NCBI RefSeq assembly: GCF_000023125.1
Contig: NC_013037.1
Location: forward strand, 2,480,001 to 2,544,000
DNA length: 64,000 nt
Reading direction: 5' to 3'
Source of the DNA: Dyadobacter fermentans DSM 18053
Lineage (GTDB): Bacteria; Bacteroidota; Bacteroidia; Cytophagales; Spirosomataceae
Shown here: positions 1 through 64,000 of the stretch, piece by piece
How positions within the stretch are numbered: position 1 is the first letter of the stretch
Layout of the letters: each line of letters opens with the position of its first letter
The notes under the pieces: generated by a model
Database searches by the model: none
What the model was told of the DNA's origin: nothing
The model's input: only the letters and a program-made list of their open reading frames with translations
Position numbers and translations under genes: made by a program

Positions 1-34
1 TTTTCTCCAAAAATCCGAAAAAGCGCAACTTCCC

Positions 35-1174
35 TCAGAACGTATGCCCATGCGTGAGGGAAACCAGCTGTGACGTGAGCCAGGGTGTTTTGTCAAGCAA
101 TTTCAATGCGAAATCCGTAGTGCGGCTTTTCCCAAACAGCTTTTGAAGATGATATCCTGCTCGCACCCGCGTTCCGAATGCGGCATTCCACGCGCTGTGG
201 TAATGCTCTGATGCCTTATCGTGCGTTTGCTTTCCGTCAAAAAACAGGTACAACTGCTCTGCCAACAATTTGGAAGCGCGCATGCCCATGCTCATCCCAT
301 TGCCGCAAAGCGGGGTGATGGAGCCGGCCGCGTCGCCGAGCAAAAATATGCCGTTTGAATGCGTTTGCTTTTTGCTGAACTGGACATTGCTGATCACGAG
401 CGGCTGTGCGTTCACAAACTCGGAATGCGTGAAATAGTGCTTCAAAAAGGGGCTTTTAAATAAAACAGCCTCTTCCATTTGCTTCACGTCCTTGCCATTC
501 GCGATGAGATTGCGAGCGGTGGTGAGATAGCACAGGCAGTACCAATCCTGGTCGACCTTCGAAATGCCGCAGTAGCCGCCGGTAAAGTTGTGGAGCTCGA
601 TGCGATCCGTAGGAAAATCGGTTTTGATGTGGTATTTAACGCCGATATAATTCTGACTATCAATCTTTAATGCATCATTTTCATGCAGCCGGATGAATTG
701 CGGCCCGTACTTGCCGTAACTTCCGCAAACGACCTGAGCTTGAAAATCTCCGGCGGAGGTCCGGACCTGGAAACCATCGTCCGCATTACCCTGAACGTCA
801 ATCACCCGGCATTCCTGCATCACGCTTACGCCTTTGCGGACGGCAAGTTCAAAAAGTGCGTGATCGAGCGTGAAGCGGCTGATGCCGAATCCGCCCATTC
901 CAAGCCGGTGGTTAAGCACAAATCCCCGTTCGGAACTGATGCCCAGCCGGCTGATTTTCGGCAGCTCCATTTCAGCAAGGGGCAATCCCAGACTTTCCAA
1001 AAACGGCCAGCTCTCCATTGAAATATACTCCCCGCAAACCTTGTGAAACGGAAAGCGGTTCTTTTCAAACAACACCACCGAAATGCCGCGATCGGCCAGC
1101 TGGATCGCCAGGCACAATCCCGCCAGCCCGCCGCCGACGATCGCACATTCGAAATGTTCAGCCCGCGTTTCCAT
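35..1174 (-). CDS. FAD-dependent oxidoreductase of the type III PKS operon
   Basis: Class A flavoprotein of the geranylgeranyl-reductase / monooxygenase type, 379 aa. The N-terminal dinucleotide fold shows VGGGLAGLCLAIQLA at about residues 12-26. A CGEYIS segment follows at about residues 47-52, and the second FAD contact LLGDAAGSITPLCGNG lies at about residues 270-285. The ATG at 1174 overlaps the end of the methyltransferase gene by 17 bp, so the two are probably translationally coupled. It is the last gene of a run containing UbiA/type III PKS and a methyltransferase. By analogy with phenolic-lipid clusters (type III PKS, methyltransferase, flavoprotein hydroxylase such as Streptomyces SrsABC), it may hydroxylate or reduce the polyketide or prenyl product. 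The substrate is inferred, not shown. The downstream 34 bases hold no recognisable gene. Confidence 0.85.
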   Translation of the reverse strand: METRAEHFECAIVGGGLAGLCLAIQLADRGISVVLFEKNRFPFHKVCGEYISMESWPFLESLGLPLAEMELPKISRLGISSERGFVLNHRLGMGGFGISRFTLDHALFELAVRKGVSVMQECRVIDVQGNADDGFQVRTSAGDFQAQVVCGSYGKYGPQFIRLHENDALKIDSQNYIGVKYHIKTDFPTDRIELHNFTGGYCGISKVDQDWYCLCYLTTARNLIANGKDVKQMEEAVLFKSPFLKHYFTHSEFVNAQPLVISNVQFSKKQTHSNGIFLLGDAAGSITPLCGNGMSMGMRASKLLAEQLYLFFDGKQTHDKASEHYHSAWNAAFGTRVRAGYHLQKLFGKSRTTDFALKLLDKTPWLTSQLVSLTHGHTF

Positions 1175-1853
1175 ACACGATCACTTCATGCCTGAATGCC
1201 CATCGGTTACGTACCGAAAACCGTTCTGCTCCGGCGCTTTTGAGTATTTGCAGCCATTCTTTCTTTTTAAAACCTCTCAAAACGGACAATGGCGCATCGT
1301 TTTTGACAAGGTAGGAACTGGAAAACAGCCGCGTCAGAAATTTGATCGAATAATGCGCCAATGCATTCCTTTCCAAATCGTTGATCACGAGAATAGCGCG
1401 GTTTTTAATGGTAAAACGGACGAGCTCTATCAATTCACTATCCGAAAGATGGTGGCAGAAAAGGCACGCGTGGATTACATCGACCTGCTGTACATGCAGG
1501 TAGGTGTTGCGGTAATCGTCGCAAATGAGTGCGACTTCACTGTTCTTTAGATTTTCCTCGGCGTAGGCAATGCAATCGGGTTTGAGGTCCACGCCGTACA
1601 GATCGAGCGCGAAGCCCGCCTTCCTGTTCCACGCAGCAATGCGTTTGAGCGTATCACCGCCGCCGCAGCCAATATCGACCAGCGTAAACCGCCTGCCTTT
1701 TTGCAGCACGCGTTTCAATGCATTGAATGAAACGGCATATCCACCGAGCCAATGGTTGATGAAATCCAGCTCGCGGAGATTTTGAAAAAGATCCGCCGCC
1801 GGAATGTCGTCCGCATCGAGCAGCTCCTTTTGCCCGCTCCTATGCCCGAACAT
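1158..1853 (-). CDS. Class I SAM-dependent methyltransferase
   Basis: The SAM-binding motif I is clear (LVDIGCGGGDTL), followed by an acidic motif II region (YGVDLKPD), typical of a Rossmann-fold methyltransferase of about 230 aa. I choose the ATG at 1853, which overlaps the PKS stop at 1840 by 14 bp. An upstream in-frame TTG at 1904 would add 17 unconvincing residues. Its 3' end overlaps the oxidoreductase start. Position between a type III polyketide synthase and a flavoprotein suggests O- or C-methylation of a resorcinol or quinone-like polyketide, as SrsB and BpsB do in phenolic-lipid clusters (family knowledge). The exact acceptor is unknown. Confidence 0.82.
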   Translation of the reverse strand: MFGHRSGQKELLDADDIPAADLFQNLRELDFINHWLGGYAVSFNALKRVLQKGRRFTLVDIGCGGGDTLKRIAAWNRKAGFALDLYGVDLKPDCIAYAEENLKNSEVALICDDYRNTYLHVQQVDVIHACLFCHHLSDSELIELVRFTIKNRAILVINDLERNALAHYSIKFLTRLFSSSYLVKNDAPLSVLRGFKKKEWLQILKSAGAERFSVRNRWAFRHEVIVYGNAG

Positions 1854-3810
1854 ACCGTAATTGCATGGTTTCGATGCTGAGCCCCGGGCCAAATGCGGCC
1901 GCAAAGATGCGGTCGTTCAGGTGCTCTGGCTTCGTTTTTTCCAGGACATTTTTCAGGACAAACAGCACGGTTGGCGAGGACATATTTCCAAAATTCCGCA
2001 ACACATCGTACGTTGGGGAGAGCATGCATCTGTCCAGTTCCAATGCCGCCGCAAAGTCATCCACAATGCGTTTTCCGCCGGGATGCACTGCCCAATGGCC
2101 ATAATCGTCCGACCTCGACCCGACCGATTTCAGCATGGGCCGGATATTTTCCCGGATCAGATCAGGCACGTACGACGACAAATTCATGATAAAACCCGTC
2201 TCCGACAGCTGCCAGGCCATATCCGAGTAGCCATTGTGCAGCACCATTGAATTGAAACTATCGACTTTCACCGCGTGCAGATAGTGATCGTCCGGCTGGG
2301 ACGACACGAGCAATGCCGCCGCGCCATCGCCGAAAAGCATATTGGAAAGCAGATAATCATCATTATAGCGCTTCTGAAAATGGATCGTGCACAGCTCCGT
2401 ACACACGACCAGCACTTTGGCATTTGCATTGCTTTTGCAGATGGCATCCGCATTTTTCAATGCCAGAATCGCCGCATTGCAGCCCATAAAGTTGACGCTG
2501 CTGCGTTGTATCGAAGGATTCAACTTCAATTCCCGCATCAGTTCCACATCCAGGCCCGGCGCAAAAAGCCCGGTACAGGTCACGGTAATCAAATGCGTGA
2601 TGTCTTTTTTAATCATATCAAAATCCCGGATCTGCTCAATCGCCTTTCTGGAAAGCGCCGTGGCGTGCTGCTGGTAAAGCTGCATGCGCTGAGAAAGGGT
2701 GGGCTCGGGCAATAATGCGGCATTCCGGTTGAAAAACGTGTATTGATCGGGATTTTTATCGAAGTCGGGAATTACCGAGTAACGTTTTTCGATCCCCGTT
2801 TTGCTGGCTACGATCTTGATTTTTCGGCGGGTACTCAGGTCGTCGGTCGAACGCAGGTAGAAATCGGTAAGCGTTTCCTGTGCATAACCATATTCGGGAA
2901 CGGCTGTTTCAATAGAGGATAGATAACTCAATGGAATTCTGTTGATAATTATTAAAACGATGAAACAACTATTCATGCAAATCGCCGCCACCCAGTTCAT
3001 CCGCATGGTATTACGGAAATTGGCCTGTGCGCGATCCTTCCAAACCAGCGAAAACCAGACCCCGAACCAAATCACAATGGGGATGAAGAACACCTGGACA
3101 ATGTAAAAAATCATTCCAAGGTCCCTGGTCGTAAAGTACAAATAATAAAACACATTGCAGAGCACAAACATGGCCGTCGTGAACACGAACGTGCCGATAT
3201 GGCCCAATTTGTAGCTCAACGTAACGATGCCGTCGCGCAGGTCCTGCTCGTGCTGGTACACCTGCGTGAGCGGGTACGCGCCTGCGATCTGGAGCGAGCA
3301 GCCCAGCAACACGAAAATATTGGCCGTATCAAGCCGCAATGCGCCGCCCGATATGCCGGCGATCGACATATAGTAGGTGAATGCGCCCTGAAAAAACACG
3401 ACCGTCAGAAATCCGATCACCGGGTATTTTTTCAGCCTGATCAGCCGCGAACTGTACGCCCGCGAAGCCCCGATGTACAGCACCAGGCAGAGCGCGAACA
3501 ACGTATTTACGAATACGAGCGCCAGAATGGTTGCGGCAGCATCCAGAAAAAGTGTAAGGTAAAAAAGCCGAATGGTAGGAAGCGGTGGTTTTTCAAGGCC
3601 GCCAATGCTTTCCTCATCGCGGTCGATGTAGCTGTTGTAGCCGTTGCTGGCGGGATACACGAGCAAATGGATGATCAGGAAACTCCACAAAGCCTGCCGG
3701 TGCACAACCGTCTCGGCCTGACTGTAAGCGAACAAAAACAGCGGCGCCAGGAAAAACGAGAACGGAATCCGGAGCAGTTTAATGGTGTTGCGATCTATCA
3801 ATGCGGGCAT
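1840..3810 (-). CDS. UbiA prenyltransferase fused in frame to type III polyketide synthase
   Basis: Two enzymes in one frame. Residues 1-293 are a polytopic UbiA-type prenyltransferase: an Asp-rich motif NSYIDRDEES near residue 70, a second motif EQDLRDG near residue 200, and many hydrophobic helices. Residues 294-656 are a complete chalcone/stilbene-synthase-like type III PKS. Its active-site Cys is in NFMGCNAAILAL (about 444), His in WAVHPGG (about 576), Asn in NFGNMSS (about 609), and the family GFGPG loop appears as AFGPGLSIET. The PKS half starts SYLSSIETAVPEYGY, the usual N-terminus of stand-alone enzymes, directly after a UbiA helix with no linker. I use the ATG at 3810; ATG 3837 and GTG 3840 are alternatives. 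The product is probably a prenylated or membrane-bound alkyl-polyketide. Whether the fusion is native is uncertain (see findings). Confidence 0.85.
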   Translation of the reverse strand: MPALIDRNTIKLLRIPFSFFLAPLFLFAYSQAETVVHRQALWSFLIIHLLVYPASNGYNSYIDRDEESIGGLEKPPLPTIRLFYLTLFLDAAATILALVFVNTLFALCLVLYIGASRAYSSRLIRLKKYPVIGFLTVVFFQGAFTYYMSIAGISGGALRLDTANIFVLLGCSLQIAGAYPLTQVYQHEQDLRDGIVTLSYKLGHIGTFVFTTAMFVLCNVFYYLYFTTRDLGMIFYIVQVFFIPIVIWFGVWFSLVWKDRAQANFRNTMRMNWVAAICMNSCFIVLIIINRIPLSYLSSIETAVPEYGYAQETLTDFYLRSTDDLSTRRKIKIVASKTGIEKRYSVIPDFDKNPDQYTFFNRNAALLPEPTLSQRMQLYQQHATALSRKAIEQIRDFDMIKKDITHLITVTCTGLFAPGLDVELMRELKLNPSIQRSSVNFMGCNAAILALKNADAICKSNANAKVLVVCTELCTIHFQKRYNDDYLLSNMLFGDGAAALLVSSQPDDHYLHAVKVDSFNSMVLHNGYSDMAWQLSETGFIMNLSSYVPDLIRENIRPMLKSVGSRSDDYGHWAVHPGGKRIVDDFAAALELDRCMLSPTYDVLRNFGNMSSPTVLFVLKNVLEKTKPEHLNDRIFAAAFGPGLSIETMQLRYVRA

Positions 3811-3870
3811 GAGGCAAGATATGCAAAAAACCGACATCACCGCTGGCGACCGCCACCCGCCCGGAGACTA

Positions 3871-4680
3871 TTAGCCAACCGCCCCACCCTCCCGCACCGT
3901 AATTCGCAGCTGATGCGTGTTGAACACCTGCGAGTTAGGCGCAACACTCTTCGTGAGGAACACGCTACCGCCGATCACGCTGTTTTCGCCGATGACCGTA
4001 TCCCCGCCGAGAATGGTCGTGCGCGCATAAATGATCACATTATCGCCTACCGTCGGGTGGCGTTTGGTGTTAAAAAGCTCCTTCGCAACCTGCAATGCGC
4101 CGAGGGTGACGCCCTGGTAAATGCTCACATTCTGACCGATCACCGAAGTGGCGCCGATCACAATGCCCGTTCCATGGTCGATCATAAACGGCACGCCGAT
4201 GGTTGCCTCAGGGTGGATATCGACGCCCGTTTTGCCATGCGCATACTCCGTGAGAATGCGCGGGAGCACGGGTATTTGCAGGATACTCAGGTAATTGGCA
4301 ATGCGGTACACGGCAATGGCGTAAAAGCCCGGATACGAAACGATCACCTCGTTCACGCTCGTGGCCGCGGGGTCATACTCGTAAATTTTGCTGGCGTCGA
4401 GGCGGAGGTTTTTGTAAATCGTTTCGAGCTCGTCGTAAAAAGAGGCCACTTTTTGTTCGATGGCGATCTTTTTCGGGTCGAGATAGCTGAGCAGGATGTT
4501 TTCCAGATCGATCTGATTTTTCTTCAAAATACCTTCATACGAGGTCTTTTTGGGCAAATGATTGCTTGGGAAGAGAAAGTGGATCAGGCTGTCGAGCCAG
4601 GCGGTGGCATCATGCCAGGAGGGAGTCGCCTCCCACTCGGCATGATGCGTTTTTTTTAGAAGATCAATGAGTGATGACAT
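3871..4680 (-). CDS. cysE: Serine O-acetyltransferase of the encapsulin operon
   Basis: Transfers acetyl from acetyl-CoA to serine, making O-acetylserine for cysteine synthesis. The C-terminal half is a left-handed beta-helix with hexapeptide repeats (IGVPFMIDHGTGIVIG, VSIYQGVTLGA, HPTVGDNVIIYA). These include the catalytic His-Asp region HPEATIG...IDHGTG. The N-terminal 140 residues are the helical SAT domain. At 269 aa it matches the long EpsC/SRPG-like serine acetyltransferases that are known neighbours of family 2A encapsulins. It lies 16 bp downstream of the cargo desulfurase on the same strand. It is followed after 60 bp by the UbiA/PKS gene, so one transcript is possible. The context implies supply of the cysteine that the encapsulated desulfurase consumes. 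Confidence 0.9.
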   Translation of the reverse strand: MSSLIDLLKKTHHAEWEATPSWHDATAWLDSLIHFLFPSNHLPKKTSYEGILKKNQIDLENILLSYLDPKKIAIEQKVASFYDELETIYKNLRLDASKIYEYDPAATSVNEVIVSYPGFYAIAVYRIANYLSILQIPVLPRILTEYAHGKTGVDIHPEATIGVPFMIDHGTGIVIGATSVIGQNVSIYQGVTLGALQVAKELFNTKRHPTVGDNVIIYARTTILGGDTVIGENSVIGGSVFLTKSVAPNSQVFNTHQLRITVREGGAVG

Positions 4681-4696
4681 GCGTGAATGCGGAATC

Positions 4697-6529
4697 TTAT
4701 GCTCTGCGGCCCCTGCCGCTTGCTGCGAGCCGGTGCAGCGTGCCTATCAGTACGTCAATTTCCTCACAGGTGTTGTAAAATGCCAGCGAAGGACGCACCG
4801 TCGTTTCAAGGCCGAACCTCCTGAGAATGGGCTGCGCACAATGGTGGCCTGAGCGCACGGCGATGCCTTCCTTATTCAGCGCCGCACCGACTTCCTCGGT
4901 TTTATACCCATCCAAAACGAATGACAAAACCGATGCTTTGTGCTTCGCCGTGCCGATCAGCCGCAGGCCCGGAACGTGTTTGATCAGGCCTGTTGCATAT
5001 TCGAGCAGGAAACTCTCGTAATTATAAATGTTTTCGATGCCAAGCCGGTTCACATAATCCAATGCGGCACCCAGCCCCACGGCGTCGGCAATATTGCCGG
5101 TACCCGCCTCGAATCGGGAAGGTGCGTTGTGGTATCGGATGTGCTCAAATGTGACGTCCACGATCATATTGCCCCCACCCTGCCACGGCTGTGTGGCATT
5201 GAGAATGTCTTCCTTTCCATATAATGCACCGATTCCCGTTGGCCCGAATACCTTGTGCCCCGAGAATACAAACCAGTCGCAATCCAGCATGGTAACGTCC
5301 GTCCGCATGTGCGACACCGACTGCGCGCCGTCGAGGAGCACTTTCGCACCGGCCGCATGGGCCATGCGGATGATGTCCGACGAGGGCGTCACCGTTCCCA
5401 ATGCATTGGAAACCTGAGTGAACGATACGAGTTTGGTTTTGGAGTTCAGCAAGCCTGCGTATGCATCGAGCAGGATCTGGCCGTCGTCGTCGACGGGGAT
5501 CACGCGCAGTACCAGGCCTTTTTTGTCCGCCAATTGCTTCCAGGGAACAATGTTGGCGTGGTGTTCGAGGTGGCTTACGATGATTTCGTCCCCCGCATGG
5601 AGGTTCTGGTCGCCCCAGGTTTTGGCCACGAGGTTAATGGCTTCGGTGGTTCCCCTCGTAAACACGATCTCGTTCACCGAGCGTGCATTCACAAATGCCC
5701 TCACCTTCTCGCGCGCGGCCTCGTAGGCGTCCGTGGCGCGGGCGGCGAGCTCGTGCGCGGCGCGGTGGATGTTGGAATTCTCGTGCTCGTAAAAATAGCT
5801 GATCCGGTCGATCACCTGTTTCGGCTTCTGGGTAGTTGCCGCATTATCGAACCAGATAAGCGGTTTGTCATTCACCCGTTCCCTGAACACCGGAAAGTCG
5901 GCCCGGACGCGGTTTACGTCAAACGGAATGCGCCCGATCGGGCTTTGAACGGCACGCCCCAGCTGGTCACGGTCGCTGCCAACATGTATATTACCCAGCG
6001 AAAACGGTGAAAAACTATGCGGCAAAAAATTGGAAGCACCCGGAATATGCGGCTTTTCGGCAAAGGTTTCATTCAAAAAATAGTAAGAGGGCAACGCATC
6101 GCCCGGCGACACCCCTACTCCCGCAGCCGATGGCGGCACCTTGCCATCCGTGAAATGCGGGTCGGGCAGGCTGGTCTGCGGTTCATTCAGATCAAAGTTC
6201 TGATGTCCGTGCGAAGGGCCGCGATCAAAACGCTGATATCCCGACGAATGCGATTCCCAGCCATGAAAACGCTGATGCCCCGACGAATGCGATTGCCCGC
6301 GATCGAACTCCTGCTGAATGATACCCAGCATTTTTTGCGCCCTCGGATGGTCTTCCAAATGCGGCGAGAATGCGGGCGACGGCATTTCGCCCGGCATAGC
6401 TTTGAAAAGCTCGTTGGCGAGCCGTTCCAAAGCGCCGGCATCGGGCGAATTGACCGAAGAACCGTCTGGGAAACCATTTGGGATGCCGTCTGGCAGCCCT
6501 TCCGGAAATCCTTCAATATTTGTACTCAT
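4697..6529 (-). CDS. Family 2A encapsulin cargo cysteine desulfurase (SufS-like, long N-terminal extension)
   Basis: PLP enzyme converting cysteine to alanine with a protein persulfide. The catalytic domain begins at about residue 205 (DFPVFRERVNDKPLIWFDNA). It contains the PLP lysine in FSGHKVFGP (K426) and the persulfide cysteine in VRSGHHCAQP (C564), as in SufS. The first 200 residues are a low-complexity, Gly/Pro/Ser/His-rich extension with repeated SHSSGxQRF-type units and a conserved-looking segment near residues 185-205. Such disordered extensions target desulfurases into family 2A encapsulins (established for SrpI systems). Its ATG at 6529 overlaps the shell gene by 17 bp. Length 610 aa against about 410 for ordinary SufS supports cargo status. 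Confidence 0.93.
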   Translation of the reverse strand: MSTNIEGFPEGLPDGIPNGFPDGSSVNSPDAGALERLANELFKAMPGEMPSPAFSPHLEDHPRAQKMLGIIQQEFDRGQSHSSGHQRFHGWESHSSGYQRFDRGPSHGHQNFDLNEPQTSLPDPHFTDGKVPPSAAGVGVSPGDALPSYYFLNETFAEKPHIPGASNFLPHSFSPFSLGNIHVGSDRDQLGRAVQSPIGRIPFDVNRVRADFPVFRERVNDKPLIWFDNAATTQKPKQVIDRISYFYEHENSNIHRAAHELAARATDAYEAAREKVRAFVNARSVNEIVFTRGTTEAINLVAKTWGDQNLHAGDEIIVSHLEHHANIVPWKQLADKKGLVLRVIPVDDDGQILLDAYAGLLNSKTKLVSFTQVSNALGTVTPSSDIIRMAHAAGAKVLLDGAQSVSHMRTDVTMLDCDWFVFSGHKVFGPTGIGALYGKEDILNATQPWQGGGNMIVDVTFEHIRYHNAPSRFEAGTGNIADAVGLGAALDYVNRLGIENIYNYESFLLEYATGLIKHVPGLRLIGTAKHKASVLSFVLDGYKTEEVGAALNKEGIAVRSGHHCAQPILRRFGLETTVRPSLAFYNTCEEIDVLIGTLHRLAASGRGRRA

Positions 6530-7433
6530 GGTAGTTACCGATTTCTACATCTTCCAAAATCGCAATCGCATCGTCGACCAGCACGGCCAGTGAGCAGTAA
6601 AGCGACACCAGGTACGAGGCAATAGCCTTGTCGTTGATGCCCATAAACCGCACCGAAAGTCCCGGCGACTGCTCGCCCGGCAGGCCTGGTTGGTATAACC
6701 CCACTACGCCCTGGCGGCTTTCGCCGGTACGCAGCAGCAGGATTTTCGTCTTGCCGTTTTCAATGGGCACTTTATCGGAGGGAATCAGTGGAATGCCTCG
6801 CCATGTAATGAATTGTGAACCGAAAAGCGAGATGGTCGGTGGCGGAACACCCTTGCGCGTACACTCGCGACCGAACGCGGCGATCGCCTGCGGATGCAAA
6901 AGGAAGAAACCGGGTTCCTTCCACACTTTCGTCAAAAGATCATCCAGATCGTCCGGCGTCGGCGGGCCAAGGCGGGTCGAAATTTTCTGTTTGGCGGATA
7001 TGCTGGAAAGTAATCCATATTCGGCATTATTGATCAGCTCGCTTTCCTGGCGCTCCTTAATACTTTCAATGGTCAGGCGAAGCTGCTCGCTGATCTGGTT
7101 ATACGGCTTGCTGTACAAATCCGACACGCGGGTATGGACGTCAAGCACGGTCTGCACGGCGGTAAGGTTGTACTCGCGCGGATTTTCGACGTAATCGATA
7201 AATGTATGCGGCAGTTCGCGTTCATCGCGGCGGGAGCAATCTACTTCGGCGGTACTTCCTTCTTTCACTTTGTTGAGGCGGTACACGCCGGACTCTACGG
7301 GAATCCAGTTCAGCAAATGCGTAAGCCAGCGCGGTGTGATCGCCTCGAACTGAGGGACCGTCCGGGTCGCGATCGCCAATTGCCGTGCTGCCACGTCACC
7401 GAGTGCAGTTTGATTTTGGTTTAACTTGGCCAT
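6513..7433 (-). CDS. srpI: Family 2A encapsulin shell protein (SrpI-like)
   Basis: HK97-fold nanocompartment shell subunit of 306 aa. It matches cyanobacterial SrpI along its length. Recognisable conserved stretches are VPQFEAITPRWLTHLLNW, VLDVHTRVSDLYS, GPPTPDDLDDLLTKVWK, GVPPPTISLFGSQF, LYQPGLPGEQ and SVRFMGINDKAIASYLV. The ATG at 7433 is the only sensible start. It is the first gene of a minus-strand operon followed by its cargo cysteine desulfurase and a serine acetyltransferase, the classic family 2A sulfur-storage or sulfur-mobilising neighbourhood. Expression in relatives responds to sulfur limitation. Here candidate sulfur boxes lie 267-342 bp upstream. No rhodanese, sometimes found in such loci, is present. 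Confidence 0.95.
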   Translation of the reverse strand: MAKLNQNQTALGDVAARQLAIATRTVPQFEAITPRWLTHLLNWIPVESGVYRLNKVKEGSTAEVDCSRRDERELPHTFIDYVENPREYNLTAVQTVLDVHTRVSDLYSKPYNQISEQLRLTIESIKERQESELINNAEYGLLSSISAKQKISTRLGPPTPDDLDDLLTKVWKEPGFFLLHPQAIAAFGRECTRKGVPPPTISLFGSQFITWRGIPLIPSDKVPIENGKTKILLLRTGESRQGVVGLYQPGLPGEQSPGLSVRFMGINDKAIASYLVSLYCSLAVLVDDAIAILEDVEIGNYHEYKY

Positions 7434-7699
7434 TCTGTATTTGATTATTATTGAAAAACGAGCTGGATGGCGCCATCGGGCATTTCGCTGGCGCGGCCCG
7501 ATTAACGATCACAAACATACGTGAACTATAAATCAGGCATTTAAAGAACCACACAATCTGCCACCAGCCTTTTTCGCATCCGTTCCCCAAGACCGCAGGT
7601 CTCCGTAGCTTATACCTAGATACTGTTTTCATTTACCAAACACCAGGAATAATATTTTCCATTTAAACCATATAGCCAATTAAAATTCGGCATATTTAT

Positions 7700-7714
7700 C
7701 TATCGTTTTAATAG
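7700..7714. promoter_or_regulatory. Candidate sulfur box, encapsulin locus copy 2
   Basis: CTATCGTTTTAATAG, a CTAT-N7-ATAG dyad with the same 15-bp spacing as the boxes at 7761, 14850 and 23836. The central bases diverge from those three, so this copy is less certain. Confidence 0.35.
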
Positions 7715-7760
7715 AATTCGTGGATTGACCGATCTGGCAGCTTACCACTAAAAATATTGT

Positions 7761-7775
7761 ATATAAATTCGATAG
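7761..7775. promoter_or_regulatory. Candidate sulfur box, encapsulin locus copy 1
   Basis: ATATAAATTCGATAG followed by ACTAA. It is nearly identical to the box at 14850 (CTATAAATTCGATAG then ACAAA) before the second cysteine desulfurase, and similar to the one at 23836 before the sulfatase operon. It lies 328 bp upstream of the shell ATG and could also serve the divergent gene at 7834. Confidence 0.5.
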
Positions 7776-7833
7776 ACTAAATATTATATCATCTTTTTTG
7801 TTAGATTTGGACTTCTCATTCTATCATTTCACT

Positions 7834-8283
7834 ATGCAAGCGGGCAATCTGATCGATATTTATAAGAACGAAACCATCGCGACAGAGGCATTCAGGGATT
7901 TCAGGTTACGGCGTGGGATCATTTGCAAGAAATGCAGCGGCACGCATCACTACTGGCTCGCGCCGAAGCAGCAGTTTCAATGCAAGCAATGCCGGTTCCG
8001 CACCACGCTGCAAAGCGGCACGGTGCTTGAAGGAAGTAAGCTGCCGATCTCCTATTTCTTCATTGCCGTGTACATGATCCTTAAAAAGGGCAATGCATTC
8101 ACGATCCAGGACTTCCAGGAAGAAACCGGCCATAAATACTACGAGCCGCTCTACGACTTCATCCGAAAAGTACGCGCCTATCTAAACGCCAACGACCCAA
8201 ACACCGTCCTGATTGATCTGGTGGAGCTGTTCAATCATCATTTGATCAACCGGAAGTTTCAGGAGCGGGTTGTGCAGGATTAA
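7834..8283 (+). CDS. Zinc-ribbon/HTH protein resembling the N-terminal half of IS1595-type transposases
   Basis: 149 aa from the ATG at 7834 (an upstream TTG at 7798 is less likely). Four cysteines in a CxxC...CxxC zinc ribbon (CKKC and CKQC, about residues 32-53) are followed by a segment resembling the ISXO2/IS1595 N-terminal region: GTVLEGSKLPISYFFIAVYM, then an HTH-like QDFQEETGHKYYEP. The DDE nuclease domain that should follow is absent, and the gene ends normally at 8283. No terminal inverted repeats are evident. It could be a decayed element or a domesticated DNA-binding protein. It overlaps the convergent lipoprotein gene by 4 bp. Confidence 0.6.
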   Translation: MQAGNLIDIYKNETIATEAFRDFRLRRGIICKKCSGTHHYWLAPKQQFQCKQCRFRTTLQSGTVLEGSKLPISYFFIAVYMILKKGNAFTIQDFQEETGHKYYEPLYDFIRKVRAYLNANDPNTVLIDLVELFNHHLINRKFQERVVQD

Positions 8284-8699
8284 TAGTTCAAATCGAATTG
8301 CTCTGTTGAACGAAACACGCGGCCATCTTTCGCTTTCACGTAGGCTCCGTAAATCAAAAAATGGGTATTACTCGGAAACCCAAGCTTTATCGTTTGCTGA
8401 ATATCCCCTTCCTTCATTGGCTGGGTAAATACTACATTCTTACCATTGCCGAGCGGATTCTGCGCCGTTGGGCTTTCCAGAAAAGCATATGTCACACCAT
8501 ATTCTTCAATTGGAATGTTCCCAATGCGCTCGATGTGGATGCTAAAACTTTCGATCACTCCGCCCAACGGGTGTAAAGTTGCTGGAAGAATGTTAAATTC
8601 TGGTACAACAGGCTCAGCAACAGGCTCTTTCTTCCTATCGCAGCCGGAAAGGATCAGCACAGATGTCAGCAGGATGAGGATCGGGAATTTGATTGTCAT
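8280..8699 (-). CDS. Putative lipoprotein, unknown function
   Basis: 139 aa from the ATG at 8699, chosen because it gives a classical lipoprotein signal (hydrophobic ILILLTSVLILSGC, lipobox LSGC). The GTG/TTG-type upstream extension would spoil this. The mature part is beta-rich and contains IHIERIGNIPIEEYGVTY and FLIYGAYVKAKDG. This resembles the small fibronectin-like or IPT-like lipoproteins common in Bacteroidetes, but I do not recognise a named family. It is convergent with the zinc-ribbon gene. Confidence 0.65.
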   Translation of the reverse strand: MTIKFPILILLTSVLILSGCDRKKEPVAEPVVPEFNILPATLHPLGGVIESFSIHIERIGNIPIEEYGVTYAFLESPTAQNPLGNGKNVVFTQPMKEGDIQQTIKLGFPSNTHFLIYGAYVKAKDGRVFRSTEQFDLNY

Positions 8700-8803
8700 G
8701 GCGATACTCGTTTGTGAAACTTTCCACAAATCACAATGAAAAATCCAATCAAATCCTTACCCCTTGTGCGAACGGCAATCGCCAAATTATCAAACGCGAA
8801 GCA

Positions 8804-9913
8804 TTACCGATACACTTCCTTCAAATCCTTCTCGAAAAGCGTGTAAGGATCGTGATAAAACTTTACGAAGTCGGCAGCGCTGATCTGCCCGGGGAAGGGG
8901 GCGTAAAAATGGGTGGGGCTTTTGGAATCGTTGCGCCAGACGAGCACGTAGGCGAGTTGCAGTTTTTCGGTTTTCAATGTTTTAAGCAATGTCTCGGTCC
9001 ACCAGGTCGGGTTAGGAATGCTTTCGAGGCCGGTTTCAGTGAATGCGGCGAGTTTGCCGGCTTTCTGGGCATATTCCGATACAATTTTGAGCTTCTTCGA
9101 GCCGGCTTCGAGGTTGTATTTCCCGTCGCGGCCGAAATCACCGTAGTTGTCCATTCCCACCATATCCACCCATTCGTTGCCCGGGTAGCGTTCGAGAAAT
9201 TCATATTCCGAAGTGAACTTATTATCGGGCGAAAACGCGTAAATGAGGTTGTGAACGCCCATTTGATCGCGGAGATAGGATACGGTAAACCGCCAGACGG
9301 CGATAAAGTCTTCGCGTTTGGTGTGCCCCTTGCCCCACCAGAACCAGTCGCCATCAAATTCGTGAAACGGTCTGAAAATCATGGGTGCCAGCGTCCCGTC
9401 CTTTCCTTTTACGGAGTGGGCAAAATCGGCTATCGTTTTCAGTATCAGCTTGTACTTTTCGTGATGCGATCCGCCGGGTTTGATCAGCGACATGGCGGGT
9501 TTTGATACACCATCTTTCCAATAAAAACCGCCTTCGGAGGCTGGATTGGCAAAATGCCAGGCCACCGTCGTGATCCCTCCTCGATTATAGGTATCCACCA
9601 CATTTTTCCGCAATGCAGCCGCCGTTTTGGCGATCTCCTCCGCCGGACGGCCCGAAAGGCCCATCAAATCGACGCCTATCACAGCCGGATGCGAGCCCGT
9701 AACCGACTTCACGTCCGACCGTTCCGCATCGCCCGACCATCCGTGCCCGTATTCGATAGCGTGCTGGTGGCCAAACAGAATGTATTGTTCAGAAAGCTTT
9801 TTGAGGTTCCTGTAGAGCGCTGCGGTTTCCGGCGTTGCTTTGGTATCTATTTGCGCAATGGCAGTGCCGGTGCATAATACAGTACTCAACAGACTCATTA
9901 TTAGTCGGTTCAT
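8804..9913 (-). CDS. GH26 family endo-beta-1,4-mannanase, secreted
   Basis: 369 aa with an N-terminal signal peptide ending TGTAIAQ. GH26 signatures: GHQHAIEYG near the start of the domain, the acid/base Glu in FRPFHEFDGDWFWWG, and the nucleophile Glu in AAFTETGLESIPNP. It is predicted to hydrolyse internal beta-1,4-mannosidic bonds of mannan or glucomannan outside the cytoplasm. No carbohydrate-binding module, T9SS domain or SusC/D pair is adjacent, so it looks like a stand-alone enzyme rather than part of a PUL. The ATG at 9913 is clear. Confidence 0.88.
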   Translation of the reverse strand: MNRLIMSLLSTVLCTGTAIAQIDTKATPETAALYRNLKKLSEQYILFGHQHAIEYGHGWSGDAERSDVKSVTGSHPAVIGVDLMGLSGRPAEEIAKTAAALRKNVVDTYNRGGITTVAWHFANPASEGGFYWKDGVSKPAMSLIKPGGSHHEKYKLILKTIADFAHSVKGKDGTLAPMIFRPFHEFDGDWFWWGKGHTKREDFIAVWRFTVSYLRDQMGVHNLIYAFSPDNKFTSEYEFLERYPGNEWVDMVGMDNYGDFGRDGKYNLEAGSKKLKIVSEYAQKAGKLAAFTETGLESIPNPTWWTETLLKTLKTEKLQLAYVLVWRNDSKSPTHFYAPFPGQISAADFVKFYHDPYTLFEKDLKEVYR

Positions 9914-10064
9914 GCGTGTGTTAATTAGGATTTGGAATAGTACAAAGATGAGAAATGACCACGTTCCGTAGGATCAGCAGTTATTTTCCGGTTATGTCGA
10001 AGAAAATTCGAGAAATCCGGCATTGCGACGAACTTTTAGGTACAACACATTGTATTGACTGAAC

Positions 10065-10098
10065 TATATTCAAAATATAAGTACTATTTTTGAATATA
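10065..10098. promoter_or_regulatory. Inverted repeat upstream of lrp, probable autoregulatory operator
   Basis: TATATTCAAAATA at 10065-10077 and TATTTTTGAATATA at 10085-10098 form an AT-rich dyad 30 bp before the Lrp-type gene. Such symmetric AT-rich sites are typical Lrp/AsnC operators. It sits in the divergent region shared with the mannanase. Confidence 0.55.
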
Positions 10099-10127
10099 AT
10101 TCTATCCTAATCCTATTTCACAGAATA

Positions 10128-10604
10128 ATGAACGGATCAGATATCGTTCTCGACAAGACCGACCTGAGCATTCTGCGCCTTATGCAGGAGAATGGCCGCA
10201 TCACCAACGCCGACCTCGCGCGCGAGCTTGAAATGGCTCCCTCAGCGGTGTTGGAACGCGTCAAAAAACTGGAACAGAAGCAGGTGATCGTGAAATATAC
10301 CACGCGGATCAGTCCGGTAGCATTGGGGCAGACGCTACTGGCATTCATTGCCATGAAATCGTCGGAAGGGATGGGCAGCAACAACACCGCGAAGGAGCTG
10401 GCCAAAATTCCGGAAGTACAAGAGGTTCACCACATTGCGGGCGAAGATTGCTATATGGTAAAAGTCCGCACGGCCGATTCTGCATCACTGATGGAGCTGA
10501 TGCGCAACAAGTTCAGCCGGATACAAAACATCACATCCACACGGACCACGATCGTCCTCGAAACGGTCAAGGAAGAGCAACAAATCGTTATACCTGAAAA
10601 ATGA
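10128..10604 (+). CDS. Lrp/AsnC family transcriptional regulator
   Basis: 158 aa. N-terminal HTH (DKTDLSILRLMQENGRITNA, ADLARELEMAPSAVLERVKK) and a C-terminal RAM/ligand-binding domain (EVQEVHHIAGEDCYMVKVRT). First gene of a three-gene run: the EamA exporter starts 7 bp after its stop, and a ChrB-AraC fusion follows. Lrp-EamA pairs usually control amino-acid or metabolite export, so this is probably a local regulator. The dyad just upstream is its likely binding site. Confidence 0.9.
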   Translation: MNGSDIVLDKTDLSILRLMQENGRITNADLARELEMAPSAVLERVKKLEQKQVIVKYTTRISPVALGQTLLAFIAMKSSEGMGSNNTAKELAKIPEVQEVHHIAGEDCYMVKVRTADSASLMELMRNKFSRIQNITSTRTTIVLETVKEEQQIVIPEK

Positions 10605-10611
10605 AATAGCC

Positions 10612-11559
10612 ATGCAAACGTCTACAAAAACTCCTTCAACATTCATGGTGGTACTGGCATTCGCCACCGTTTACATCGTTTGGGGATCAACCTACTTCTT
10701 CATTCAGAGGGCATTGGAGGGTTTTCCGCCATTCTTCCTGGGTGCATTCCGCTTCATCATCGCCGGCCTGCTGATGCTCGGATGGAGCCTTTTGCAAGGC
10801 GAACAGGTATTTTCCTGGAAAGTAATGAAGCCCGCCCTCATAACGGGTTTGCTGCTGCTTTTTGTGGGTAACGGCGTGGTGATCTGGGTGGAACAATTCC
10901 TGCCTAGCGCGATGGTGGCGATCATGGTGTCGTCGGCGCCGCTGTGGTTTGTGCTTTTGGATAAGCCGAAATGGTCGGAGAACCTGAGCAACAAATCGAC
11001 AATTCTCGGCCTGGTGGTCGGTTTTGCCGGCGTGATCTTGCTCTTTTATGAGAAAATAATGGCCACAATGTCGTCGCTGAACAGCGGCCGCGATCTTTTT
11101 GCGATGGCGCTGGTCGTGCTGGGCTCGATGGCCTGGGCGGGCGGTTCGCTGTACTCAAAATATAATTCTGTTTCCAAATCGGCCACCGTCAATTCGACAT
11201 GGCAAATGCTGGCGGCCGGCATTGCGTTCATCCCCGGAACGTTGCTAACGGGTGAATACACGTCGGTTGACCTCACCGCAATCCCGCTGAATGCATGGCT
11301 GGCAACGACCTACCTGATCGTATTCGGTTCCATTGCGGGTTTCAGCGCTTATGTGTGGCTTTTGAAAGTCCAGCCTGCCACCAAGGTGAGCACCTATGCC
11401 TACGTAAATCCCGTGGTGGCGGTGTTGCTAGGCATTTTCTTCGCCCACGAAACGATTACCATGATGCAAATCGCGGGGTTGGTAGTGATTTTGGGTAGTG
11501 TTCTGTTAATTAATTTGCATCAATACAGAAAACCTAAACAAGTAACTGCTACCTGCTGA
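10612..11559 (+). CDS. EamA/RhaT family drug-metabolite transporter
   Basis: 315 aa with about ten hydrophobic helices in two homologous halves. The first has YIVWGSTYFFIQRALEGFPP, which is characteristic of EamA proteins, and the second has VNPVVAVLLGIFFAHETITM. It is probably an inner-membrane exporter of an amino acid or other small metabolite. It follows lrp by 7 bp, and its TGA is one base from the next ATG, so the three genes form an operon. Confidence 0.9.
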   Translation: MQTSTKTPSTFMVVLAFATVYIVWGSTYFFIQRALEGFPPFFLGAFRFIIAGLLMLGWSLLQGEQVFSWKVMKPALITGLLLLFVGNGVVIWVEQFLPSAMVAIMVSSAPLWFVLLDKPKWSENLSNKSTILGLVVGFAGVILLFYEKIMATMSSLNSGRDLFAMALVVLGSMAWAGGSLYSKYNSVSKSATVNSTWQMLAAGIAFIPGTLLTGEYTSVDLTAIPLNAWLATTYLIVFGSIAGFSAYVWLLKVQPATKVSTYAYVNPVVAVLLGIFFAHETITMMQIAGLVVILGSVLLINLHQYRKPKQVTATC

Positions 11560-11560
11560 T

Positions 11561-12424
11561 ATGAAATGGATTACCCGCGAGCGGCCGAAAATCGACCGCC
11601 TCGCCTGTCCCTGGCTTATCCGACGCTTTATCGACCCGAAAGCGCAAATTATTTACGTGCCCGAAAACGAAGTCCTGACCCAGGCCGCCGCCCTGAACGC
11701 GACTCCGTTCGATATCCCGGGTGTCGAGTTCACGCATTATGACGATCAATGCACGTTCGATTATTTCATCAAAAAATACGAACTGAAAGATCCAGCCCTG
11801 CAGGTAATGGCACCGGTAGTGCGGGGCGCCGATACGGACGACCATGCGTTGGCGCGACAATCCTCGGGCTTATGGGCTATTTCAGCCGGGCTGGCTCACA
11901 ACACGCAGGATGACCAGGAGTTACTCGAAAAGGGAATGCTTATTTACGACGCGCTGTACAGCTGGGCGACGCATTTACGTGAGGAAAAACACACGCAAAG
12001 CCCGACCGAGCATTTGCTTTTGCAGATTTATAAAACATATATCAGCAACAAGAACGAGAAGAAATCGAAGGTGCCGGCATGGACCAAAGACCTCAAAAAC
12101 CTCATTCAGGATCACATCGACACCAATCTTAACTTCAACCTCAAGATCGCTTCCGAAGAACTGGATGTGAACCCAGCCTATTTATCGAGGGAATTTTCGC
12201 GTTATTTTGATAATCTTTCATTCGGAGAATACATCCGGAAACTGCGGATCGAAAAGTCCATTCAACTGCTCGAATCGTCGGAAGATTCGCTGGCGGAGAT
12301 CGCTTACCTCACGGGTTTCTCGGATCAGAGCCATTTCAACCGCGTTTTCAAAGCGCATATGGGCCAAACCCCCTCGGAATACAGAAAATTCATCCGAAAA
12401 AGTAAAGGAAATACAAAACGTTAA
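11561..12424 (+). CDS. ChrB-like domain fused to an AraC-type HTH
   Basis: 287 aa. Residues 1-135 match the chromate-resistance ChrB C-terminal domain (WITRERPKIDRLACPWLIRR, GVEFTHYDDQCTFDYFI, VVRGADTDDHALA). Residues about 190-283 are an AraC/XylS double HTH (IASEELDVNPAYLSREFSRY, AEIAYLTGFSDQSHFNRVFK). The arrangement implies a DNA-binding regulator whose sensor or enzymatic part is ChrB-like, not a chromate pump component. No chrA is nearby. It starts one base after the EamA stop and may co-regulate that transporter. Confidence 0.85.
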   Translation: MKWITRERPKIDRLACPWLIRRFIDPKAQIIYVPENEVLTQAAALNATPFDIPGVEFTHYDDQCTFDYFIKKYELKDPALQVMAPVVRGADTDDHALARQSSGLWAISAGLAHNTQDDQELLEKGMLIYDALYSWATHLREEKHTQSPTEHLLLQIYKTYISNKNEKKSKVPAWTKDLKNLIQDHIDTNLNFNLKIASEELDVNPAYLSREFSRYFDNLSFGEYIRKLRIEKSIQLLESSEDSLAEIAYLTGFSDQSHFNRVFKAHMGQTPSEYRKFIRKSKGNTKR

Positions 12425-12504
12425 ATCCGTTCTATCCTGCCCGGTAATTGGTTTTTAGAATTGTATTGCGGTTTTGACCCGCATTCATTTTAAAACCAAA
12501 GTCT

Positions 12505-13059
12505 ATGTTCCGTTTTTCAACCGGAAAGCTCTTTTTTACGCTTCTTACGCTTGTTTCACCGGCCTGCACCATCGCCCGCGCGCAGCAACAGGCACAGCAA
12601 TCCGCCCCGTCAACCGCTCCCGCGCATTCATATCCGCGCATGGCTGGTTACGTAGGCATTCTGCACCCGATCGTCACATTCAGCAGCGAGGGTACAGTTA
12701 CCAATTTTGATACCTATTATATCGTCGGGATGCCGACAGGCATTAATATCTGGAAAAGTCCGAAAATCGGCTTCTCGGCGGAGTTTGTGCCGCTGGTAAG
12801 GGCTGAAAACGGGAGCAGCAGGATGGCCAACTTCCTTTTCCACCCAGGCATATTAGTGACATTAGCACCCGGGCTTACCTTCGCTGGCCGCGCCGCATTC
12901 GAGACGGCCGGGAGGTATGGCTTCACACCGGTTTTGAATAAAATCGTGAAGAAAAACAAGAATAGTGGCTATTTCGTCGCGGTGCCGGTGCCATTCCGCT
13001 TCGGGAACGGCCACCCGGCGTCGGTTACGGTAGGATTTCAGTTTGGGATCACCTTCTGA
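12505..13059 (+). CDS. Secreted or outer-membrane beta-barrel-like protein, unknown
   Basis: 184 aa with a signal peptide (hydrophobic FFTLLTLVSPACTIARAQ) and a Gln/Ala/Ser-rich spacer. Amphipathic strands follow (GINIWKSPKIGFSAEFVPLV, ILVTLAPGLTFAGRAAFETA), ending SVTVGFQFGITF. The terminal phenylalanine suggests insertion by the BAM machinery. No named family is recognised. It lies 80 bp after the ChrB-AraC gene and may be co-transcribed. It is convergent with the ACT-like gene. Confidence 0.6.
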   Translation: MFRFSTGKLFFTLLTLVSPACTIARAQQQAQQSAPSTAPAHSYPRMAGYVGILHPIVTFSSEGTVTNFDTYYIVGMPTGINIWKSPKIGFSAEFVPLVRAENGSSRMANFLFHPGILVTLAPGLTFAGRAAFETAGRYGFTPVLNKIVKKNKNSGYFVAVPVPFRFGNGHPASVTVGFQFGITF

Positions 13060-13068
13060 TCGCGGGCA

Positions 13069-13320
13069 TCAACACATGGAAGCATCCATAATTCTCTCGA
13101 CTTCTGAAATGTCGCGGTTACGGCGGATCAGGGTCATGATTTTCTCAAAATCGATCAGTTGCGACGCCTCGAACGCGATCACGCCCACGAAACTTTTGCC
13201 TTTGCTGATAAAATTGAGATGCCTGATCTTCGCCCCGTTTACGGATTCTACACTCGACGTAATTTTGTGCAGATTCCCGGCATTCCGGTAAATAATCCGG
13301 AGAAAAAAGGTTTTGCTCAT
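13069..13320 (-). CDS. Small ACT-domain-like protein
   Basis: 83 aa from the ATG at 13320. The beta-alpha-beta pattern FLRIIYRNAGNLHKITSSVE...GKSFVGVIAFEAS...IDFEKIMTLIRR resembles a single ACT domain, such as regulatory subunits of acetolactate synthase. No biosynthetic partner is present. It lies 115 bp downstream of the cysteine desulfurase on the same strand and may share its transcript. The function and the family call are tentative. Confidence 0.55.
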   Translation of the reverse strand: MSKTFFLRIIYRNAGNLHKITSSVESVNGAKIRHLNFISKGKSFVGVIAFEASQLIDFEKIMTLIRRNRDISEVERIMDASMC

Positions 13321-13435
13321 TGTTGTCCTGATGTTTAAAGTGGTTTGTTGAGAATATCGGCCGTAAACTTTCACGGCTCTACTTACCTTACGCCTGCGGG
13401 AGCCAATTGGTGCCGGCAGGCTGTATTAAATTTTG

Positions 13436-14644
13436 TTAAAATTGGAATTGCCTGGCTCCCCCGGAACTATCCAAAGCCCAGCTGGCAATGTTTTTCCAGG
13501 CCTTTCCCGCCGCGACCAGCGGATCGGATTCGTAAATCCGCACAATGGCCGCCACAACACGGTCCAGCTCTTCGAAAGTATTGAACTTGCTGAATGAAAA
13601 GCGGACATTCTCCTTGTCGGCCTCACACGCAAGCGCGCGGATCACGTGCGACGTGCCCCTGCCCGAACACGCGCTCCCGCCGGAAACGGCAATGCCGATC
13701 TGGTCCAAACCAGCTACCAGGCTGCCTGTGCTCAAACAGGGAAACGACACGCTCAGCACGTTGGCAACGCTGTTTTCGAGCGACTTACTTTCACCATTAT
13801 AACAAATACCCTCAATGCCGCTGATTGCCAGCTTCGATACCAGGTATTGTTTCAGTTTACAGATCTTCGTCTGATTCTCATCCAGATTGCGGTAAGCCAC
13901 TTCAAGTGCCTTCGCGAGGCCCACAATGCCTGTTACGTTTTCGGTGCCGCCGCGCTGGCCGCTTTCCTGCCCTCCGCCATAAATAAGCGGTTTCAGGTGG
14001 TGTTTTTTATTGATGTATATAAATCCTGCACCTTTCGGCCCATGAAACTTGTGCGCCGAACCTACCAGGAAATCAATGTCCTGCAAATCGAACCGCACTT
14101 TGCCCATGGTTTGGGTGGTATCGGTAAAAAAGACCGCATTGTATCGCCGCGCAAGCACGCCGATCGCCTGAATGTCCGTCAGATTACCTATTTCATTGTT
14201 CCCATGCATGAGCGCGATGAGCGTCCGCGGGTTTGCGCGCAGGAGGTTTTCGAGATGATAGAGGTCCACATTGCCGCGTTCGTCGAGTTTTACAAAACTG
14301 GTTTCGATATCCCCTTCCTTTTCGTGGCGTTTCAATGTCGCCAATACCGCCTTATGTTCAATCCGGCTCGTGAGCACGTGGTTCAGGTCATAGGCCTGGA
14401 TCGCGCCCGACAATGCGAGATTGATGCCCTCCGTGGCTCCGGCGGTGAAATAGATTTCGTCCGGCGAAGCTCCGAGCAGACCGGCAACGGTGCGGCGCGC
14501 CTGGTCAATGGCCTCTTTCACGCGGCGCCCGGCGCCATGCGCCGACGACGGGTTGGCATAATTTGTAGTCAGGAAAGGCAGAATCGCCTCGATCACGTCC
14601 GGGTCCAGCGCGGTTGTAGCCGCATTATCCAGATAAATTTCCAT
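13436..14644 (-). CDS. iscS: Cysteine desulfurase, IscS/NifS type
   Basis: 402 aa PLP enzyme of the group I desulfurases. Landmarks are YLDNAATTALDPDV at the start, the PLP Lys in VGSAHKFHGPKG (about 203), GGGQESGQRGGTEN, and the active-site loop SGGSACSGRGTSH with Cys326. It differs in class from the SufS-like encapsulin cargo at 4697. No iscU, iscA or tRNA-thiolation gene lies beside it, so its sulfur acceptor is unknown. Its upstream region holds a SAM-I-like aptamer and a sulfur box, implying control by sulfur or methionine status. The symbol is by family resemblance only. Confidence 0.88.
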   Translation of the reverse strand: MEIYLDNAATTALDPDVIEAILPFLTTNYANPSSAHGAGRRVKEAIDQARRTVAGLLGASPDEIYFTAGATEGINLALSGAIQAYDLNHVLTSRIEHKAVLATLKRHEKEGDIETSFVKLDERGNVDLYHLENLLRANPRTLIALMHGNNEIGNLTDIQAIGVLARRYNAVFFTDTTQTMGKVRFDLQDIDFLVGSAHKFHGPKGAGFIYINKKHHLKPLIYGGGQESGQRGGTENVTGIVGLAKALEVAYRNLDENQTKICKLKQYLVSKLAISGIEGICYNGESKSLENSVANVLSVSFPCLSTGSLVAGLDQIGIAVSGGSACSGRGTSHVIRALACEADKENVRFSFSKFNTFEELDRVVAAIVRIYESDPLVAAGKAWKNIASWALDSSGGARQFQF

Positions 14645-14678
14645 GTGCGTCTGGTTTGTTGTTGATCAAAGTTGGCGG

Positions 14679-14726
14679 TCATGCACAGCTTCGCCAGGCC
14701 CTGAAACAGCCGGATCTGCAATGCAT
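14679..14726 (-). CDS. Possible Cys-containing leader peptide (weak)
   Basis: A 15-codon ORF between the aptamer and the desulfurase start encodes MHCRSGCFRAWRSCA, three cysteines in 15 residues. It could couple translation to cysteine supply, but chance is a real alternative because no conservation can be checked here. Confidence 0.2.
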   Translation of the reverse strand: MHCRSGCFRAWRSCA

Positions 14727-14756
14727 TACCAGTTTACATCCGTGGTTGGATTCTTA

Positions 14757-14850
14757 GATTTATCAATAGAATTAGGTTGGGGCACCTTGACGAGTCACAG
14801 GTTGCCAGAAGATCACAGAGCCTAACCTCTCCCTTCGTTCTTAATAAATC
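14757..14850 (-). promoter_or_regulatory. SAM-I-clan riboswitch-like aptamer
   Basis: Read on the minus strand, a 10-bp P1 closes the structure: GATTTATTAA (14850-14841) with TTGATAAATC (14766-14757). P2 (14836-14808) is GAAGG-GA-GAG / CTC-TGT-GA-TCTTC, a textbook kink-turn. Its loop GTTAGG can pair with CCTAA after P3 as a pseudoknot. The two invariant strands of the SAM-I core are present: GGCAACC (14806-14800) and AAGGTGC (14788-14782). The P4 helix of classical SAM-I is missing, recalling the SAM-I/IV variants. It lies about 110 nt upstream of the cysteine desulfurase ATG. I see no clear terminator, so a translational switch is possible. Confidence 0.75.
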
Positions 14851-14864
14851 TATAAATTCGATAG
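14850..14864. promoter_or_regulatory. Candidate sulfur box, cysteine desulfurase
   Basis: CTATAAATTCGATAG followed by ACAAAG. Read on the minus strand it ends exactly where P1 of the aptamer begins, so it should sit at or just upstream of the transcription start. It shares 14 of 15 bases with 7761-7775 and 11 of 15 with 23836-23850. The plus-strand region from here to 15111 shows nothing else recognisable. Confidence 0.55.
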
Positions 14865-15111
14865 ACAAAGATTGATAAAAGATTTCATGAATGCAAATAG
14901 CGGTTGCATTTTTTTCTCGTCTCTACCATCATGAGCCGTTGTGATGAAAGCCAAATCTTTACGTTTTCCTCTTTCCGTTTACAACATATTTACCGTCCAC
15001 TCATCCTAAGCAGCACCCAGCTCATTCTTTACCTGTCCGGCCGTTGTCTGATTATAATTTAAACCCGGAATTAAAGCCATCACTACATTTATTCAAATAC
15101 ACACTTCGCTT

Positions 15112-18100
15112 ATGGGAAGAATCTATTATCGCTCAAACTTCGCCTGGGCCGCCGGTCTGGCCCTCGCTGCTTCGCTCTACTTTGCATTGTACGTTCTGCC
15201 GGCCCTGCAAGGCGGTCCAGCTTCTGCACTAAAAGGAAAGGCAGCCGGCCAACCGGCAAACGCCGCCGAAAACCAGTCGCTTTTTGAACAGGTCGCGTTG
15301 GCCGAGTACAACATCACAGTCGACAAAAAAACGGGTATTCTGCAAAGCCCCAACCGCACGCAGAACATCAGAAGCTACTTCAAGCCCGGCCTGCTTTCGC
15401 TTCGTAACCGCATCAACCAGCGCCACCCGTTCGAAATCTCGCTGGCCACCGAAGGGATTTTCGCCGACGGCAAGCTCCTGCACGAGCCCGCCGAACAGGC
15501 AGCCAGCATTATCGACAAAAACCGGTTGCTGCTGAAACACGGCGGGTTTACCGAAGAATTTATCAATAATTCTGAAGGGATCCGTCAGAACTTCATCGTT
15601 GAAAACGCACCCGCCAACACGCGTCAAATCGAGGTAAAATTGAAGGCGAGCGGAGTATCGGCCGTCAAAACCTCCGATGCCGGCCTGGACCTTTATTATG
15701 GAGAAGACAATACACCAGACCAGCGGCTCACCTACACCGACCTGAAATGCTGGGACGCCACCGGCAAAGCGCTTTCCTCTTCCATGCATTTGGAGGGACT
15801 GGAAATCACATTGAACGTTGCTACGGAAAATGCGGTATTTCCGGTCACCATCGATCCCATTATTGCACACGGCAATCCTGCCAATGCAAATACGCAGCTT
15901 TTCGGCGCGTCAGCACGTGATAATATGGGTTTCTCGGTTCAAACGGCGGGCGATCTGAACGGCGACGGTTTCAGCGATATCGTCCTCGGCGTTGTGGGTT
16001 ATGACAATGGCATTAAAGACCAGGGCGCTGCATTCGTGTGTTACGGCTCTGCATCCGGCGTCGTGACCTCTACATTTGAGAAGCTGGAAGGAAAAGTTTC
16101 CGAAATCCTCTTCGGCTACGCAGTATCGACAGCCGGCGACATCAATGGCGACGGTTTCAGCGACATTATTGTAGGCGCACCCAATTATGAAAACGGGCAG
16201 TCTTTCGAGGGTGCAGTGTTCGTGTACTACGGTTCGGGATCCGGCGTAGGCACCGATCCGTCCGATACCCTGGAAAGTGGTGTAATGAACGCCCGGATGG
16301 GTGAAAGCGTGGCACTCGCCGGCGATGTGGATGAGGACGGTTTCAGCGATGTGATCGTGGGGTTACCGGGCTATACCAACGGCGAAATCCGCGAAGGTGC
16401 AGCTTACATTTACCGTGGCTCGGCCAATGGATTACTACCACAACCGCAGGTGATCGAAAGTAACCAGGCCCATGCCGCCCTTGGCACTTCGGTCGCCGGC
16501 GCAGGGGACGTCAACGGCGACGGTTACAGCGACGTTATCGCCGGAGCACCGCTCTACGACAATAACGAAACCAATGAAGGCGCAGCATTCGTGCATACCG
16601 GCGGCGCGTTGGGAATCAACCTCAATCCTATTACAACACTGGAAAGCAACCAGCAGGATGCACGGCTTGGAACTTCGGTGGCTTCGGCCGGTGATTACAA
16701 CGCCGACGGACTCAGCGACGTAGTGGTAGGAAGCCCGATGTTCGACAATGGCGAACAGGACGAGGGCGTCGCTTTTGCCTACCAGGGGATTGCCAACGGC
16801 GGTGTGAGCGGGATGCCCAAAGATACGCTTGAGGGTGATCAGGCACTCGCACGTTTCGGCACCTCAGTATCATGTGCAGGCGATGTGAACGGCGACGGAT
16901 TTTCTGACGTCATTGCGGGCGCACCCGACTATGCCAATGCATTGTCGAAAGAAGGTGCCGCATTCATTTTTCATGGTGCCTCCATCGGTTTCGGTCTTCG
17001 GTCTGCTATACTCGAATCGGATCAGGCGGAGGCGCAAATGGGCATATCGGTAGCGAGCGCCGGGGATGTTAACGGTGACGGTTACAGCGATGTAATCACA
17101 GGTGCAAATCTTTACGACGTTGGCACAGGCATTGACAACGGCTCCGCTTTCGTGTTCCACGGCTCGGCATCCAGCATTGCACTCACTCCGAACGTAATGC
17201 TCGGCACAAGCCAGGAAGGTGCACAATTTGGCTACTCGGTAACGGGTGCAGGCGACCTGAATGGCGATGGTTTCAATGACATCGCAGTTGGCGCGCCGCA
17301 TTACGACAACGGCTCCGGAGAAGAGGGCTCAGTCTTTATTTTCTACGGCAAGCCGTCGGGAGTACCGGCCGTGGCCGACCAGAAACTCGATATCGGGCAA
17401 TTGAATGCAGGTTTCGGCACGTCGGTATCAGCAGCCGGCGATATAAATGGGGACGGTTATGGAGACCTGATCGTAGGAGTACCATATTACGACGCTTCAA
17501 CGACAGACAATGGTGCGGCTTTCATCTATCACGGTAGCCCGGGTGGCGTTTCCATCATCTGGAACATGGTTTTGGAAGGAACGCAAACGAACGAGTTCTT
17601 CGGATTCTCGGTGGCAGGCGCAGGCGACGTGAACGGGGACGGTATCCGCGACGTGATCATCGGAGCTCCGTCGTATGACAAATTAGGCAGCAGTAATTGC
17701 GGCGCCGCATTCGTCCACACCGGGAGTACGCTGGGCATTACCAATTTTTACACCAAACTCGAAGGCACCCAGGCGGAATCACAGCTCGGCTTTTCTGTTG
17801 CCTCGGCAGGTGATGTGAATGGCGATGGCTACAACGACGTGGTCGCCGGTGCAGTGAAACAATCCAACGGCGAGGCCATTGAGGGTGCGGCATTCGTATT
17901 CTACGGAGACAACGATGGAGTCGACAACCAGAAATGGTACATGGTTGAATCCAACGACGCGGGTGCGATGATGGGCTTCTCGGTATCCAGCGCAGGTGAT
18001 GTGAATGCCGACGGGTTCAGCGACATTGTTGTGGGCGCTCCGCTTTTCCATAACAAACCAGGTTCAAGTGAAGGTGCAGCCTTTATCTACTACGGGTCTA

Positions 18101-19425
18101 ATCAAGGCACTCAAACAGTCGGAAACCTGCGGCTCAAAGGCTTGCAACCCGACGCACATTTTGGCGCAGCGGTTTCCGGCGCAGGTGACCTGAACGGTGA
18201 CGGTTACAGCGACGTAGTGGTAGGCGCGCCCGATCACGATAACGGCAAAAACAATGAAGGGGCCGCATTCGTATTCGACGGCACTCCTGGCGGATTGAGC
18301 CCTTCTAACCCGGCAATGGTTGAAAGCAACTTTGCCGATGCACGTATGGGCGTATCGGTGTCAGGCGCCGGGGATGTCAATGGAGATGGTTATAGTGACG
18401 TCGTGATCGGACTGATCAATTATAATCTCGAAACGAGCGGCATATTCAATAACTCGATCGATGGCGGCGCGGCATTCGTGTACCATGGAAACCTGGGAGC
18501 GAAAGGATTGAAAAATAACCTGCGCGTTTACAATTCCGACCTTGTCTCGAATATCAGCTATTTGCAGATCAAAAAAGACGACTTCGGTTTCGGGCTACAT
18601 GTAAGGTCTTTCCTGGGATCTGGCAAGGTACGTCTGGTGTGGGAGGCCCGAAAAGAAGGCACCGCGTTTTATGGCAACGGGAATATCAGCAACAGCACCA
18701 ATTTCTCGGGTCAGCAGTCGCAATACGCAGACCTTGCGGGAGGCGGCAGCGAGCTGAAAACGTTTATCACCAAACCGGGATTTGATACAAAGATCCGCGC
18801 CCGGGCGAGATTCAACCTTGTGAAAGCGCTTACAGGACAAGTTTACGGTCCGTGGAGATTCCTGCCTGCGTACACGCAGTCGTCCTACACGATTTTGAAA
18901 GATCCTCAACTTCCCGTCACGCTGGTGGCATTCAAGGCGAAAGCTGCCGAAGGAAATGTCTCGCTGGAATGGTCGACCTCGGAGGAAATCAACAGCGATC
19001 GCTTCGAAATCCAGCGCAGCACCGACGGCCAAAGCTGGATGGAAATTGGTAACCTGAAATCACATGAGAATGCACACAAGCTCAATGCATACTCGTTTCT
19101 GGACACCATGGCCTGTGCTTCCGCCAAACGCTACTACCGCCTGAAAATGATTGACCTCGACGGCACATTCGCATTCAGCCACATCGAATCGGTTACCCTG
19201 GCGAAAGGGATTGATACCAAAATTTACCCCAACCCAACCGCCGATGTACTGAACCTGCGCAGCGAACAGAAAGTCACAGAAGTACAGGTGTTCAATGCAG
19301 AAGGCAAAGCAATGCTGGTCGTCCGCGACGCGAAAGGCGTGAGCCAGGTGGATATCCGCAAACTGCCAAGCGGTATTTATCTCGTAAAGATCAATGGCGA
19401 ATCGTTCCAGATTTTGAAACGTTAA
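15112..19425 (+). CDS. FG-GAP repeat surface protein with T9SS sorting domain
   Basis: 1437 aa. An N-terminal hydrophobic segment (LALAASLYFALYVLPAL) acts as signal or anchor. Residues about 265-1120 contain 14 integrin-alpha-like FG-GAP repeats of about 60 residues, each with a Ca-binding loop such as AGDVNGDGYSDVIAGAP. A beta-sandwich region follows. The last 75 residues form a type A T9SS sorting domain (IYPNPTADVLNLRS...LPSGIYLVKINGESFQILKR). It is probably exported through the outer membrane and anchored there, forming a calcium-stabilised beta-propeller. The ligand is unknown. It stands alone, bounded by a strong terminator. The ATG at 15112 fits the signal. Confidence 0.88.
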   Translation: MGRIYYRSNFAWAAGLALAASLYFALYVLPALQGGPASALKGKAAGQPANAAENQSLFEQVALAEYNITVDKKTGILQSPNRTQNIRSYFKPGLLSLRNRINQRHPFEISLATEGIFADGKLLHEPAEQAASIIDKNRLLLKHGGFTEEFINNSEGIRQNFIVENAPANTRQIEVKLKASGVSAVKTSDAGLDLYYGEDNTPDQRLTYTDLKCWDATGKALSSSMHLEGLEITLNVATENAVFPVTIDPIIAHGNPANANTQLFGASARDNMGFSVQTAGDLNGDGFSDIVLGVVGYDNGIKDQGAAFVCYGSASGVVTSTFEKLEGKVSEILFGYAVSTAGDINGDGFSDIIVGAPNYENGQSFEGAVFVYYGSGSGVGTDPSDTLESGVMNARMGESVALAGDVDEDGFSDVIVGLPGYTNGEIREGAAYIYRGSANGLLPQPQVIESNQAHAALGTSVAGAGDVNGDGYSDVIAGAPLYDNNETNEGAAFVHTGGALGINLNPITTLESNQQDARLGTSVASAGDYNADGLSDVVVGSPMFDNGEQDEGVAFAYQGIANGGVSGMPKDTLEGDQALARFGTSVSCAGDVNGDGFSDVIAGAPDYANALSKEGAAFIFHGASIGFGLRSAILESDQAEAQMGISVASAGDVNGDGYSDVITGANLYDVGTGIDNGSAFVFHGSASSIALTPNVMLGTSQEGAQFGYSVTGAGDLNGDGFNDIAVGAPHYDNGSGEEGSVFIFYGKPSGVPAVADQKLDIGQLNAGFGTSVSAAGDINGDGYGDLIVGVPYYDASTTDNGAAFIYHGSPGGVSIIWNMVLEGTQTNEFFGFSVAGAGDVNGDGIRDVIIGAPSYDKLGSSNCGAAFVHTGSTLGITNFYTKLEGTQAESQLGFSVASAGDVNGDGYNDVVAGAVKQSNGEAIEGAAFVFYGDNDGVDNQKWYMVESNDAGAMMGFSVSSAGDVNADGFSDIVVGAPLFHNKPGSSEGAAFIYYGSNQGTQTVGNLRLKGLQPDAHFGAAVSGAGDLNGDGYSDVVVGAPDHDNGKNNEGAAFVFDGTPGGLSPSNPAMVESNFADARMGVSVSGAGDVNGDGYSDVVIGLINYNLETSGIFNNSIDGGAAFVYHGNLGAKGLKNNLRVYNSDLVSNISYLQIKKDDFGFGLHVRSFLGSGKVRLVWEARKEGTAFYGNGNISNSTNFSGQQSQYADLAGGGSELKTFITKPGFDTKIRARARFNLVKALTGQVYGPWRFLPAYTQSSYTILKDPQLPVTLVAFKAKAAEGNVSLEWSTSEEINSDRFEIQRSTDGQSWMEIGNLKSHENAHKLNAYSFLDTMACASAKRYYRLKMIDLDGTFAFSHIESVTLAKGIDTKIYPNPTADVLNLRSEQKVTEVQVFNAEGKAMLVVRDAKGVSQVDIRKLPSGIYLVKINGESFQILKR
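15900..18480 (+). repeat. 14 tandem FG-GAP coding repeats
   Basis: Period about 180-195 bp, diverged at the DNA level but with a constant core encoding GDVNGDGxSDV. Half of the repeats share GGCGACG-type codon runs. Such arrays can recombine, so copy number may vary between strains. Confidence 0.7.
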
Positions 19426-19434
19426 CACCGGCAG

Positions 19435-19480
19435 AAAAGCAAAAGCACCTTCCCGTCAATGGTAAGGTGCTTTTGCTTTT
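19435..19480. terminator. Strong bidirectional terminator
   Basis: A perfect 17-bp stem, AAAAGCAAAAGCACCTT (19435-19451) with its complement (19464-19480), around a 12-nt loop. A-rich and T-rich flanks serve both the FG-GAP gene and the convergent sulfatase. Confidence 0.92.
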
Positions 19481-19486
19481 ACACCA

Positions 19487-20911
19487 TTACTTACCTTCCG
19501 GATGTTGTGCTTCGGGATAACCCTTTTTCAACAACAGGGCCAATTCGTTTACCGTAATCACAAAACTGTTGTCTTTGGCGAGGTTGGTGAATTCGCCAGG
19601 ATCTTTTTGGTGATCATACAGTTCAACACCCGCATTGCCACCGTCCCATTCGGTGTAGCGGAAACGCTCAGTGCGCACACTGCGGCCGAAAATCTGCCCT
19701 CTCCGCACCTGGGTGTAAGCTGGCTTGTCCCAAATCGCAGCGGGATTTTTCAATAACGGCGTAAGACTTTTGCCTTGCAGGTTTTGTTTCGGATCAAGCC
19801 CGCACAACTCCGCCAAAGTTGGAAAAATATCAACCAACTCCACCGTGCGGCCGGATGCCTTTCCTTTCGTGCCGCCAGGAACAGAGATGATCAACGGCAC
19901 GCGCGCCGAGTTTTCAAAAAGGCTTTGCTTCATCCATTGACCGTGCTGCCCCACATTGTAGCCATGGTCACTCCAAAGGACAATAATGGTGTTTTCGGCC
20001 AGTTTCAGTTTATCCAGCGCGTCGATCAGCTTACCTACCTGCGCATCCATGAATGTGATCGTAGCATAATAGGCCCGCAGAGCTTCACGGCGTTTGGCCT
20101 CATCGAGTCCCCAATGCGGTGGCTTGGTGAATAATGCCGCCTCCGGGACATCGTCGAGGTCGTTTGGTATTTCTTTTGGTAACGGCACTTTATCCACCGG
20201 GTACATATCGAAATACTTTTGCGGCGCAACATAAGGTGTATGCGGCCTGAAAAAACCGACTGCCAGAAAAAATGGCTCATTTTTCTTTTCGGTCATGATT
20301 TTAATGGCCTCGCTGGCGATCAACCCGTCGGTTTGCTCGTCGTCGGTGCCCTCGGTGGCACGCCACGCCAACGCGCTTCCAAGCCCACGATCGGGCGTGA
20401 GGTTCTTGATTAACGGTTCCTCCGTTTTGTCACGGCCTTTCGGATTCACCCTGTAACTCCACGACTCGGGATCATCCAGCCCATCGGTTCCGATCTGGCT
20501 GGGAACGCCGTAATGGAATATCTTCCCTACCCGCGCGCTGTAATAATTGTTGTTCTTGAAGAGCTGCGGCAATGTAACAATGTCGGGCAGGTTTTTACGG
20601 AAATGCGTTTGCAGCTCGTAGATTTTGGTCATATCCGGCCGCTGGCCGGTCAGCAGCGATGAGCGGCTGGGACTGCATAACGGAAATTGCGTATACGCCT
20701 TATCGAAACGGACACCGCGCTTGGCGAGCCTGTCGATGTTTGGCGATTTCACGAAGGTGTTACCATATGTTCCCAGGTCGTTGTTGAGGTCGTCGACTGC
20801 GATGAACAAGACATTGAACTTCTTCTTTTGTGCCAATGCAGGAAACGTCCCGATCCACACGGCGAGCAGGATGGTGCCGAGAAAGGCGTAGTGTTTTGTC
20901 AGTTTTATCAT
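19487..20911 (-). CDS. Secreted sulfatase, iduronate-2-sulfatase-like
   Basis: 474 aa with signal peptide (ending GTFPALAQ). The alkaline-phosphatase-fold metal site starts at FIAVDDLNNDLGTYG. The formylglycine motif C-S-P-S-R (Cys79) is in FPLCSPSRSSLLTG, and the second metal cluster is in LWSDHGYNVGQHGQW. It needs oxidative maturation of Cys79, and no maturase is in the window. Overall features (FRPHTPYVAPQKYF, VELVDIFPTLAELCGL) match iduronate-2-sulfatase-like enzymes. It lies 17 bp after the other sulfatase. It is the last gene of the substrate-binding protein/sulfatase operon, and probably frees sulfate from polysaccharides or other esters. Confidence 0.9.
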   Translation of the reverse strand: MIKLTKHYAFLGTILLAVWIGTFPALAQKKKFNVLFIAVDDLNNDLGTYGNTFVKSPNIDRLAKRGVRFDKAYTQFPLCSPSRSSLLTGQRPDMTKIYELQTHFRKNLPDIVTLPQLFKNNNYYSARVGKIFHYGVPSQIGTDGLDDPESWSYRVNPKGRDKTEEPLIKNLTPDRGLGSALAWRATEGTDDEQTDGLIASEAIKIMTEKKNEPFFLAVGFFRPHTPYVAPQKYFDMYPVDKVPLPKEIPNDLDDVPEAALFTKPPHWGLDEAKRREALRAYYATITFMDAQVGKLIDALDKLKLAENTIIVLWSDHGYNVGQHGQWMKQSLFENSARVPLIISVPGGTKGKASGRTVELVDIFPTLAELCGLDPKQNLQGKSLTPLLKNPAAIWDKPAYTQVRRGQIFGRSVRTERFRYTEWDGGNAGVELYDHQKDPGEFTNLAKDNSFVITVNELALLLKKGYPEAQHPEGK

Positions 20912-20928
20912 TGTCTTTGGATTAAATA

Positions 20929-22560
20929 CTATTTCCCATTGCCTGCCGCTCCCGGCTCCTGCTTGGCTTTGTTGTAATCATAAAACCATTTGAAAGTCTT
21001 GTCATACTCCTCAGCACCAACCCGCTTGTACCATGCTTCGTACTTCGCTACCAGCTTCTTCGCAACATCGGGTTGTTTGTCAAACTGGTCGTTCAGTTCT
21101 GTGCGATCCTGCTCCACATCGTACAACTGCCATTTCTCCGTTTTTTCCGCCACAAGTTTCCATTTGCCATCGCGGATCGCGCGGTTACCTTCGTGTTCCC
21201 AGAAAATCGGGTTCTTGCGGTTGATAGGCTTTCCGGTGAAAGCGGGTTTCAGGCTCGCACCTTCCATCGGCTGAATCGGCTGCCCGGCATAAGTGGTGGG
21301 ATAGCCCGCATTTCCAAGATCCACGAGCGTTGCCATAATATCAATGATATGAGCCGGTTGGCGCTCAAACTTGCCATTTCGAGAAGTAGGAATGCCCGCA
21401 GGCCACGACACGATGCCCGGCGACGAAATCCCGCCTTCGTGCGTGTGGTGTTTGTATGCCCAAAACGGCGTACATGCAGCCTCCGCCCAGCCCTGGCCCA
21501 GAAATACGGTCGATTTGGCATTCCCCGGCTTGTCGCCTTGGTAACGCCCCTCGATGCCTGGCTCCGCATTGCCGCCGTTGTCGGATACGAACAGAATGAC
21601 GGTATTATCAAACACACCTCGCTTTTTCAAGCCATCCACCAGGTCACCAATGCTTTTGTCGAGACGCGAGATCACGGCAGCATAAATGGCCATGATGTCG
21701 TCATATCGCTTCTTTTCATCGTCGCTAAGGCTATCCCAACGCTTCACATTGGGGTTGATCGGCGGCAACTTCCAGGACGGGTCGATCAGTCCCAGTTTAA
21801 TTTGCTTTTCATATCGCTCCTGACGGAGTTTTTCCCAGCCTTTCAGGTATTTGCCACGAAACTTTACAATGTCCTCTTCGGGTGCCTGCAACGGAAAATG
21901 AGGTGCATTGTGGGCCAGATAGAGCATAAACGGCTTCTTTTCAGCCAGCGCCTCGTCGATAAAACGCAAGCCGTAGTTCGTCCAAAGATCGGTCGAATAC
22001 CAGTCTTTGGGTAATGCGGTCGAGTCGTTCGTAACTTCTTGTCCGTTGAGGAAAAGCTTCGCATTGTTACCCCCGGCATAGTAAAAACCTCCCGCAGGCG
22101 CGTGCAGCGACCGATCGAAGCCTCGGTTGGAGGGGTACACGCCGTGCTGGTGACCGACGTGCCATTTGCCGCTCATCGCCGTGAAATAGCCCGCGCCTTT
22201 CATCACTTCGGCGATCGTCACGCTGTTATGATTGAGCTGCCCCCGGTATGCGGGATGGTCAGCGCCCTTGTCGTCCATCATGTGGCCGATCCCCGCCTGG
22301 TGGCTGTAAACGCCGGTGAGCAGGGCCGCCCGCGTGGGGCAGCAGCGGGCGGTGTTGTAAAAATTGGTAAACCGAACGCCGCTCTGTGCCAGCTTGTCGA
22401 GGTTTGGGGTCGGGATTTCACCTCCGTAACAGCCCAGGTCTGCATAGCCGAGGTCATCGGCCAATATCACGATCACGTTCGGCTTTTTTTGGGAAAATGC
22501 TGCCGGCGCCAGGCAAGCGAACGCCATTAGCAACACACTGGTCATGTATTGTTTTAGCAT
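20929..22560 (-). CDS. Secreted arylsulfatase
   Basis: 543 aa from the ATG at 22560, chosen because it gives a proper signal peptide (SVLLMAFACLAPAAFSQ). A longer start at 22623 would bury it. Motifs: ILADDLGYADLGCYGG, the formylglycine motif C-C-P-T-R with Cys73 in NTARCCPTRAALLTG, and VSDNGGNAEPGIEGRYQG. It belongs to the large arylsulfatase A-like group. It is 86 bp downstream of the binding protein and 17 bp upstream of the second sulfatase, so all three are likely one transcript under sulfur control. Confidence 0.9.
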   Translation of the reverse strand: MLKQYMTSVLLMAFACLAPAAFSQKKPNVIVILADDLGYADLGCYGGEIPTPNLDKLAQSGVRFTNFYNTARCCPTRAALLTGVYSHQAGIGHMMDDKGADHPAYRGQLNHNSVTIAEVMKGAGYFTAMSGKWHVGHQHGVYPSNRGFDRSLHAPAGGFYYAGGNNAKLFLNGQEVTNDSTALPKDWYSTDLWTNYGLRFIDEALAEKKPFMLYLAHNAPHFPLQAPEEDIVKFRGKYLKGWEKLRQERYEKQIKLGLIDPSWKLPPINPNVKRWDSLSDDEKKRYDDIMAIYAAVISRLDKSIGDLVDGLKKRGVFDNTVILFVSDNGGNAEPGIEGRYQGDKPGNAKSTVFLGQGWAEAACTPFWAYKHHTHEGGISSPGIVSWPAGIPTSRNGKFERQPAHIIDIMATLVDLGNAGYPTTYAGQPIQPMEGASLKPAFTGKPINRKNPIFWEHEGNRAIRDGKWKLVAEKTEKWQLYDVEQDRTELNDQFDKQPDVAKKLVAKYEAWYKRVGAEEYDKTFKWFYDYNKAKQEPGAAGNGK

Positions 22561-22646
22561 ATTAATTATCGGTATGTGGTGGTGTATCAAATGCTTTGAA
22601 ACAAAAAGCGGGCACAATATCAATCGTGCCCGCTGGCGTGCAAACC

Positions 22647-23579
22647 TTACTTTACAGCCTGAAATCTTTCCAGTTTCTCCTTTTCGTCGGCCAGTCTTTT
22701 GGCGTCGGCTTTCAGGTAGCCGAACTGGTGAAGGTCTTTATCGGCGTTGGCCGCCACCCAAAGCAGGAACTTTTTAGCCTCCGGATTTGAATTATTCTTG
22801 GCAATTGAAAAATGAATGTTCTCAACCGGCACATTTTTGACTTTCTCCGCTTCCAGCGTCGCGATCACCTGGTCGAGGTTTTCCAGGGCCTTCTCTTCTT
22901 TGGAAACGCGCCCATTACCATCCAGGTCCACGGGAATGATCGTGAGGCCTTCCAGCGGCTTGCGGCTTTGGAGGTCGTAGGCGAGGCCGGGCGTGGTGTA
23001 GGTGATTCCGGTTTCGTCTTTCAAAAGTGCCTTGATCAAATGCTCGTCGGCACCAGCGATGGATTTGCCCTTGATATTCTGCTGCTCGTAACCGAAATAC
23101 CTGGCGAAAGTGAGCGGCGCGCCGGCCTTTTGCAGGCGTGTGTAAATCGTGTATTCGGTAGTCAGCGACTTGTCTTTCTGCGCGTAAATATCATGGAAGA
23201 AAATCTGTTTGTAGGTCTTTTCATTCAGACCTTTGTCGGCATATTCTTTCGCAAAAGCCGATTTTGCATTCGCTACCGGCAGCAGCGCATACTTTCCGAT
23301 CGAAATGTACTCGCGCGTGTCCTTCACCTCCTTGTCCTGGTAATAGGCTTCGATAAGCAGGTCATATTTGGCCGGATCGGTGATCGTACGTGTCTCGATC
23401 ACGATCTGCGCCTTTGGATTGGCAGCGGTGTATTCTTTGATCCATTTCTCGACCAGTGGATAAGCAAAACGCACACCGGTAACGACCACCTTGTTCTCGC
23501 CGGACTCCTGCGCCGATGCATTGGAAAATGCGGCAAGCGCAAGGCCAGCTGCCATGAAGATAGACTTAAAGTTTTTCAT
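22647..23579 (-). CDS. Periplasmic substrate-binding protein with an EF-hand-like loop, probable sulfate/oxyanion binding
   Basis: 310 aa from the ATG at 23579, which precedes a signal peptide (SIFMAAGLALAAFSNASAQ). The mature part resembles PstS/sulfate-type solute-binding proteins: VVVTGVRFAYPLVEKWIKEY at the start, FARYFGYEQ, and KKFLLWVAANADKDLHQFGY at the end. A canonical EF-hand loop DLDGNGRVSKEE lies at about residue 222. No permease or ATPase gene is adjacent. Context with two sulfatases favours sulfate over phosphate, which is inference. It follows a polycysteine leader ORF and a sulfur box. Confidence 0.75.
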   Translation of the reverse strand: MKNFKSIFMAAGLALAAFSNASAQESGENKVVVTGVRFAYPLVEKWIKEYTAANPKAQIVIETRTITDPAKYDLLIEAYYQDKEVKDTREYISIGKYALLPVANAKSAFAKEYADKGLNEKTYKQIFFHDIYAQKDKSLTTEYTIYTRLQKAGAPLTFARYFGYEQQNIKGKSIAGADEHLIKALLKDETGITYTTPGLAYDLQSRKPLEGLTIIPVDLDGNGRVSKEEKALENLDQVIATLEAEKVKNVPVENIHFSIAKNNSNPEAKKFLLWVAANADKDLHQFGYLKADAKRLADEKEKLERFQAVK

Positions 23580-23684
23580 AATGAAAATGTTTGGAACTGC
23601 GGACGGCTCCGGCCACAGCATATTGATAAAATGTAATAGGGTGAAAATCAGTATGAGGCAATTGTGATTACCTTCGAAGACCTA

Positions 23685-23783
23685 TCAACAACAGCAACAG
23701 GGCGCGACTGCAAAAGGATAATGGGAAGGGCCCACCATAGGCATAACATTGATGCGCGAAGCATAACGATCCATCGATTTCAT
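23685..23783 (-). CDS. Polycysteine leader peptide upstream of the sulfatase operon
   Basis: A 32-codon ORF starting MKSMDRYASRINV and ending AVAPCCCC then TGA. It lies 106 bp upstream of the binding-protein ATG and 53 bp downstream of the sulfur box. Four consecutive Cys codons (TGT TGC TGT TGT) just before a stop, in front of a sulfur-scavenging operon, are what a cysteine-responsive attenuator needs. Such polycysteine leaders are known as attenuators in mycobacteria. An internal start at codon 4 is possible. A hairpin at 23597-23618 lies just before the downstream gene. The attenuating RNA structures themselves are not evident by eye. Confidence 0.6.
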   Translation of the reverse strand: MKSMDRYASRINVMPMVGPSHYPFAVAPCCCC

Positions 23784-23835
23784 ATTCGAAAAGATTGTGA
23801 AATTGATCCGTTTGCTGGTGGCTAACAAACAAAAT

Positions 23836-23850
23836 CTACTTATTTGATAG
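23836..23850. promoter_or_regulatory. Candidate sulfur box, sulfatase operon
   Basis: CTACTTATTTGATAG followed by ACAAAG, the same 21-bp layout as at 14850 (GATAGACAAAG is identical). It is placed 53 bp upstream of the polycysteine leader ORF. Confidence 0.5.
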
Positions 23851-23912
23851 ACAAAGTAAATTTAAAGAAATCGAATTCGCAAGCACTACGCTCAATTTCG
23901 TTGAAATCGAGG

Positions 23913-24827
23913 TTAATTCACCCGCTTCGTCAGCGCATCCAACTCTTTATCAGTAGGCGTAGCCGAAGGCACCCCTTCGGCAGGAACATCCATTTTAGCG
24001 GACCAGGCGATGGCATTTAGTACCAGTTTGCGGAAGTTGTCGTTTTGCCAGTTCTTGTGCATGTGGCCGCCGGTGAACCCGAAGCCGCGACCGCCGTCGG
24101 GGCGCTCAAAGGCCCAGGCGAGGGTTTGCATTTCTTTGCGGGTAATGACGGCTTCGCGAACGGCCGGGTTGTTGGAATGCGTGCCGTCGGGCTGTTTCAG
24201 GGTCGATTCGGGCGGCAGGGCTTTCAAAATGGGTGTGACGCCTTTCATATCCGCGGGGAAGCGCATGTGGTAGTACCATTCATCGACGATGCTGAAAGGT
24301 TTCAGTCCGCGGGCGACCGGGTGATCGGGAAAGCTGGCAAAACTGGCCTCCCACACAGGATTTACCGACCAGTTGGTTTCAAAATACCCTCCTATCCATT
24401 TCAAAAACTGCTTGCTGCCCGCCCGGGCGTCGACTTCGAGGGAAAAATGCAGGTTCACAATCCCGATGCCTCTTGCCACGAGCTGTTCCATTTTGGCCTC
24501 ATGCACGAGCTCCAAGTGGTCGGTACCGCCGCCATCCAGGTAAAAGATAACGGCATCCGCATCGTCCAGCACCGATTCGTCCTCCGGCCAGCCGTTGCGT
24601 ACGATCACCGCTGTTGCGCCGGGCAGGCTATCGTTGAGTGCTTTGGCCAGCAATGTACTGCCGCCGTTGTGCTCGTGCTCGCCTTTTCCGTGGCTGTCGG
24701 GACCGGTGATGAATACGATCTTTTTAGATTTTTGGTCCCTGTTGCCGGCATTTTTTACCGGGTTTTGCGCCATTAATGCCGTACAAAACAGCATCAGCGC
24801 GAATATGAAGGTGTATTTCCTGTCCAT
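23913..24827 (-). CDS. ThuA-like domain protein, secreted
   Basis: 304 aa with signal peptide (FIFALMLFCTALMAQ). The ThuA-like glutamine-amidotransferase-related fold is indicated by KKIVFITGPDSHGKGEHEH, DADAVIFYLDGGGTDHLELV, GIGIVNLHFSLEV and GRGFGFTGGHMHKNW. In Bacteroidetes and Planctomycetes such proteins accompany sugar catabolism, but substrates are mostly unproven. It is upstream of the sulfatase operon on the same strand. The sulfur box lies in the 330 bp between them, so it is probably a separate unit. Confidence 0.85.
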   Translation of the reverse strand: MDRKYTFIFALMLFCTALMAQNPVKNAGNRDQKSKKIVFITGPDSHGKGEHEHNGGSTLLAKALNDSLPGATAVIVRNGWPEDESVLDDADAVIFYLDGGGTDHLELVHEAKMEQLVARGIGIVNLHFSLEVDARAGSKQFLKWIGGYFETNWSVNPVWEASFASFPDHPVARGLKPFSIVDEWYYHMRFPADMKGVTPILKALPPESTLKQPDGTHSNNPAVREAVITRKEMQTLAWAFERPDGGRGFGFTGGHMHKNWQNDNFRKLVLNAIAWSAKMDVPAEGVPSATPTDKELDALTKRVN

Positions 24828-24908
24828 CGCATCTTCAAGTTTGGTAACGGCTTCGGGCAGGAAGCCTGCGTGAATTTGCTTTGGACAATATAAAAATCAG
24901 GCCATCGG

Positions 24909-25571
24909 TTACTTCATAGCCAGACTAATCAGCTCCGCCGTGTTTCTCACATTGGCCTTTTTCATGATGCTTGCGCGCTGGTTGGCGACGGTATTGGAGC
25001 TGATATCGAATTTCTCGGCGATATCCTTGCTGCTCATGCCCTCGGTGAGGCATTTAAGGATTTGCTGTTCGCGCGGTGTGATGATTTTCCAGATGGATTT
25101 CTCCTGCACTTCCTCCTGCGCAGCACGGGTATCGGGCACGCGTGCAAGTTGTTTGAGCAGGTTTTTGATGATCACCGACGACGCGTAAGGGGGAAAATAC
25201 AAGTCGCCTTTGGCAATGGCGCGGATTGCCCGGAGCATTTCCTCCCGGCTCGTGTCTTTTTCGAGGTAGCCCGAAGCGCCGTTCAGGGCCGAGGACAACA
25301 CATAGTCCGTGTTGTTATGCATGCTGAACACCAGGATTTTAGCAGACGGGAACACGGGCACAATCTGCCTGATCACTTCAAGGCCCGGCATGCGGGGCAT
25401 GGTGAGGTCGAGCAGGATTACATCTGGTTTTACTTTCTCAACCATATCCCAAACCTCGTCGCCGTCCGAAGCTTCGCCGGCAATGATCAGGTCCTCTTCG
25501 TCTTCGAGCAGGGTGATAATGCCCTGCCTCACTACCGAATGATCGTCTACAACTAAAATCCGAATGGGCAT
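24909..25571 (-). CDS. NarL/FixJ-type response regulator
   Basis: 220 aa. Receiver domain with acidic pocket VVDDHSVVRQG and phosphoacceptor Asp in DVILLDLTMPRMPG, Thr/Ser switch region VFSMHN, Lys in YLEKDTSREEM. C-terminal LuxR-type HTH (ITPREQQILKCLTEGMSSKD, ISSNTVANQRASIMKKANV). It starts 27 bp after the histidine kinase and is its probable partner. The pair sits immediately downstream of nirBD, so I infer control of nitrate/nitrite assimilation genes. Confidence 0.9.
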   Translation of the reverse strand: MPIRILVVDDHSVVRQGIITLLEDEEDLIIAGEASDGDEVWDMVEKVKPDVILLDLTMPRMPGLEVIRQIVPVFPSAKILVFSMHNNTDYVLSSALNGASGYLEKDTSREEMLRAIRAIAKGDLYFPPYASSVIIKNLLKQLARVPDTRAAQEEVQEKSIWKIITPREQQILKCLTEGMSSKDIAEKFDISSNTVANQRASIMKKANVRNTAELISLAMK

Positions 25572-25598
25572 AAGTACTTCTTAATCAGTAACAAGTCA

Positions 25599-27026
25599 TT
25601 ATAAATCAACCTGAACGACCAGTCTCGTGCCGCTGTGCACCTTTGAAACAATTTCGATTTCGCCGTTGAGCAGCTGGGTGCGCGTGCGGATGTTCTCCAT
25701 GCCGTTGCGGGTGAGGAACTGGCCTTCTGACTTTAAGTTACTAATTAAAAATCCTTTTCCGTCATCGGCGATTTCCAAAACGATGCGATTCTTATTTTGT
25801 TCCAATTTTATCTTGATCCGATCTGCATTCGCATGTTTGACGGCGTTGTTCAATGCTTCCTGGGCAATCCGGTACAGCCCGATCTCCATCGGTCGCGACA
25901 TAAAAATGCGCTCGCCGGTTTCACCTTCAAACTCGACGCGGATACCCGACAGGTCGGCGGCTTGCTGACAAAGCAGTTTCAATGCCGACGCCAGCCCAAA
26001 GTCGCTCAGCACGGAAGGCATCAGGTTGAACGAAATCTGCCGGGTTGTCTGAATGATATCCTGAATGAGCGTCACCAGCTGTTCGAAGCGTTTCTGGTGC
26101 TTTTCATCGTGAAATTGTACGGCTTTTAGTTTTTCTGCGTGTAGTTTGAGTCCCGTCAGCATTTGGCCAATGCCATCATGCAGTTCCAATGCAAACCGTT
26201 TCCGCTCCTCCTCCTGCCCTTCTATCAGCGCTCCTGCCCTGATGCGGTCTTCGGCGAGTTGCAGTTCATATTTCTCCTCTTCCAGCCGCAACAGCTCTTT
26301 TTGCGTTTCAACCAGCTGGCTATTAGCTTCTTTTAACTTTTGATTGGAAAGCTGCAATGCATCCTCCGACTCCGTAAGCATCCGCACCACGCGGCGCGTC
26401 GTGTTCACCACCGGCCTGAAAATCAGCAAACCTTCGGCCACGAGCACGAGTATCGTCATCAGATCCAGAATCCACTCGATCCGTTCCAGGTTTTCCAGCC
26501 TTTCGAAACTCTCCTTATCGAACTGGAACACGATCCGGTCCATTTGGGAAAGAAATTGCGGCTCGGCGGCGAGTACTTCCGCGAGGGCATTCTGCTTGTC
26601 CGAAACGGCCACGCTGTCGCGGTCGATCACGAGCAGGTTGTTGTGAATGCGGTCAAAAACGGGGGTCAGCTCTTGGAACATCGTATCCAGCGGCTGGCTT
26701 TTCCAGGTTACAAAACCATTTTCGATCGGAAGCCGCCTCGATACCAGGTCTTCGTGGCTATCCTTCCACAATGCCAGCAACGCATTGAACTGCACCGAGT
26801 CACGGTGGTCTATTCCATTCACTTTCAATATCGCGAGCTTGGTGAGCCGCTGGCTGAGCATCCGCTGCCGCCCGGCGACATTCACTATGCGACTGTCGTG
26901 GTTGAGGTTCCGGATGGTGCGCCTGACGAGAAACAAGCCGCTCACCGTGAGCAACGCCACCACAAACAATGCCACCACATAAAACCGCGTGAGATTGCCG
27001 GCTACGCGTTTGTCAAGTCTTTCCAT
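25599..27026 (-). CDS. NarX-like sensor histidine kinase with PilJ-type sensor domain
   Basis: 475 aa from the ATG at 27026 (an upstream TTG at 27059 is possible). TM1 at about residues 13-35, then a periplasmic helical domain carrying VNVAGRQRMLSQRLTKLAIL. This resembles the P-box nitrate-sensing motif of NarX/NarQ and PilJ-type domains. TM2 at about residues 180-205, a coiled coil (QLVETQKELLRLEEEKYELQ), a HisKA_3 box with the phospho-His in RFALELHDGIGQMLTGLKL, and an HATPase domain (NAVKHANADRIKI, DDGKGF). It lies 36 bp downstream of nirD on the same strand. I infer sensing of nitrate or nitrite. Confidence 0.85.
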   Translation of the reverse strand: MERLDKRVAGNLTRFYVVALFVVALLTVSGLFLVRRTIRNLNHDSRIVNVAGRQRMLSQRLTKLAILKVNGIDHRDSVQFNALLALWKDSHEDLVSRRLPIENGFVTWKSQPLDTMFQELTPVFDRIHNNLLVIDRDSVAVSDKQNALAEVLAAEPQFLSQMDRIVFQFDKESFERLENLERIEWILDLMTILVLVAEGLLIFRPVVNTTRRVVRMLTESEDALQLSNQKLKEANSQLVETQKELLRLEEEKYELQLAEDRIRAGALIEGQEEERKRFALELHDGIGQMLTGLKLHAEKLKAVQFHDEKHQKRFEQLVTLIQDIIQTTRQISFNLMPSVLSDFGLASALKLLCQQAADLSGIRVEFEGETGERIFMSRPMEIGLYRIAQEALNNAVKHANADRIKIKLEQNKNRIVLEIADDGKGFLISNLKSEGQFLTRNGMENIRTRTQLLNGEIEIVSKVHSGTRLVVQVDL

Positions 27027-27062
27027 TTTCTGAAAGCCGGCATTAATCCGCGCCTGCAACGA

Positions 27063-27416
27063 TCACAATCCGACGTAAACGCGGTTTTCTTTCACCATCA
27101 CCGGGAAAGTGTTGATCCGGTATTCGTCGTCGTTGAGGCACTGTCCGGTTTGCAATGAAAACGTTTTTTTATGAAAAGGACAAGCCACTTTGGGTTCTTC
27201 GCCCTGGCTGCCGATCATCCCGCGCGACAGTGCCATTTGCTGGCGGTGCGGGCATTGGTTATCGGTAGCATACCATTCTCCCCTTCTCGAAAAATTGTAA
27301 ATGGCGATTTGCTTGCCGCTGATAAACGCACAGCCGCCGCCGTCCTCAGGGATATCGTCGACGTAGCATGCCATGTGCCAGGTTACTGCATTGATTGTGT
27401 CAGTGATCGTTTCCAT
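27063..27416 (-). CDS. nirD: Assimilatory nitrite reductase small subunit
   Basis: 117 aa Rieske-fold NirD. Unlike many NirD proteins it keeps full iron-sulfur ligands: CPHRQQMALSRG and CPFHKKTFSL (C-x-H and C-x2-H). It starts 43 bp after nirB and ends 36 bp before the sensor kinase, so nirB-nirD-kinase-regulator looks like one operon. It partners NirB in NAD(P)H-dependent reduction of nitrite to ammonium in the cytoplasm. Confidence 0.92.
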   Translation of the reverse strand: METITDTINAVTWHMACYVDDIPEDGGGCAFISGKQIAIYNFSRRGEWYATDNQCPHRQQMALSRGMIGSQGEEPKVACPFHKKTFSLQTGQCLNDDEYRINTFPVMVKENRVYVGL

Positions 27417-27459
27417 ATCAATTTTGAATGATTGAATGATTGAATGAGTGAATGGTTTG

Positions 27460-29976
27460 TTATGCCCATTCGGTGGCCCGCTTTTGCTCGCGCATGTCCG
27501 CGAACGTAATGCTGGGGTCTTTCATAGGCGTGTTCACAAAGTGCGTGAAGCGTTTGCGGAGCTCGGGGCTTTCCACCACCTCGCGCCATTCGCATTTATA
27601 GACGTCGATCAGGTTTTGCATATCGCGTTCGAGTTCTCCTGCGATGCCCAGCACGTCGTCCACGACCACCGCTTTGAGGTAATTCATGCCTCCTTCCATT
27701 TTGTTGAGCCATGTAGCGGTCCGGGTAAGCGGGTCGGCGGTTTTGATATAAAACATCAAAAAGCGGTCGATGAGGCGGAGACAGGTTTCTTTATCCACGT
27801 CCGTTGCGAGCAGTTGGGCGTGCTGCGGTTTGGAGCCTCCATTGCCGCACACAAACAGGTTCCAGCCTTTTTCGGTAGCGATAATGCCAAAATCCTTGCT
27901 TTGCGCCTCGGCACATTCACGCACGCAGCCCGAAACCGCAGATTTCAGTTTATGCGGTGAGCGCAGGCCTTTGTAACGGTCCTCCACTTCAATCGCAAAC
28001 GACACCGAATCCTGCACGCCGAAACGGCACCAGGTGGAGCCAACGCAGCTTTTTACGGTTCTTAAAGATTTACCATAAGCATGGCCGCTTTCGAAACCGG
28101 CGTCGATCAACTCTTCCCAAATGTCCGGCAAGTCGCCCAGGTGCGCGCCGAAAAGGTCGATACGCTGGCCGCCGGTGATTTTGGTGTACAAATTATATTT
28201 CTGCGCCACCTGACCGATCACGATCAGTTTCTCAGGCGTAATTTCACCGCCAGGAATCCGCGGCACAACGGAATATGTGCCGCCTTTCTGAATATTTGCC
28301 AGGTAGCGGTCGTTCGAATCCTGCGCCACGGCGCGGTCTTTTGCCAGGATATTTTCATTCCAGAGGCTGGCCAGCAACGAGACCACCAGCGGCTTGCACA
28401 CTTCGCAGCCATCGCCTTTGCCGTGATGGTCGAGCACGGCGCCGTAGGTTTTCAGGCCATTCATTTTTACCAAATCGAGCAGCTCCTGGCGCGAATAGTC
28501 GAAATGCTCGCAAATGACATTCCGTACGTATACGCCCTTTTCCTTCATCACCCCCGAAATCAGGTCTTTCACCATCGGGATACAGCCGCCGCAGCCGGTA
28601 CCGGCCTTGCAGCATTTTTTCAATGCATCCACGGTATGATGTCCGTTTTCACCTACCTCGTGGCAGATCATGCCTTTGGTAACGGCCTCGCACGAGCATA
28701 TGAGCGCGTCGTCGGGGAGGCTCATTACGCCTGCGCCCGCTTCCTCGCCCCCGCGGGAGCCCAGGATCAGGTCTTCGGAATCGGGCGGGAGAATGGTTTT
28801 GTTCTTGCAGGTTTGCAGGAGCATGTTGTACTGCTCGGCCTCGCCTACGAGGATACCGCCTAGCAAAGTTTTGCCGTCGGAGCTTACATTAATGCGCTTG
28901 TAAATGCCCTTAGCCTTATTTTCATAACGGATCGTGCGGCAAGCCGGCTCTTCTACAAACGGGTCTCCGAAGCTCGCCACGTCGGTGCCGATGAGTTTCA
29001 GCTTGGTCGACATGTCGTAGGGAAGAAATTCCTTTTCTCCGCCGGTCAGCATGGTCGCCACCACGTCGGCCATTTCATAGCCCGGCGCGATGAGGCCGTA
29101 GATCATATGGTGCGCCAATGCACATTCCCCGATCGCGAAAATGAATGGATCGGAGGTTTGGAGCTGGTTGTTGACGATGATGCCGCCGCGTGGGTGCGTT
29201 TCGAGGCCTGCGATTTTGGCCACTTCGTCGCGCGGGCGGATACCCGCGGAAATCACGAGCATATCCACGTCCAGGAAGCTATTGTCGGCAAACTGCATGC
29301 CTTCAATGCGGTCGTCGCCTTTGATTTCCTGCGTGCTTTTGGATAAATGTATTTGTAAACCAAGAGATTCCAATTGGCTTTGCAGCATGCGCGAACCGGC
29401 ATCGTCAATCTGCCTCGGCATCAGTCGCGGAGCAAATTCCACCACATGCGCTTCTTCCAAACCGAGGTCCAGCAATGCTTTGGCCGCTTCCAGGCCCAGC
29501 AAACCGCCGCCGAGCACGGCACCCTTTCTCGCCTTTTTGGCATAAGACTGGATCAGTTCCAGATCTTCGATGGTACGATACACAAACACCCCATCCTTCT
29601 CGACGCCCGGAATAGACGGAACGAATGCCCCAGAGCCGGCTGCCATGATGAGGTAGTCATAATATACTATATGTCCATGGTGTGAACGCACCAGTTTCTC
29701 CTCCCGGTCGATGTCCACCACGGGATCGGACAAAAACAGCCGTATCCCGTTTTCTGCATACCAGTCTACTCCGGCCATGGAAAGGTCATCTGCCGACTTC
29801 CCTGCAAAAAACTCGCTCAAATGTACTCTGTCGTAGGCAGCACGGGGCTCTTCGCCGAATACCGTGATGGAAAATTCCTGTCCTTCTTTTTTTCGCGAGA
29901 GGAGCTTTTCACAGAATTTGTAGCCCACCATACCATTACCAACTACGACGATCCGGGTGTTTGAAACAGCTTTCAT
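27460..29976 (-). CDS. nirB: Assimilatory nitrite reductase large subunit
   Basis: 838 aa. Domains in order: FAD/NAD(P)H oxidoreductase (VVGNGMVGYKFCEKLL; AVLGGGLLGLEAAKALL), a BFD-like [2Fe-2S] domain (ICSCEAVTKGMI...CKAGTGCGGCIPMV), then a ferredoxin-like and siroheme/[4Fe-4S] module. The siroheme ligands are in CVGSTWCRFG and SGCVRECAEAQ. The length matches NirB. It transfers electrons from NAD(P)H to siroheme and reduces nitrite by six electrons to ammonium. It is divergent from cobA, which makes the siroheme precursor. The shared 275-bp AT-rich region probably carries both promoters. Confidence 0.95.
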   Translation of the reverse strand: MKAVSNTRIVVVGNGMVGYKFCEKLLSRKKEGQEFSITVFGEEPRAAYDRVHLSEFFAGKSADDLSMAGVDWYAENGIRLFLSDPVVDIDREEKLVRSHHGHIVYYDYLIMAAGSGAFVPSIPGVEKDGVFVYRTIEDLELIQSYAKKARKGAVLGGGLLGLEAAKALLDLGLEEAHVVEFAPRLMPRQIDDAGSRMLQSQLESLGLQIHLSKSTQEIKGDDRIEGMQFADNSFLDVDMLVISAGIRPRDEVAKIAGLETHPRGGIIVNNQLQTSDPFIFAIGECALAHHMIYGLIAPGYEMADVVATMLTGGEKEFLPYDMSTKLKLIGTDVASFGDPFVEEPACRTIRYENKAKGIYKRINVSSDGKTLLGGILVGEAEQYNMLLQTCKNKTILPPDSEDLILGSRGGEEAGAGVMSLPDDALICSCEAVTKGMICHEVGENGHHTVDALKKCCKAGTGCGGCIPMVKDLISGVMKEKGVYVRNVICEHFDYSRQELLDLVKMNGLKTYGAVLDHHGKGDGCEVCKPLVVSLLASLWNENILAKDRAVAQDSNDRYLANIQKGGTYSVVPRIPGGEITPEKLIVIGQVAQKYNLYTKITGGQRIDLFGAHLGDLPDIWEELIDAGFESGHAYGKSLRTVKSCVGSTWCRFGVQDSVSFAIEVEDRYKGLRSPHKLKSAVSGCVRECAEAQSKDFGIIATEKGWNLFVCGNGGSKPQHAQLLATDVDKETCLRLIDRFLMFYIKTADPLTRTATWLNKMEGGMNYLKAVVVDDVLGIAGELERDMQNLIDVYKCEWREVVESPELRKRFTHFVNTPMKDPSITFADMREQKRATEWA

Positions 29977-30204
29977 AGTAAATAATAACTATTGATTTGT
30001 GAAAACGTGATTATTTTATTGTATTATTTCAATATTATGTGCGTGTTATCACTTTTTCGATAAGTCAAATATAAATCGTGTTTTTTGTAATTCCTAACTT
30101 TTAATTCGCATTTATAGCCAAAAACAAACATAATTTTTGGTAAAATGATTGTTTTATAAAATTTGGCTAGTAAATTTGAGCCTATAATAACCATAGTTAC
30201 AAAA

Positions 30205-30218
30205 TACTATATATAGTA
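30205..30218. promoter_or_regulatory. 14-bp perfect palindrome in the nirB/cobA divergent promoter
   Basis: TACTATATATAGTA, 34 bp upstream of the cobA start in a very AT-rich 275-bp region. It is a candidate operator for a nitrogen regulator. It does not match NarL heptamers. Confidence 0.4.
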
Positions 30219-30251
30219 CATTTCTAATATTCACCCTATTATATATAAGAG

Positions 30252-31010
30252 ATGGAAGCGAAACTGACACTGGTAGGAGCCGGCCCCGGCGACAGCGAAC
30301 TGATCACACTGAAAGGCATACGTGCATTGCAAACTGCGGATGTGGTCCTGTACGACGAACTCGCCAACGCGGCTTTCCTGGAATTTGCCCCAGCCCACGC
30401 ACTCAAAATGTATGTCGGCAAAAAAGTGCGTAAGCCTTCCTTCTCGCAGGATGAGATCAACGGCCTCATCGTGCGTCTCGCCCGCAAGCGTGGCCATGTG
30501 GTACGGCTCAAAGGCGGCGATCCGTTTGTATTCGGTCGCGGTCATGAGGAAATGGAATACGCGCAGGACCACGGCATTCCGTGCTCCATCGTGCAGGGCA
30601 TTACCAGCAGCACGGCCGTTCCTGCCTCAATGGGCATTCCGGTAACGCGCCGCGGGGTAAGCGAGAGCTTCTGGGTGATCACCGGAACGACACAAAACGG
30701 CGAGCTTTCAGACGATCTCCGACTGGCAGCCCAGTCGAAAGCAACGGTAATCGTTTTAATGGGTTTGAATAAACTGGAAGAGATTTGTGCGCTATACAAA
30801 CACTTCGGACGCGGCCATTTGCCGATGGCGGTGATCCAGAACGGCACCCGGTCGGACGAGAAAAGTGTGGTGGGACAGGTTTGGGAAATGCCGCGGCTTG
30901 TACGCGAAAGCGGCATTGGCACACCGGCGATTATGGTGATGGGCGAAGTAGTGGCCCTCAGCCCCGCTTACGCATTGGAATACCTGCAAAACATGCAGAT
31001 GGCATTTTGA
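30252..31010 (+). CDS. cobA: Uroporphyrinogen-III C-methyltransferase
   Basis: 252 aa SUMT. Conserved features: LVGAGPGDSELITLKGIRAL, VVLYDELAN, RLKGGDPFVFGRGHEEMEYA and GITSSTAVPASMGIPVTRRG. It methylates uroporphyrinogen III twice to precorrin-2, feeding siroheme for NirB (and any sulfite reductase). No CysG dehydrogenase/ferrochelatase part is fused. First gene of the plus-strand nitrate operon, 37 bp before the porin. Confidence 0.95.
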   Translation: MEAKLTLVGAGPGDSELITLKGIRALQTADVVLYDELANAAFLEFAPAHALKMYVGKKVRKPSFSQDEINGLIVRLARKRGHVVRLKGGDPFVFGRGHEEMEYAQDHGIPCSIVQGITSSTAVPASMGIPVTRRGVSESFWVITGTTQNGELSDDLRLAAQSKATVIVLMGLNKLEEICALYKHFGRGHLPMAVIQNGTRSDEKSVVGQVWEMPRLVRESGIGTPAIMVMGEVVALSPAYALEYLQNMQMAF

Positions 31011-31047
31011 TCCCGCTTGCTTTCACTCCAACCTAAACATAATCACA

Positions 31048-32400
31048 ATGAAAAGAGCTCTCCTTTTGCTGGGTATGATCGGGACCGGCCTGCTGGCACC
31101 GATGCGAACAATGGCGCAGTTCAGCCTTTCGGGTCAGTTACGGACCCGGACGGAGTTGCTTGACGGACAGGGCACGATGCTTTCCAAGGGGGAAAAGCCG
31201 GCCTTTTTCACTTCCCAGCGTACCCGTCTGAATGCAGGCTACAAGGGTTACCGGACGCAGTTTTTCGTGGCTGTGCAGGATGTGCGCGTGTGGGGGCAGG
31301 ACGCTTCTACCAACAACCGCATCACCAACTCGGCCCTCAATGGGCTCATGCTGCACGAAGCCTGGGGGGAAATCAGCCTGCTGGATACCAACCAGACCAA
31401 GCTCGGAAAAGAGTTCGCATTGAAGATCGGGCGGCAGGAATTTGTTTACGACGACAGCCGCGTGCTCGGCAATCTCGACTGGCTGCAACAGGCCCGGCGG
31501 CATGATGCGGCTTTGATCAAGTACGGTTTTAATGGTTTTACTGCGCATCTGGGCGTTGCGTATAACCAAAACCGTGAGTTCAAAACCGGCACTTTGTACG
31601 ACGGTGTGCCCATAGGTTATCCGGCCGGCACGAACGGGATCGGGACGATGTACAAGTCATTGCAGTTTTTGTATTTGGGTAAAAAATTAAAGAGTGGAAA
31701 TGCTTCGTTCTTGGCTGTAAAGGATGATTTTCAAAAATATACATTGGATACGGCGGGTGTAAAAAAGCTGGCTGACGGTGTGCGGAGCCGGGTGACGTTT
31801 GGGCCCTATCTGCAAACTAAAATCGGCAAAAACTGGACATTGACCGCCAATGCGTTTTACCAGGCAGGGAAAGACAAAGACGGTGCGTCGCTGAGCGCCT
31901 ATATGTATTCTGTCCGGGGGATGTATGCGATGAACCGGGTATTTTCCATTGGTCCCGGCTTCGACTACACCTCCGGCACAGTGTCCGGCTCCTCGAAAAA
32001 CCACACGTTCGACCCGCTTTACGGCACGCCGCACAAGTTTTGGGGACAAATGGATTACTTCTATGCGGCTAATGCGTTCGGCAAGGGCGGACTTTCGGAC
32101 CTTTACATTAATACCACGATCAAAGCCTCCGAAAAGCTTTCCTTCAACACCGATCTGCACCATTTTTCCAGCGCAGCCACCGTGCGCGTTGCTGATAATC
32201 AGAAGCTCTCATCCGGCTTCGGCGAAGAACTCGACATTATCGCGAATTACAACCTGACGAAAAGCATCAGCTTCCAGGGCGGCTACTGCGCCTTTTTCTC
32301 GACCAACAGTCTGGCACAGGTGAAGGGCGTGAAAAATCCGCAGAAAATGTCCAACTGGGCCTACCTGATGATCAATATCAAACCTGAATTCCTGAAATAA
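31048..32400 (+). CDS. Alginate-export-family outer membrane porin
   Basis: 450 aa with signal peptide (LLGMIGTGLLAPMRTMAQ). It is a beta-barrel of many amphipathic strands and has the family pattern SGQLRTRTELLDG, RTRLNAGYKGYRTQFFVAVQ, IGRQEFVYDDSRVLGNLDW and HDAALIKYGF. Although named for alginate export, its place between cobA and the nitrate transporter suggests an outer-membrane channel for nitrate or nitrite (inference). It lies 36 bp before narK. Confidence 0.82.
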   Translation: MKRALLLLGMIGTGLLAPMRTMAQFSLSGQLRTRTELLDGQGTMLSKGEKPAFFTSQRTRLNAGYKGYRTQFFVAVQDVRVWGQDASTNNRITNSALNGLMLHEAWGEISLLDTNQTKLGKEFALKIGRQEFVYDDSRVLGNLDWLQQARRHDAALIKYGFNGFTAHLGVAYNQNREFKTGTLYDGVPIGYPAGTNGIGTMYKSLQFLYLGKKLKSGNASFLAVKDDFQKYTLDTAGVKKLADGVRSRVTFGPYLQTKIGKNWTLTANAFYQAGKDKDGASLSAYMYSVRGMYAMNRVFSIGPGFDYTSGTVSGSSKNHTFDPLYGTPHKFWGQMDYFYAANAFGKGGLSDLYINTTIKASEKLSFNTDLHHFSSAATVRVADNQKLSSGFGEELDIIANYNLTKSISFQGGYCAFFSTNSLAQVKGVKNPQKMSNWAYLMINIKPEFLK

Positions 32401-32436
32401 GTCTGTCACAACCATCACTTTCAAACTCTTATTACT

Positions 32437-33747
32437 ATGGAAACGACCAATAAGCCGCTTGAAAAACTCAACATATTCAGCTTCAAGGGCGTGCAAATGC
32501 GCACTTTCCACCTGACCTGGATGGCGTTCTTCCTCTGTTTCTTCGGATGGTTCGGACTGGCCCCGCTCATGACGGTCATTAAAGCGGATCTAGGCCTCAC
32601 CAAGCCGCAAATCGGTAACATTATCATCGCCTCCGTAGCCGCCACGGTCATCGCCCGCATCGCCATCGGCAAGCTGTGCGACTCCTGGGGCCCGCGTAAA
32701 ACTTACACTGCATTGCTCGGTTTCGGCGCCATTCCGGTGATGACAGTCGGCCTGGTGGACTCCTATGAAGGCTTTTTGCTCTTCCGCCTTGCCATCGGCG
32801 TGATCGGCGCTTCATTTGTGGTGACGCAATACCATACTTCGGTCATGTTCGATAAGAAAATTGTCGGAACGGCCAATGCGGTGGCTGGCGGCTGGGGTAA
32901 CCTCGGCGGCGGGATCACGAACATGGTCATGCCATTGGTTTTCGCAGCATTCGTGGGCGCAGGTTACCTGCCCGAATCGGCCTGGCGGATCGCGATGGTC
33001 ATTCCGGGTGTAGCGTTGCTGATCTTTGCATTTGTATATTATTTCTTCACCAAAGACACCCCGGCTGGCAACTTCGAAGACCTGGCGATCACTAACCCGA
33101 AAGCTGCCAAAACAAAAGGCACATTAGGCATCGCCATGCGCGATCCGCGCACCTGGGCCTTATTCCTCGCCTATGGAGCATGTTTTGGGATTGAAATCAC
33201 TTTTGATAATGTGGCTGCATTGTACTTTTTCGACAACTTTAACACCTCGTTGGAAACGGCGGGTATCCTGGCTGGTGCATTCGGATTTATGAACATTTTC
33301 GCACGGGCCATCGGCGGAATCGTGGCGGATAAGGTTGGTAACAAATGGGGAATGCTGGGCAAAGGACGCCTGCTCGCCCTCCTGCTCGTGCTCGAAGGGA
33401 TCGGCATCGCATTGTTCGCGCAGAGCGGCAGCATTGTTGGCGCGGTGATTACCATGCTTTGCTTCGCAATGTTCTTGAAAATGGCCAACGGCGCTACTTA
33501 TGCGATTGTGCCTTTTATTAATCAAAAAGCGATCGGCTCGGTGAGCGGCATCGTAGGCGCAGGCGGTAATGTGGGCGCGGTGCTGGCAGGATTCCTGTTC
33601 AAATCCAGCGCAATTTCCTACTCGGAAGCATTTATGTACATTGGGGTAGCCATCGCCTGCATCGCCGCAATCGTCGCATTGATCAACTTTGAAAAGGAAC
33701 AGACGGTGACAGCGGAAACAGGCCAATTGGAGCCGGTAGAAGCATAA
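32437..33747 (+). CDS. narK: Nitrate/nitrite MFS transporter
   Basis: 436 aa with about 12 transmembrane helices. The NNP-family nitrate signatures are present twice: AVAGGWGNLGGGITNMVMP in the first half and VGAGGNVGAVLAGFLF in the second. The MFS loop motif GKLCDSWGPRKTY also fits. It imports nitrate for the downstream reductase. A 522-bp repeat-rich gap separates it from the nitrate reductase gene on the same strand. Confidence 0.93.
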   Translation: METTNKPLEKLNIFSFKGVQMRTFHLTWMAFFLCFFGWFGLAPLMTVIKADLGLTKPQIGNIIIASVAATVIARIAIGKLCDSWGPRKTYTALLGFGAIPVMTVGLVDSYEGFLLFRLAIGVIGASFVVTQYHTSVMFDKKIVGTANAVAGGWGNLGGGITNMVMPLVFAAFVGAGYLPESAWRIAMVIPGVALLIFAFVYYFFTKDTPAGNFEDLAITNPKAAKTKGTLGIAMRDPRTWALFLAYGACFGIEITFDNVAALYFFDNFNTSLETAGILAGAFGFMNIFARAIGGIVADKVGNKWGMLGKGRLLALLLVLEGIGIALFAQSGSIVGAVITMLCFAMFLKMANGATYAIVPFINQKAIGSVSGIVGAGGNVGAVLAGFLFKSSAISYSEAFMYIGVAIACIAAIVALINFEKEQTVTAETGQLEPVEA

Positions 33748-33920
33748 TGCCGCCCGCAGGCTAATTGAACGGGAATGAATGAAAAAGTATCGAGAGAGAT
33801 CGTCCCGACGTCAGTTGATTCAAATCATCAGAAACGGAGAAAAATCCGATCCCGATAGAGCCACCAAGGCCCGCAGATTGAAATCAATGGAAATGGATTC
33901 AGGATCATTCGCAAAAGAAT

Positions 33921-34220
33921 GCCACAGCGTGGCAGCCCGTTTATAGCAACGAGAAATACCAAAGCGTCGCCAGACTCCGGAGGAGTCGCCTGACGAAAGG
34001 CTATTAAACCGCCAGGGTGGCCCCGCCCAGGTGGCCCCGCCCAGGTGGCCCCGCCTAGGTGGCCCCGCCTAGGTGGCCCCGCCTAGGTGGCCCCGCCGGG
34101 GCCGAAACGATTGCGAAGAAATGGATTTTGCTATAAACAGGATGGCCCTCCGGGCCAAAAACGATTGCCAAAAAATGATTTGCTATAAACAGGATGCCCC
34201 TCCGGGCCGCCGCCCCATTC
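33921..34220. repeat. Dispersed palindromic repeats between narK and nitrate reductase
   Basis: Part of the 522-bp gap 33748-34269, which shows no gene. It holds a hairpin GCCACAGCGTGGC with GTTTATAGCA (33921-33949) and GACTCCGGAGGAGTC (33973-33987). Further palindromes are GGCCCCGCCGGGGCC (34089-34103) and two copies of TGCTATAAACAGGATG plus GGCCCTCCGGGCC-type palindromes (about 34129-34216). The same modules recur at 37824-38055 after the next gene. They look like REP/BIME-type intergenic elements that would form RNA hairpins in the operon transcript. Confidence 0.75.
34017..34099. repeat. 14-bp tandem repeat, about six copies
   Basis: Units GTGGCCCCGCCCAG (two copies), GTGGCCCCGCCTAG (three copies) and a final partial copy that runs into a GGCCCCGCCGGGGCC palindrome. 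It is a perfect-length minisatellite, likely to vary by slippage. Confidence 0.9.
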
Positions 34221-34269
34221 ACTCATTCAACATTCACTCATCGCACCGGCGACCCGGTCACTCATTAAA

Positions 34270-37200
34270 ATGAAGCCATCCCCAACATCCTATAAATCGA
34301 CCTGCTGTTACTGCGGCGTGGGCTGCGGGGTCGTGGTGACGAAAGAAAGTAACGGCCAGCTCAGCCTGGAAGGCGATAAGGAGCATCCGTCGAACAAAGG
34401 AATGCTGTGTTCCAAAGGCATGAACCTGCATTACACGGTGATGGACCAGTCGGACCGGCTGCTGTATCCGCAGGTGCGGCTCAACCGCTCGATGCCTTTG
34501 CAGCGCGCGACCTGGGACGAGGCGCTGGAACGCACAGCGGCTGTTTTTAAGACATTAATCAAAAAATTCGGGCCCGATTCGGTGGCATTTTATGTCTCCG
34601 GGCAATGCCTCACCGAGGAGTATTACCTGGTCAACAAGCTGATCAAGGGCTTCATCGGGTCCAACAATATCGACACCAACTCCCGCCTGTGTATGAGCTC
34701 GGCGGTGGTGGGTTACAAGCTGTCACTGGGCGAGGATAGCGTTCCCGTTTGCTACGACGACATCGAAGCGGCCGATGTCATGTATGTAACCGGCGCTAAC
34801 CCGGCCTGGTGCCATCCCATTATCTGGCGGCGCGTGGAAGCGCATAAAACGGCGAATCCGGCTACCAAAATTATCTGCGTGGACCCGCGTGTAACCGACA
34901 CCGCCCGCTCGGCCGACCTGCATTTGCAGATCCGCCCGGGCACCGACATTGTCCTCAACAACGCGATCGGTCGTTTGCTGATCGAAAATGATTACCTCGA
35001 TGAGCGGTTTATTGCAGACCACACCGATGGTTTCGAATTATTCCGGCTACAAGTAATGCAGCGCACTTTGGCGGAAGCGGCCGACATTTGTGGTGTCCCT
35101 TCCGCCGACATTGCCTTAGCCGCCGAATGGATCGGCCGTTCGAAAGGCTTTCTCTCCTTTTGGACCATGGGATTGAACCAATCGGTAATCGGGGTAAACA
35201 AAAACCTTTCGCTCATCAACCTGCATTTGATTACCGGTAAAATCGGCAAACCGGGTAATGGGCCGTTCTCGTTGACCGGCCAGCCGAATGCCATGGGCGG
35301 TCGGGAAACGGGTGGCCTTGCCAACATTCTCCCGGGCCACCGCGAGGTGGTGAATGCCGCCCACCGCGAGGAAATGGAACAATTCTGGAACACGCCCGTC
35401 CGCATTGCCGACAAGCCCGGCCTTACCGCTACCGAAATGTTCGAAGCATTGGCCGATGACAAACTGAAAGCGATCTGGATCATCAACACCAACCCGCTGG
35501 TGAGCATGCCCGACATGAATGCCGTGGAAAGCGCATTGAAAAAATCGCGTTTTGTGGTGGTGCAGGACGTTTCTAACCGCGCCGACACCGTGCATTTCGC
35601 CGACGTGGTACTGCCCGCGGCGGCCTGGCTGGAAAAAGACGGCAGCATGACCAACGCCGAACGCCGCATTACCTATCTTCCCAAAGTGCTCGACGCGCCG
35701 GGAGAAGCCCTGCCCGATTCGGAAATCCTCTGGCGTTTTGCCCAGAAAATGGGCTTTGAAAAAGCATTTAATTACAAAACCAATGCCGATGTGTATGCTG
35801 AATATGTGAAGGTTACCAAAGGAACGACCATTGACGTAACCGGCGTAAGCCATCAATTACTGAAAGAAAAACGCAGCGTCCAATGGCCGCTTTCGTCGCT
35901 GGATGCCGAGCGTTCCGCAGAAGTGCGCCAGCCTGGCACCAAACGCCTTTTTACCGACCATCAGTTTTATACCAAAAATAAAAGAGCGCAAATCCATGCC
36001 GTACCGGATGAAAACACATCCGAACCGACGGATAACCAGTTCCCATTGGTTTTAACGAGTGGAAGAATCCGCGACCAGTGGCATACCATGACCAAAACGG
36101 GCCGTGTCGCGAAATTGAACAAGCATATTCCCCAGCCTTTCCTGCAAATTCACCCCGTCGACGCGCAGGAACGCGGCATTCAGGAAGGCAGTCTGGTGAC
36201 GGTGAGCAGCCGTCGCGGGGAAGTGCGTGTGAAGGCGCAGATTACCACGGATGTCCGCAAAGGGCTGTGCTTTTTGCCCATGCATTGGGGAAAAATATTG
36301 GGTAGCAACCTCGTGCGCGCCAACAACCTCACTAGCCCGCTGGTTGACCCGAAATCCAAAGAACCGGATTTCAAGTTTTCGGCTGTGCAGGTAGCATTGT
36401 ATCAAAAACCAGTTGAAAAAATCATCATTATCGGCGCAGGATCGGCTGGTTTGGGCTTTATCAATGCCTACCGCCAGCTCAATGCGAACGATGAGATCCA
36501 TGTTTTTTCCAAAGAAATATATCCGTTTTATAACCGGGTAATGCTGCCCGATTACATCAGCGGCTCGCAAACCTGGGAACAGCTCGTGAAGCTGCGCGAG
36601 GACCAGTTTGCCGAAAACCGCATTACCGTGCATAAGGGCGTAAGTATCATGCACATCGACCGGAAACACAAAACCGTGATCGATAGCAACGGATTTGAAC
36701 ACCATTACGACAAGCTGATCCTCGGCATGGGCAGCAAGGCGTTCATGCCGAAAGGCGTGCCCAACCTGCCCGGCATTTTCAATATGCGCTCGCGGCTCGA
36801 TGCGGACTCGTTGCTGCCGTTTTTGAAACAGCCCGACCCGCACGCGGTGATCGTCGGCGGGGGAATTCTGGGGCTGGAATTAGCGGCATCATTCCGCGAA
36901 ATGGACGTAAAAGTGACCGTGATCCAGCGCAGCGGCCGTTTTATGGAGCGCCAGCTTGACCCGCTCGCGAGCGAACTGCTTTACCAGGAGCTGCTCGACC
37001 GGGGAATCGAATGTTATTTCAATGATGAGGTGGCTACCTTCTCGGGTTCGGACACCGTGGAAGGGATCAGGCTGAAATCGGGACGGAAGATTGATTGTCA
37101 GGTGGTTGTACTGGCTATCGGCACCGTCCCGACCATCGACCTCGCCAGAAACACCGGCCTTGAATGCAAGCGCGGCGTGGTAGTGAACGATTACATGCAA

Positions 37201-37812
37201 ACTTCCGACCCGGATGTTTACTCGGCCGGTGAAATCGCCGAATGGAACGGACAAATGTGGGGCATTACCCTCGCCGCCGAACAGCAAGCCGAAGTGATCG
37301 CCAACTACCTCGCGGGCGACATTTCGCAACCGTACAAAGGAAGCACCTCGATGAACATCCTGAAAATGGACGGTCTGCACTTGTGCAGCATCGGCATGAC
37401 CGACGCCCCGGCCAACGATCCGGCCTATGAGCAAATCGTATTCATCGATAAATCAAAGCGTTATTACAAAAAATGCATCGTGCACCGCGACAAGCTCGTA
37501 GGTGCGATCCTGATAGGCGATAAAAACGAATTCCTGGAATTCCGCGACCTCATCTCGGGCGGCGTCGAACTTTCGGAAAAACGCCTGCAACTCCTCCGCG
37601 CGAGCCAGAAAGCCGAGCCGATGATGGGAAAACTCGTATGCTCCTGCAACAATGTCGGACAAGGAAACCTGGAAAATGCCATTGCCGGCGGCTGCGGCGA
37701 TTTCCAGAAGCTCTGCCAGACGACGGGCGCCGGGACGGGCTGCGGCTCATGCCGGCCGGAGGTGCGGTCTATTTTGGAAAAGGCGTTGGAAAATAGTTTG
37801 GTAGCATTGTAG
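34270..37812 (+). CDS. Assimilatory nitrate reductase fused to FAD oxidoreductase and BFD-like domain
   Basis: 1180 aa. Residues 1 to about 710: molybdopterin oxidoreductase with N-terminal [4Fe-4S] ligands CCYCGVGCG...MLCSKG and Mo-bisMGD motifs (GQPNAMGGRETGGLANILPG). Residues about 715-1110: NirB-like FAD/NAD(P)H module (IIIIGAGSAGLGFINAYRQL; VIVGGGILGLELAASF). Residues about 1115-1180: BFD-like [2Fe-2S] domain (CSCNNVGQGN...TGAGTGCGSCRP). So catalytic and electron-input parts, separate proteins in Bacillus or Klebsiella nas systems, are on one chain. It reduces nitrate to nitrite in the cytoplasm. No signal peptide. Repeat-rich gaps lie on both sides. Confidence 0.93.
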   Translation: MKPSPTSYKSTCCYCGVGCGVVVTKESNGQLSLEGDKEHPSNKGMLCSKGMNLHYTVMDQSDRLLYPQVRLNRSMPLQRATWDEALERTAAVFKTLIKKFGPDSVAFYVSGQCLTEEYYLVNKLIKGFIGSNNIDTNSRLCMSSAVVGYKLSLGEDSVPVCYDDIEAADVMYVTGANPAWCHPIIWRRVEAHKTANPATKIICVDPRVTDTARSADLHLQIRPGTDIVLNNAIGRLLIENDYLDERFIADHTDGFELFRLQVMQRTLAEAADICGVPSADIALAAEWIGRSKGFLSFWTMGLNQSVIGVNKNLSLINLHLITGKIGKPGNGPFSLTGQPNAMGGRETGGLANILPGHREVVNAAHREEMEQFWNTPVRIADKPGLTATEMFEALADDKLKAIWIINTNPLVSMPDMNAVESALKKSRFVVVQDVSNRADTVHFADVVLPAAAWLEKDGSMTNAERRITYLPKVLDAPGEALPDSEILWRFAQKMGFEKAFNYKTNADVYAEYVKVTKGTTIDVTGVSHQLLKEKRSVQWPLSSLDAERSAEVRQPGTKRLFTDHQFYTKNKRAQIHAVPDENTSEPTDNQFPLVLTSGRIRDQWHTMTKTGRVAKLNKHIPQPFLQIHPVDAQERGIQEGSLVTVSSRRGEVRVKAQITTDVRKGLCFLPMHWGKILGSNLVRANNLTSPLVDPKSKEPDFKFSAVQVALYQKPVEKIIIIGAGSAGLGFINAYRQLNANDEIHVFSKEIYPFYNRVMLPDYISGSQTWEQLVKLREDQFAENRITVHKGVSIMHIDRKHKTVIDSNGFEHHYDKLILGMGSKAFMPKGVPNLPGIFNMRSRLDADSLLPFLKQPDPHAVIVGGGILGLELAASFREMDVKVTVIQRSGRFMERQLDPLASELLYQELLDRGIECYFNDEVATFSGSDTVEGIRLKSGRKIDCQVVVLAIGTVPTIDLARNTGLECKRGVVVNDYMQTSDPDVYSAGEIAEWNGQMWGITLAAEQQAEVIANYLAGDISQPYKGSTSMNILKMDGLHLCSIGMTDAPANDPAYEQIVFIDKSKRYYKKCIVHRDKLVGAILIGDKNEFLEFRDLISGGVELSEKRLQLLRASQKAEPMMGKLVCSCNNVGQGNLENAIAGGCGDFQKLCQTTGAGTGCGSCRPEVRSILEKALENSLVAL

Positions 37813-37823
37813 TTCGGGCAGGA

Positions 37824-38055
37824 GGCCCCGCCGGGGCCGCACGTCGGGACAGATGCTTGTTGCTATAAACAGAATGCCCCTCCGGGGCGCAAACGCCTGG
37901 CCGCAGAGCGGCAGCCCGTTTATAGCACAGCCACTGAATACATAATAGTTGCCGTAAACAGAATGCCCCTCCGGGGCGCAAACGCCTGGCCGCAGAGCGG
38001 CATCCTGTTTATAGAACGACCTGATATCACATAATCGCAGACTCCGGAGGAGTCA
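37824..38055. repeat. Paired palindromic elements between nitrate reductase and the rubredoxin-domain gene
   Basis: Occupies most of the 268-bp intercistronic gap. Element 1 (37861-37927) is bounded by TGCTATAAAC and GTTTATAGCA as inverted ends, and contains GCCCCTCCGGGGC and GGCCGCAGAGCGGC hairpins. Element 2 (about 37950-38014) repeats 45 internal bases exactly with degenerate ends. GGCCCCGCCGGGGCC at 37824-37838 and GACTCCGGAGGAGTC at 38040-38054 also occur upstream of the nitrate reductase gene. Confidence 0.85.
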
Positions 38056-38080
38056 CCTTATCATAAACCTCGTTTCGACC

Positions 38081-39565
38081 ATGCGCGACTACTATCATAT
38101 CAAAATCAACCTGCCGGGGGGCATTGCTTCGCCGGGCTATCTGAAAGACATTCTTTCGGCGGCGTGGAATGCGAATGTACGCAATGTACGGTTCGGGTCG
38201 CGACAGCAGCTGCTTATGACTGTGCATTACGAGGATATGCGGTTTTTGGAGAGTGATTTTAAAAAGCTGGGCATTTTCTACGAGGTCAATACCGATCGTC
38301 GGCCTAATATCGTGAGTTCGTACTGCGGCGAGGAGGTTTTCCGGACCGGGCAATGGCTCAATGCGAGCGAGTACCATTCCGTGCTCGATAGTTTTGATTT
38401 CGAAGCCAGCTGGAAGCCCGGATTGAAGATCAATATCTCCGATTCGAACCAGAGTTTTACGCCGTTTTTTACCGGTAACCTCAATTTCATTTCCTCTCCC
38501 GAGCCGCATTTCTGGTATTTGTATGTGCGTTTGAAGCAAACCAACACGGTTTTCAAGTGGGATGGGCTTGTTTACACCAACGAAATCGGGCGGCTGTCGA
38601 GGGTGATGGACGAATGCATGCTGGACGAGCAAATAAATGAGGAAAACGCGTTGAAAGCCGCCGTGAACGAGCGAATCCGTTATGTTTCCCAACCGGCCCA
38701 GCAGGATCTCGAACTGCCTTCGTTTTCGCTGCCCTATTACGAAGGGTTCAATCGCTATGAATCGCGCACCTGGCTGGGATTGTATCGACGCGATGAGGAG
38801 TTTTCGATCGATTTTTTGCTGGACGTGTGCACATTATGCCTGAACACCCGCGTCGGGGAAATTTGCGCTACGCCCTGGAAATCGCTGGTTATCAAAGGCA
38901 TTGAGGATCAATACCGTGAGTCTTGGAGTAATATTCTGGGTAAACATAATATCAATGTCCGCCACGCCGCCAACGAACTGGCCTGGCAAACGGAGGACCA
39001 CAATGGCGACGGTGCCGAACTGAAAAACGAACTGATCCGGCATTTTTCCAAAAACGACACCCGGACTTTCGGGCTTTGCTTCGGCATTCAAACCCGCCCG
39101 AAATCGGAAGTTTTCGGCTCGGTGCTGATCCGGAAACGGCCCTTGCTGCGGATCGGCCAGCTGCCGGTATTCAGCGTTTATGACCTTTATTATACCGAAA
39201 ACTTCAACCCCAACAGCCGCACGCAAGTGCTGTTTGAAAAGGGCTTATTCAAAATACATTTGCCTGCGCAGCTGGAACGTCTTTGCAGGCGGTTTAACAA
39301 TCAGCGATCGAGGGATACTCTGAAAACTATGCTGTCCGAGCCCGATGAAGCCAAAACGGCCGTCAGACCGGTGAAGACCGCGCACCAATGCCCCGATTGC
39401 ATGACTATTTATGATCCCGAGTTTGGCGACATCCTCGGCGATATCCCACCCGGGACCGCCTTCGAAGACCTTCCGGCCGCCTACTGCTGCCCTACCTGCG
39501 ACGCCGCCAAGGCAGATTTCGTACCCGTTGAACTTACCCGCTTCACTCACCTCGAACCAGCCTGA
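38081..39565 (+). CDS. Nitrite/sulfite-reductase-like protein with C-terminal rubredoxin domain
   Basis: 494 aa. The N-terminal 100 residues resemble the ferredoxin-like half-domain of nitrite/sulfite reductases (IKINLPGGIASPGYLKDIL, NVRNVRFGSRQQLLMTV). The siroheme-iron-sulfur cysteine pattern of true reductases is not found in the middle. The last 55 residues are a rubredoxin fold with two CPxC pairs (HQCPDCMTIYDPEFGDI and YCCPTCDAAKADF). I infer an electron-transfer partner of the nitrate reductase rather than a catalytic reductase. The ATG at 38081 is clear, and narM follows after 2 bp. Confidence 0.75.
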   Translation: MRDYYHIKINLPGGIASPGYLKDILSAAWNANVRNVRFGSRQQLLMTVHYEDMRFLESDFKKLGIFYEVNTDRRPNIVSSYCGEEVFRTGQWLNASEYHSVLDSFDFEASWKPGLKINISDSNQSFTPFFTGNLNFISSPEPHFWYLYVRLKQTNTVFKWDGLVYTNEIGRLSRVMDECMLDEQINEENALKAAVNERIRYVSQPAQQDLELPSFSLPYYEGFNRYESRTWLGLYRRDEEFSIDFLLDVCTLCLNTRVGEICATPWKSLVIKGIEDQYRESWSNILGKHNINVRHAANELAWQTEDHNGDGAELKNELIRHFSKNDTRTFGLCFGIQTRPKSEVFGSVLIRKRPLLRIGQLPVFSVYDLYYTENFNPNSRTQVLFEKGLFKIHLPAQLERLCRRFNNQRSRDTLKTMLSEPDEAKTAVRPVKTAHQCPDCMTIYDPEFGDILGDIPPGTAFEDLPAAYCCPTCDAAKADFVPVELTRFTHLEPA

Positions 39566-39567
39566 CC

Positions 39568-40047
39568 ATGAACACCATAACCGCCATCGAAACCCGCTTT
39601 TTCGCATTCGAAAGCGATTTTGTAGATAGCCTGCGCTGCATCCCGATGATCGTGCGGTACAAGCTCGACACCTGCCGCGTGAAACTGCAACTCGCCGATT
39701 GGGCCAGACTCAATTACCACGAAAAGGACGAACTGGCAGAACTACCCTGCCATTCGCAAGAGGAGATTGACGCCTACGCCGATTTTGTGCATGCATTGGT
39801 TTGGAAATATACCAGCACAGTGCCCAGCCTGCTCAAAACGCTCGACGCCGCGTGGGTGCATACGCAGGTACCCGCGGAAGTGCGCGAAAAGGCCCAGGAA
39901 TGGAACTGCCCCGTCATTTCGGCGCACCAGTGGATGCAGCTCGATGTGCTCGAACGGTTTGCATTAGTAAAACTCAGCCGCTCAGGCCACGAGGGCCGGA
40001 ATTTCCCCAGGGCGCTGGCAGAGTTTGGGCTGGCGGCGGCTTGTTAG
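39568..40047 (+). CDS. narM: Nitrate reductase-associated protein NarM
   Basis: 159 aa. It matches the Nitr_red_assoc family (FFAFESDFVDSLRCIPMIVR, KLDTCRVKLQLADWARL). Cyanobacterial NarM is required for active assimilatory nitrate reductase, probably in maturation. It starts 2 bp after the rubredoxin-domain gene and closes the nitrate operon. It is convergent with the TlpA-like gene, 14 bp away, with no obvious terminator. Confidence 0.88.
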   Translation: MNTITAIETRFFAFESDFVDSLRCIPMIVRYKLDTCRVKLQLADWARLNYHEKDELAELPCHSQEEIDAYADFVHALVWKYTSTVPSLLKTLDAAWVHTQVPAEVREKAQEWNCPVISAHQWMQLDVLERFALVKLSRSGHEGRNFPRALAEFGLAAAC

Positions 40048-40061
40048 ATTTGCAAAGAGGC

Positions 40062-41516
40062 CTACTTTTGCGCTATACGACTTTTGCTCAACAATTTACG
40101 CAATTCACCCTGCACATTACCCGACGACGGCCGCACAGCATGGGTCGCTACCATGCGGCCCTGCGCGTCGATCAGCAAGTAGCGCGGAATGCCCCACACA
40201 TGATAAAGATTCCAGACAGATTCGGGAGCGTCGGCGCTGGTAAGCATGTGATGGCCGGCGGGAACTCTGCCAGCTGCCACCATTTTCTTCCATGCCAGGG
40301 TATCCCTGTCGATGGAGACATACAGAAAAGCGACCCGATCATCTTCTTTAAACTCCGAGTGCACCTTTTTTGACTCAGGAAATTCGCCCACGCATGGCCC
40401 ACACCAAGTCGCCCAAATGTCGACGTACACAATTTTCCCGCGCAAATCCGAAAGCGCGAGCTTCTTACCATCAGGCGTCGTGCCGGTAAAATCCGGCGCG
40501 GGCTTCCCGGGGCCCAGCTTTTCCCAACGGCTGACATCCTCGCGAATCACCTTTTTGAGCTCTTCCGAAGCAACTTCCTTTTCGATGGTGTTAGCCAGTG
40601 TTATCATGTTGGGCGAAAGTCCGTTCAATCTGATCTGGACGTCCGCACTTTTCACCCTGATGAAATCCTCGATTGGTTTCGGATATTCATTGGCCTTGAT
40701 TTTCTTTTCGACCATCATTGGAAAAATGGATTCGAGGCTATCACTGTCCATTTGATCGTTCTCTTCGTATACGGCATTGTTGATACGATGCTGAAAAAAC
40801 TGCGAGGCAACCAGTGAATAGTCGAACATACCGGATTGCAACGCAACGGTATCGATCGGCAGATGCTCAACTACTCTTCTCACCTGCGCCGGGATTTCCG
40901 ATGTATCTTTTCCGATCGCAAAATTGTATTGATAAGAAACAACATGCATACCGGTTTGATGCGTCAGAAGAGCCAGTCGCTCCGCCGAAACCTGCGTATC
41001 GGATTTCAGTTTTGAGAATAAATGATCGTAACTTTTTTGCAGTGAATCCTTGGCCGCCAGAAAGTCTTCCGAATTGAGTTGGAAGTAGTAAGTGCCGTTC
41101 CATTTCTCGAATTCGCTCCTGATTTGCTGGGTTTCATTCAAAGCCTGATTAACCGCTGCACCATCGCCTCTGAACTGTACTGCTAACCTCGCTCCCGCCG
41201 CGGATGGGGCAATTTCGATCTCATCGCCAGGGTAAATCAAAATGCCCGCTGCCAATTCCTTTCCATTGATATGTGCAAATACCGGCGCTTCAACTTCCAC
41301 CTCAACCACCCCTTTCCCGGCACTATCCAGCAGCACTTTGCCCAACTCAATGGTTGAAACATCCACCATATTAACCCGACCGATTGAAACAGTATCACCG
41401 GCCAATTTGGGATAATCAATCGTTACCTTAACCGAATTATTTTTCTTGTACTCACAGCCGGTGAATAGAAAAACAATGCCGAAACACACAAGATAAATGT
41501 AAAGAGGATAGCGCAT
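40062..41516 (-). CDS. TlpA/AhpC-like thioredoxin-fold lipoprotein
   Basis: 484 aa from the ATG at 41516, giving a lipoprotein signal (YLVCFGIVFLFTGC, lipobox FTGC). An earlier frame start at 41549 would add 11 residues and break it. The N-terminal 330 residues are a beta-sandwich plus helical region typical of Bacteroidetes periplasmic thiol-disulfide proteins. The C-terminal redoxin domain has WATWCGPCVGEFPES with Cys372/Cys375. It probably reduces periplasmic disulfides. No cytochrome-maturation genes are adjacent. Confidence 0.82.
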   Translation of the reverse strand: MRYPLYIYLVCFGIVFLFTGCEYKKNNSVKVTIDYPKLAGDTVSIGRVNMVDVSTIELGKVLLDSAGKGVVEVEVEAPVFAHINGKELAAGILIYPGDEIEIAPSAAGARLAVQFRGDGAAVNQALNETQQIRSEFEKWNGTYYFQLNSEDFLAAKDSLQKSYDHLFSKLKSDTQVSAERLALLTHQTGMHVVSYQYNFAIGKDTSEIPAQVRRVVEHLPIDTVALQSGMFDYSLVASQFFQHRINNAVYEENDQMDSDSLESIFPMMVEKKIKANEYPKPIEDFIRVKSADVQIRLNGLSPNMITLANTIEKEVASEELKKVIREDVSRWEKLGPGKPAPDFTGTTPDGKKLALSDLRGKIVYVDIWATWCGPCVGEFPESKKVHSEFKEDDRVAFLYVSIDRDTLAWKKMVAAGRVPAGHHMLTSADAPESVWNLYHVWGIPRYLLIDAQGRMVATHAVRPSSGNVQGELRKLLSKSRIAQK

Positions 41517-41605
41517 CTGACTTGAAATTTGATAGAAACAAACAATCAAAATCTATTTACGCTAACCTACCTTATTTTGTGGAATAATTTATTGAATTTT
41601 TAATA

Positions 41606-43666
41606 CTAGCGAACAACGAACTTGCGGGATATTATTTCGCTTCCGAATACGGCTTTGATGATATAAGTTCCGGCATTCAATTTACCTAGCGGGTAACTTT
41701 GAGCTATGGTTTCTGCATTGGATGACATTTCGCGTAAAGTCTGGCCATTCACGTTACTGAGGATTAATTTGCATTTACCTATGCCCTTCCCGATTTCAAC
41801 CCAAATCTCTTCCCCGGAAGAAGGGTTTGGCTTTATGCGAATTTTATCATTGGCATAACTATCCAATTTTATACTTACAATTCTTGAATATTGCGTTTTC
41901 CCATCCCGGTCGACTTCTTTGAGCCGGTAATAAATGTTGCTGTTATAAAAATTGTCGTTTACATTTTCATCATCATAGTGGTACGCATTTACCTTTCGGG
42001 AATCACCCAATGCGTCGACTTTACCGATAGGCTCAAAAGTACGACCGTCCTGCGAGCGCTCGACCAAAAAATAACCTGCATTGATTTCTTCCGTCGTCTC
42101 CCATTCCAGCGTCACCCTACCGTCATGGAATGAACCTGAAAAATGGCTCAATTTGACTGGTAACGGGTTGGTGACAATGACCTCCGTCGTATCACTAAGA
42201 CAGGAATATTCGTCCTTGACAACATATTCCGTCGTCACTGCCGGGCTTACCGTAACTTCCCGGGATGTATCCCCGGTGCTCCACAAGTAGGAGCCGATAT
42301 AGGAGGAGGCAATTGTAATGCTTTCCCCTTTCTCGATCTCGACCGACGTTTTCTTATTCACATCCTTAACAATCGTAAACTGATCACGCACGATGCCGTC
42401 GGAAGCTATCCACTTGGCGTCCAGCCTGTTCCCTTCCACCTGCAATAAAACCGCTCCTCCGTAACTTGCATTGGCGAATGGCAATGCATTGTGCGGATAG
42501 CCTGCCTTGGTAGCCCCAAGCTGCCCCGCCGAGCCTGCAACTACATATACGGTGCCTTCATTGTCGGATGATTTCTTGATGTATGGGCAGGATTCGGATG
42601 AGCCGTCGTAACGCCCGGAAGACTGGCTGAGGTTGTAAATGGCCGGATTAAATGAATTTTCGAGACCATAATGCCCGTGCATTAATTTCGAGCGCTCGTA
42701 GTCGTGGCTGTGCCCGCAAAGAATGAGGTCTACGCCGTTTCTTTCCAAAATCCGGATAAAATTCTTCCGCATGTTAATCAGCTCCAATTCAATATCCGAA
42801 TCATGGGAGCCTTTCGTATACGGCGGATGATGCCAGTAGGCGATTACCCAATCCTTGTTCGTATTTGCTGCCAGATCCGCCTTGACCCATTGCACCTGCG
42901 TGCCCAAAGTATCATACAGCCGCGTATTGCCACTTTCCATTCCGTACGAGTCCAGCGAAAGGAAATGGGTGTTCCCATAATCAAACGAGTAAAACGATTC
43001 GGTCCCGGAAGGGACGCCACCCGCTTCCCCGGCGCTGGGAACGGTAAATATGTTATAATAAGGCACCGCGTGATCGACCTGTCTGGATGCATTATTGGCA
43101 TAATCGTGATTTCCCGGCGTCGGATACAATGGTGTTTGCTTTAACAGCCGGTCTTTGTAAATATTGAAAAATCCGCTCTGGTACTCCGCTTCGGTGCCGG
43201 TCATGTAGGCATTGTCGCCGAGCAATAGCCAGGCATCCATATATTCATTCCCCAGGAAATCGAGCAGCTTATCACGCGTATTGATCTGATTAACAGAATT
43301 ATTTCCGCAATCGCCCATCACGCCGATGGTGTATTTGCCTGTTTGCGCTGGTAATGGGGCCGTTTCAAAAAAGTTGCCGGCATCACCTTGCAACACTCCC
43401 TGCGCAGAGCCGATGGAATAATAGTACCGCTTTTTGGGTTGGAGCCCGGTCAATTTTACCTCGTGCTCGGTGACGGACGAGGTACTGTCAACACTTTGGA
43501 ATAATGTCGCTGGCGATTCCCCGAAAAGAACCCGGCTGTCGGTTGGCTCATTGGTACGCCAGCGAATAATAATACTCGTCGACGTAGCCGATTGAAGGTA
43601 CGGACCTCGCAAAAGACCTGGGATTATATGCGCCAGCAGACAAGCGGATAATAGTACAGTGTGCAT
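41606..43666 (-). CDS. Secreted metallophosphoesterase (purple-acid-phosphatase-like) with T9SS domain
   Basis: 686 aa from the ATG at 43666, before a hydrophobic signal. An N-terminal fibronectin-like domain (RGPYLQSATSTSIIIRWRT) is followed by the calcineurin-like metal ligands GVMGDCGNNS, WLLLGDNAYM, TPGNHDYA, IAYWHHPPYTKG and ILCGHSHDYERS. A C-terminal type A sorting domain (IRIKPNPSSGEEIWVEIG...LNAGTYIIKAV) directs T9SS export. It probably releases phosphate from extracellular esters. An in-between beta domain (about residues 440-520) has a CxxxTTEV-like repeat of unknown role. Confidence 0.87.
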   Translation of the reverse strand: MHTVLLSACLLAHIIPGLLRGPYLQSATSTSIIIRWRTNEPTDSRVLFGESPATLFQSVDSTSSVTEHEVKLTGLQPKKRYYYSIGSAQGVLQGDAGNFFETAPLPAQTGKYTIGVMGDCGNNSVNQINTRDKLLDFLGNEYMDAWLLLGDNAYMTGTEAEYQSGFFNIYKDRLLKQTPLYPTPGNHDYANNASRQVDHAVPYYNIFTVPSAGEAGGVPSGTESFYSFDYGNTHFLSLDSYGMESGNTRLYDTLGTQVQWVKADLAANTNKDWVIAYWHHPPYTKGSHDSDIELELINMRKNFIRILERNGVDLILCGHSHDYERSKLMHGHYGLENSFNPAIYNLSQSSGRYDGSSESCPYIKKSSDNEGTVYVVAGSAGQLGATKAGYPHNALPFANASYGGAVLLQVEGNRLDAKWIASDGIVRDQFTIVKDVNKKTSVEIEKGESITIASSYIGSYLWSTGDTSREVTVSPAVTTEYVVKDEYSCLSDTTEVIVTNPLPVKLSHFSGSFHDGRVTLEWETTEEINAGYFLVERSQDGRTFEPIGKVDALGDSRKVNAYHYDDENVNDNFYNSNIYYRLKEVDRDGKTQYSRIVSIKLDSYANDKIRIKPNPSSGEEIWVEIGKGIGKCKLILSNVNGQTLREMSSNAETIAQSYPLGKLNAGTYIIKAVFGSEIISRKFVVR

Positions 43667-43704
43667 AACGAAAGCGAATGTATAAATCAAAATCTATATC
43701 AATT

Positions 43705-43896
43705 TCACTCTTTCAGGAACTTGAACAGCACCTCTCCCTTCTGGGATACAATGGAATAAATGCCGGAATTTAAATGCCTTACATCGAACGTTTTCGTCCC
43801 GCCGGACGACTTCGTTTTGAGCAAAATACGATTCCCTTTAACGTCATAAAGCAACAGCTCATCAGGAATCGGATTTTTGTTGGAATGGGTTAATGT
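43705..43896 (-). pseudogene. T9SS sorting domain severed from the M1 peptidase by a frameshift
   Basis: This frame encodes THSNKNPIPDELLLYDVKGN and then DVRHLNSGIYSIVSQKGEV, a standard T9SS C-terminal domain. It is exactly what should follow VHPNPAIDFF in the M1 peptidase. Reading 7 instead of 8 T residues at 43897-43904 (A8 on the plus strand) restores one 739-residue protein. Confidence 0.85.
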
Positions 43897-45925
43897 AAAA
43901 AAAATCGATTGCCGGATTAGGATGTACCGCCCAATCACTCTTTTCCTTTCCACATTTGGCCACCAAAATCCGGGTCTCCTGGGTTTTGCCATCCAGGTCG
44001 TACTCTTTCACCCGATAAAAATTACGCGAAGAAGACGCTTCGACATTAAAAGAATAATCGTTGGTAGCTTTTGAATTACCAAACGCACGGACAGTCCCCA
44101 AAACCTGCCATTGACGGGCGTCGTCACTTCCTTGTATTTCAAAATAATCGGCTCCCACCTCCTCGATCGTTTGCCAAGTGAGCCTTGCGCCATTGCCGCG
44201 GCATTGTACCTCAAAACTGCTGAAAACCACCGGCAATTGCCCCGACGATTTGGTGATCGTATTGTTGCGCGTGATCAGCCACACATCAGGATCGAAAACG
44301 ACCTCCGTGGCCTCAAAACCCAGGTTTTCCGAAAAGAGCTGGCCGCTCACCGTGTGGTCGAGTACGACCAGTTTCTGCTGGTTAGTCTGGCTGTTGCGGA
44401 ATAGCAGGGGCACGGGCAGCTGGAAAAAATTCACCGACGCATGCGACCGCGTTTGTTCGAGCCTCACCTGCACAGCGTTACCGATCGGATACCATTCCAC
44501 CTGGTACGACGGGTAGCCCTGCCCGGTAAACCATTGGTCGAAAAAATAGGTCAGATCTTTGCCGCTGGCCGCTTCGAGGTGGCTTTTGAGATGAGCGGTG
44601 GTTGCGTAGCCGTAGGCCAGCGAGGGATCATTGATATAATTTTTCACCGCGGAGAAGAACGTGGCGTCGCTGAGAATCCAGCGCAGCATATAGAGCAGGT
44701 GCGAGCCTTTGAGGTAGCTCAGCCGGTTATTGAAAATGCGGCCCGCGTCGTTCACATCATTTACCCAAACCGAGCCGCCGGGCTGTGAAGTGATGGTGTT
44801 GACTTCGCTGGTGCGGGTGAATTTTGTGTTGAGTGGGTATTTAGCCTCATTATAAATGCTCGCCAGGTGCGTCGCGAAGCCTTCATTGAGCCAGATATCC
44901 TCCCAGCTGCCGCAGGTAATTTTATCTCCAAACCATTGATGTCCAAGCTCATGGGCGATCAGCGTTTCGGCCATACTGCCCATGAATGAGCAGGTTTGGT
45001 GTTCCATGCCGCCGCCCCAGCCGAATTGCACATGCGCGTATTTTTCATTCTTAAACGGATAATCGCCAAACAGGTTGCTGAACTGCACCATCGCATTGAG
45101 GGCATTTTGGGCGCCGTTCTGGAAATTAAACTGGCTCTCGGGGTAACAATAAGTCTTGAAAGGCACGCTCGTCCCGCCAATTACGACACTGTTATCCAGC
45201 ACACTATAGTTCGTTACGGCAAATGCGACAAGGTAGCTGGCAATCGGATAGCGGTGCTTCCAGTGTGTGCGGGTGAGGTTGATGGAAAGAGCGGTTTCGG
45301 CCTGCAACAGTCCGTTGGAGGCTGCTTTGTACACAGCCGGATGCGTGAGAAAAATGTCGACGGAATCGGCCTTATCGTCGAGGCCGTTCTTGCAGGGCCA
45401 CCAGTCGCGGCTGCCGAAGGGCTCGCTCAACGTCCACAGAACAGGCGTACTGGCCGGTCCGTGCACGGATGTTACAAACGCGCCATGATTACCGGGCGGA
45501 ATACCCTCATACGCAATCGTGAGCGAATCTTTAACGCCTTGCGAAAGTGGGTTTTGGAGGGTGATCATGAGCGCATCGCCGACGTGCGAGAAAGCAACAT
45601 CACTGCCGCGCTGCTTTACGGATGCCACCGTGAGCCCGCTTGCGAGGTCGAGTGTGATCACATTTCCTGCCGCATTCATCGTAAAATGCGGCGTCACTTT
45701 ACCTTTGATATAGTACGACGCCGGATCGACTTCCCATTCGCAGCGGTAGTATTTTACATCAAAATTATTGGAAGCCTTTACGCGCATTGAACGTTCGCCA
45801 GCCAGGATCCCCGCCCGTTTGCTTTCAATGGCCGCGATTTCCTCCGTCGAAATGTCAGGCAGCGACTCCTGCGCCAGGACGGGTTTGGTAAAAAGAAAAA
45901 GGATCAGCAGGAAAAGTGCTCGCAT
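43862..45925 (-). CDS. M1 family metallopeptidase, frameshifted at its C-terminus
   Basis: 687 aa as read, signal peptide (LFLLILFLFTKPVLAQ). Aminopeptidase M1 hallmarks: exopeptidase motif WGGGMEH, zinc site HELGH (His325) with the third ligand in LNEGFATH 18 residues on, and a C-terminal beta domain. It should be exported by T9SS, but an 8-nt T run shifts the frame inside the sorting domain, replacing it by 9 aberrant residues. If real, the product would stay periplasmic; otherwise it is a homopolymer sequencing error. ATG 45925 is clear. Confidence 0.88.
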   Translation of the reverse strand: MRALFLLILFLFTKPVLAQESLPDISTEEIAAIESKRAGILAGERSMRVKASNNFDVKYYRCEWEVDPASYYIKGKVTPHFTMNAAGNVITLDLASGLTVASVKQRGSDVAFSHVGDALMITLQNPLSQGVKDSLTIAYEGIPPGNHGAFVTSVHGPASTPVLWTLSEPFGSRDWWPCKNGLDDKADSVDIFLTHPAVYKAASNGLLQAETALSINLTRTHWKHRYPIASYLVAFAVTNYSVLDNSVVIGGTSVPFKTYCYPESQFNFQNGAQNALNAMVQFSNLFGDYPFKNEKYAHVQFGWGGGMEHQTCSFMGSMAETLIAHELGHQWFGDKITCGSWEDIWLNEGFATHLASIYNEAKYPLNTKFTRTSEVNTITSQPGGSVWVNDVNDAGRIFNNRLSYLKGSHLLYMLRWILSDATFFSAVKNYINDPSLAYGYATTAHLKSHLEAASGKDLTYFFDQWFTGQGYPSYQVEWYPIGNAVQVRLEQTRSHASVNFFQLPVPLLFRNSQTNQQKLVVLDHTVSGQLFSENLGFEATEVVFDPDVWLITRNNTITKSSGQLPVVFSSFEVQCRGNGARLTWQTIEEVGADYFEIQGSDDARQWQVLGTVRAFGNSKATNDYSFNVEASSSRNFYRVKEYDLDGKTQETRILVAKCGKEKSDWAVHPNPAIDFFYINPFQQKSDS

Positions 45926-46031
45926 CGGGTGTAGGTTTAGCGGAAGACATTCATTGTCAACACGCTAACTTAACCATTCGGCGATAAATCCATCAAAATT
46001 TCAAACAAAATGTGCAAGCGGCGGATTCAAT

Positions 46032-46741
46032 CTATCGGCTGGGCAGATTATTGCAGAAATGGAGCAGCTGTTGCAGGTCGCTGGCATTCGCAAAATCCAC
46101 GCGGTGCTCGCGCAGGTAGCGAACGACGTCCCGCTTCCCGCGGGCGAAAACGGTCATAAACGCCCGCCGCGATGCGCGGTGTGCGACCCGGTTGCGGTCG
46201 ATGAGGAAATAGGTACTTTTTAACGTCCAGGCCTGCCCCGACGCATTGTTCTCCCACTGAAAATTTCCACCCTGATTGCTGATCAGCAGGCCGGATGCGG
46301 TATTACCCTCCGAAGCCGAAAAGTGCTGCCCGGAATGGCTGAGGCCATTTCCGCCTGGCTGCGGCTGCATTCGCACGGCCAACCGAACGGCTTCCGAAGT
46401 GATGAGCTCCATATCGGAATAGGTGTCCGTCAGGAAAAATTTCCGGCCGCCCATTTCTACATGGTCGATCAGGTGCTTGCCCGTGACAGCAGGGTGTCCG
46501 CCTGCGCATCCACAAACTGGACGCCGCCGTGCCGGAAATGGTAATTCAGCTTTGCCGGCCGTTTGGTACCATTCCGGAAATAAACGGTCCCCTGCACAAA
46601 TTGCGGAAACAAGTAACCTGTCGGCTGCCGGATTTGAGGATTACAAGAGGCAGATTCTTTGGGCAGGTCACCAACGTGTGGTGCCACATCCAGCGGAGTC
46701 ACAGTCGGCAGGAGCAGCGATGCAAGCAGGAGTAGTTTCAT
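46032..46741 (-). pseudogene. Frameshifted secreted protein of unknown function
   Basis: Two adjacent frames read as one 236-residue protein if a single base is restored near 46486-46491. The first frame (46741-46469) has a signal peptide (KLLLLASLLLPTVTPLDV) and ends FVDAQADTLLSRAST*. The second continues KHLIDHVEMGGRKFFLTDTY to the stop at 46032. At the junction CTGCTGTCACGGGC would become CTGCTGGTCACGGGC, giving TLLVTGKHLIDHVE. Total length 710 bp is one short of a multiple of three. No family is recognised. Confidence 0.75.
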
Positions 46742-47080
46742 AGCAATTTCGGGAAAGGGTCATTTGTATTAACACACTTTCCAGAAAGATGTAATCTACT
46801 CATTTCCATACCCTTCCTTTATTCCACCAATGCAGAAAATTTTTCAGTTCAGCTTAAAACCTGATAGACACACCTACAATTTGGAGAGATTTTCTACAAA
46901 AAATTCGAGATTTGAACGGGCTTTCTGAAATTATTCGTAATAGTACTACTACAATTTTCGCTACAAACGTATATATTGCCGTTCAAACGGTTTGTCTGAG
47001 GCGCTCAACGTTAATTAATTATTAATACGGATTTACAGGCACAGTTTTAATGCCCTATACGTCCTACATCAACGAAAGCT
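46742..47080. other. AT-rich intergenic region, no gene seen
   Basis: 339 bp upstream of the gene at 47081 and of the frameshifted gene. It contains a short palindrome CCGTTCAAACGG (about 46980-46991), but no recognisable RNA or box of the sulfur type beyond a weak GATAGAC at 46863. Confidence 0.4.
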
Positions 47081-47464
47081 ATGATGGAAATGGGAACAAT
47101 CAAGGCGGTGCATATCTATGTCCACCGCCGATTATATGTAACGGCGGAGTTGGAACTGAATCTGAAAGGCGTTAAATATACCTTCGGCGGACATGAAGTA
47201 TTCACGTCCGGAATAAATGGCGGCGAATCTGCCGATCCGCCGCATCTGGGTAGGTTTCTGTTCCGATGTATGCAGGTTTGCCGCGTGAGCAACTGGGACG
47301 AATTGAAAAGTTCCAAAGTGCTTGTTGAGATCAACCAGGGGCGCGTTGTCGCGATTGGCGACGCATCAGGCAGCAATTGGTTCAATCCTACCAGGGAATT
47401 TGAAGAAATGGACCGGGAACGGTCACAGACAGAACCTGCATTCCGAGAAGGCACCAAAAATTAG
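47081..47464 (+). CDS. Hypothetical protein
   Basis: 127 aa with no signal peptide or membrane segment. The middle is beta-rich (LYVTAELELNLKGVKYTFGG, KVLVEINQGRVVAIGDASGS) and the tail is charged. No family is recognised. An alternative 41-codon ORF in another frame begins at 47050 (MPYTSYINESYDGNGNNQGG) and ends at 47175. The longer frame is preferred because of its length and composition. Stands alone on the plus strand. Confidence 0.5.
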   Translation: MMEMGTIKAVHIYVHRRLYVTAELELNLKGVKYTFGGHEVFTSGINGGESADPPHLGRFLFRCMQVCRVSNWDELKSSKVLVEINQGRVVAIGDASGSNWFNPTREFEEMDRERSQTEPAFREGTKN

Positions 47465-47482
47465 GCGAATGCTGCGCTGCGA

Positions 47483-47695
47483 CTAGCCATTCGCAGCCGG
47501 CTCTTCCAGCCTCACCTGAAATGATCCATCTTCGCATTTCTCCGGCAAAGCCAGTTCGAGGTGCTCTTTCTGATTCACCCGCAGGTAATTTTCAATGGCG
47601 AGCACGGCGTCGTTCTCCGACTCTGCTCCCGACACCACCAGAACCACTCCCGGTTCCAGTCGCCCGTCGTCTTCACGATTGGTAATACTTGGCAT
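47483..47695 (-). CDS. Small acidic hypothetical protein
   Basis: 70 aa, acidic, with no signal peptide: VLVVSGAESENDAVLAIENY, then HLELALPEKCEDGSFQV. No family is recognised. It lies downstream of the Ser/Thr/Pro-rich gene on the same strand but is separated by a terminator-like hairpin, and is convergent with the gene at 47081. Confidence 0.5.
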   Translation of the reverse strand: MPSITNREDDGRLEPGVVLVVSGAESENDAVLAIENYLRVNQKEHLELALPEKCEDGSFQVRLEEPAANG

Positions 47696-47730
47696 GATTG
47701 ATCGTTGCGTTTAAAGTTCAGGTTTGATAA

Positions 47731-47756
47731 AAGCCGGACCTGTGAAAGTCCGGCTT
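47731..47756 (-). terminator. Rho-independent terminator after the Ser/Thr/Pro-rich gene
   Basis: 9-bp stem AAGCCGGAC / GTCCGGCTT with an 8-nt loop. On the minus strand it is followed by a short T run. Confidence 0.75.
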
Positions 47757-47777
47757 GCTACCTATAATTGCTCAATA

Positions 47778-48377
47778 TTATCTCGGAATGCTGGTACCGG
47801 TGCCTCCTGGCGTGGTACTGCTTGGGGTAGTGCTGCTTCCAGGCACAGTCGACGATGGAATAGTGGTGCTCTGCGGAACCTGGTTCGGGTTAGTGGTAGT
47901 ACCCGGAACGGTGCTTCTCGGCACGTTATCGTTTGGGTTAGTACCTTGCTGCAAGCTGCCCGGAGTGGTTGTGCGCGGAACGGAGTTGGCATCCGAAGGA
48001 CGGGTGGTCGAGCCAGGCGACGTTGTGCTGTTCGGCGTCGTCACGCTGCCCGGCACGGTGCTCGATGGCACTGTCGATGGCTGCGTGGTGGAATTTGGAA
48101 CGGTGGTTGGCGATGGCTGCGTTACCGTGCTGCCTGGCCTTGTGGCACCCGGCAGATCCGACGGCTGCACCGCGGCACCCGGAACCGTTTTCGGCTGTGT
48201 GGTATTGCCCGGGTAGGTCGACGGCTGCGTGGTGGATGGCTGCGTACTTGACGGTGAAGTCGACGGTGTGCTCGACGGCGAAGTCGAAGGCGTGCTCGAT
48301 GGCGTAGATGTTTGCGCGAAGGCAGCCGAGGCTCCCAATATACTTAATGCGATGATATTCAACTTGAAAGCTTTCAT
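47778..48377 (-). CDS. Secreted Ser/Thr/Pro-rich low-complexity protein
   Basis: 199 aa from the ATG at 48377, which gives a clean signal peptide (LNIIALSILGASAAFAQ). Almost the whole mature part is Ser, Thr, Pro, Gly, Asn and Gln in loose repeats (PSSTPSTSPSS, TVPGSVTTPNSTTSPGSTT). It has no predicted folded domain, so it is mucin-like and could be heavily O-glycosylated at the D(S/T)-type or T/S sites used by Bacteroidetes, or act as a spacer. The N-terminal part of the mature chain is coded by near-identical 24-bp units (about 48250-48306). Confidence 0.65.
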   Translation of the reverse strand: MKAFKLNIIALSILGASAAFAQTSTPSSTPSTSPSSTPSTSPSSTQPSTTQPSTYPGNTTQPKTVPGAAVQPSDLPGATRPGSTVTQPSPTTVPNSTTQPSTVPSSTVPGSVTTPNSTTSPGSTTRPSDANSVPRTTTPGSLQQGTNPNDNVPRSTVPGTTTNPNQVPQSTTIPSSTVPGSSTTPSSTTPGGTGTSIPR

Positions 48378-48594
48378 GATTTTGTATGTTTGGTTGATGA
48401 ATATTTTCATTTATGTGGACTGTTTCAAAAAAGAATCATACCAGAAGCGGACATCACAGATTAATTTTCTCAAAACCCCTCCTATCGTCGACGGTTTGCG
48501 GATTGTCTCAAACACCCCCTCAAATAGACGTTTTTACACTCGATTAGTCAGCGATTTTTTGGTGAGTTTTGTATTAAACTAAATCCAGAAACCA

Positions 48595-49371
48595 ATGGAA
48601 AAGCAATTGGAAACTACGGCTGGCCGCCTGGACGAAAGCCTGGCCGCGCACCGGGTCGTGTCGCAGGAAGAATGGACGAAATCGAGGAAGGAACTCCTCA
48701 AAAAGGAAAAAGAGCTCACCCGCCTGAACGACGAACTGAGTCGCCAGCGTCGCGCGCTGCCCTGGGTGAAAGTCGATAAGTCCTATATTTTCGAGGGAAC
48801 GGAAGGAAAACTCTGGTTATCAGATCTTTTCTACGGCAAAAGCCAGCTGATCGTCTACCATTTCATGTTTGCCCCGGAGTGGGAAGAGGGTTGCCCGGGC
48901 TGCTCGTTCCTGGCCGACCATATCGACGGTGCCAACCTTCATTTGAAACACCACGACGTATCGGTGGTAGTGGTTTCGAGGGCCCCGCTCGAAAAGCTGC
49001 TCGCATTCAAAAAACGAATGGGCTGGAAGTTCGCCTGGGTATCGTCGCATGGCAGCGATTTCAATTACGATTATCATGTATCGTTCACGGACCAGCAGCT
49101 GAAAAACGGGACGATCTATTACAATTTCGAATATGCCAAACATGACGACGGCACGGAGTCACCCGGCACCAGCGTGTTTTACAAAGATGGGACAGGAAAC
49201 ATTTTCCACACTTATTCCAGCTACTCCCGCGGCGGCGACGTCCTCATCGGCACGCACAATTATCTCGATCTCACACCAAAAGGAAGAAATGAAGATGGAA
49301 TCATGGACTGGATGCGCCATCACGACAAATATGAAGATTTCAAAGGCGATCAGGGGTGTTGCAGCCATTAG
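48595..49371 (+). CDS. DUF899 thioredoxin-like protein
   Basis: 258 aa, cytoplasmic. DUF899 features: ESLAAHRVVSQEEWTKSRKE, LLKKEKELTRLNDELSRQRR, ALPWVKVDKSYIFEGTEGK, FMFAPEWEEGCPGCSFLADH (CPGC, possible redox pair) and VFYKDGTGNIFHTYSSYSRG. The family has a thioredoxin-like fold and unknown function, often beside HxlR-type or stress regulators, as here. The last residues CCSH add two cysteines. Confidence 0.85.
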   Translation: MEKQLETTAGRLDESLAAHRVVSQEEWTKSRKELLKKEKELTRLNDELSRQRRALPWVKVDKSYIFEGTEGKLWLSDLFYGKSQLIVYHFMFAPEWEEGCPGCSFLADHIDGANLHLKHHDVSVVVVSRAPLEKLLAFKKRMGWKFAWVSSHGSDFNYDYHVSFTDQQLKNGTIYYNFEYAKHDDGTESPGTSVFYKDGTGNIFHTYSSYSRGGDVLIGTHNYLDLTPKGRNEDGIMDWMRHHDKYEDFKGDQGCCSH

Positions 49372-49449
49372 CAGCTGCCTGCCTCGCCTGTTCAGGTATG
49401 CAATGATCCGGTTTTTCGAAGCGCTCCTCAAATGGACGGGGACGCTTTA

Positions 49450-49472
49450 AGCCTGGTGGAAGACGCCAGGCT
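49450..49472 (+). terminator. Probable terminator after DUF899 gene
   Basis: AGCCTGG / CCAGGCT 7-bp stem with a 9-nt loop followed by ATTTTGATTT, 79 bp after the DUF899 stop. Confidence 0.6.
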
Positions 49473-49480
49473 ATTTTGAT

Positions 49481-49540
49481 TTACTATTGAAAGGAACTTT
49501 TTTACTATATAAATGATAGTAATAAGCAAAAGGTTAGTAA
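49481..49540. promoter_or_regulatory. Repeated TTACTAT half-sites, probable HxlR operator
   Basis: TTACTAT at 49481 and 49502 and the inverted ATAGTAA at 49516-49522 (7-bp spacer, perfect dyad), plus TTAGTAA at 49534. All lie within 85 bp of the HxlR gene. The ATG at 49513 falls inside this dyad, so it is unlikely to be the translation start. Confidence 0.55.
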
Positions 49541-49563
49541 TATTCTTTCAGTTAGCGAATCTC

Positions 49564-49974
49564 ATGCCATTCACACATCACAACGGCCCCAAACCCACTC
49601 CCGCACAATGCTATAATAAGCTCAATGCGGCGGGCGATGCATTATATGTAATCGGCGGTAAATGGAGGTTGCGGATCATCATCGCGCTCGCCGAAGGGCA
49701 TAAGCGGTTCAATGAAATCCAGCGCGCCATCCACGGCATTTCGGCCAGGGTGCTTTCCAATGAGTTGAAAGAACTGGAAATCAATGGATTTCTTATACGA
49801 AAAGTCTACACCGACTTCCCGGTATCGATCGAGTATGAGCTGACGCCTTACAGCGATACGCTTTCGCCGGTGATCGAGTCGCTCATTAGCTGGGGTGAAA
49901 TGCACCGCCAGACAATTATGCATTCCGAAAAGCCGGAAGCAATCGCTACTCCTGTTCTGGAAGAGATATTGTAA
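49564..49974 (+). CDS. HxlR family winged-helix regulator
   Basis: 136 aa from the ATG at 49564. HxlR features: CYNKLNAAGDALYVIGGKWR with a conserved Cys as possible redox/electrophile sensor, FNEIQRAIHGISARVLSNEL (recognition helix) and ELTPYSDTLSPVIESLISWG. An upstream ATG at 49513 would give 153 aa but lies in the operator dyad. It is likely to autoregulate and may also control the DUF899 gene. Its end overlaps the convergent secreted-protein gene by 29 bp. Confidence 0.85.
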   Translation: MPFTHHNGPKPTPAQCYNKLNAAGDALYVIGGKWRLRIIIALAEGHKRFNEIQRAIHGISARVLSNELKELEINGFLIRKVYTDFPVSIEYELTPYSDTLSPVIESLISWGEMHRQTIMHSEKPEAIATPVLEEIL

Positions 49975-50893
49975 CGTGCCACATGTCCCCGGAGTTGCTG
50001 ACTTTTTCGGTGCCCCAAACGCCGGGACCGCCATCGGGGCGCAGGTAAACGCCGAACACGAGCGTGCTGATCTTCGAACCCTTCACAACCACGCTCCCGC
50101 ACGCCGCGCCATTGTCGCAATTGCCCGAAATCGGCGTTTTTGAATGCAGGATCTGCGTTTTACCCATATCGATCTGCATTTCCTCGCTGCCCGAGAGCTT
50201 CGTTAACGCGAGCCCGGGCGTTTGCAATTCCAGTTCTGTGGCGAATCCAAGGCGTTTATCCCCGAAATTGGTCGTAGCACCCAAACCGATGAATGAAATA
50301 ACCGGATCGGTTACCGGCCGGCTGAACTGCAAGCGCAGCTTACCATAATAGTAGCGGCTCGTATCCGACCTGGATGCATTGGCGGCCAGTAACGGTTTCG
50401 CGGAAAGAAAGACCTGCAAGCCCGCATTCATAAACAGATTGACACCCTTTCCGACGGGTCCCTGCGGATGCGCCGTGAAAATGGCACGGGCGGTATCTGC
50501 ATAATAATAGTTGGTATTCACCACCGACACGCCCCGCACGTGCGTACTGCTCGCCCCCGACGCCGCACCGAAAGTCATTCCGGTAACATGCTGGGGAACA
50601 TTGATGTAAGTTTGATCATCAAAACTGAACGTCACCGAAAGTGCAGATTTCAGCGGCTGGAAGTAAATCCCCTCATCGACGCTCCCATTTTTGTTGTAGA
50701 AGAAAGCTAGGGTCTGGGGAATGGAAGTAGGCCCTTTGATCACGGGCGGCTGGTAGCTGTTATTGACCCCGTCCTGAACAAATTCGTACGTATTCAGAAC
50801 ATTCGTGCCCTGCGCATTTGCCTGATTCACGGAGCCTGCAACGACAAGGCACGCCAATGCGGCCCCGATGGTTTGAAATGAAGATACTAGCAT
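49946..50893 (-). CDS. Secreted hypothetical protein
   Basis: 315 aa from the ATG at 50893, which precedes a signal peptide (TIGAALACLVVAGSVNQANAQ). The longer frame to 51010 has no such logic. The mature part is beta-rich with no known motif. SRPVTDPVISFIGLGA, CDNGAACGSVVVKGSK (possible disulfide) and TLVFGVYLRPDGGPGVWGTE suggest a surface jelly-roll-like fold. Convergent with HxlR, overlapping by 29 bp. Confidence 0.6.
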   Translation of the reverse strand: MLVSSFQTIGAALACLVVAGSVNQANAQGTNVLNTYEFVQDGVNNSYQPPVIKGPTSIPQTLAFFYNKNGSVDEGIYFQPLKSALSVTFSFDDQTYINVPQHVTGMTFGAASGASSTHVRGVSVVNTNYYYADTARAIFTAHPQGPVGKGVNLFMNAGLQVFLSAKPLLAANASRSDTSRYYYGKLRLQFSRPVTDPVISFIGLGATTNFGDKRLGFATELELQTPGLALTKLSGSEEMQIDMGKTQILHSKTPISGNCDNGAACGSVVVKGSKISTLVFGVYLRPDGGPGVWGTEKVSNSGDMWHVTISLPEQE

Positions 50894-51234
50894 GTGTAAA
50901 AAATTAAAGACCGTTGAGAAAACTGCTGCCAATATAGACTTTACCCGGGAATGACTCCAGTGGTAAAGACATCCTTTTCGCATTTTAAAAGGATAGTTCA
51001 ATTTAATCATTGCATGTTACTATTAATATTATTCAACGCGCATATTTTCAAACTAAGTGATTGACTATTAATTCAATGTAATGCCAACATTACTTTTTAC
51101 GACTCCTCGCTGACAGCCGTCCGGATGATTGCCGAAACCGACGCCCTTTTAAAATTTTACACCACCACCTCAATCCAAAACTGATCCGGAAACGTATGTG
51201 GGTTACAAAAACCACATAACTCAATTCCGTTCTT
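50894..51234. other. Intergenic region, nothing recognised
   Basis: 341 bp of AT-rich sequence between divergent genes. It presumably carries both promoters, but I see no convincing consensus or hairpin. Confidence 0.4.
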
Positions 51235-52821
51235 ATGAAATTACTCGACCTTCGCCTCAGGCCGGTGCTCGCAATCATCGCCCTTGTCCTTTCAATCTCC
51301 ATCATCTCCTGCGAGGACCATCGCGTACCGCCAACCGGTCCTTCGCTTCCAGACAGGATCTTCTACGCGCTTTCCGACAACAACCAGCTCCACGAGATCA
51401 ACATCCGCAGCACCGCGACCCCCATTCGGTCGTTTGCCGTGACGGGGCTGGTAGAAGGCGACATGCTGAAAGGCATCGACTTCCGTCCTGCAACCGGACA
51501 ATTGTACGCGATCAGCTCGATGAATAACCTTTATCACATTAATGTAAAAACAGGCGATAAGGAAGGCGCGGCCACACGCATTGGAATGGCACCGATCGCC
51601 GCCACATTGAATGGCCAGGTCGGTTTCGACTTCAACCCGACCGTCGACCGCATCCGCGTCGTATCGACCACCGCTCAAAACCTGCGCCTGCACCCCGAAA
51701 CGGGTGCTGTCCTCACGGGCGACTCGCAGCTGAACGGCTATCCTAATCCGATGATCGGCGCAGTGGCATATACCAACAGCCGCGCGGGTGTAACCGCCGC
51801 TCCCGCCGGTGCCGGCACGACGCTTTACGACATTGACGCTTCTACGGACATGCTGTACATCCAGAACCCGCCTAACCCGGGGACACTGGTGCCCGTGGGT
51901 CCGCTTGGCCTGAATATTCAGGAAGTGGGCGGTTTTGACATTTCACCGGATATGAACCCGTCCGACGTTTACCCGATCGCGTCGGTGAAGTTTGGGGATA
52001 AATGGGAGCTGGACTATGTAGACCTGACCACCGGAAAGCTGCAAAAACTCGGAGATTTCCCTGCTAATGTGAATATCATCGGAATAGCTATTCCATCGCT
52101 GCCGGTGGCCTACGCATTGACGGACAGCGGAATGCTGAAAATCTTCAATCCGCAAAACGGCACAGAATTCGGCACGAAAATGATCACTCCGATTCCGGGC
52201 GTGACGCTGCACGGCATCGACCTACGTCCCGTCAATGGCAGATTGTATGCAATTGGTAGCGACAGCAAAATTTACGGCATCGACCTCGGCACGGGCGCTG
52301 CTACGGAACTCGTAAGCCTCAAACTACCGGACAATACGCCTGTAATGCTGAGCGGAATGCACTTTGGTGTAGATTTCAACCCGGTCGCCGACCGCCTGCG
52401 TGTGGTGAGCGATAATGGCCAAAACCTGCGTATCGATGTCAGCAACGGCGTCACAACAGTTGATCAGCCGCTCAAAATCGGCATGTCCGGTCCGACGCCA
52501 TTCGTTACGGCTGTTGCCTACACGAACAGCTCCGCGGGCGCTGCCACCACCACGCTCTTCGACATTGACAGCCAATCGAACACACTTTACGTACAATCGC
52601 CGCCAAACAACGGCGTACTGATCGACGCGAAACCCCTGAGCGCCGACGTGGCCCCACACATTGGGTTTGACATCGGCAATGTATCCGGCAAAGGCTATGC
52701 AATTTTCACCGTAGGTGCTAACACCAGCTTCTATACCGTGGATCTCGCCACCGGCGCCATCATGCATCAGTTCCCATACAGCGGACCGGTGAAAGGCCTT
52801 GCTGTTGGGTTTGGGTTGTAG
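51235..52821 (+). CDS. DUF4394 lipoprotein with two tandem domains
   Basis: 528 aa with lipoprotein signal (IALVLSISIISC). Two homologous halves, each a DUF4394 beta-propeller-like unit. Half one has KGIDFRPATGQLYAISSMNN and VGFDFNPTVDRIRVVS. Half two has HGIDLRPVNGRLYAIGSDSK and FGVDFNPVADRLRVVSDNGQ. It is probably surface exposed; the function of DUF4394 is unknown. Single-gene unit ending in a strong terminator. Confidence 0.82.
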   Translation: MKLLDLRLRPVLAIIALVLSISIISCEDHRVPPTGPSLPDRIFYALSDNNQLHEINIRSTATPIRSFAVTGLVEGDMLKGIDFRPATGQLYAISSMNNLYHINVKTGDKEGAATRIGMAPIAATLNGQVGFDFNPTVDRIRVVSTTAQNLRLHPETGAVLTGDSQLNGYPNPMIGAVAYTNSRAGVTAAPAGAGTTLYDIDASTDMLYIQNPPNPGTLVPVGPLGLNIQEVGGFDISPDMNPSDVYPIASVKFGDKWELDYVDLTTGKLQKLGDFPANVNIIGIAIPSLPVAYALTDSGMLKIFNPQNGTEFGTKMITPIPGVTLHGIDLRPVNGRLYAIGSDSKIYGIDLGTGAATELVSLKLPDNTPVMLSGMHFGVDFNPVADRLRVVSDNGQNLRIDVSNGVTTVDQPLKIGMSGPTPFVTAVAYTNSSAGAATTTLFDIDSQSNTLYVQSPPNNGVLIDAKPLSADVAPHIGFDIGNVSGKGYAIFTVGANTSFYTVDLATGAIMHQFPYSGPVKGLAVGFGL

Positions 52822-52840
52822 TGACTTTCAGATGTGTAAA

Positions 52841-52873
52841 AAACAGCCGTCCTGTTCCTACGGACGGCTGTTT
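52841..52873 (+). terminator. Rho-independent terminator
   Basis: AAACAGCCGTCC / GGACGGCTGTTT 12-bp stem with a 9-nt loop and a T7 tail, just after the DUF4394 gene. It can also serve the convergent lipoprotein gene. Confidence 0.9.
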
Positions 52874-52890
52874 TTTTGCTTTGGGGCATG

Positions 52891-53490
52891 TTATCTTGGC
52901 TCGGTGAAGACCTCCTGCACATACATATTGGAAAGAATAAATTTCCCAGTGGTATACGTAATCGTGTCTACCGCCGCTTTCGCCAACTGATGCGTATTGA
53001 TCCGCACGAATTTAGCCCCGAACTGTCCCTGGATTTCCTTCTTCTCAGGGTCATAGTATAAAATCTTAAAGTAGTTCCATGGACCTTCCAAGAGCCTGTA
53101 CCTGTCCATTGTTATGTCGTCACGGGGAAAAGATACAAAGTATAAACTCATATTAACTGAATCCAGGGCGCATATCGAGTTTCTTTGATGACTGACTGAA
53201 CTGTCGGTTGGGATATAGTTACCGGCCTGCGTGTGAAAATAATTCAGAAGTACGATCTGATATTCTTCCTCCGCATTCTGTTTGACCAACATCAGCGCCG
53301 CCACATTCTTGTCGCACCAATCCTGATCAACAAATCCACCCATCTCCACCGCGATTCCCGACGTAAAAGGAGCACCATTGATTTCACCAGTGATAAATTC
53401 GCTCGTAAACCATGGATCCATTGCTGGCGGCTTTTCGCAGGATAGCATCCCCGTGATCAGTATTAATAGAATATAGCCGCTTCCTCTCAT
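52891..53490 (-). CDS. Lipoprotein, duplicate copy B
   Basis: 199 aa with lipobox LSC (LILITGMLSCEKPP). It is a paralog of the gene at 53984, with matching blocks EFITGEINGAPFTSGIAVEMG, the MDRYRLLEGPWNYFKILYYD region, and IQGQFGAKFVRI plus VQEVFTEPR at the end. No family is recognised. It sits next to a truncated protease copy, mirroring the intact protease-lipoprotein pair, so it arose by tandem duplication. It could be an inhibitor or chaperone of the protease (inference from pairing only). Confidence 0.7.
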   Translation of the reverse strand: MRGSGYILLILITGMLSCEKPPAMDPWFTSEFITGEINGAPFTSGIAVEMGGFVDQDWCDKNVAALMLVKQNAEEEYQIVLLNYFHTQAGNYIPTDSSVSHQRNSICALDSVNMSLYFVSFPRDDITMDRYRLLEGPWNYFKILYYDPEKKEIQGQFGAKFVRINTHQLAKAAVDTITYTTGKFILSNMYVQEVFTEPR

Positions 53491-53494
53491 GGCT

Positions 53495-53875
53495 TCAAAT
53501 TTGGATTATACACAACCTTTTTCCGTTGAAAATGAGTTCCACCAAACTGGATGCGGGATTGGGTTTTAGAACAGCCTCCCCATGTTCCATTTGAACAGAA
53601 TCGCTCTCTTTCTGTCCCTTTTGATAGCCTCCATTCGGATCGTCGTCCACCCAGATTTGCATCCAGTTCTCTACTACCTGTCCGTCCGAAGAGGTGATTT
53701 TCAATTTTATGTTAAACAGATGGTTGCCATTGTGGTACAATCCGACACTATGAAATTCGCCGGTCCCATTGCCGGAGTAGTTGATACCATCCGTAGATTC
53801 CTTCCATTGGTAGGTGTAGGGAGGTTTACCGCATCTTGCAATCAGCAACAGACGATTACTCCGAAATAATCCCAT
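53495..53875 (-). pseudogene. Truncated copy of the metzincin protease gene
   Basis: Begins with the protease N-terminus MGLFRS, then jumps directly to the late segment RCGKPPYTYQWKESTDGINY, GEFHSVGLYHNGNH and WMQIWVDDDPNGGYQKGQ. About 1.3 kb, including the signal sequence and zinc site, is missing. It ends in a mutated sorting domain (KPNPASSLVELIFNGKRL). A TTG at 53902 would extend the frame by nine residues. It is not expected to encode a working enzyme. Confidence 0.85.
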
Positions 53876-53972
53876 AAGCAGACTTGTTTTGATTTTTGAC
53901 AAAAACAGATCGAGAATGCCCGCGATTAGCCGCGGCAGAAACGGAGTAGGTAGGTTATCCGGGCAGAGACCG
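53861..53972. repeat. Duplicated upstream segment, copy B
   Basis: About 112 bp, closely matching 56430-56542 (shared CCGAAATAATCCCATAAGCA, then CGCGATTAGCCGCGGCAG). It marks the boundary of the tandem duplication. Confidence 0.85.
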
Positions 53973-53983
53973 CGTGCTTTTTA

Positions 53984-54583
53984 CTATCGCGGCTCCGTGA
54001 TAATTTCCTGGACGTGTATATTTCCAAAAATGAATTTACCATTGGTGTAAGTGAGGGTGTCCTCTGCTTCCGCCGCTTTTCTGGCACTCTTAATTCTTAC
54101 AAACCTGGCGGAGAATTCCCCTCGTATTTCCCTTTTTTCGAGATTGTAGGCTATGATCCTCAGGCAACTTTCGGGACCTTCCACAAGTCGATAATAATCT
54201 GTGCCGTGATCGTCAACCAGATCGGACTTGAACTGCAAAGACGCCTGTACGCTATCCATGGTACATATACCATTGGAGATGTGAAGCTTAGAGCTGTCCG
54301 TCAACGCATGGTTTCCCGGCATGCAGTGTAAGTGGTGCAGAAACAAGCTTTGACACTTTCCCTTTGGCGTTTTCCAAAGCAAATTCAGCCAGATAACATC
54401 TTTGTCACATAAGTCCTGAATGATATTTGCGCCCATTTCCACTGTCATCTCCGACTTAAAGGGTAAGCCGTTCACCTCACCAGTAACAATTTCATTGACC
54501 ATACGTGGCCCAAATGGTGGTTGCTTGTCACATGCCGCAAGGCTGTACGAAGCGAGCAGCAATGCATAGAGGTATATCTTCAT
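53984..54583 (-). CDS. Lipoprotein, copy A, coupled to the metzincin protease
   Basis: 199 aa with lipobox (LASYSLAACDKQ). Overlaps the 3' end of the protease gene by 56 bp, which suggests coupled translation. Shares blocks with copy B: EIVTGEVNGLPFKSEMTVEM, YYRLVEGPESCLRIIAYN and GEFSARFVRIKS...ITEPR. Several conserved Cys (CDK, GIC) may form disulfides. No family is recognised. Confidence 0.7.
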   Translation of the reverse strand: MKIYLYALLLASYSLAACDKQPPFGPRMVNEIVTGEVNGLPFKSEMTVEMGANIIQDLCDKDVIWLNLLWKTPKGKCQSLFLHHLHCMPGNHALTDSSKLHISNGICTMDSVQASLQFKSDLVDDHGTDYYRLVEGPESCLRIIAYNLEKREIRGEFSARFVRIKSARKAAEAEDTLTYTNGKFIFGNIHVQEIITEPR

Positions 54584-56450
54584 GGCTTTTCTCAGGTGTG
54601 TACAAGATTTTTTTCCTTATAACCTGTCGATCATGATGAACTGTAACCACATACATCCCCGGCTCTAATCCTTCATCGGAAAGATTGAGGGTTAATACAT
54701 TCCTTCCTGCATTACACTGAAAACGTTTGCCGGGTAAGCGTGTCCGGCCGGCCATATCCGCAACATTGAGTTCTAATTCCCTAACTGTCGGGGCATTAAA
54801 AATCAATTGTACCGAATGCGACGCCGGATTTGGCACAACAGTAAAGTCGTCTGATTGCATCGACAGCGAGTCACTCTCCTGTTGCCCCCTTCGATAGCCT
54901 TCATTCGGGTCATCGTCCACCCAGATTTGCATCCAGGTTTCGACCACCTGCGCGTCAGAAGATGTAATTTTTAGTTTCAGATAAAACTGATGATTCCCAT
55001 TGTGGTAAAGCCCGACGTTATGAAACTCACCGGTTCCATTGCCGGAGTAGTTGATACCATCAGTCGATTCTTGCCACTGGTAAGTGTACGGAGGGCTACC
55101 GCATCGGGAAATGGCCTCGTACGTATAGATCTGATATTCATAACCGCTGTATGGCCCATTCACCCAGCCATTAAGCACGTTCGGCTCCGAGCGGAATGCC
55201 TTGACGATTGCTGCCTTATCATTCATCACTTTGGCATTGTTATGTGTAGCATCGCCCATAACCGATCCATTAAACGACTTGTTCGGATTCGAATAGTAAA
55301 GAATTTTGCTCCCCGGCGCGTTTCCTTTTGCTACAAGCGTATTGAAAATCGAGAACACAAAGCCCTTCGCGTAAGGCAACCCGAAATTATCGTCGTTGTG
55401 ATTGCACCCAAACAAATGGCTAAGCTCATGCGCACCAATCACCGGAATGTTTGAGCCATTCAATGAGACAACTGCAAAGGCCCGCGCATTCACCGGGTGA
55501 AGATAAATTTCGGGACTCGGCACACCACCAAAATCCCCATAGCCTTGCCAACTGTACAAGAGAACCAGATCTGCCTTATGCTGAGTCCTGAGTGCTTGGG
55601 CGTTAGCATTGTTTGAAAGGTTAAGCGCTTCACTCGTAATTATTCCACCTAGTGGCTGGTACGTCGTCTGAACAACGCCCGCCAACTCCACAAGCGCGGT
55701 ACCTGCCACCCCACTGTTGGAGACTGTCTGGTTAAATACATCTATGATATTATATGCATGATTCGTTGCCGACACCGGGCTGACATTGTTCGGATACAAA
55801 AACAGGACACGTATACCGCTGGTGCACGGCTGAACCTTGGCGTTGGCCTCCGGCTGTCTTGCATCTTCTGTTTGAGCGGGAGCCGGCCGGACCGGAGGAG
55901 CAGATCCAATACCGGACGCACAAAAATCATTCTTCCAGTCATCTGTTTCATGCGGCAGCAACAGTTGTCCGTCGCTGCCGAGATCGCAAATTTCATACGA
56001 CCGCTCCGGGCCCTGAAGAATGCCGCCTTTCGTGCCGTTCCTTGATGTTAATATCACCGAAAGCAAACTTCCGCCCACAGTGCCATAAAGTTTGTAGTTC
56101 AGCGGATCAGAATATTCAACTCTCTTAACATCTAAATCATACCGTTCTCCACGACCTGGAACCGTTATCCGCACCCGGTTATCAGACACCACCTCTGCAA
56201 TCGGCCTCATACGGACAATGACGCTTTGAGAACTAATGCGACCACTGTCAGTCAAGCCATCGTACAGCTGCTTTCCGTGTTCTGAAAGATTTAAATAATT
56301 TACACTTTCCTGCACGAAAAGGTCCTTACGAACATCTTGTGCGCAGGCAGGTACAAGCGAAGTGGCGACAAAGGCTGCACAGTGCAACCCAGCAGCTAGT
56401 GTGACGTGAAACGGTACCCGACCATACCTCCGAAATAATCCCATAAGCAT
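54528..56450 (-). CDS. Secreted metzincin-type zinc protease with T9SS domain
   Basis: 640 aa. Signal region, then a propeptide-like part to about residue 200. The catalytic domain has the extended metzincin zinc site HELSHLFGCNHND (His341). An Ig-like domain (SPPYTYQWQESTDGINYSG) and a C-terminal sorting domain follow (VVPNPASHSVQLIFN...LEPGMYVVTVHHDRQVIRKK). The last residues beyond the sorting domain (PLCIAARFVQPCGM) are unusual and run into the lipoprotein gene, so the true stop context deserves checking. ATG 56450 or 56444 are equivalent starts. Probably an extracellular protease. Confidence 0.82.
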   Translation of the reverse strand: MLMGLFRRYGRVPFHVTLAAGLHCAAFVATSLVPACAQDVRKDLFVQESVNYLNLSEHGKQLYDGLTDSGRISSQSVIVRMRPIAEVVSDNRVRITVPGRGERYDLDVKRVEYSDPLNYKLYGTVGGSLLSVILTSRNGTKGGILQGPERSYEICDLGSDGQLLLPHETDDWKNDFCASGIGSAPPVRPAPAQTEDARQPEANAKVQPCTSGIRVLFLYPNNVSPVSATNHAYNIIDVFNQTVSNSGVAGTALVELAGVVQTTYQPLGGIITSEALNLSNNANAQALRTQHKADLVLLYSWQGYGDFGGVPSPEIYLHPVNARAFAVVSLNGSNIPVIGAHELSHLFGCNHNDDNFGLPYAKGFVFSIFNTLVAKGNAPGSKILYYSNPNKSFNGSVMGDATHNNAKVMNDKAAIVKAFRSEPNVLNGWVNGPYSGYEYQIYTYEAISRCGSPPYTYQWQESTDGINYSGNGTGEFHNVGLYHNGNHQFYLKLKITSSDAQVVETWMQIWVDDDPNEGYRRGQQESDSLSMQSDDFTVVPNPASHSVQLIFNAPTVRELELNVADMAGRTRLPGKRFQCNAGRNVLTLNLSDEGLEPGMYVVTVHHDRQVIRKKILYTPEKSHEDIPLCIAARFVQPCGM

Positions 56451-56542
56451 ACATGTTCTGATTTTTGAGAAAAACAGATCGAAAATGCCCGCGATTAGCC
56501 GCGGCAGGAACGGAGTAGGTAGGTCATCCGGGCAGAGACCGC
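56430..56542. repeat. Duplicated upstream segment, copy A
   Basis: Matches 53861-53972. It contains the start of the intact protease gene and about 90 bp of its 5' flank, with the palindrome-like GATTAGCCGCGG. Confidence 0.85.
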
Positions 56543-56648
56543 TCGGATGTTTTTCGAATTAAATAGATATTTTTTTCAAATCAATTTGGGTTTACAGGGG
56601 AATGCTCAAGTAACATGAATGAGTTATCAAGCGAAGCTTTCGCGGCAG

Positions 56649-57905
56649 CTAGACCTTCTCCTGCAAGATTCTGGCCACGCTCTCGTGCAGAGGCGGGTGC
56701 AGATCGGTGAGCAGCCACCAGGTGTGTATTTTGGCGCCCGCGTCTACCAGTTTCTGAACGACTTCCAGGTGGTGCGGTCGTAAGCCCTCGTGGGCGGTGC
56801 CCCAGAGCGTTTGGTCGAGGACGGTGCCGCCGAATTCGTTGCGTGCTTCGAGCGGGGCTTTGTGGGCGATGAGCATGTCGGCCATTTCCAGATGCGCCAG
56901 GTATCCTGCCCAATGCAATGCAGTCCAGTCGCGATGGTCTTTGGAGGCGGGGCTTACGCCCTTTTCGAGCAGATAGCGAACGGTTTCCACGCGGTTGAGC
57001 ATGGCCGCCCACACGAATGCGAGTGCGAGGTTGGCTTCGGGCGTCGGCGCTATTTTCAGCCATTCCACCTGCACCAGCGGCGCGTCGCTTCGGAGTTTGC
57101 CGGTATCGTCGAGGTAGCCGGCGAGTTGGGCCGTTTCGCCCATTGCAGCGGCTGTTACGACGTTATCGACACGAGCGCCGCGCTTTACCAGCACCTCGGC
57201 GCTGTCCGGGTAGTAGAAGTAAATCGCTGTGAGAAGCGGCGCGCCGTCGTTGCGCACACCGTTTACGGCTGCGCCATAATCCAGTAGTTTTTCCGCTAAG
57301 GCCGTTTGCACACCCGCTTGTGCCGGATGAGAACTCGAAACGAGCAGATCGAGCGTCGTGCCCCATTTATTGCCATATGTGTCGGCGAGGGCATCGGGTT
57401 CGGCTCCGGCTGAAAGCAGTATGTCGGCTACCTCCAATGCATTAGCCGGGGTAAGTTGCCGGAAATTTTCTACGCCGTTGGCGCCGGTGTAATGCAGCAG
57501 CGTCGCTTTGTGCCCGCGGGCCGAGCGTCCGTGTACGAGTGCGGGGTTGGCCGCCAACAGGCTTTTCAATGTGCCCGTATCACCCTGTACGACGGCGTCG
57601 GCGGCTCGTTCGAACCTCGATACAGGCGAACTAATGTCTCTGACATCGGAAATATGTTGCAGAAAAGCCGGCCAGTCTTCAAAGCCATGCTCCCGCGCTA
57701 CGACGGCTCGGGCATCGTCCAGGCCGAAATTGGTATCCGGACGGTTCAGCAGCGTAATTTTTTCGGGATCAGGATGGTATTCGCGTATGAGCTTCAACGA
57801 ATCGGTGTGGATCGACCGGCATGAATCCGCCAGTGCGGCGGCTTGTTTTTCATAGTATTCAGGGGTCGGGTCCGAGGTGAGGGGGGTAAGATCGGTCGTG
57901 TTCAT
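56649..57905 (-). CDS. Ankyrin-repeat protein
   Basis: 418 aa, no signal peptide. An N-terminal helical region (REHGFEDWPAFLQHI is typical of bacterial ankyrin proteins) is followed by several ankyrin repeats: ALEVADILLSAGAEPDALAD, AEKLLDYGAAVNGVRNDGAP, TVRYLLEKGVSPASKDHRDW and TALHWAGYLAHLEMADMLIA. Probably a cytoplasmic protein-interaction scaffold. Partners are unknown, and neighbours give no clue. Confidence 0.83.
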   Translation of the reverse strand: MNTTDLTPLTSDPTPEYYEKQAAALADSCRSIHTDSLKLIREYHPDPEKITLLNRPDTNFGLDDARAVVAREHGFEDWPAFLQHISDVRDISSPVSRFERAADAVVQGDTGTLKSLLAANPALVHGRSARGHKATLLHYTGANGVENFRQLTPANALEVADILLSAGAEPDALADTYGNKWGTTLDLLVSSSHPAQAGVQTALAEKLLDYGAAVNGVRNDGAPLLTAIYFYYPDSAEVLVKRGARVDNVVTAAAMGETAQLAGYLDDTGKLRSDAPLVQVEWLKIAPTPEANLALAFVWAAMLNRVETVRYLLEKGVSPASKDHRDWTALHWAGYLAHLEMADMLIAHKAPLEARNEFGGTVLDQTLWGTAHEGLRPHHLEVVQKLVDAGAKIHTWWLLTDLHPPLHESVARILQEKV

Positions 57906-57994
57906 GGGTGCGGTTTGGTCGGGGTTGAAACATAGAACAATTAGTATGTTTTTTAGAGCAATTACAATATCAACTCAGGAACTGTGGCAACGGG

Positions 57995-59620
57995 CTATCC
58001 CAGTTGTGCCTTGAACCATCGGTACCCGTACGCTTCCAGCGTAATGGTATGCCGGCCCTTGTGGTCCAGCACGCTTTCTATGTTGTTCATCAGGTCTATC
58101 AGCCGACCTGTACCTGCCTGGTTTTCAGGCACAACGAGTTCCAGCGACTTCTCACTGAAATTGTGCCAGATAAGCAGCGACCGGTTTCTCCAGGTATACC
58201 GCATTCCCAATATTTCACGGTAACCGGTGTCGATAATTTCCCACTCGCCGTAGCCGATTTCGGGACATTCTTTCCGGAGCCGGATCAGCGTGGTCATCCA
58301 GTTGAGCAGCGAGCCCGCGTCGCGCCGCTGGTGCTCCACATTGACATGCTCATAGGCATAATATCCTTCATCGATCACCGGATGGATCAGCTTGTTAGCC
58401 CTCGAAAAGCCGCCATTCACTTCGCCCGACCATTGCATGGGTGTACGCACAGCGTCGCGTTCCTGAAGTGCCAGGTTATCACCCATCCCGATCTCATCGC
58501 CGTAGCGGATCACGGGCGTGCCGGGGAATGAGAACATCAGGCTGTAAGCGAGTTCGGTTTGCTGGCGGTTGCCAAGCATTGGGGAAAGCCGGCGGCGGAT
58601 TCCGCGTTCGTAAATCTGCATGTTTTTTTCCGGCCCGAAACGGTCAAATACAATCTGCCGCTCCTCGGGTGCGAGCCTGTCCAGGTCCAGCTCATCGTGG
58701 TTGCGGAGGAAGAATGCCCATTGGCTCCCCGGCGCTTTTTCGCGCGTCGCTTCCAGTGCTTTAATGAGCGGGCGCGTATCGGCGGTGGCCAGCGCGTAGA
58801 ACGTGTATTGGTTTACATAAAAATTAAACATGAGGTGAATACCTTCCCCGTTCTCGCCGAAATACTTCTTGCTTTCTTGCGGCAGCACGTTAGCCTCGCC
58901 GAGCAGCACCGCATCTCCCCGCCTCCATTGCAGGAAACGGCGCATTTCTTTCAGGTATTCAAAATGCAGGGGCGATTTACCCTCCGCCGCGGGCGATTCG
59001 AGGATAAACGGAACGGCGTCGACACGGAAACCTGCAATGCCGAGTTCGAGCCAGTAACCCATGATGCGGTTGATTTCCGCGCGGACTTCCGGGTTATCCG
59101 TATTGAGATCGGGCTGAAATTCGTAAAACCGATGAAAATAATAGTCGCCGGTTTTCTTGTCGCGCGTCCAGGTGGCTTTTTGTACGCCGGGGAATACCAT
59201 CCCTTTGTTCCAGCCTTTGGGCCGCTTGTCCGACCACACGTACCAGTGCCGTTTGGGATTATCTTTGGAACTGCGCGATTCTTTAAACCACCGGTGTTCG
59301 TCGGAAGTATGATTCACAACTAGGTCGATGATTACTTTAATCCCCAGCTTGCGGGCTTTGTGAATAAAATCCACGAAATCGCCGCTGGAACCATGGCGCG
59401 GGTCTACGCCGTAGAAATCGCTGATATCATAGCCGTTGTCGCGGTTCGGAGTGGGCTGGAACGGGGCCAGCCAGATCGTGTCCAGCCCCAATGCATGTAA
59501 ATAATCGAGGCGATTGCAAAGTCCTTCGAAATCGCCCGTACCATCATTGTTGCCGTCCATAAAAGTCTCAAGGTCGAGGCTGTAAATGACGGCGTTTTTA
59601 TACCAAAGTTCTTCCAGCAT
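57995..59620 (-). CDS. GH13 alpha-amylase-family enzyme, trehalose-synthase-like
   Basis: 541 aa from the ATG at 59620 (WYKNAVIYSLDLETFMDGNN is the usual start for trehalose synthase relatives). Cytoplasmic, no signal. GH13 conserved regions: I IIDLVVNHTSDEH, II GFRVDAVPF (nucleophile Asp), III LLGEANVLP (acid Glu), IV FFLRNHDELD. The sequence resembles maltose/trehalose-isomerising GH13_16 enzymes but lacks any maltokinase fusion. Hydrolytic versus isomerising activity cannot be settled by eye. Confidence 0.82.
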   Translation of the reverse strand: MLEELWYKNAVIYSLDLETFMDGNNDGTGDFEGLCNRLDYLHALGLDTIWLAPFQPTPNRDNGYDISDFYGVDPRHGSSGDFVDFIHKARKLGIKVIIDLVVNHTSDEHRWFKESRSSKDNPKRHWYVWSDKRPKGWNKGMVFPGVQKATWTRDKKTGDYYFHRFYEFQPDLNTDNPEVRAEINRIMGYWLELGIAGFRVDAVPFILESPAAEGKSPLHFEYLKEMRRFLQWRRGDAVLLGEANVLPQESKKYFGENGEGIHLMFNFYVNQYTFYALATADTRPLIKALEATREKAPGSQWAFFLRNHDELDLDRLAPEERQIVFDRFGPEKNMQIYERGIRRRLSPMLGNRQQTELAYSLMFSFPGTPVIRYGDEIGMGDNLALQERDAVRTPMQWSGEVNGGFSRANKLIHPVIDEGYYAYEHVNVEHQRRDAGSLLNWMTTLIRLRKECPEIGYGEWEIIDTGYREILGMRYTWRNRSLLIWHNFSEKSLELVVPENQAGTGRLIDLMNNIESVLDHKGRHTITLEAYGYRWFKAQLG

Positions 59621-59692
59621 AGTTTCCGGGTTGATAATGCTAATTATATATAAAAGCAATGCCACCCGGCCCGGCGCCCGCTGGTGCGCGCC

Positions 59693-59872
59693 TCATACCT
59701 CCGAATACGCCCACTTGCTGATGTCGTTCCAGTTGTGCGTGGTGAGTTCGGCAGAATAAATTTCGATAAACATTTTATTTTCCGCGTCGTATTCGCCGTC
59801 GCGCCACTCTTCGTCGTCGATCCGCATGAAACGCACTTGTGATCCGTTTTCGGGCAAAGTTTTTCCTTCCAT
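59693..59872 (-). CDS. Conserved-looking 59-residue acidic protein
   Basis: ORF of 59 codons between the GH13 and DUF2723 genes, starting MEGKTLPENGSQVRFMRIDD and ending TTHNWNDISKWAYSEV. It is rich in Asp, Glu and Trp with protein-like codon use and a clean ATG. It lies 57 bp after DUF2723 and 72 bp before GH13 on the same strand, so it may be co-transcribed. No family is recognised. Too short for most gene finders. Confidence 0.6.
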   Translation of the reverse strand: MEGKTLPENGSQVRFMRIDDEEWRDGEYDAENKMFIEIYSAELTTHNWNDISKWAYSEV

Positions 59873-59929
59873 AAACCTGTATTTTGAGATAAATATGGTT
59901 TAGGAAGAAAAAACCTTGCCCGGAATCCC

Positions 59930-62899
59930 CTATCCGCCGTACATATTAAACGCCAGCAAATGCTTCCTGAAAATCGCGTCGAAGCGGTCGGCTTCCTTGT
60001 CTTGCTTCGCTCTCCGACATTCGCGGACGATACTTTGCAGAATGAAAAGGTCGGTGTTGACGTCGCGGCTCCGGCCGTTGCCTTTCTCTTTGATCCACGA
60101 AAGGTTTTCGTCCGAGCGAATGGCCATTGTCCGGGCGGAATCCAAGGCCTTTTCATGCTCGCCCACATCGAACAACGCCCCCACGAAACCAGCCGACACC
60201 TGGTCGTACGGAATGGTATCATCCGGCATGACGGCCATGGCCTTGTTCACCACTTGCCGGGCTTTGTCAATGCGGTTTTCGGCAATGAGCTGCTGCGCGA
60301 GCCGCAGGAACGACAGCCGCGCGGTGATCACAGGCGAGCCGAGATATGTATCGTCGTAGTACACCGCGGGATTATCCATTTCCCGCCATTGGGTTTTGTT
60401 CATCAGGTTGTCGTACATCAGGACCGAATTCACGTAGCCGTCCGACGCCCCCGGCACGCGCACGGGCAGCAGGCGGTAGGCATAACCTTCCAGTTGCAGG
60501 TATTCCTGCAAGCCCAGGTTGTGCGAAGAGCCCATTGTCGAAGAGAAGTAGACCGGCCGCTTCCAGTTGTTGCTCGCAATGATGTCGAGCATAACCAGGT
60601 CGCCTTTGAGCAAGTCGGTTTCGCCGATTTTCCAGCTCATGGAATCGCTCAGGTAGGGCAGCAGGTCTTGCTGGATGATGTTCATTTCTTTCACTTTTTT
60701 GGTATCCACGGGCAGAAAAAGCGTGGAAGAAGGCAGAATAGACGCCATATCGCCACTTGTGAGCGGCACCTGGATGGCCTTATTCTCCTGCTTGATCAGT
60801 TCGAGGTATTCTTGCAGGTTGATCCCGCTTTTCACCGAAGCGATTTCATAGAACGGCATGTATTCATTTTTGCCCAACTGATAATTCCCCGAATCCAGCG
60901 AAAGCGGCAGCGCATCCGACTTGTTGATCTTTCTTTTCAACTGCTCAATGTACCAGTCGGCCCCGAGGAAGGTTTGCACGCACACGCGCACATCGGTTCG
61001 AAACCCTTCCACTTCCTGCACATACCACAGCGGAAAGGTGTCGTTATCGCCTCCGGTGAAAAGTATCGCATTCGGGGCGCAGGAACTGAGAATGTTCCGG
61101 GCAAAATCCACCGCATGGTAACGATCGGCGCGGTCATGATTATCCCATCCCCGGATTACCATAATGCCAGGCACCGAAAAACAGGCCAAACCCGCCGCCA
61201 CGGCACACAGGGAAGGCTTGTGGATGACGTTTTGGAGCAACCGCGCCGCCGCAATCACACCGAAGCCGATCCAGATGCAGAAAATGTAGAATGAGCCTAC
61301 ATAAATATAACCGCGCTCCCGGGGCTCGGAGGGTGGTGAGTTGAGGTAAAAAACGAGTGCTACGCCGGTCAGCGCGAAAAGCAGGCCTAATATCAGCAGG
61401 TCTTTGCGCCGGTAGTAATACATATAGATAATCCCGGCAATGCCCAGAATGAATGGGAGCATGAGGAAATTGTTATGTCCCCGGTTTTGGCTGATGCTTT
61501 TGGGAAATGAACCGGCGGTTTGCCATGGCAGCAACGTTCCCGCACCTTCCCGGTCGCTCTCCCTACCGGCGAAGTTCCACAGGAAATACCGCCAGTACAT
61601 ATGTCCCAGTTGATGCGAAAACAAATAGGAAAGGTTATGCCGCATGGTGGGCTTTTCACCGTCGGCCAGCCCGGTCATTTGCTGGTACAGCTTGGAATGG
61701 CCCGGCTGCGAACTGTACAGCCGCGGAAGAAGCATTTTGCTGCCTGGCTCGTATTCGTAAACGGGTTTGTGGTCGATCAATTCGTATTTGCCGTTTTTCT
61801 TTGCATACACGGGTGCGCCGCGCTTCTGGTTAATAGGCCGGGAGTCGAATGACGGCCCGTACAGCAACGGCCGGCTCTCGTACTGCTCTCTTTTTAAATA
61901 ATATACAAACCGCAGGACATCGCTCGGGTTGTTTTCGTTGATCGGCGTGTTATAGCCCGAGCGCACCAGCACCAAAGCGTACGAGCCATAACCTATTAGA
62001 ATAAACGCAAGCGAGAGCAGGCCGGTGTTCAGCAGCACCCGGCCCGTGCGATGCGTGTGGCGGATACCCCAAACCAGTCCGCCGATGAAGAGTATTGTGA
62101 AGAATGCAATGCCGGTATTGTAAGGTAACCCAAGCGAATTCACAAAAAACAGCTCGAATTTTCCAGCCAGCTCCGGCAGGCCCGGAATAATGCCTGCATT
62201 GATAATGCCCAAAATCAGCAATCCAAACGTAAACGCAGCACATGCACCGAAGAATCCCGGCTTGGGGTACCGTTTGAAATAATACACCAGCGACAGCGCC
62301 GGAATGGTGACCAGGTTGAGCAAATGGACGCCGATGGAAAGCCCCACCAGGTAAGCCGTGAATATCAGCCACCGGTTGCCGGCGGCGGGATCTTCGATGC
62401 CCTCCCATTTGAACACCGCCCAGATGACGATGGCCGTGAAAAAAGACGACAGCCCATAAACCTCCGCCTCCACCGCCGAAAACCAGAACGAATCGGACCA
62501 GGCGTATGCCAGCGCGCCCACCGCAGCGGCCGCATTCACGAGCAGCACATCCGCGGTTTCACCGGCTTCGGGCCGCTTTTTGAGCAACTTCCACACGAGC
62601 AGACTAATGGTTTTGAACAGGAAAAAAATTGTAAAAGCGCTGCTCAGCACCGATACCATATTGACCCAATAGGCCACGTTCATCACATTGCCCAAGGCCA
62701 GCAGCGAAAACAAGCGGCCAATGAGCAGGAACAGCGGCGCGCCCGGCGGATGCGGTACCTGAAGTTTGAATGCGCAGGCGATAAATTCCCCGCAATCCCA
62801 GAAGCTGGCCGTCCGCTCCATGGTAAGGACGTAGGTGGCCAGGCTGACGGCAAATACTGCCCAAGCCGCCAGATCGTTCCACTTTTTTAAGGATATCAT
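59930..62899 (-). CDS. DUF2723 polytopic membrane protein (GT-C-like)
   Basis: 989 aa from the ATG at 62899. The N-terminal domain has about 10-12 membrane helices and the signature MERTASFWDCGEFIACAFKL, VPHPPGAPLFLLIGRLFSLL, with the Asp/Glu pair expected of C-fold protein O-mannosyltransferase-like enzymes. The periplasmic C-terminal half is soluble and helical, TPR-like toward the end (ALDSARTMAIRSDENLSWIK). It is widespread in Bacteroidetes and is inferred to glycosylate exported proteins or lipids. Confidence 0.87.
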   Translation of the reverse strand: MISLKKWNDLAAWAVFAVSLATYVLTMERTASFWDCGEFIACAFKLQVPHPPGAPLFLLIGRLFSLLALGNVMNVAYWVNMVSVLSSAFTIFFLFKTISLLVWKLLKKRPEAGETADVLLVNAAAAVGALAYAWSDSFWFSAVEAEVYGLSSFFTAIVIWAVFKWEGIEDPAAGNRWLIFTAYLVGLSIGVHLLNLVTIPALSLVYYFKRYPKPGFFGACAAFTFGLLILGIINAGIIPGLPELAGKFELFFVNSLGLPYNTGIAFFTILFIGGLVWGIRHTHRTGRVLLNTGLLSLAFILIGYGSYALVLVRSGYNTPINENNPSDVLRFVYYLKREQYESRPLLYGPSFDSRPINQKRGAPVYAKKNGKYELIDHKPVYEYEPGSKMLLPRLYSSQPGHSKLYQQMTGLADGEKPTMRHNLSYLFSHQLGHMYWRYFLWNFAGRESDREGAGTLLPWQTAGSFPKSISQNRGHNNFLMLPFILGIAGIIYMYYYRRKDLLILGLLFALTGVALVFYLNSPPSEPRERGYIYVGSFYIFCIWIGFGVIAAARLLQNVIHKPSLCAVAAGLACFSVPGIMVIRGWDNHDRADRYHAVDFARNILSSCAPNAILFTGGDNDTFPLWYVQEVEGFRTDVRVCVQTFLGADWYIEQLKRKINKSDALPLSLDSGNYQLGKNEYMPFYEIASVKSGINLQEYLELIKQENKAIQVPLTSGDMASILPSSTLFLPVDTKKVKEMNIIQQDLLPYLSDSMSWKIGETDLLKGDLVMLDIIASNNWKRPVYFSSTMGSSHNLGLQEYLQLEGYAYRLLPVRVPGASDGYVNSVLMYDNLMNKTQWREMDNPAVYYDDTYLGSPVITARLSFLRLAQQLIAENRIDKARQVVNKAMAVMPDDTIPYDQVSAGFVGALFDVGEHEKALDSARTMAIRSDENLSWIKEKGNGRSRDVNTDLFILQSIVRECRRAKQDKEADRFDAIFRKHLLAFNMYGG

Positions 62900-63362
62900 G
62901 TTTGAAGGTGTTTTGGATGATGACCCAAAACTATCCAACACAATAGCCCGGCAGCAAACCGGCGATCTTAAAAAAAGTTAACAAAAGCCCTTGACAATGA
63001 GGCTTTAACTTTCTTTAACACCACAACAGGCTTACCAGCACGACGATAGCGTACCGACCGATCAGAATAACAGGGAAATACAGTAAAATAGTGAAGTCCA
63101 CAGGGCAGCGCCTGCGGTTACAGTGATGATTACGCCCCCCAGAAACGGCAATTCAGCAGATTTTGAAAGTTTTACCGACCTTTCCATTCTCAATATTAAC
63201 TTTTAACGATAGAGGTGAAAGCTGCCTCATTGCAGATCCATTTTCTATCAGCAAAAGTAAATATTTGAAATGAAATATAAAGTAGCCGGAAATAAATTGT
63301 AGTTTACTGATATATCGACAGATACTAGTAGCAATTCGACAATAATCATAGTAGAATTTTCA
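62900..63362. other. Intergenic region, nothing recognised
   Basis: 463 bp between DUF2723 and the response regulator. No RNA gene, repeat or clear operator is visible. The AT-rich part near 63240-63360 lies downstream of the regulator gene. Confidence 0.4.
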
Positions 63363-64000
63363 TCAAAGCTCCGACCCGTTAGATCCCGTCTTCCTCCGCT
63401 TGTAAATTTCCACCTTTTTGAAGAGTTCGAGGATATTCGTCACTTCCAGTTTTTCGAAAATCCGGGCTTTATAGGTTGACACCGTGCTTTCCTTGATATT
63501 CAGATCGAGCGCAATGTCCTTGGTCCATTTGCCGGTGAGCAGCATGTCCATAATTTCCAGTTCGCGGTTGGAAAGGATTTCGAGGGGACTTTCCTTGCTT
63601 TCCCGTTCGAGCAGGGTGTTGTTTACAAGCTGATCCTGGATCACGTTGCTGATGTACGTACCGCCCGCCAGTACCGAAGTGATCGCCTTTTCAAGCTCTT
63701 CGTTGGAGGTATCCTTGGGCAGGTAGCCGTTAGCCCCCGCCTTTACGTAATGTATGGCGTACAATTCTTCGTCCTGCGACGAAAAAACGAGGATTTTCAC
63801 CTTGTTCTGAATGTCGCGGATCTTCCCGATCATATTAAATGCCTCGCCGCCCGGGATTTTGATATCCAGGATCACCAGGTCAAAAAAACGCGACTGCAGA
63901 TGTTTGAGGGTTTCGCTAAAAGTAGCCGCCTCGACGACCGTTACCGAGGGCAAAAAATCTTCAATCAGCAACCTGACGCCCATTCGCACAATGGAATGGT
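63363..64000 (-). CDS. LuxR-type response regulator, 5' end beyond the window
   Basis: The frame stays open to the window edge and reads HSIVRMGVRLLIEDF. This is the segment just after the acidic DD pair of a receiver domain, so the start lies outside. The phosphoacceptor Asp is in DLVILDIKIPGG and the Lys in YLPKDTSNEEL. The LuxR HTH follows (LSNRELEIMDMLLTGKWTKD, IKESTVSTYKARIFEKLEV). NarL/FixJ family. An internal ATG at 63989 is not the real start. Its kinase partner is not in view. Confidence 0.9.
   Translation of the reverse strand, partial: HSIVRMGVRLLIEDFLPSVTVVEAATFSETLKHLQSRFFDLVILDIKIPGGEAFNMIGKIRDIQNKVKILVFSSQDEELYAIHYVKAGANGYLPKDTSNEELEKAITSVLAGGTYISNVIQDQLVNNTLLERESKESPLEILSNRELEIMDMLLTGKWTKDIALDLNIKESTVSTYKARIFEKLEVTNILELFKKVEIYKRRKTGSNGSEL

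Follow-up and report, generated by a model that had tools for sequence, protein, structure and literature searches.

A conserved family of predicted cysteine-run leader peptides in front of sulfatase, TonB-receptor and fatty-acid-hydroxylase genes of Dyadobacter

The window analysed here, a stretch of 64,000 nucleotides, comes from the genome of Dyadobacter fermentans DSM 18053, a single contig of 6,967,790 bases. On its minus strand lies an operon that begins with a gene for a periplasmic-binding-like protein (positions 22647 to 23579) and continues with the genes for two sulfatases, at positions 20929 to 22560 (Pfam ID PF00884, E = 1.8e-57; start picked by eye) and 19487 to 20911 (PF00884, E = 2.2e-47). 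The binding-like protein shows a weak match to the PBP_like_2 family (PF12849), at 21.8 bits under a cut-off of 27, matches no NCBIfam family and has a single, chance-like match among PDB sequences. Where an earlier sequence-only reading had seen a binding protein followed by two sulfatases, the sulfatases are borne out and the binding protein retains only the weak PBP_like_2 match. The same reading had called this a sulfate-uptake operon, which is not supported: the binding-like protein has no firm family, and the seven window proteins scanned include neither the membrane part nor the ATPase part of an ABC transporter. An MFS transporter is encoded some 9 kb away and belongs to another gene group. 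Positions 27063 to 37812 of the window hold genes for a nitrite/sulfite reductase-like protein, an MFS transporter and a molybdopterin oxidoreductase and resemble a nitrate assimilation cluster.

Upstream of the operon is a leader open reading frame (ORF) of 32 codons, MKSMDRYASRINVMPMVGPSHYPFAVAPCCCC, at positions 23685 to 23783 of the minus strand, with its ATG at 23783 and a TGA stop codon at 23687-23685. Four Cys codons, TGT TGC TGT TGT (23688 to 23699, minus strand), adjoin the stop codon, which confirms the 32-residue ORF with four terminal Cys codons of the earlier reading and places it on the minus strand. A TTG farther upstream, in frame with this ORF, offers an alternative version of 47 codons. 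The spacer between the leader stop and the probable ATG of the binding-like protein gene (23579) occupies positions 23580 to 23684 of the same strand and contains a GC hairpin (23618-23597) with no U-tract behind it; it measures 105 nt, close to the 106 bp given previously.

Four Cys codons followed by a stop codon are not, by themselves, rare in this genome. The corresponding pattern, TGYTGYTGYTGYTRR, has 12 matches there, compared with 7 for the reversed control pattern. Six of the 12 have a real stop codon, of which four lie inside genes or are not part of an ORF of any length, so that only two of the six are plausible leaders. The excess over chance lies in the conservation of the Cys run and not in the four-Cys-stop string itself.

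This conservation was assessed in leaders of the same gene. Matches to the binding-like protein are found in 31 of 59 genomes, namely 29 of the same genus (including the query genome), G053 and G055; they are also found in 34 named loci, the closest 23 of which are from Dyadobacter (L044 to L066). The string CTTTGTCTATCA occurs in 34 of the 35 leaders of the binding-protein gene, with L040 having TCTATTA instead. Alignment A1, whose members were selected by this string, consists of 34 distinct same-genus leaders, 28 from the genome set and 6 from the named loci; a leader that occurred in both sets was used once, and L040 was left out.

The aligned leaders share a series of elements, all located on the minus strand in the query. 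The first is a promoter-like pair, TTG (23882-23880) and TTACTTTG (23859-23852), together spanning positions 23852 to 23882 with 20 nt between them; these are predicted elements of the Bacteroidota type, the consensus of which we take to be TTTG / TAnnTTTG. Behind TTACTTTG, the common sequence TCTATCA-N4-RTAG forms an operator-like palindrome, TCTATCAAATAAGTAGA in the query (23835 to 23851), which starts 68 nt before the leader ATG. It is followed by hairpin P1, GTTTG...CAAAC (23810 to 23830), with the loop sequence CCACC at 23821-23817. Around the second ATG of the ORF, a block with the proposed hairpin P2, CGATGnAT-nnnn-ATTCTTCG (23757 to 23776), is common to the leaders, and a possible hairpin P3, GCAT...ATGC, can be drawn at 23741 to 23755. 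Finally, the ORF contains GGTGG (23732 to 23736), complementary to the P1 loop, in all 34 leaders.

In 32 of the 34 leaders the ORF stays in frame and carries at least two consecutive in-frame Cys codons, with the ATG at leader codon 1 or 4. In these 32, GGTGG and the Cys run are 31, 34, 37 or 40 nt apart, all 1 modulo 3, so that lengths change in threes and the frame stays intact. L040, outside the alignment, also carries the residues CCC. One of the two exceptions, L037, has a one-base shift that disrupts the leader frame. In the other, L024, whose leader is the same as that of L055, the Cys run is lost and the leader start is in frame with the main gene, as would be expected if the leader start is used. 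In L055, from position 3947 onward, this appears as a natural fusion in which the leader ORF start continues in frame into the binding-protein gene, with no Cys run.

Outside the genus, the leaders of L067 and L068 (nearly identical) and L069 end in CCCCCRMC, CCCCRMC and CCCCSH, respectively, and in each a SAM riboswitch (Rfam ID RF00162) ends 7 to 10 nt before the ATG of the leader with its four or five Cys codons. Inspection by eye shows genes resembling SusC and SusD downstream of this gene in L068 and L069, and sulfatase-like genes downstream of it in Dyadobacter L046, L054 and L063. No Cys-Cys-tailed ORF is present in eight distant relatives (L070 to L077, from Prevotella, Prevotellaceae, Xylanibacter and Bacteroidaceae), and L043, from an order relative, has no Cys-run leader. 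The SAM-I riboswitch of L067 to L069 precedes an orthologous gene. Searches of Dyadobacter leaders did not find it: no SAM match at E <= 1 came from the query leader, L045, L054, L063 or eight further loci. The window itself contains a SAM riboswitch (RF00162, 48.6 bits) at positions 14757 to 14850 of the minus strand, before a cysteine desulfurase-like gene (by eye), with the palindrome TCTATCGAATTTATAGA (about 14863-14847) at its start.

Further leaders were found with RNA models. Model R1 was built from the 34 aligned leaders and model R2 from 16 leaders, including L082, L083 and L114; both models end 4 nt past GGTGG, before the Cys run. In the query genome, R2 at E <= 1 finds five places, of which the query leader, L109 (= L082) and L110 (= L083) have a Cys run and the remaining two have no visible one. 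The L082 element of this genome precedes genes for SusC, for a protein that by eye is probably SusD, and for two sulfatases. In 38 genomes, drawn from the genus (25) and the order (13), R2 yields many places within the genus and no convincing place in an order relative. Leaving aside the binding-protein leaders and the query genome, this search and one of 39 genomes of the order together give 78 places at E <= 0.1, 74 of them in the genus. The palindrome, as TYTAY-N6/7-NRTAG, is present in 68 of the 78, a count that is not independent because the palindrome is part of the search model.

A Cys-Cys tail, defined as an ORF of 12 to 60 codons whose final eight residues include CC, occurs in 37 of these 78 leaders. 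The reverse strand has 1 such tail, each of 14 control windows has 0 to 2, and 60 dinucleotide shuffles give 1.4 +/- 1.2. Eight of the 37 resemble orthologs of the training leaders L082 and L083 by peptide similarity, L161 resembles the binding-protein leaders, and L214, in which no CCACC hairpin was found, looks like chance. By the same rule 41 matches have no such tail; by eye, L162, L169, L187 and L189 do have one, and L191 has a single Cys. GGTGG lies within the ORF in 25 of 36 leaders and ends 26 to 35 nt before the first Cys-Cys in 19 of these 25, with 41 to 68 nt in the others. Examples are MNAYSERVTIANRMVVSTISFFPGTCCCC (L194, before a sulfatase gene), MKTNHLLLLQTNSATRVDSAISSMNAMCCCYMHCY (L163, TonB receptor) and MAFRWYFSYGFSSYAGSNQPCCCC (L216, fatty-acid hydroxylase), with genes assigned by eye. 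Some tails are interrupted (CCSCC, CCCYMHCY, CCCQPCCGQPCC), which favors Cys residues over a UG-rich RNA motif. Four-Cys-plus-stop strings do arise by chance inside genes of this genome, and the Cys run might likewise be an accident of a UG-rich stretch, an explanation with next to no probability left: it is refuted by the frame kept throughout the same-gene leaders and by the excess of tails over the 1.4 expected.

The proteins encoded downstream of 36 of the 37 Cys-tailed leaders comprise 16 with an FA_hydroxylase domain, 11 with a TonB plug and 9 sulfatases. Among 41 comparison proteins (from 40 tail-less places and L209; L238 gave no protein) there are 10 sulfatases, 10 TonB plug proteins, 6 rhodaneses, 5 FA_hydroxylases, 3 sigma-70 proteins, 1 TauE and others. 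The sulfatases are clearly sulfur genes, and the TonB receptors and FA_hydroxylases are linked to sulfur by context only. The observation of the sequence-only reading is confirmed and extends to a conserved Dyadobacter family of predicted leader peptides with a Cys run, which stand in front of genes for sulfatases, TonB receptors and fatty-acid hydroxylases. Conservation of the ORF and its Cys run in relatives, which the sequence-only reading had named as the check to make, is seen in frame across the genus and in Ohtaekwangia-like genomes, and the Cys run recurs in leaders before these other genes.

The peptides before different genes differ and have little in common beyond the Cys tail and the residues forced by GGTGG. 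This speaks against a Cys-tailed peptide acting in trans, for instance as a thiol or metal binder, as do the position of the ORF directly upstream of the gene and the small gain that a sulfur-short cell would draw from a cysteine-rich product. In its favor, disulfide formation or metal binding is conceivable for a run of up to five cysteines, and the peptide would be co-expressed with sulfur-related genes; even so, we consider a role in trans very unlikely.

The models were also run on wider sets of genomes. R1 at E <= 0.05 matches one other genome, G356, among 395 genomes of the phylum, and R2 at E <= 0.02 matches only the query genome and G757 (chance by inspection) among 395 genomes of the class; the stricter filters used in both searches lose weak matches. 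G356 belongs to a different family of the class and has a leader with the ending CCC before a TonB receptor gene, in a cluster with a molybdopterin oxidoreductase gene. R2 finds six other genomes at E values of 0.058 to 0.93 among 39 genomes of the order, and the places inspected in G043, G049 and G453 have no Cys-run leader by the tail rule. Among 39 genomes of the family of G356, the search yields G356 and six weak matches; one of the six, L241 in G147, is a Cys-run leader with no CCACC hairpin. In L241, at about 1490 to 1760, the palindrome occurs three times (TCTATAAAAATAGTAGA, TCTATAAATTTGGTAGA and TCTACTAAAAAAGTAGA) around the leader MNWLLLQNHYHSLYGRCCCCNSTC, with a TonB-receptor-like gene downstream.

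A second conserved block, with the core TTTTCGGTGGTTG and another GGTGGTT within it, is found in L083/L119, L079, L162, L178, L187, L191 and L206, upstream of a fatty-acid hydroxylase, sulfatase or TonB-receptor gene. Long arms that are complementary to each other often flank it (CCGGAAATATCCC ... GGGATATTTCCGG is one example), and in L119, L162, L178 and L196 it has no Rfam match at E <= 1. Sigma-70-type genes stand behind the palindrome and CCACC, with no Cys run, in L201, L217 and L228 and at C1:1970780-1970903 of the query genome (L111). Their assignment is based on regions 2 and 4 in 3 of the 41 comparison proteins and, for L111, on inspection by eye; they may add a level of regulation to the same response.

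Part of the conservation of these leaders is at the RNA level, and the peptide frame overlaps conserved RNA sequence. The Ser codons TCTTCG are nearly invariant across leaders, indicating an RNA-level constraint on top of coding. Hairpin P1 covaries in the 34 aligned leaders, with both-side changes in all 5 pairs and 86.5% of the cells paired, and P3 has both-side changes in 3 of 4 pairs and 64.7% of the cells paired. P2, an RNAalifold proposal, is almost invariant and so has no covariation support, with one pair broken in the query. In A1, 88.6% of the cells of the hand-drawn structure pair, compared with 83.8% in shuffled and 37 to 51% in slid versions.

The long-range pairing was followed through the 57 of the 78 loci that have both the palindrome and CCACC. 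GGTGG follows 35 to 135 nt on in 37 of the 57, compared with 4.0 +/- 1.9 in shuffles, a difference that is partly selection, as both motifs are in the search model. In these 37 leaders, the flanks of CCACC and GGTGG form 117 pairs with their own partners and 96.1 +/- 5.3 with shuffled ones, a value that 0 of 1000 shuffles reach, although the loci are related and the last figure is not a probability. The query leader has no Rfam match at E <= 1. Other loci have only matches below the gathering threshold, to mir-4524 (best E = 0.0047, in an upstream inverted repeat), ceN80, Thr_leader and L20_leader, all taken as chance. The CCACC/GGUGG module thus has no credible Rfam match; the earlier reading did not mention any conserved RNA module around the ORF.

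A tentative alternative, clearly the less probable one in our view, is that the CCACC hairpin and its GGUGG partner are the actual sensor, a riboswitch or protein-binding RNA, and that the ORF with its Cys run is secondary and modulating. The covariation of P1 and the support from the long-range flanks point this way, as do the SAM riboswitches before the same gene in L067 to L069. So does the presence of hairpin and partner, with no Cys run, before the rhodanese genes and some sulfatase genes, such as those of L180 and L205. However, the Cys-Cys tails of the 37 other leaders would be left unexplained. The CCACC and GGUGG cores are invariant throughout the 34 aligned leaders, which leaves the core pairs with no covariation support, and the flank test comes from related leaders. 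Unguided RNAalifold on A1 gives a covariation term of only -0.4, with both-side changes in 1 of 17 pairs, and chooses neither P1 nor P3. The query leader folds no better than its shuffles (z = -0.93, 43 of 200 as good).

A broader reading, which we regard as evenly balanced between right and wrong, is that Dyadobacter possesses a dedicated non-Rfam, operator-coupled RNA element for sulfur-related genes, in which the CCACC hairpin would pair with a distant GGUGG and which would exist in versions with and without a peptide. In the peptide version, the pairing would enclose the start of the Cys-run leader, so that a single leader would act as RNA switch and tRNA-Cys sensor at once; the peptide-less version would place the pairing at the main gene's own start. 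In the Ohtaekwangia-like relatives, a SAM riboswitch would take the place of the module, so that one leader may read both SAM and cysteine. In L180 and L205, which have no Cys-run ORF, 2 nt separate the end of GTGGTTAAC, a sequence complementary to the P1 loop GTTAACCAC, from the sulfatase ATG downstream. L190 and L194 precede sulfatases with N termini similar to those of L180 and L205 but have the Cys-run version of the leader.

Our preferred reading, to which we assign a probability of roughly 70%, is that the ORF is a cysteine-sensing leader peptide and that the downstream genes would rise when charged tRNA-Cys is scarce. A sensor role of the Cys run is likely; translation of the leader, stalling and the direction of the response are what we infer. 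The operon would be transcribed from a promoter whose start region bears the palindrome common to other sulfur-related genes, and its transcript would first encode a short peptide with consecutive Cys codons adjoining the stop codon. With charged tRNA-Cys plentiful, the peptide would be finished, ribosomes would leave, and the binding-protein and sulfatase genes would stay low. With cysteine scarce, ribosomes would stall on the Cys run and downstream expression would go up. Such a ribosome would leave GGUGG, mostly about ten codons earlier, just behind it and free for P1.

Ways in which a stall might be passed on were examined in the spacers. A hairpin with a U-tract is seen in 11 of 58 spacers, compared with 5, 9 and 8 in three shuffles, and in 1 of 22 binding-protein leaders. 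The leader peptides carry a run of the regulatory amino acid and their spacers, mostly about 70 to 330 nt long, bear hairpins, as in classical trp-type attenuation; given the terminator counts, a terminator/antiterminator switch of that type is unlikely. The interpretation of the sequence-only reading is supported in part: the Cys run is upheld, and the sulfate-uptake operon and an attenuator of the terminator type are not. Members of Bacteroidota make little use of Shine-Dalgarno sequences. Combined with the lack of an intrinsic terminator, this favors two routes: the stall would most likely block Rho-dependent termination just behind the leader stop, at a tnaC-like stall position, or alter re-initiation at the main gene.

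C exceeds G in 53 of 58 spacers, which is compatible with Rho and not specific for it. The spacer C/G ratio is 1.54 in the 22 binding-protein leaders and 1.18 in 32 leaders with no Cys run. It is also 1.58 upstream of the ORF and merely 1.21 in 36 other Cys-run leaders, which makes the Rho idea weak. A translational attenuator in which leader codons hide the main start by pairing was rejected, as the mean duplex of the Cys codons with the main start is -8.76, compared with -8.84 for swapped partners. The idea that GGUGG has another partner close to the main start was also rejected: ACCAC occurs no more than 45 nt from the main ATG in 9 of 57 loci (2.1 expected), and such matches (ACCAC or CCACC) fall in TonB-receptor leaders and in 4 of the 22 binding-protein leaders and are therefore not independent.

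Several known systems resemble these leaders. In leader peptides of the trp and his type, too, a short ORF carries consecutive codons for the amino acid that exerts the control, whereas the Dyadobacter spacers have no excess of intrinsic terminators and the targets are scavenging and uptake genes. A tnaC-type leader with Rho-dependent termination shares the proposed stall position by the leader stop and a spacer with more C than G. However, tnaC senses free tryptophan and not tRNA charging, whereas the Dyadobacter leaders are proposed to sense tRNA charging, with a putative role of Rho.

The mycobacterial polycysteine leaderless short ORFs of Canestrari et al. (2020, Mol Microbiol 114:93-108), as described in PMC9031893, mentioned in PMC13236596 and cited in PMC10117436, are likewise short upstream ORFs with contiguous Cys codons and a proposed cysteine-dependent ribosome speed. 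The comparison, which the sequence-only reading had already drawn, rests on the Cys run and not on peptide similarity. It holds for what would be sensed and fails for the leaderless ORF: in 34 Dyadobacter leaders, P1 precedes the ATG (with a predicted 5' end), the ORF is embedded in a conserved RNA module, and in L067 to L069 a complete SAM aptamer lies ahead of the Cys-run ORF. With these differences, the Dyadobacter leaders may be regarded as a functional analogue of the mycobacterial system. A 5' UTR of M. tuberculosis combines a B12 riboswitch with a translated uORF (PMC11260477), similar to the riboswitch and leader ORF in one 5' UTR of L067 to L069; its ligand is B12 rather than SAM, and its abstract names no Cys run. 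Clues for leader-peptide attenuation before amino-acid operons are available for a flavobacterium (PMC9723704) and short ORFs in long 5' UTRs for B. thetaiotaomicron (PMC7366714), with no Cys-run leader in what these sources present. At the level of titles and abstract openings, the literature searched reports no Cys-run leader in Bacteroidota, subscription papers being mostly outside the search.

Repeated across the genus, this leader family would constitute a directly testable cysteine sensor, and it suggests that Cys-codon leaders occur outside actinobacteria, too. Bacteroidota have many sulfatases, and to our knowledge little has been described of how they control sulfur scavenging. The leaders of Dyadobacter and its relatives may also serve to study natural combinations of a riboswitch, a leader peptide and an operator-like site where Shine-Dalgarno sequences are little used.
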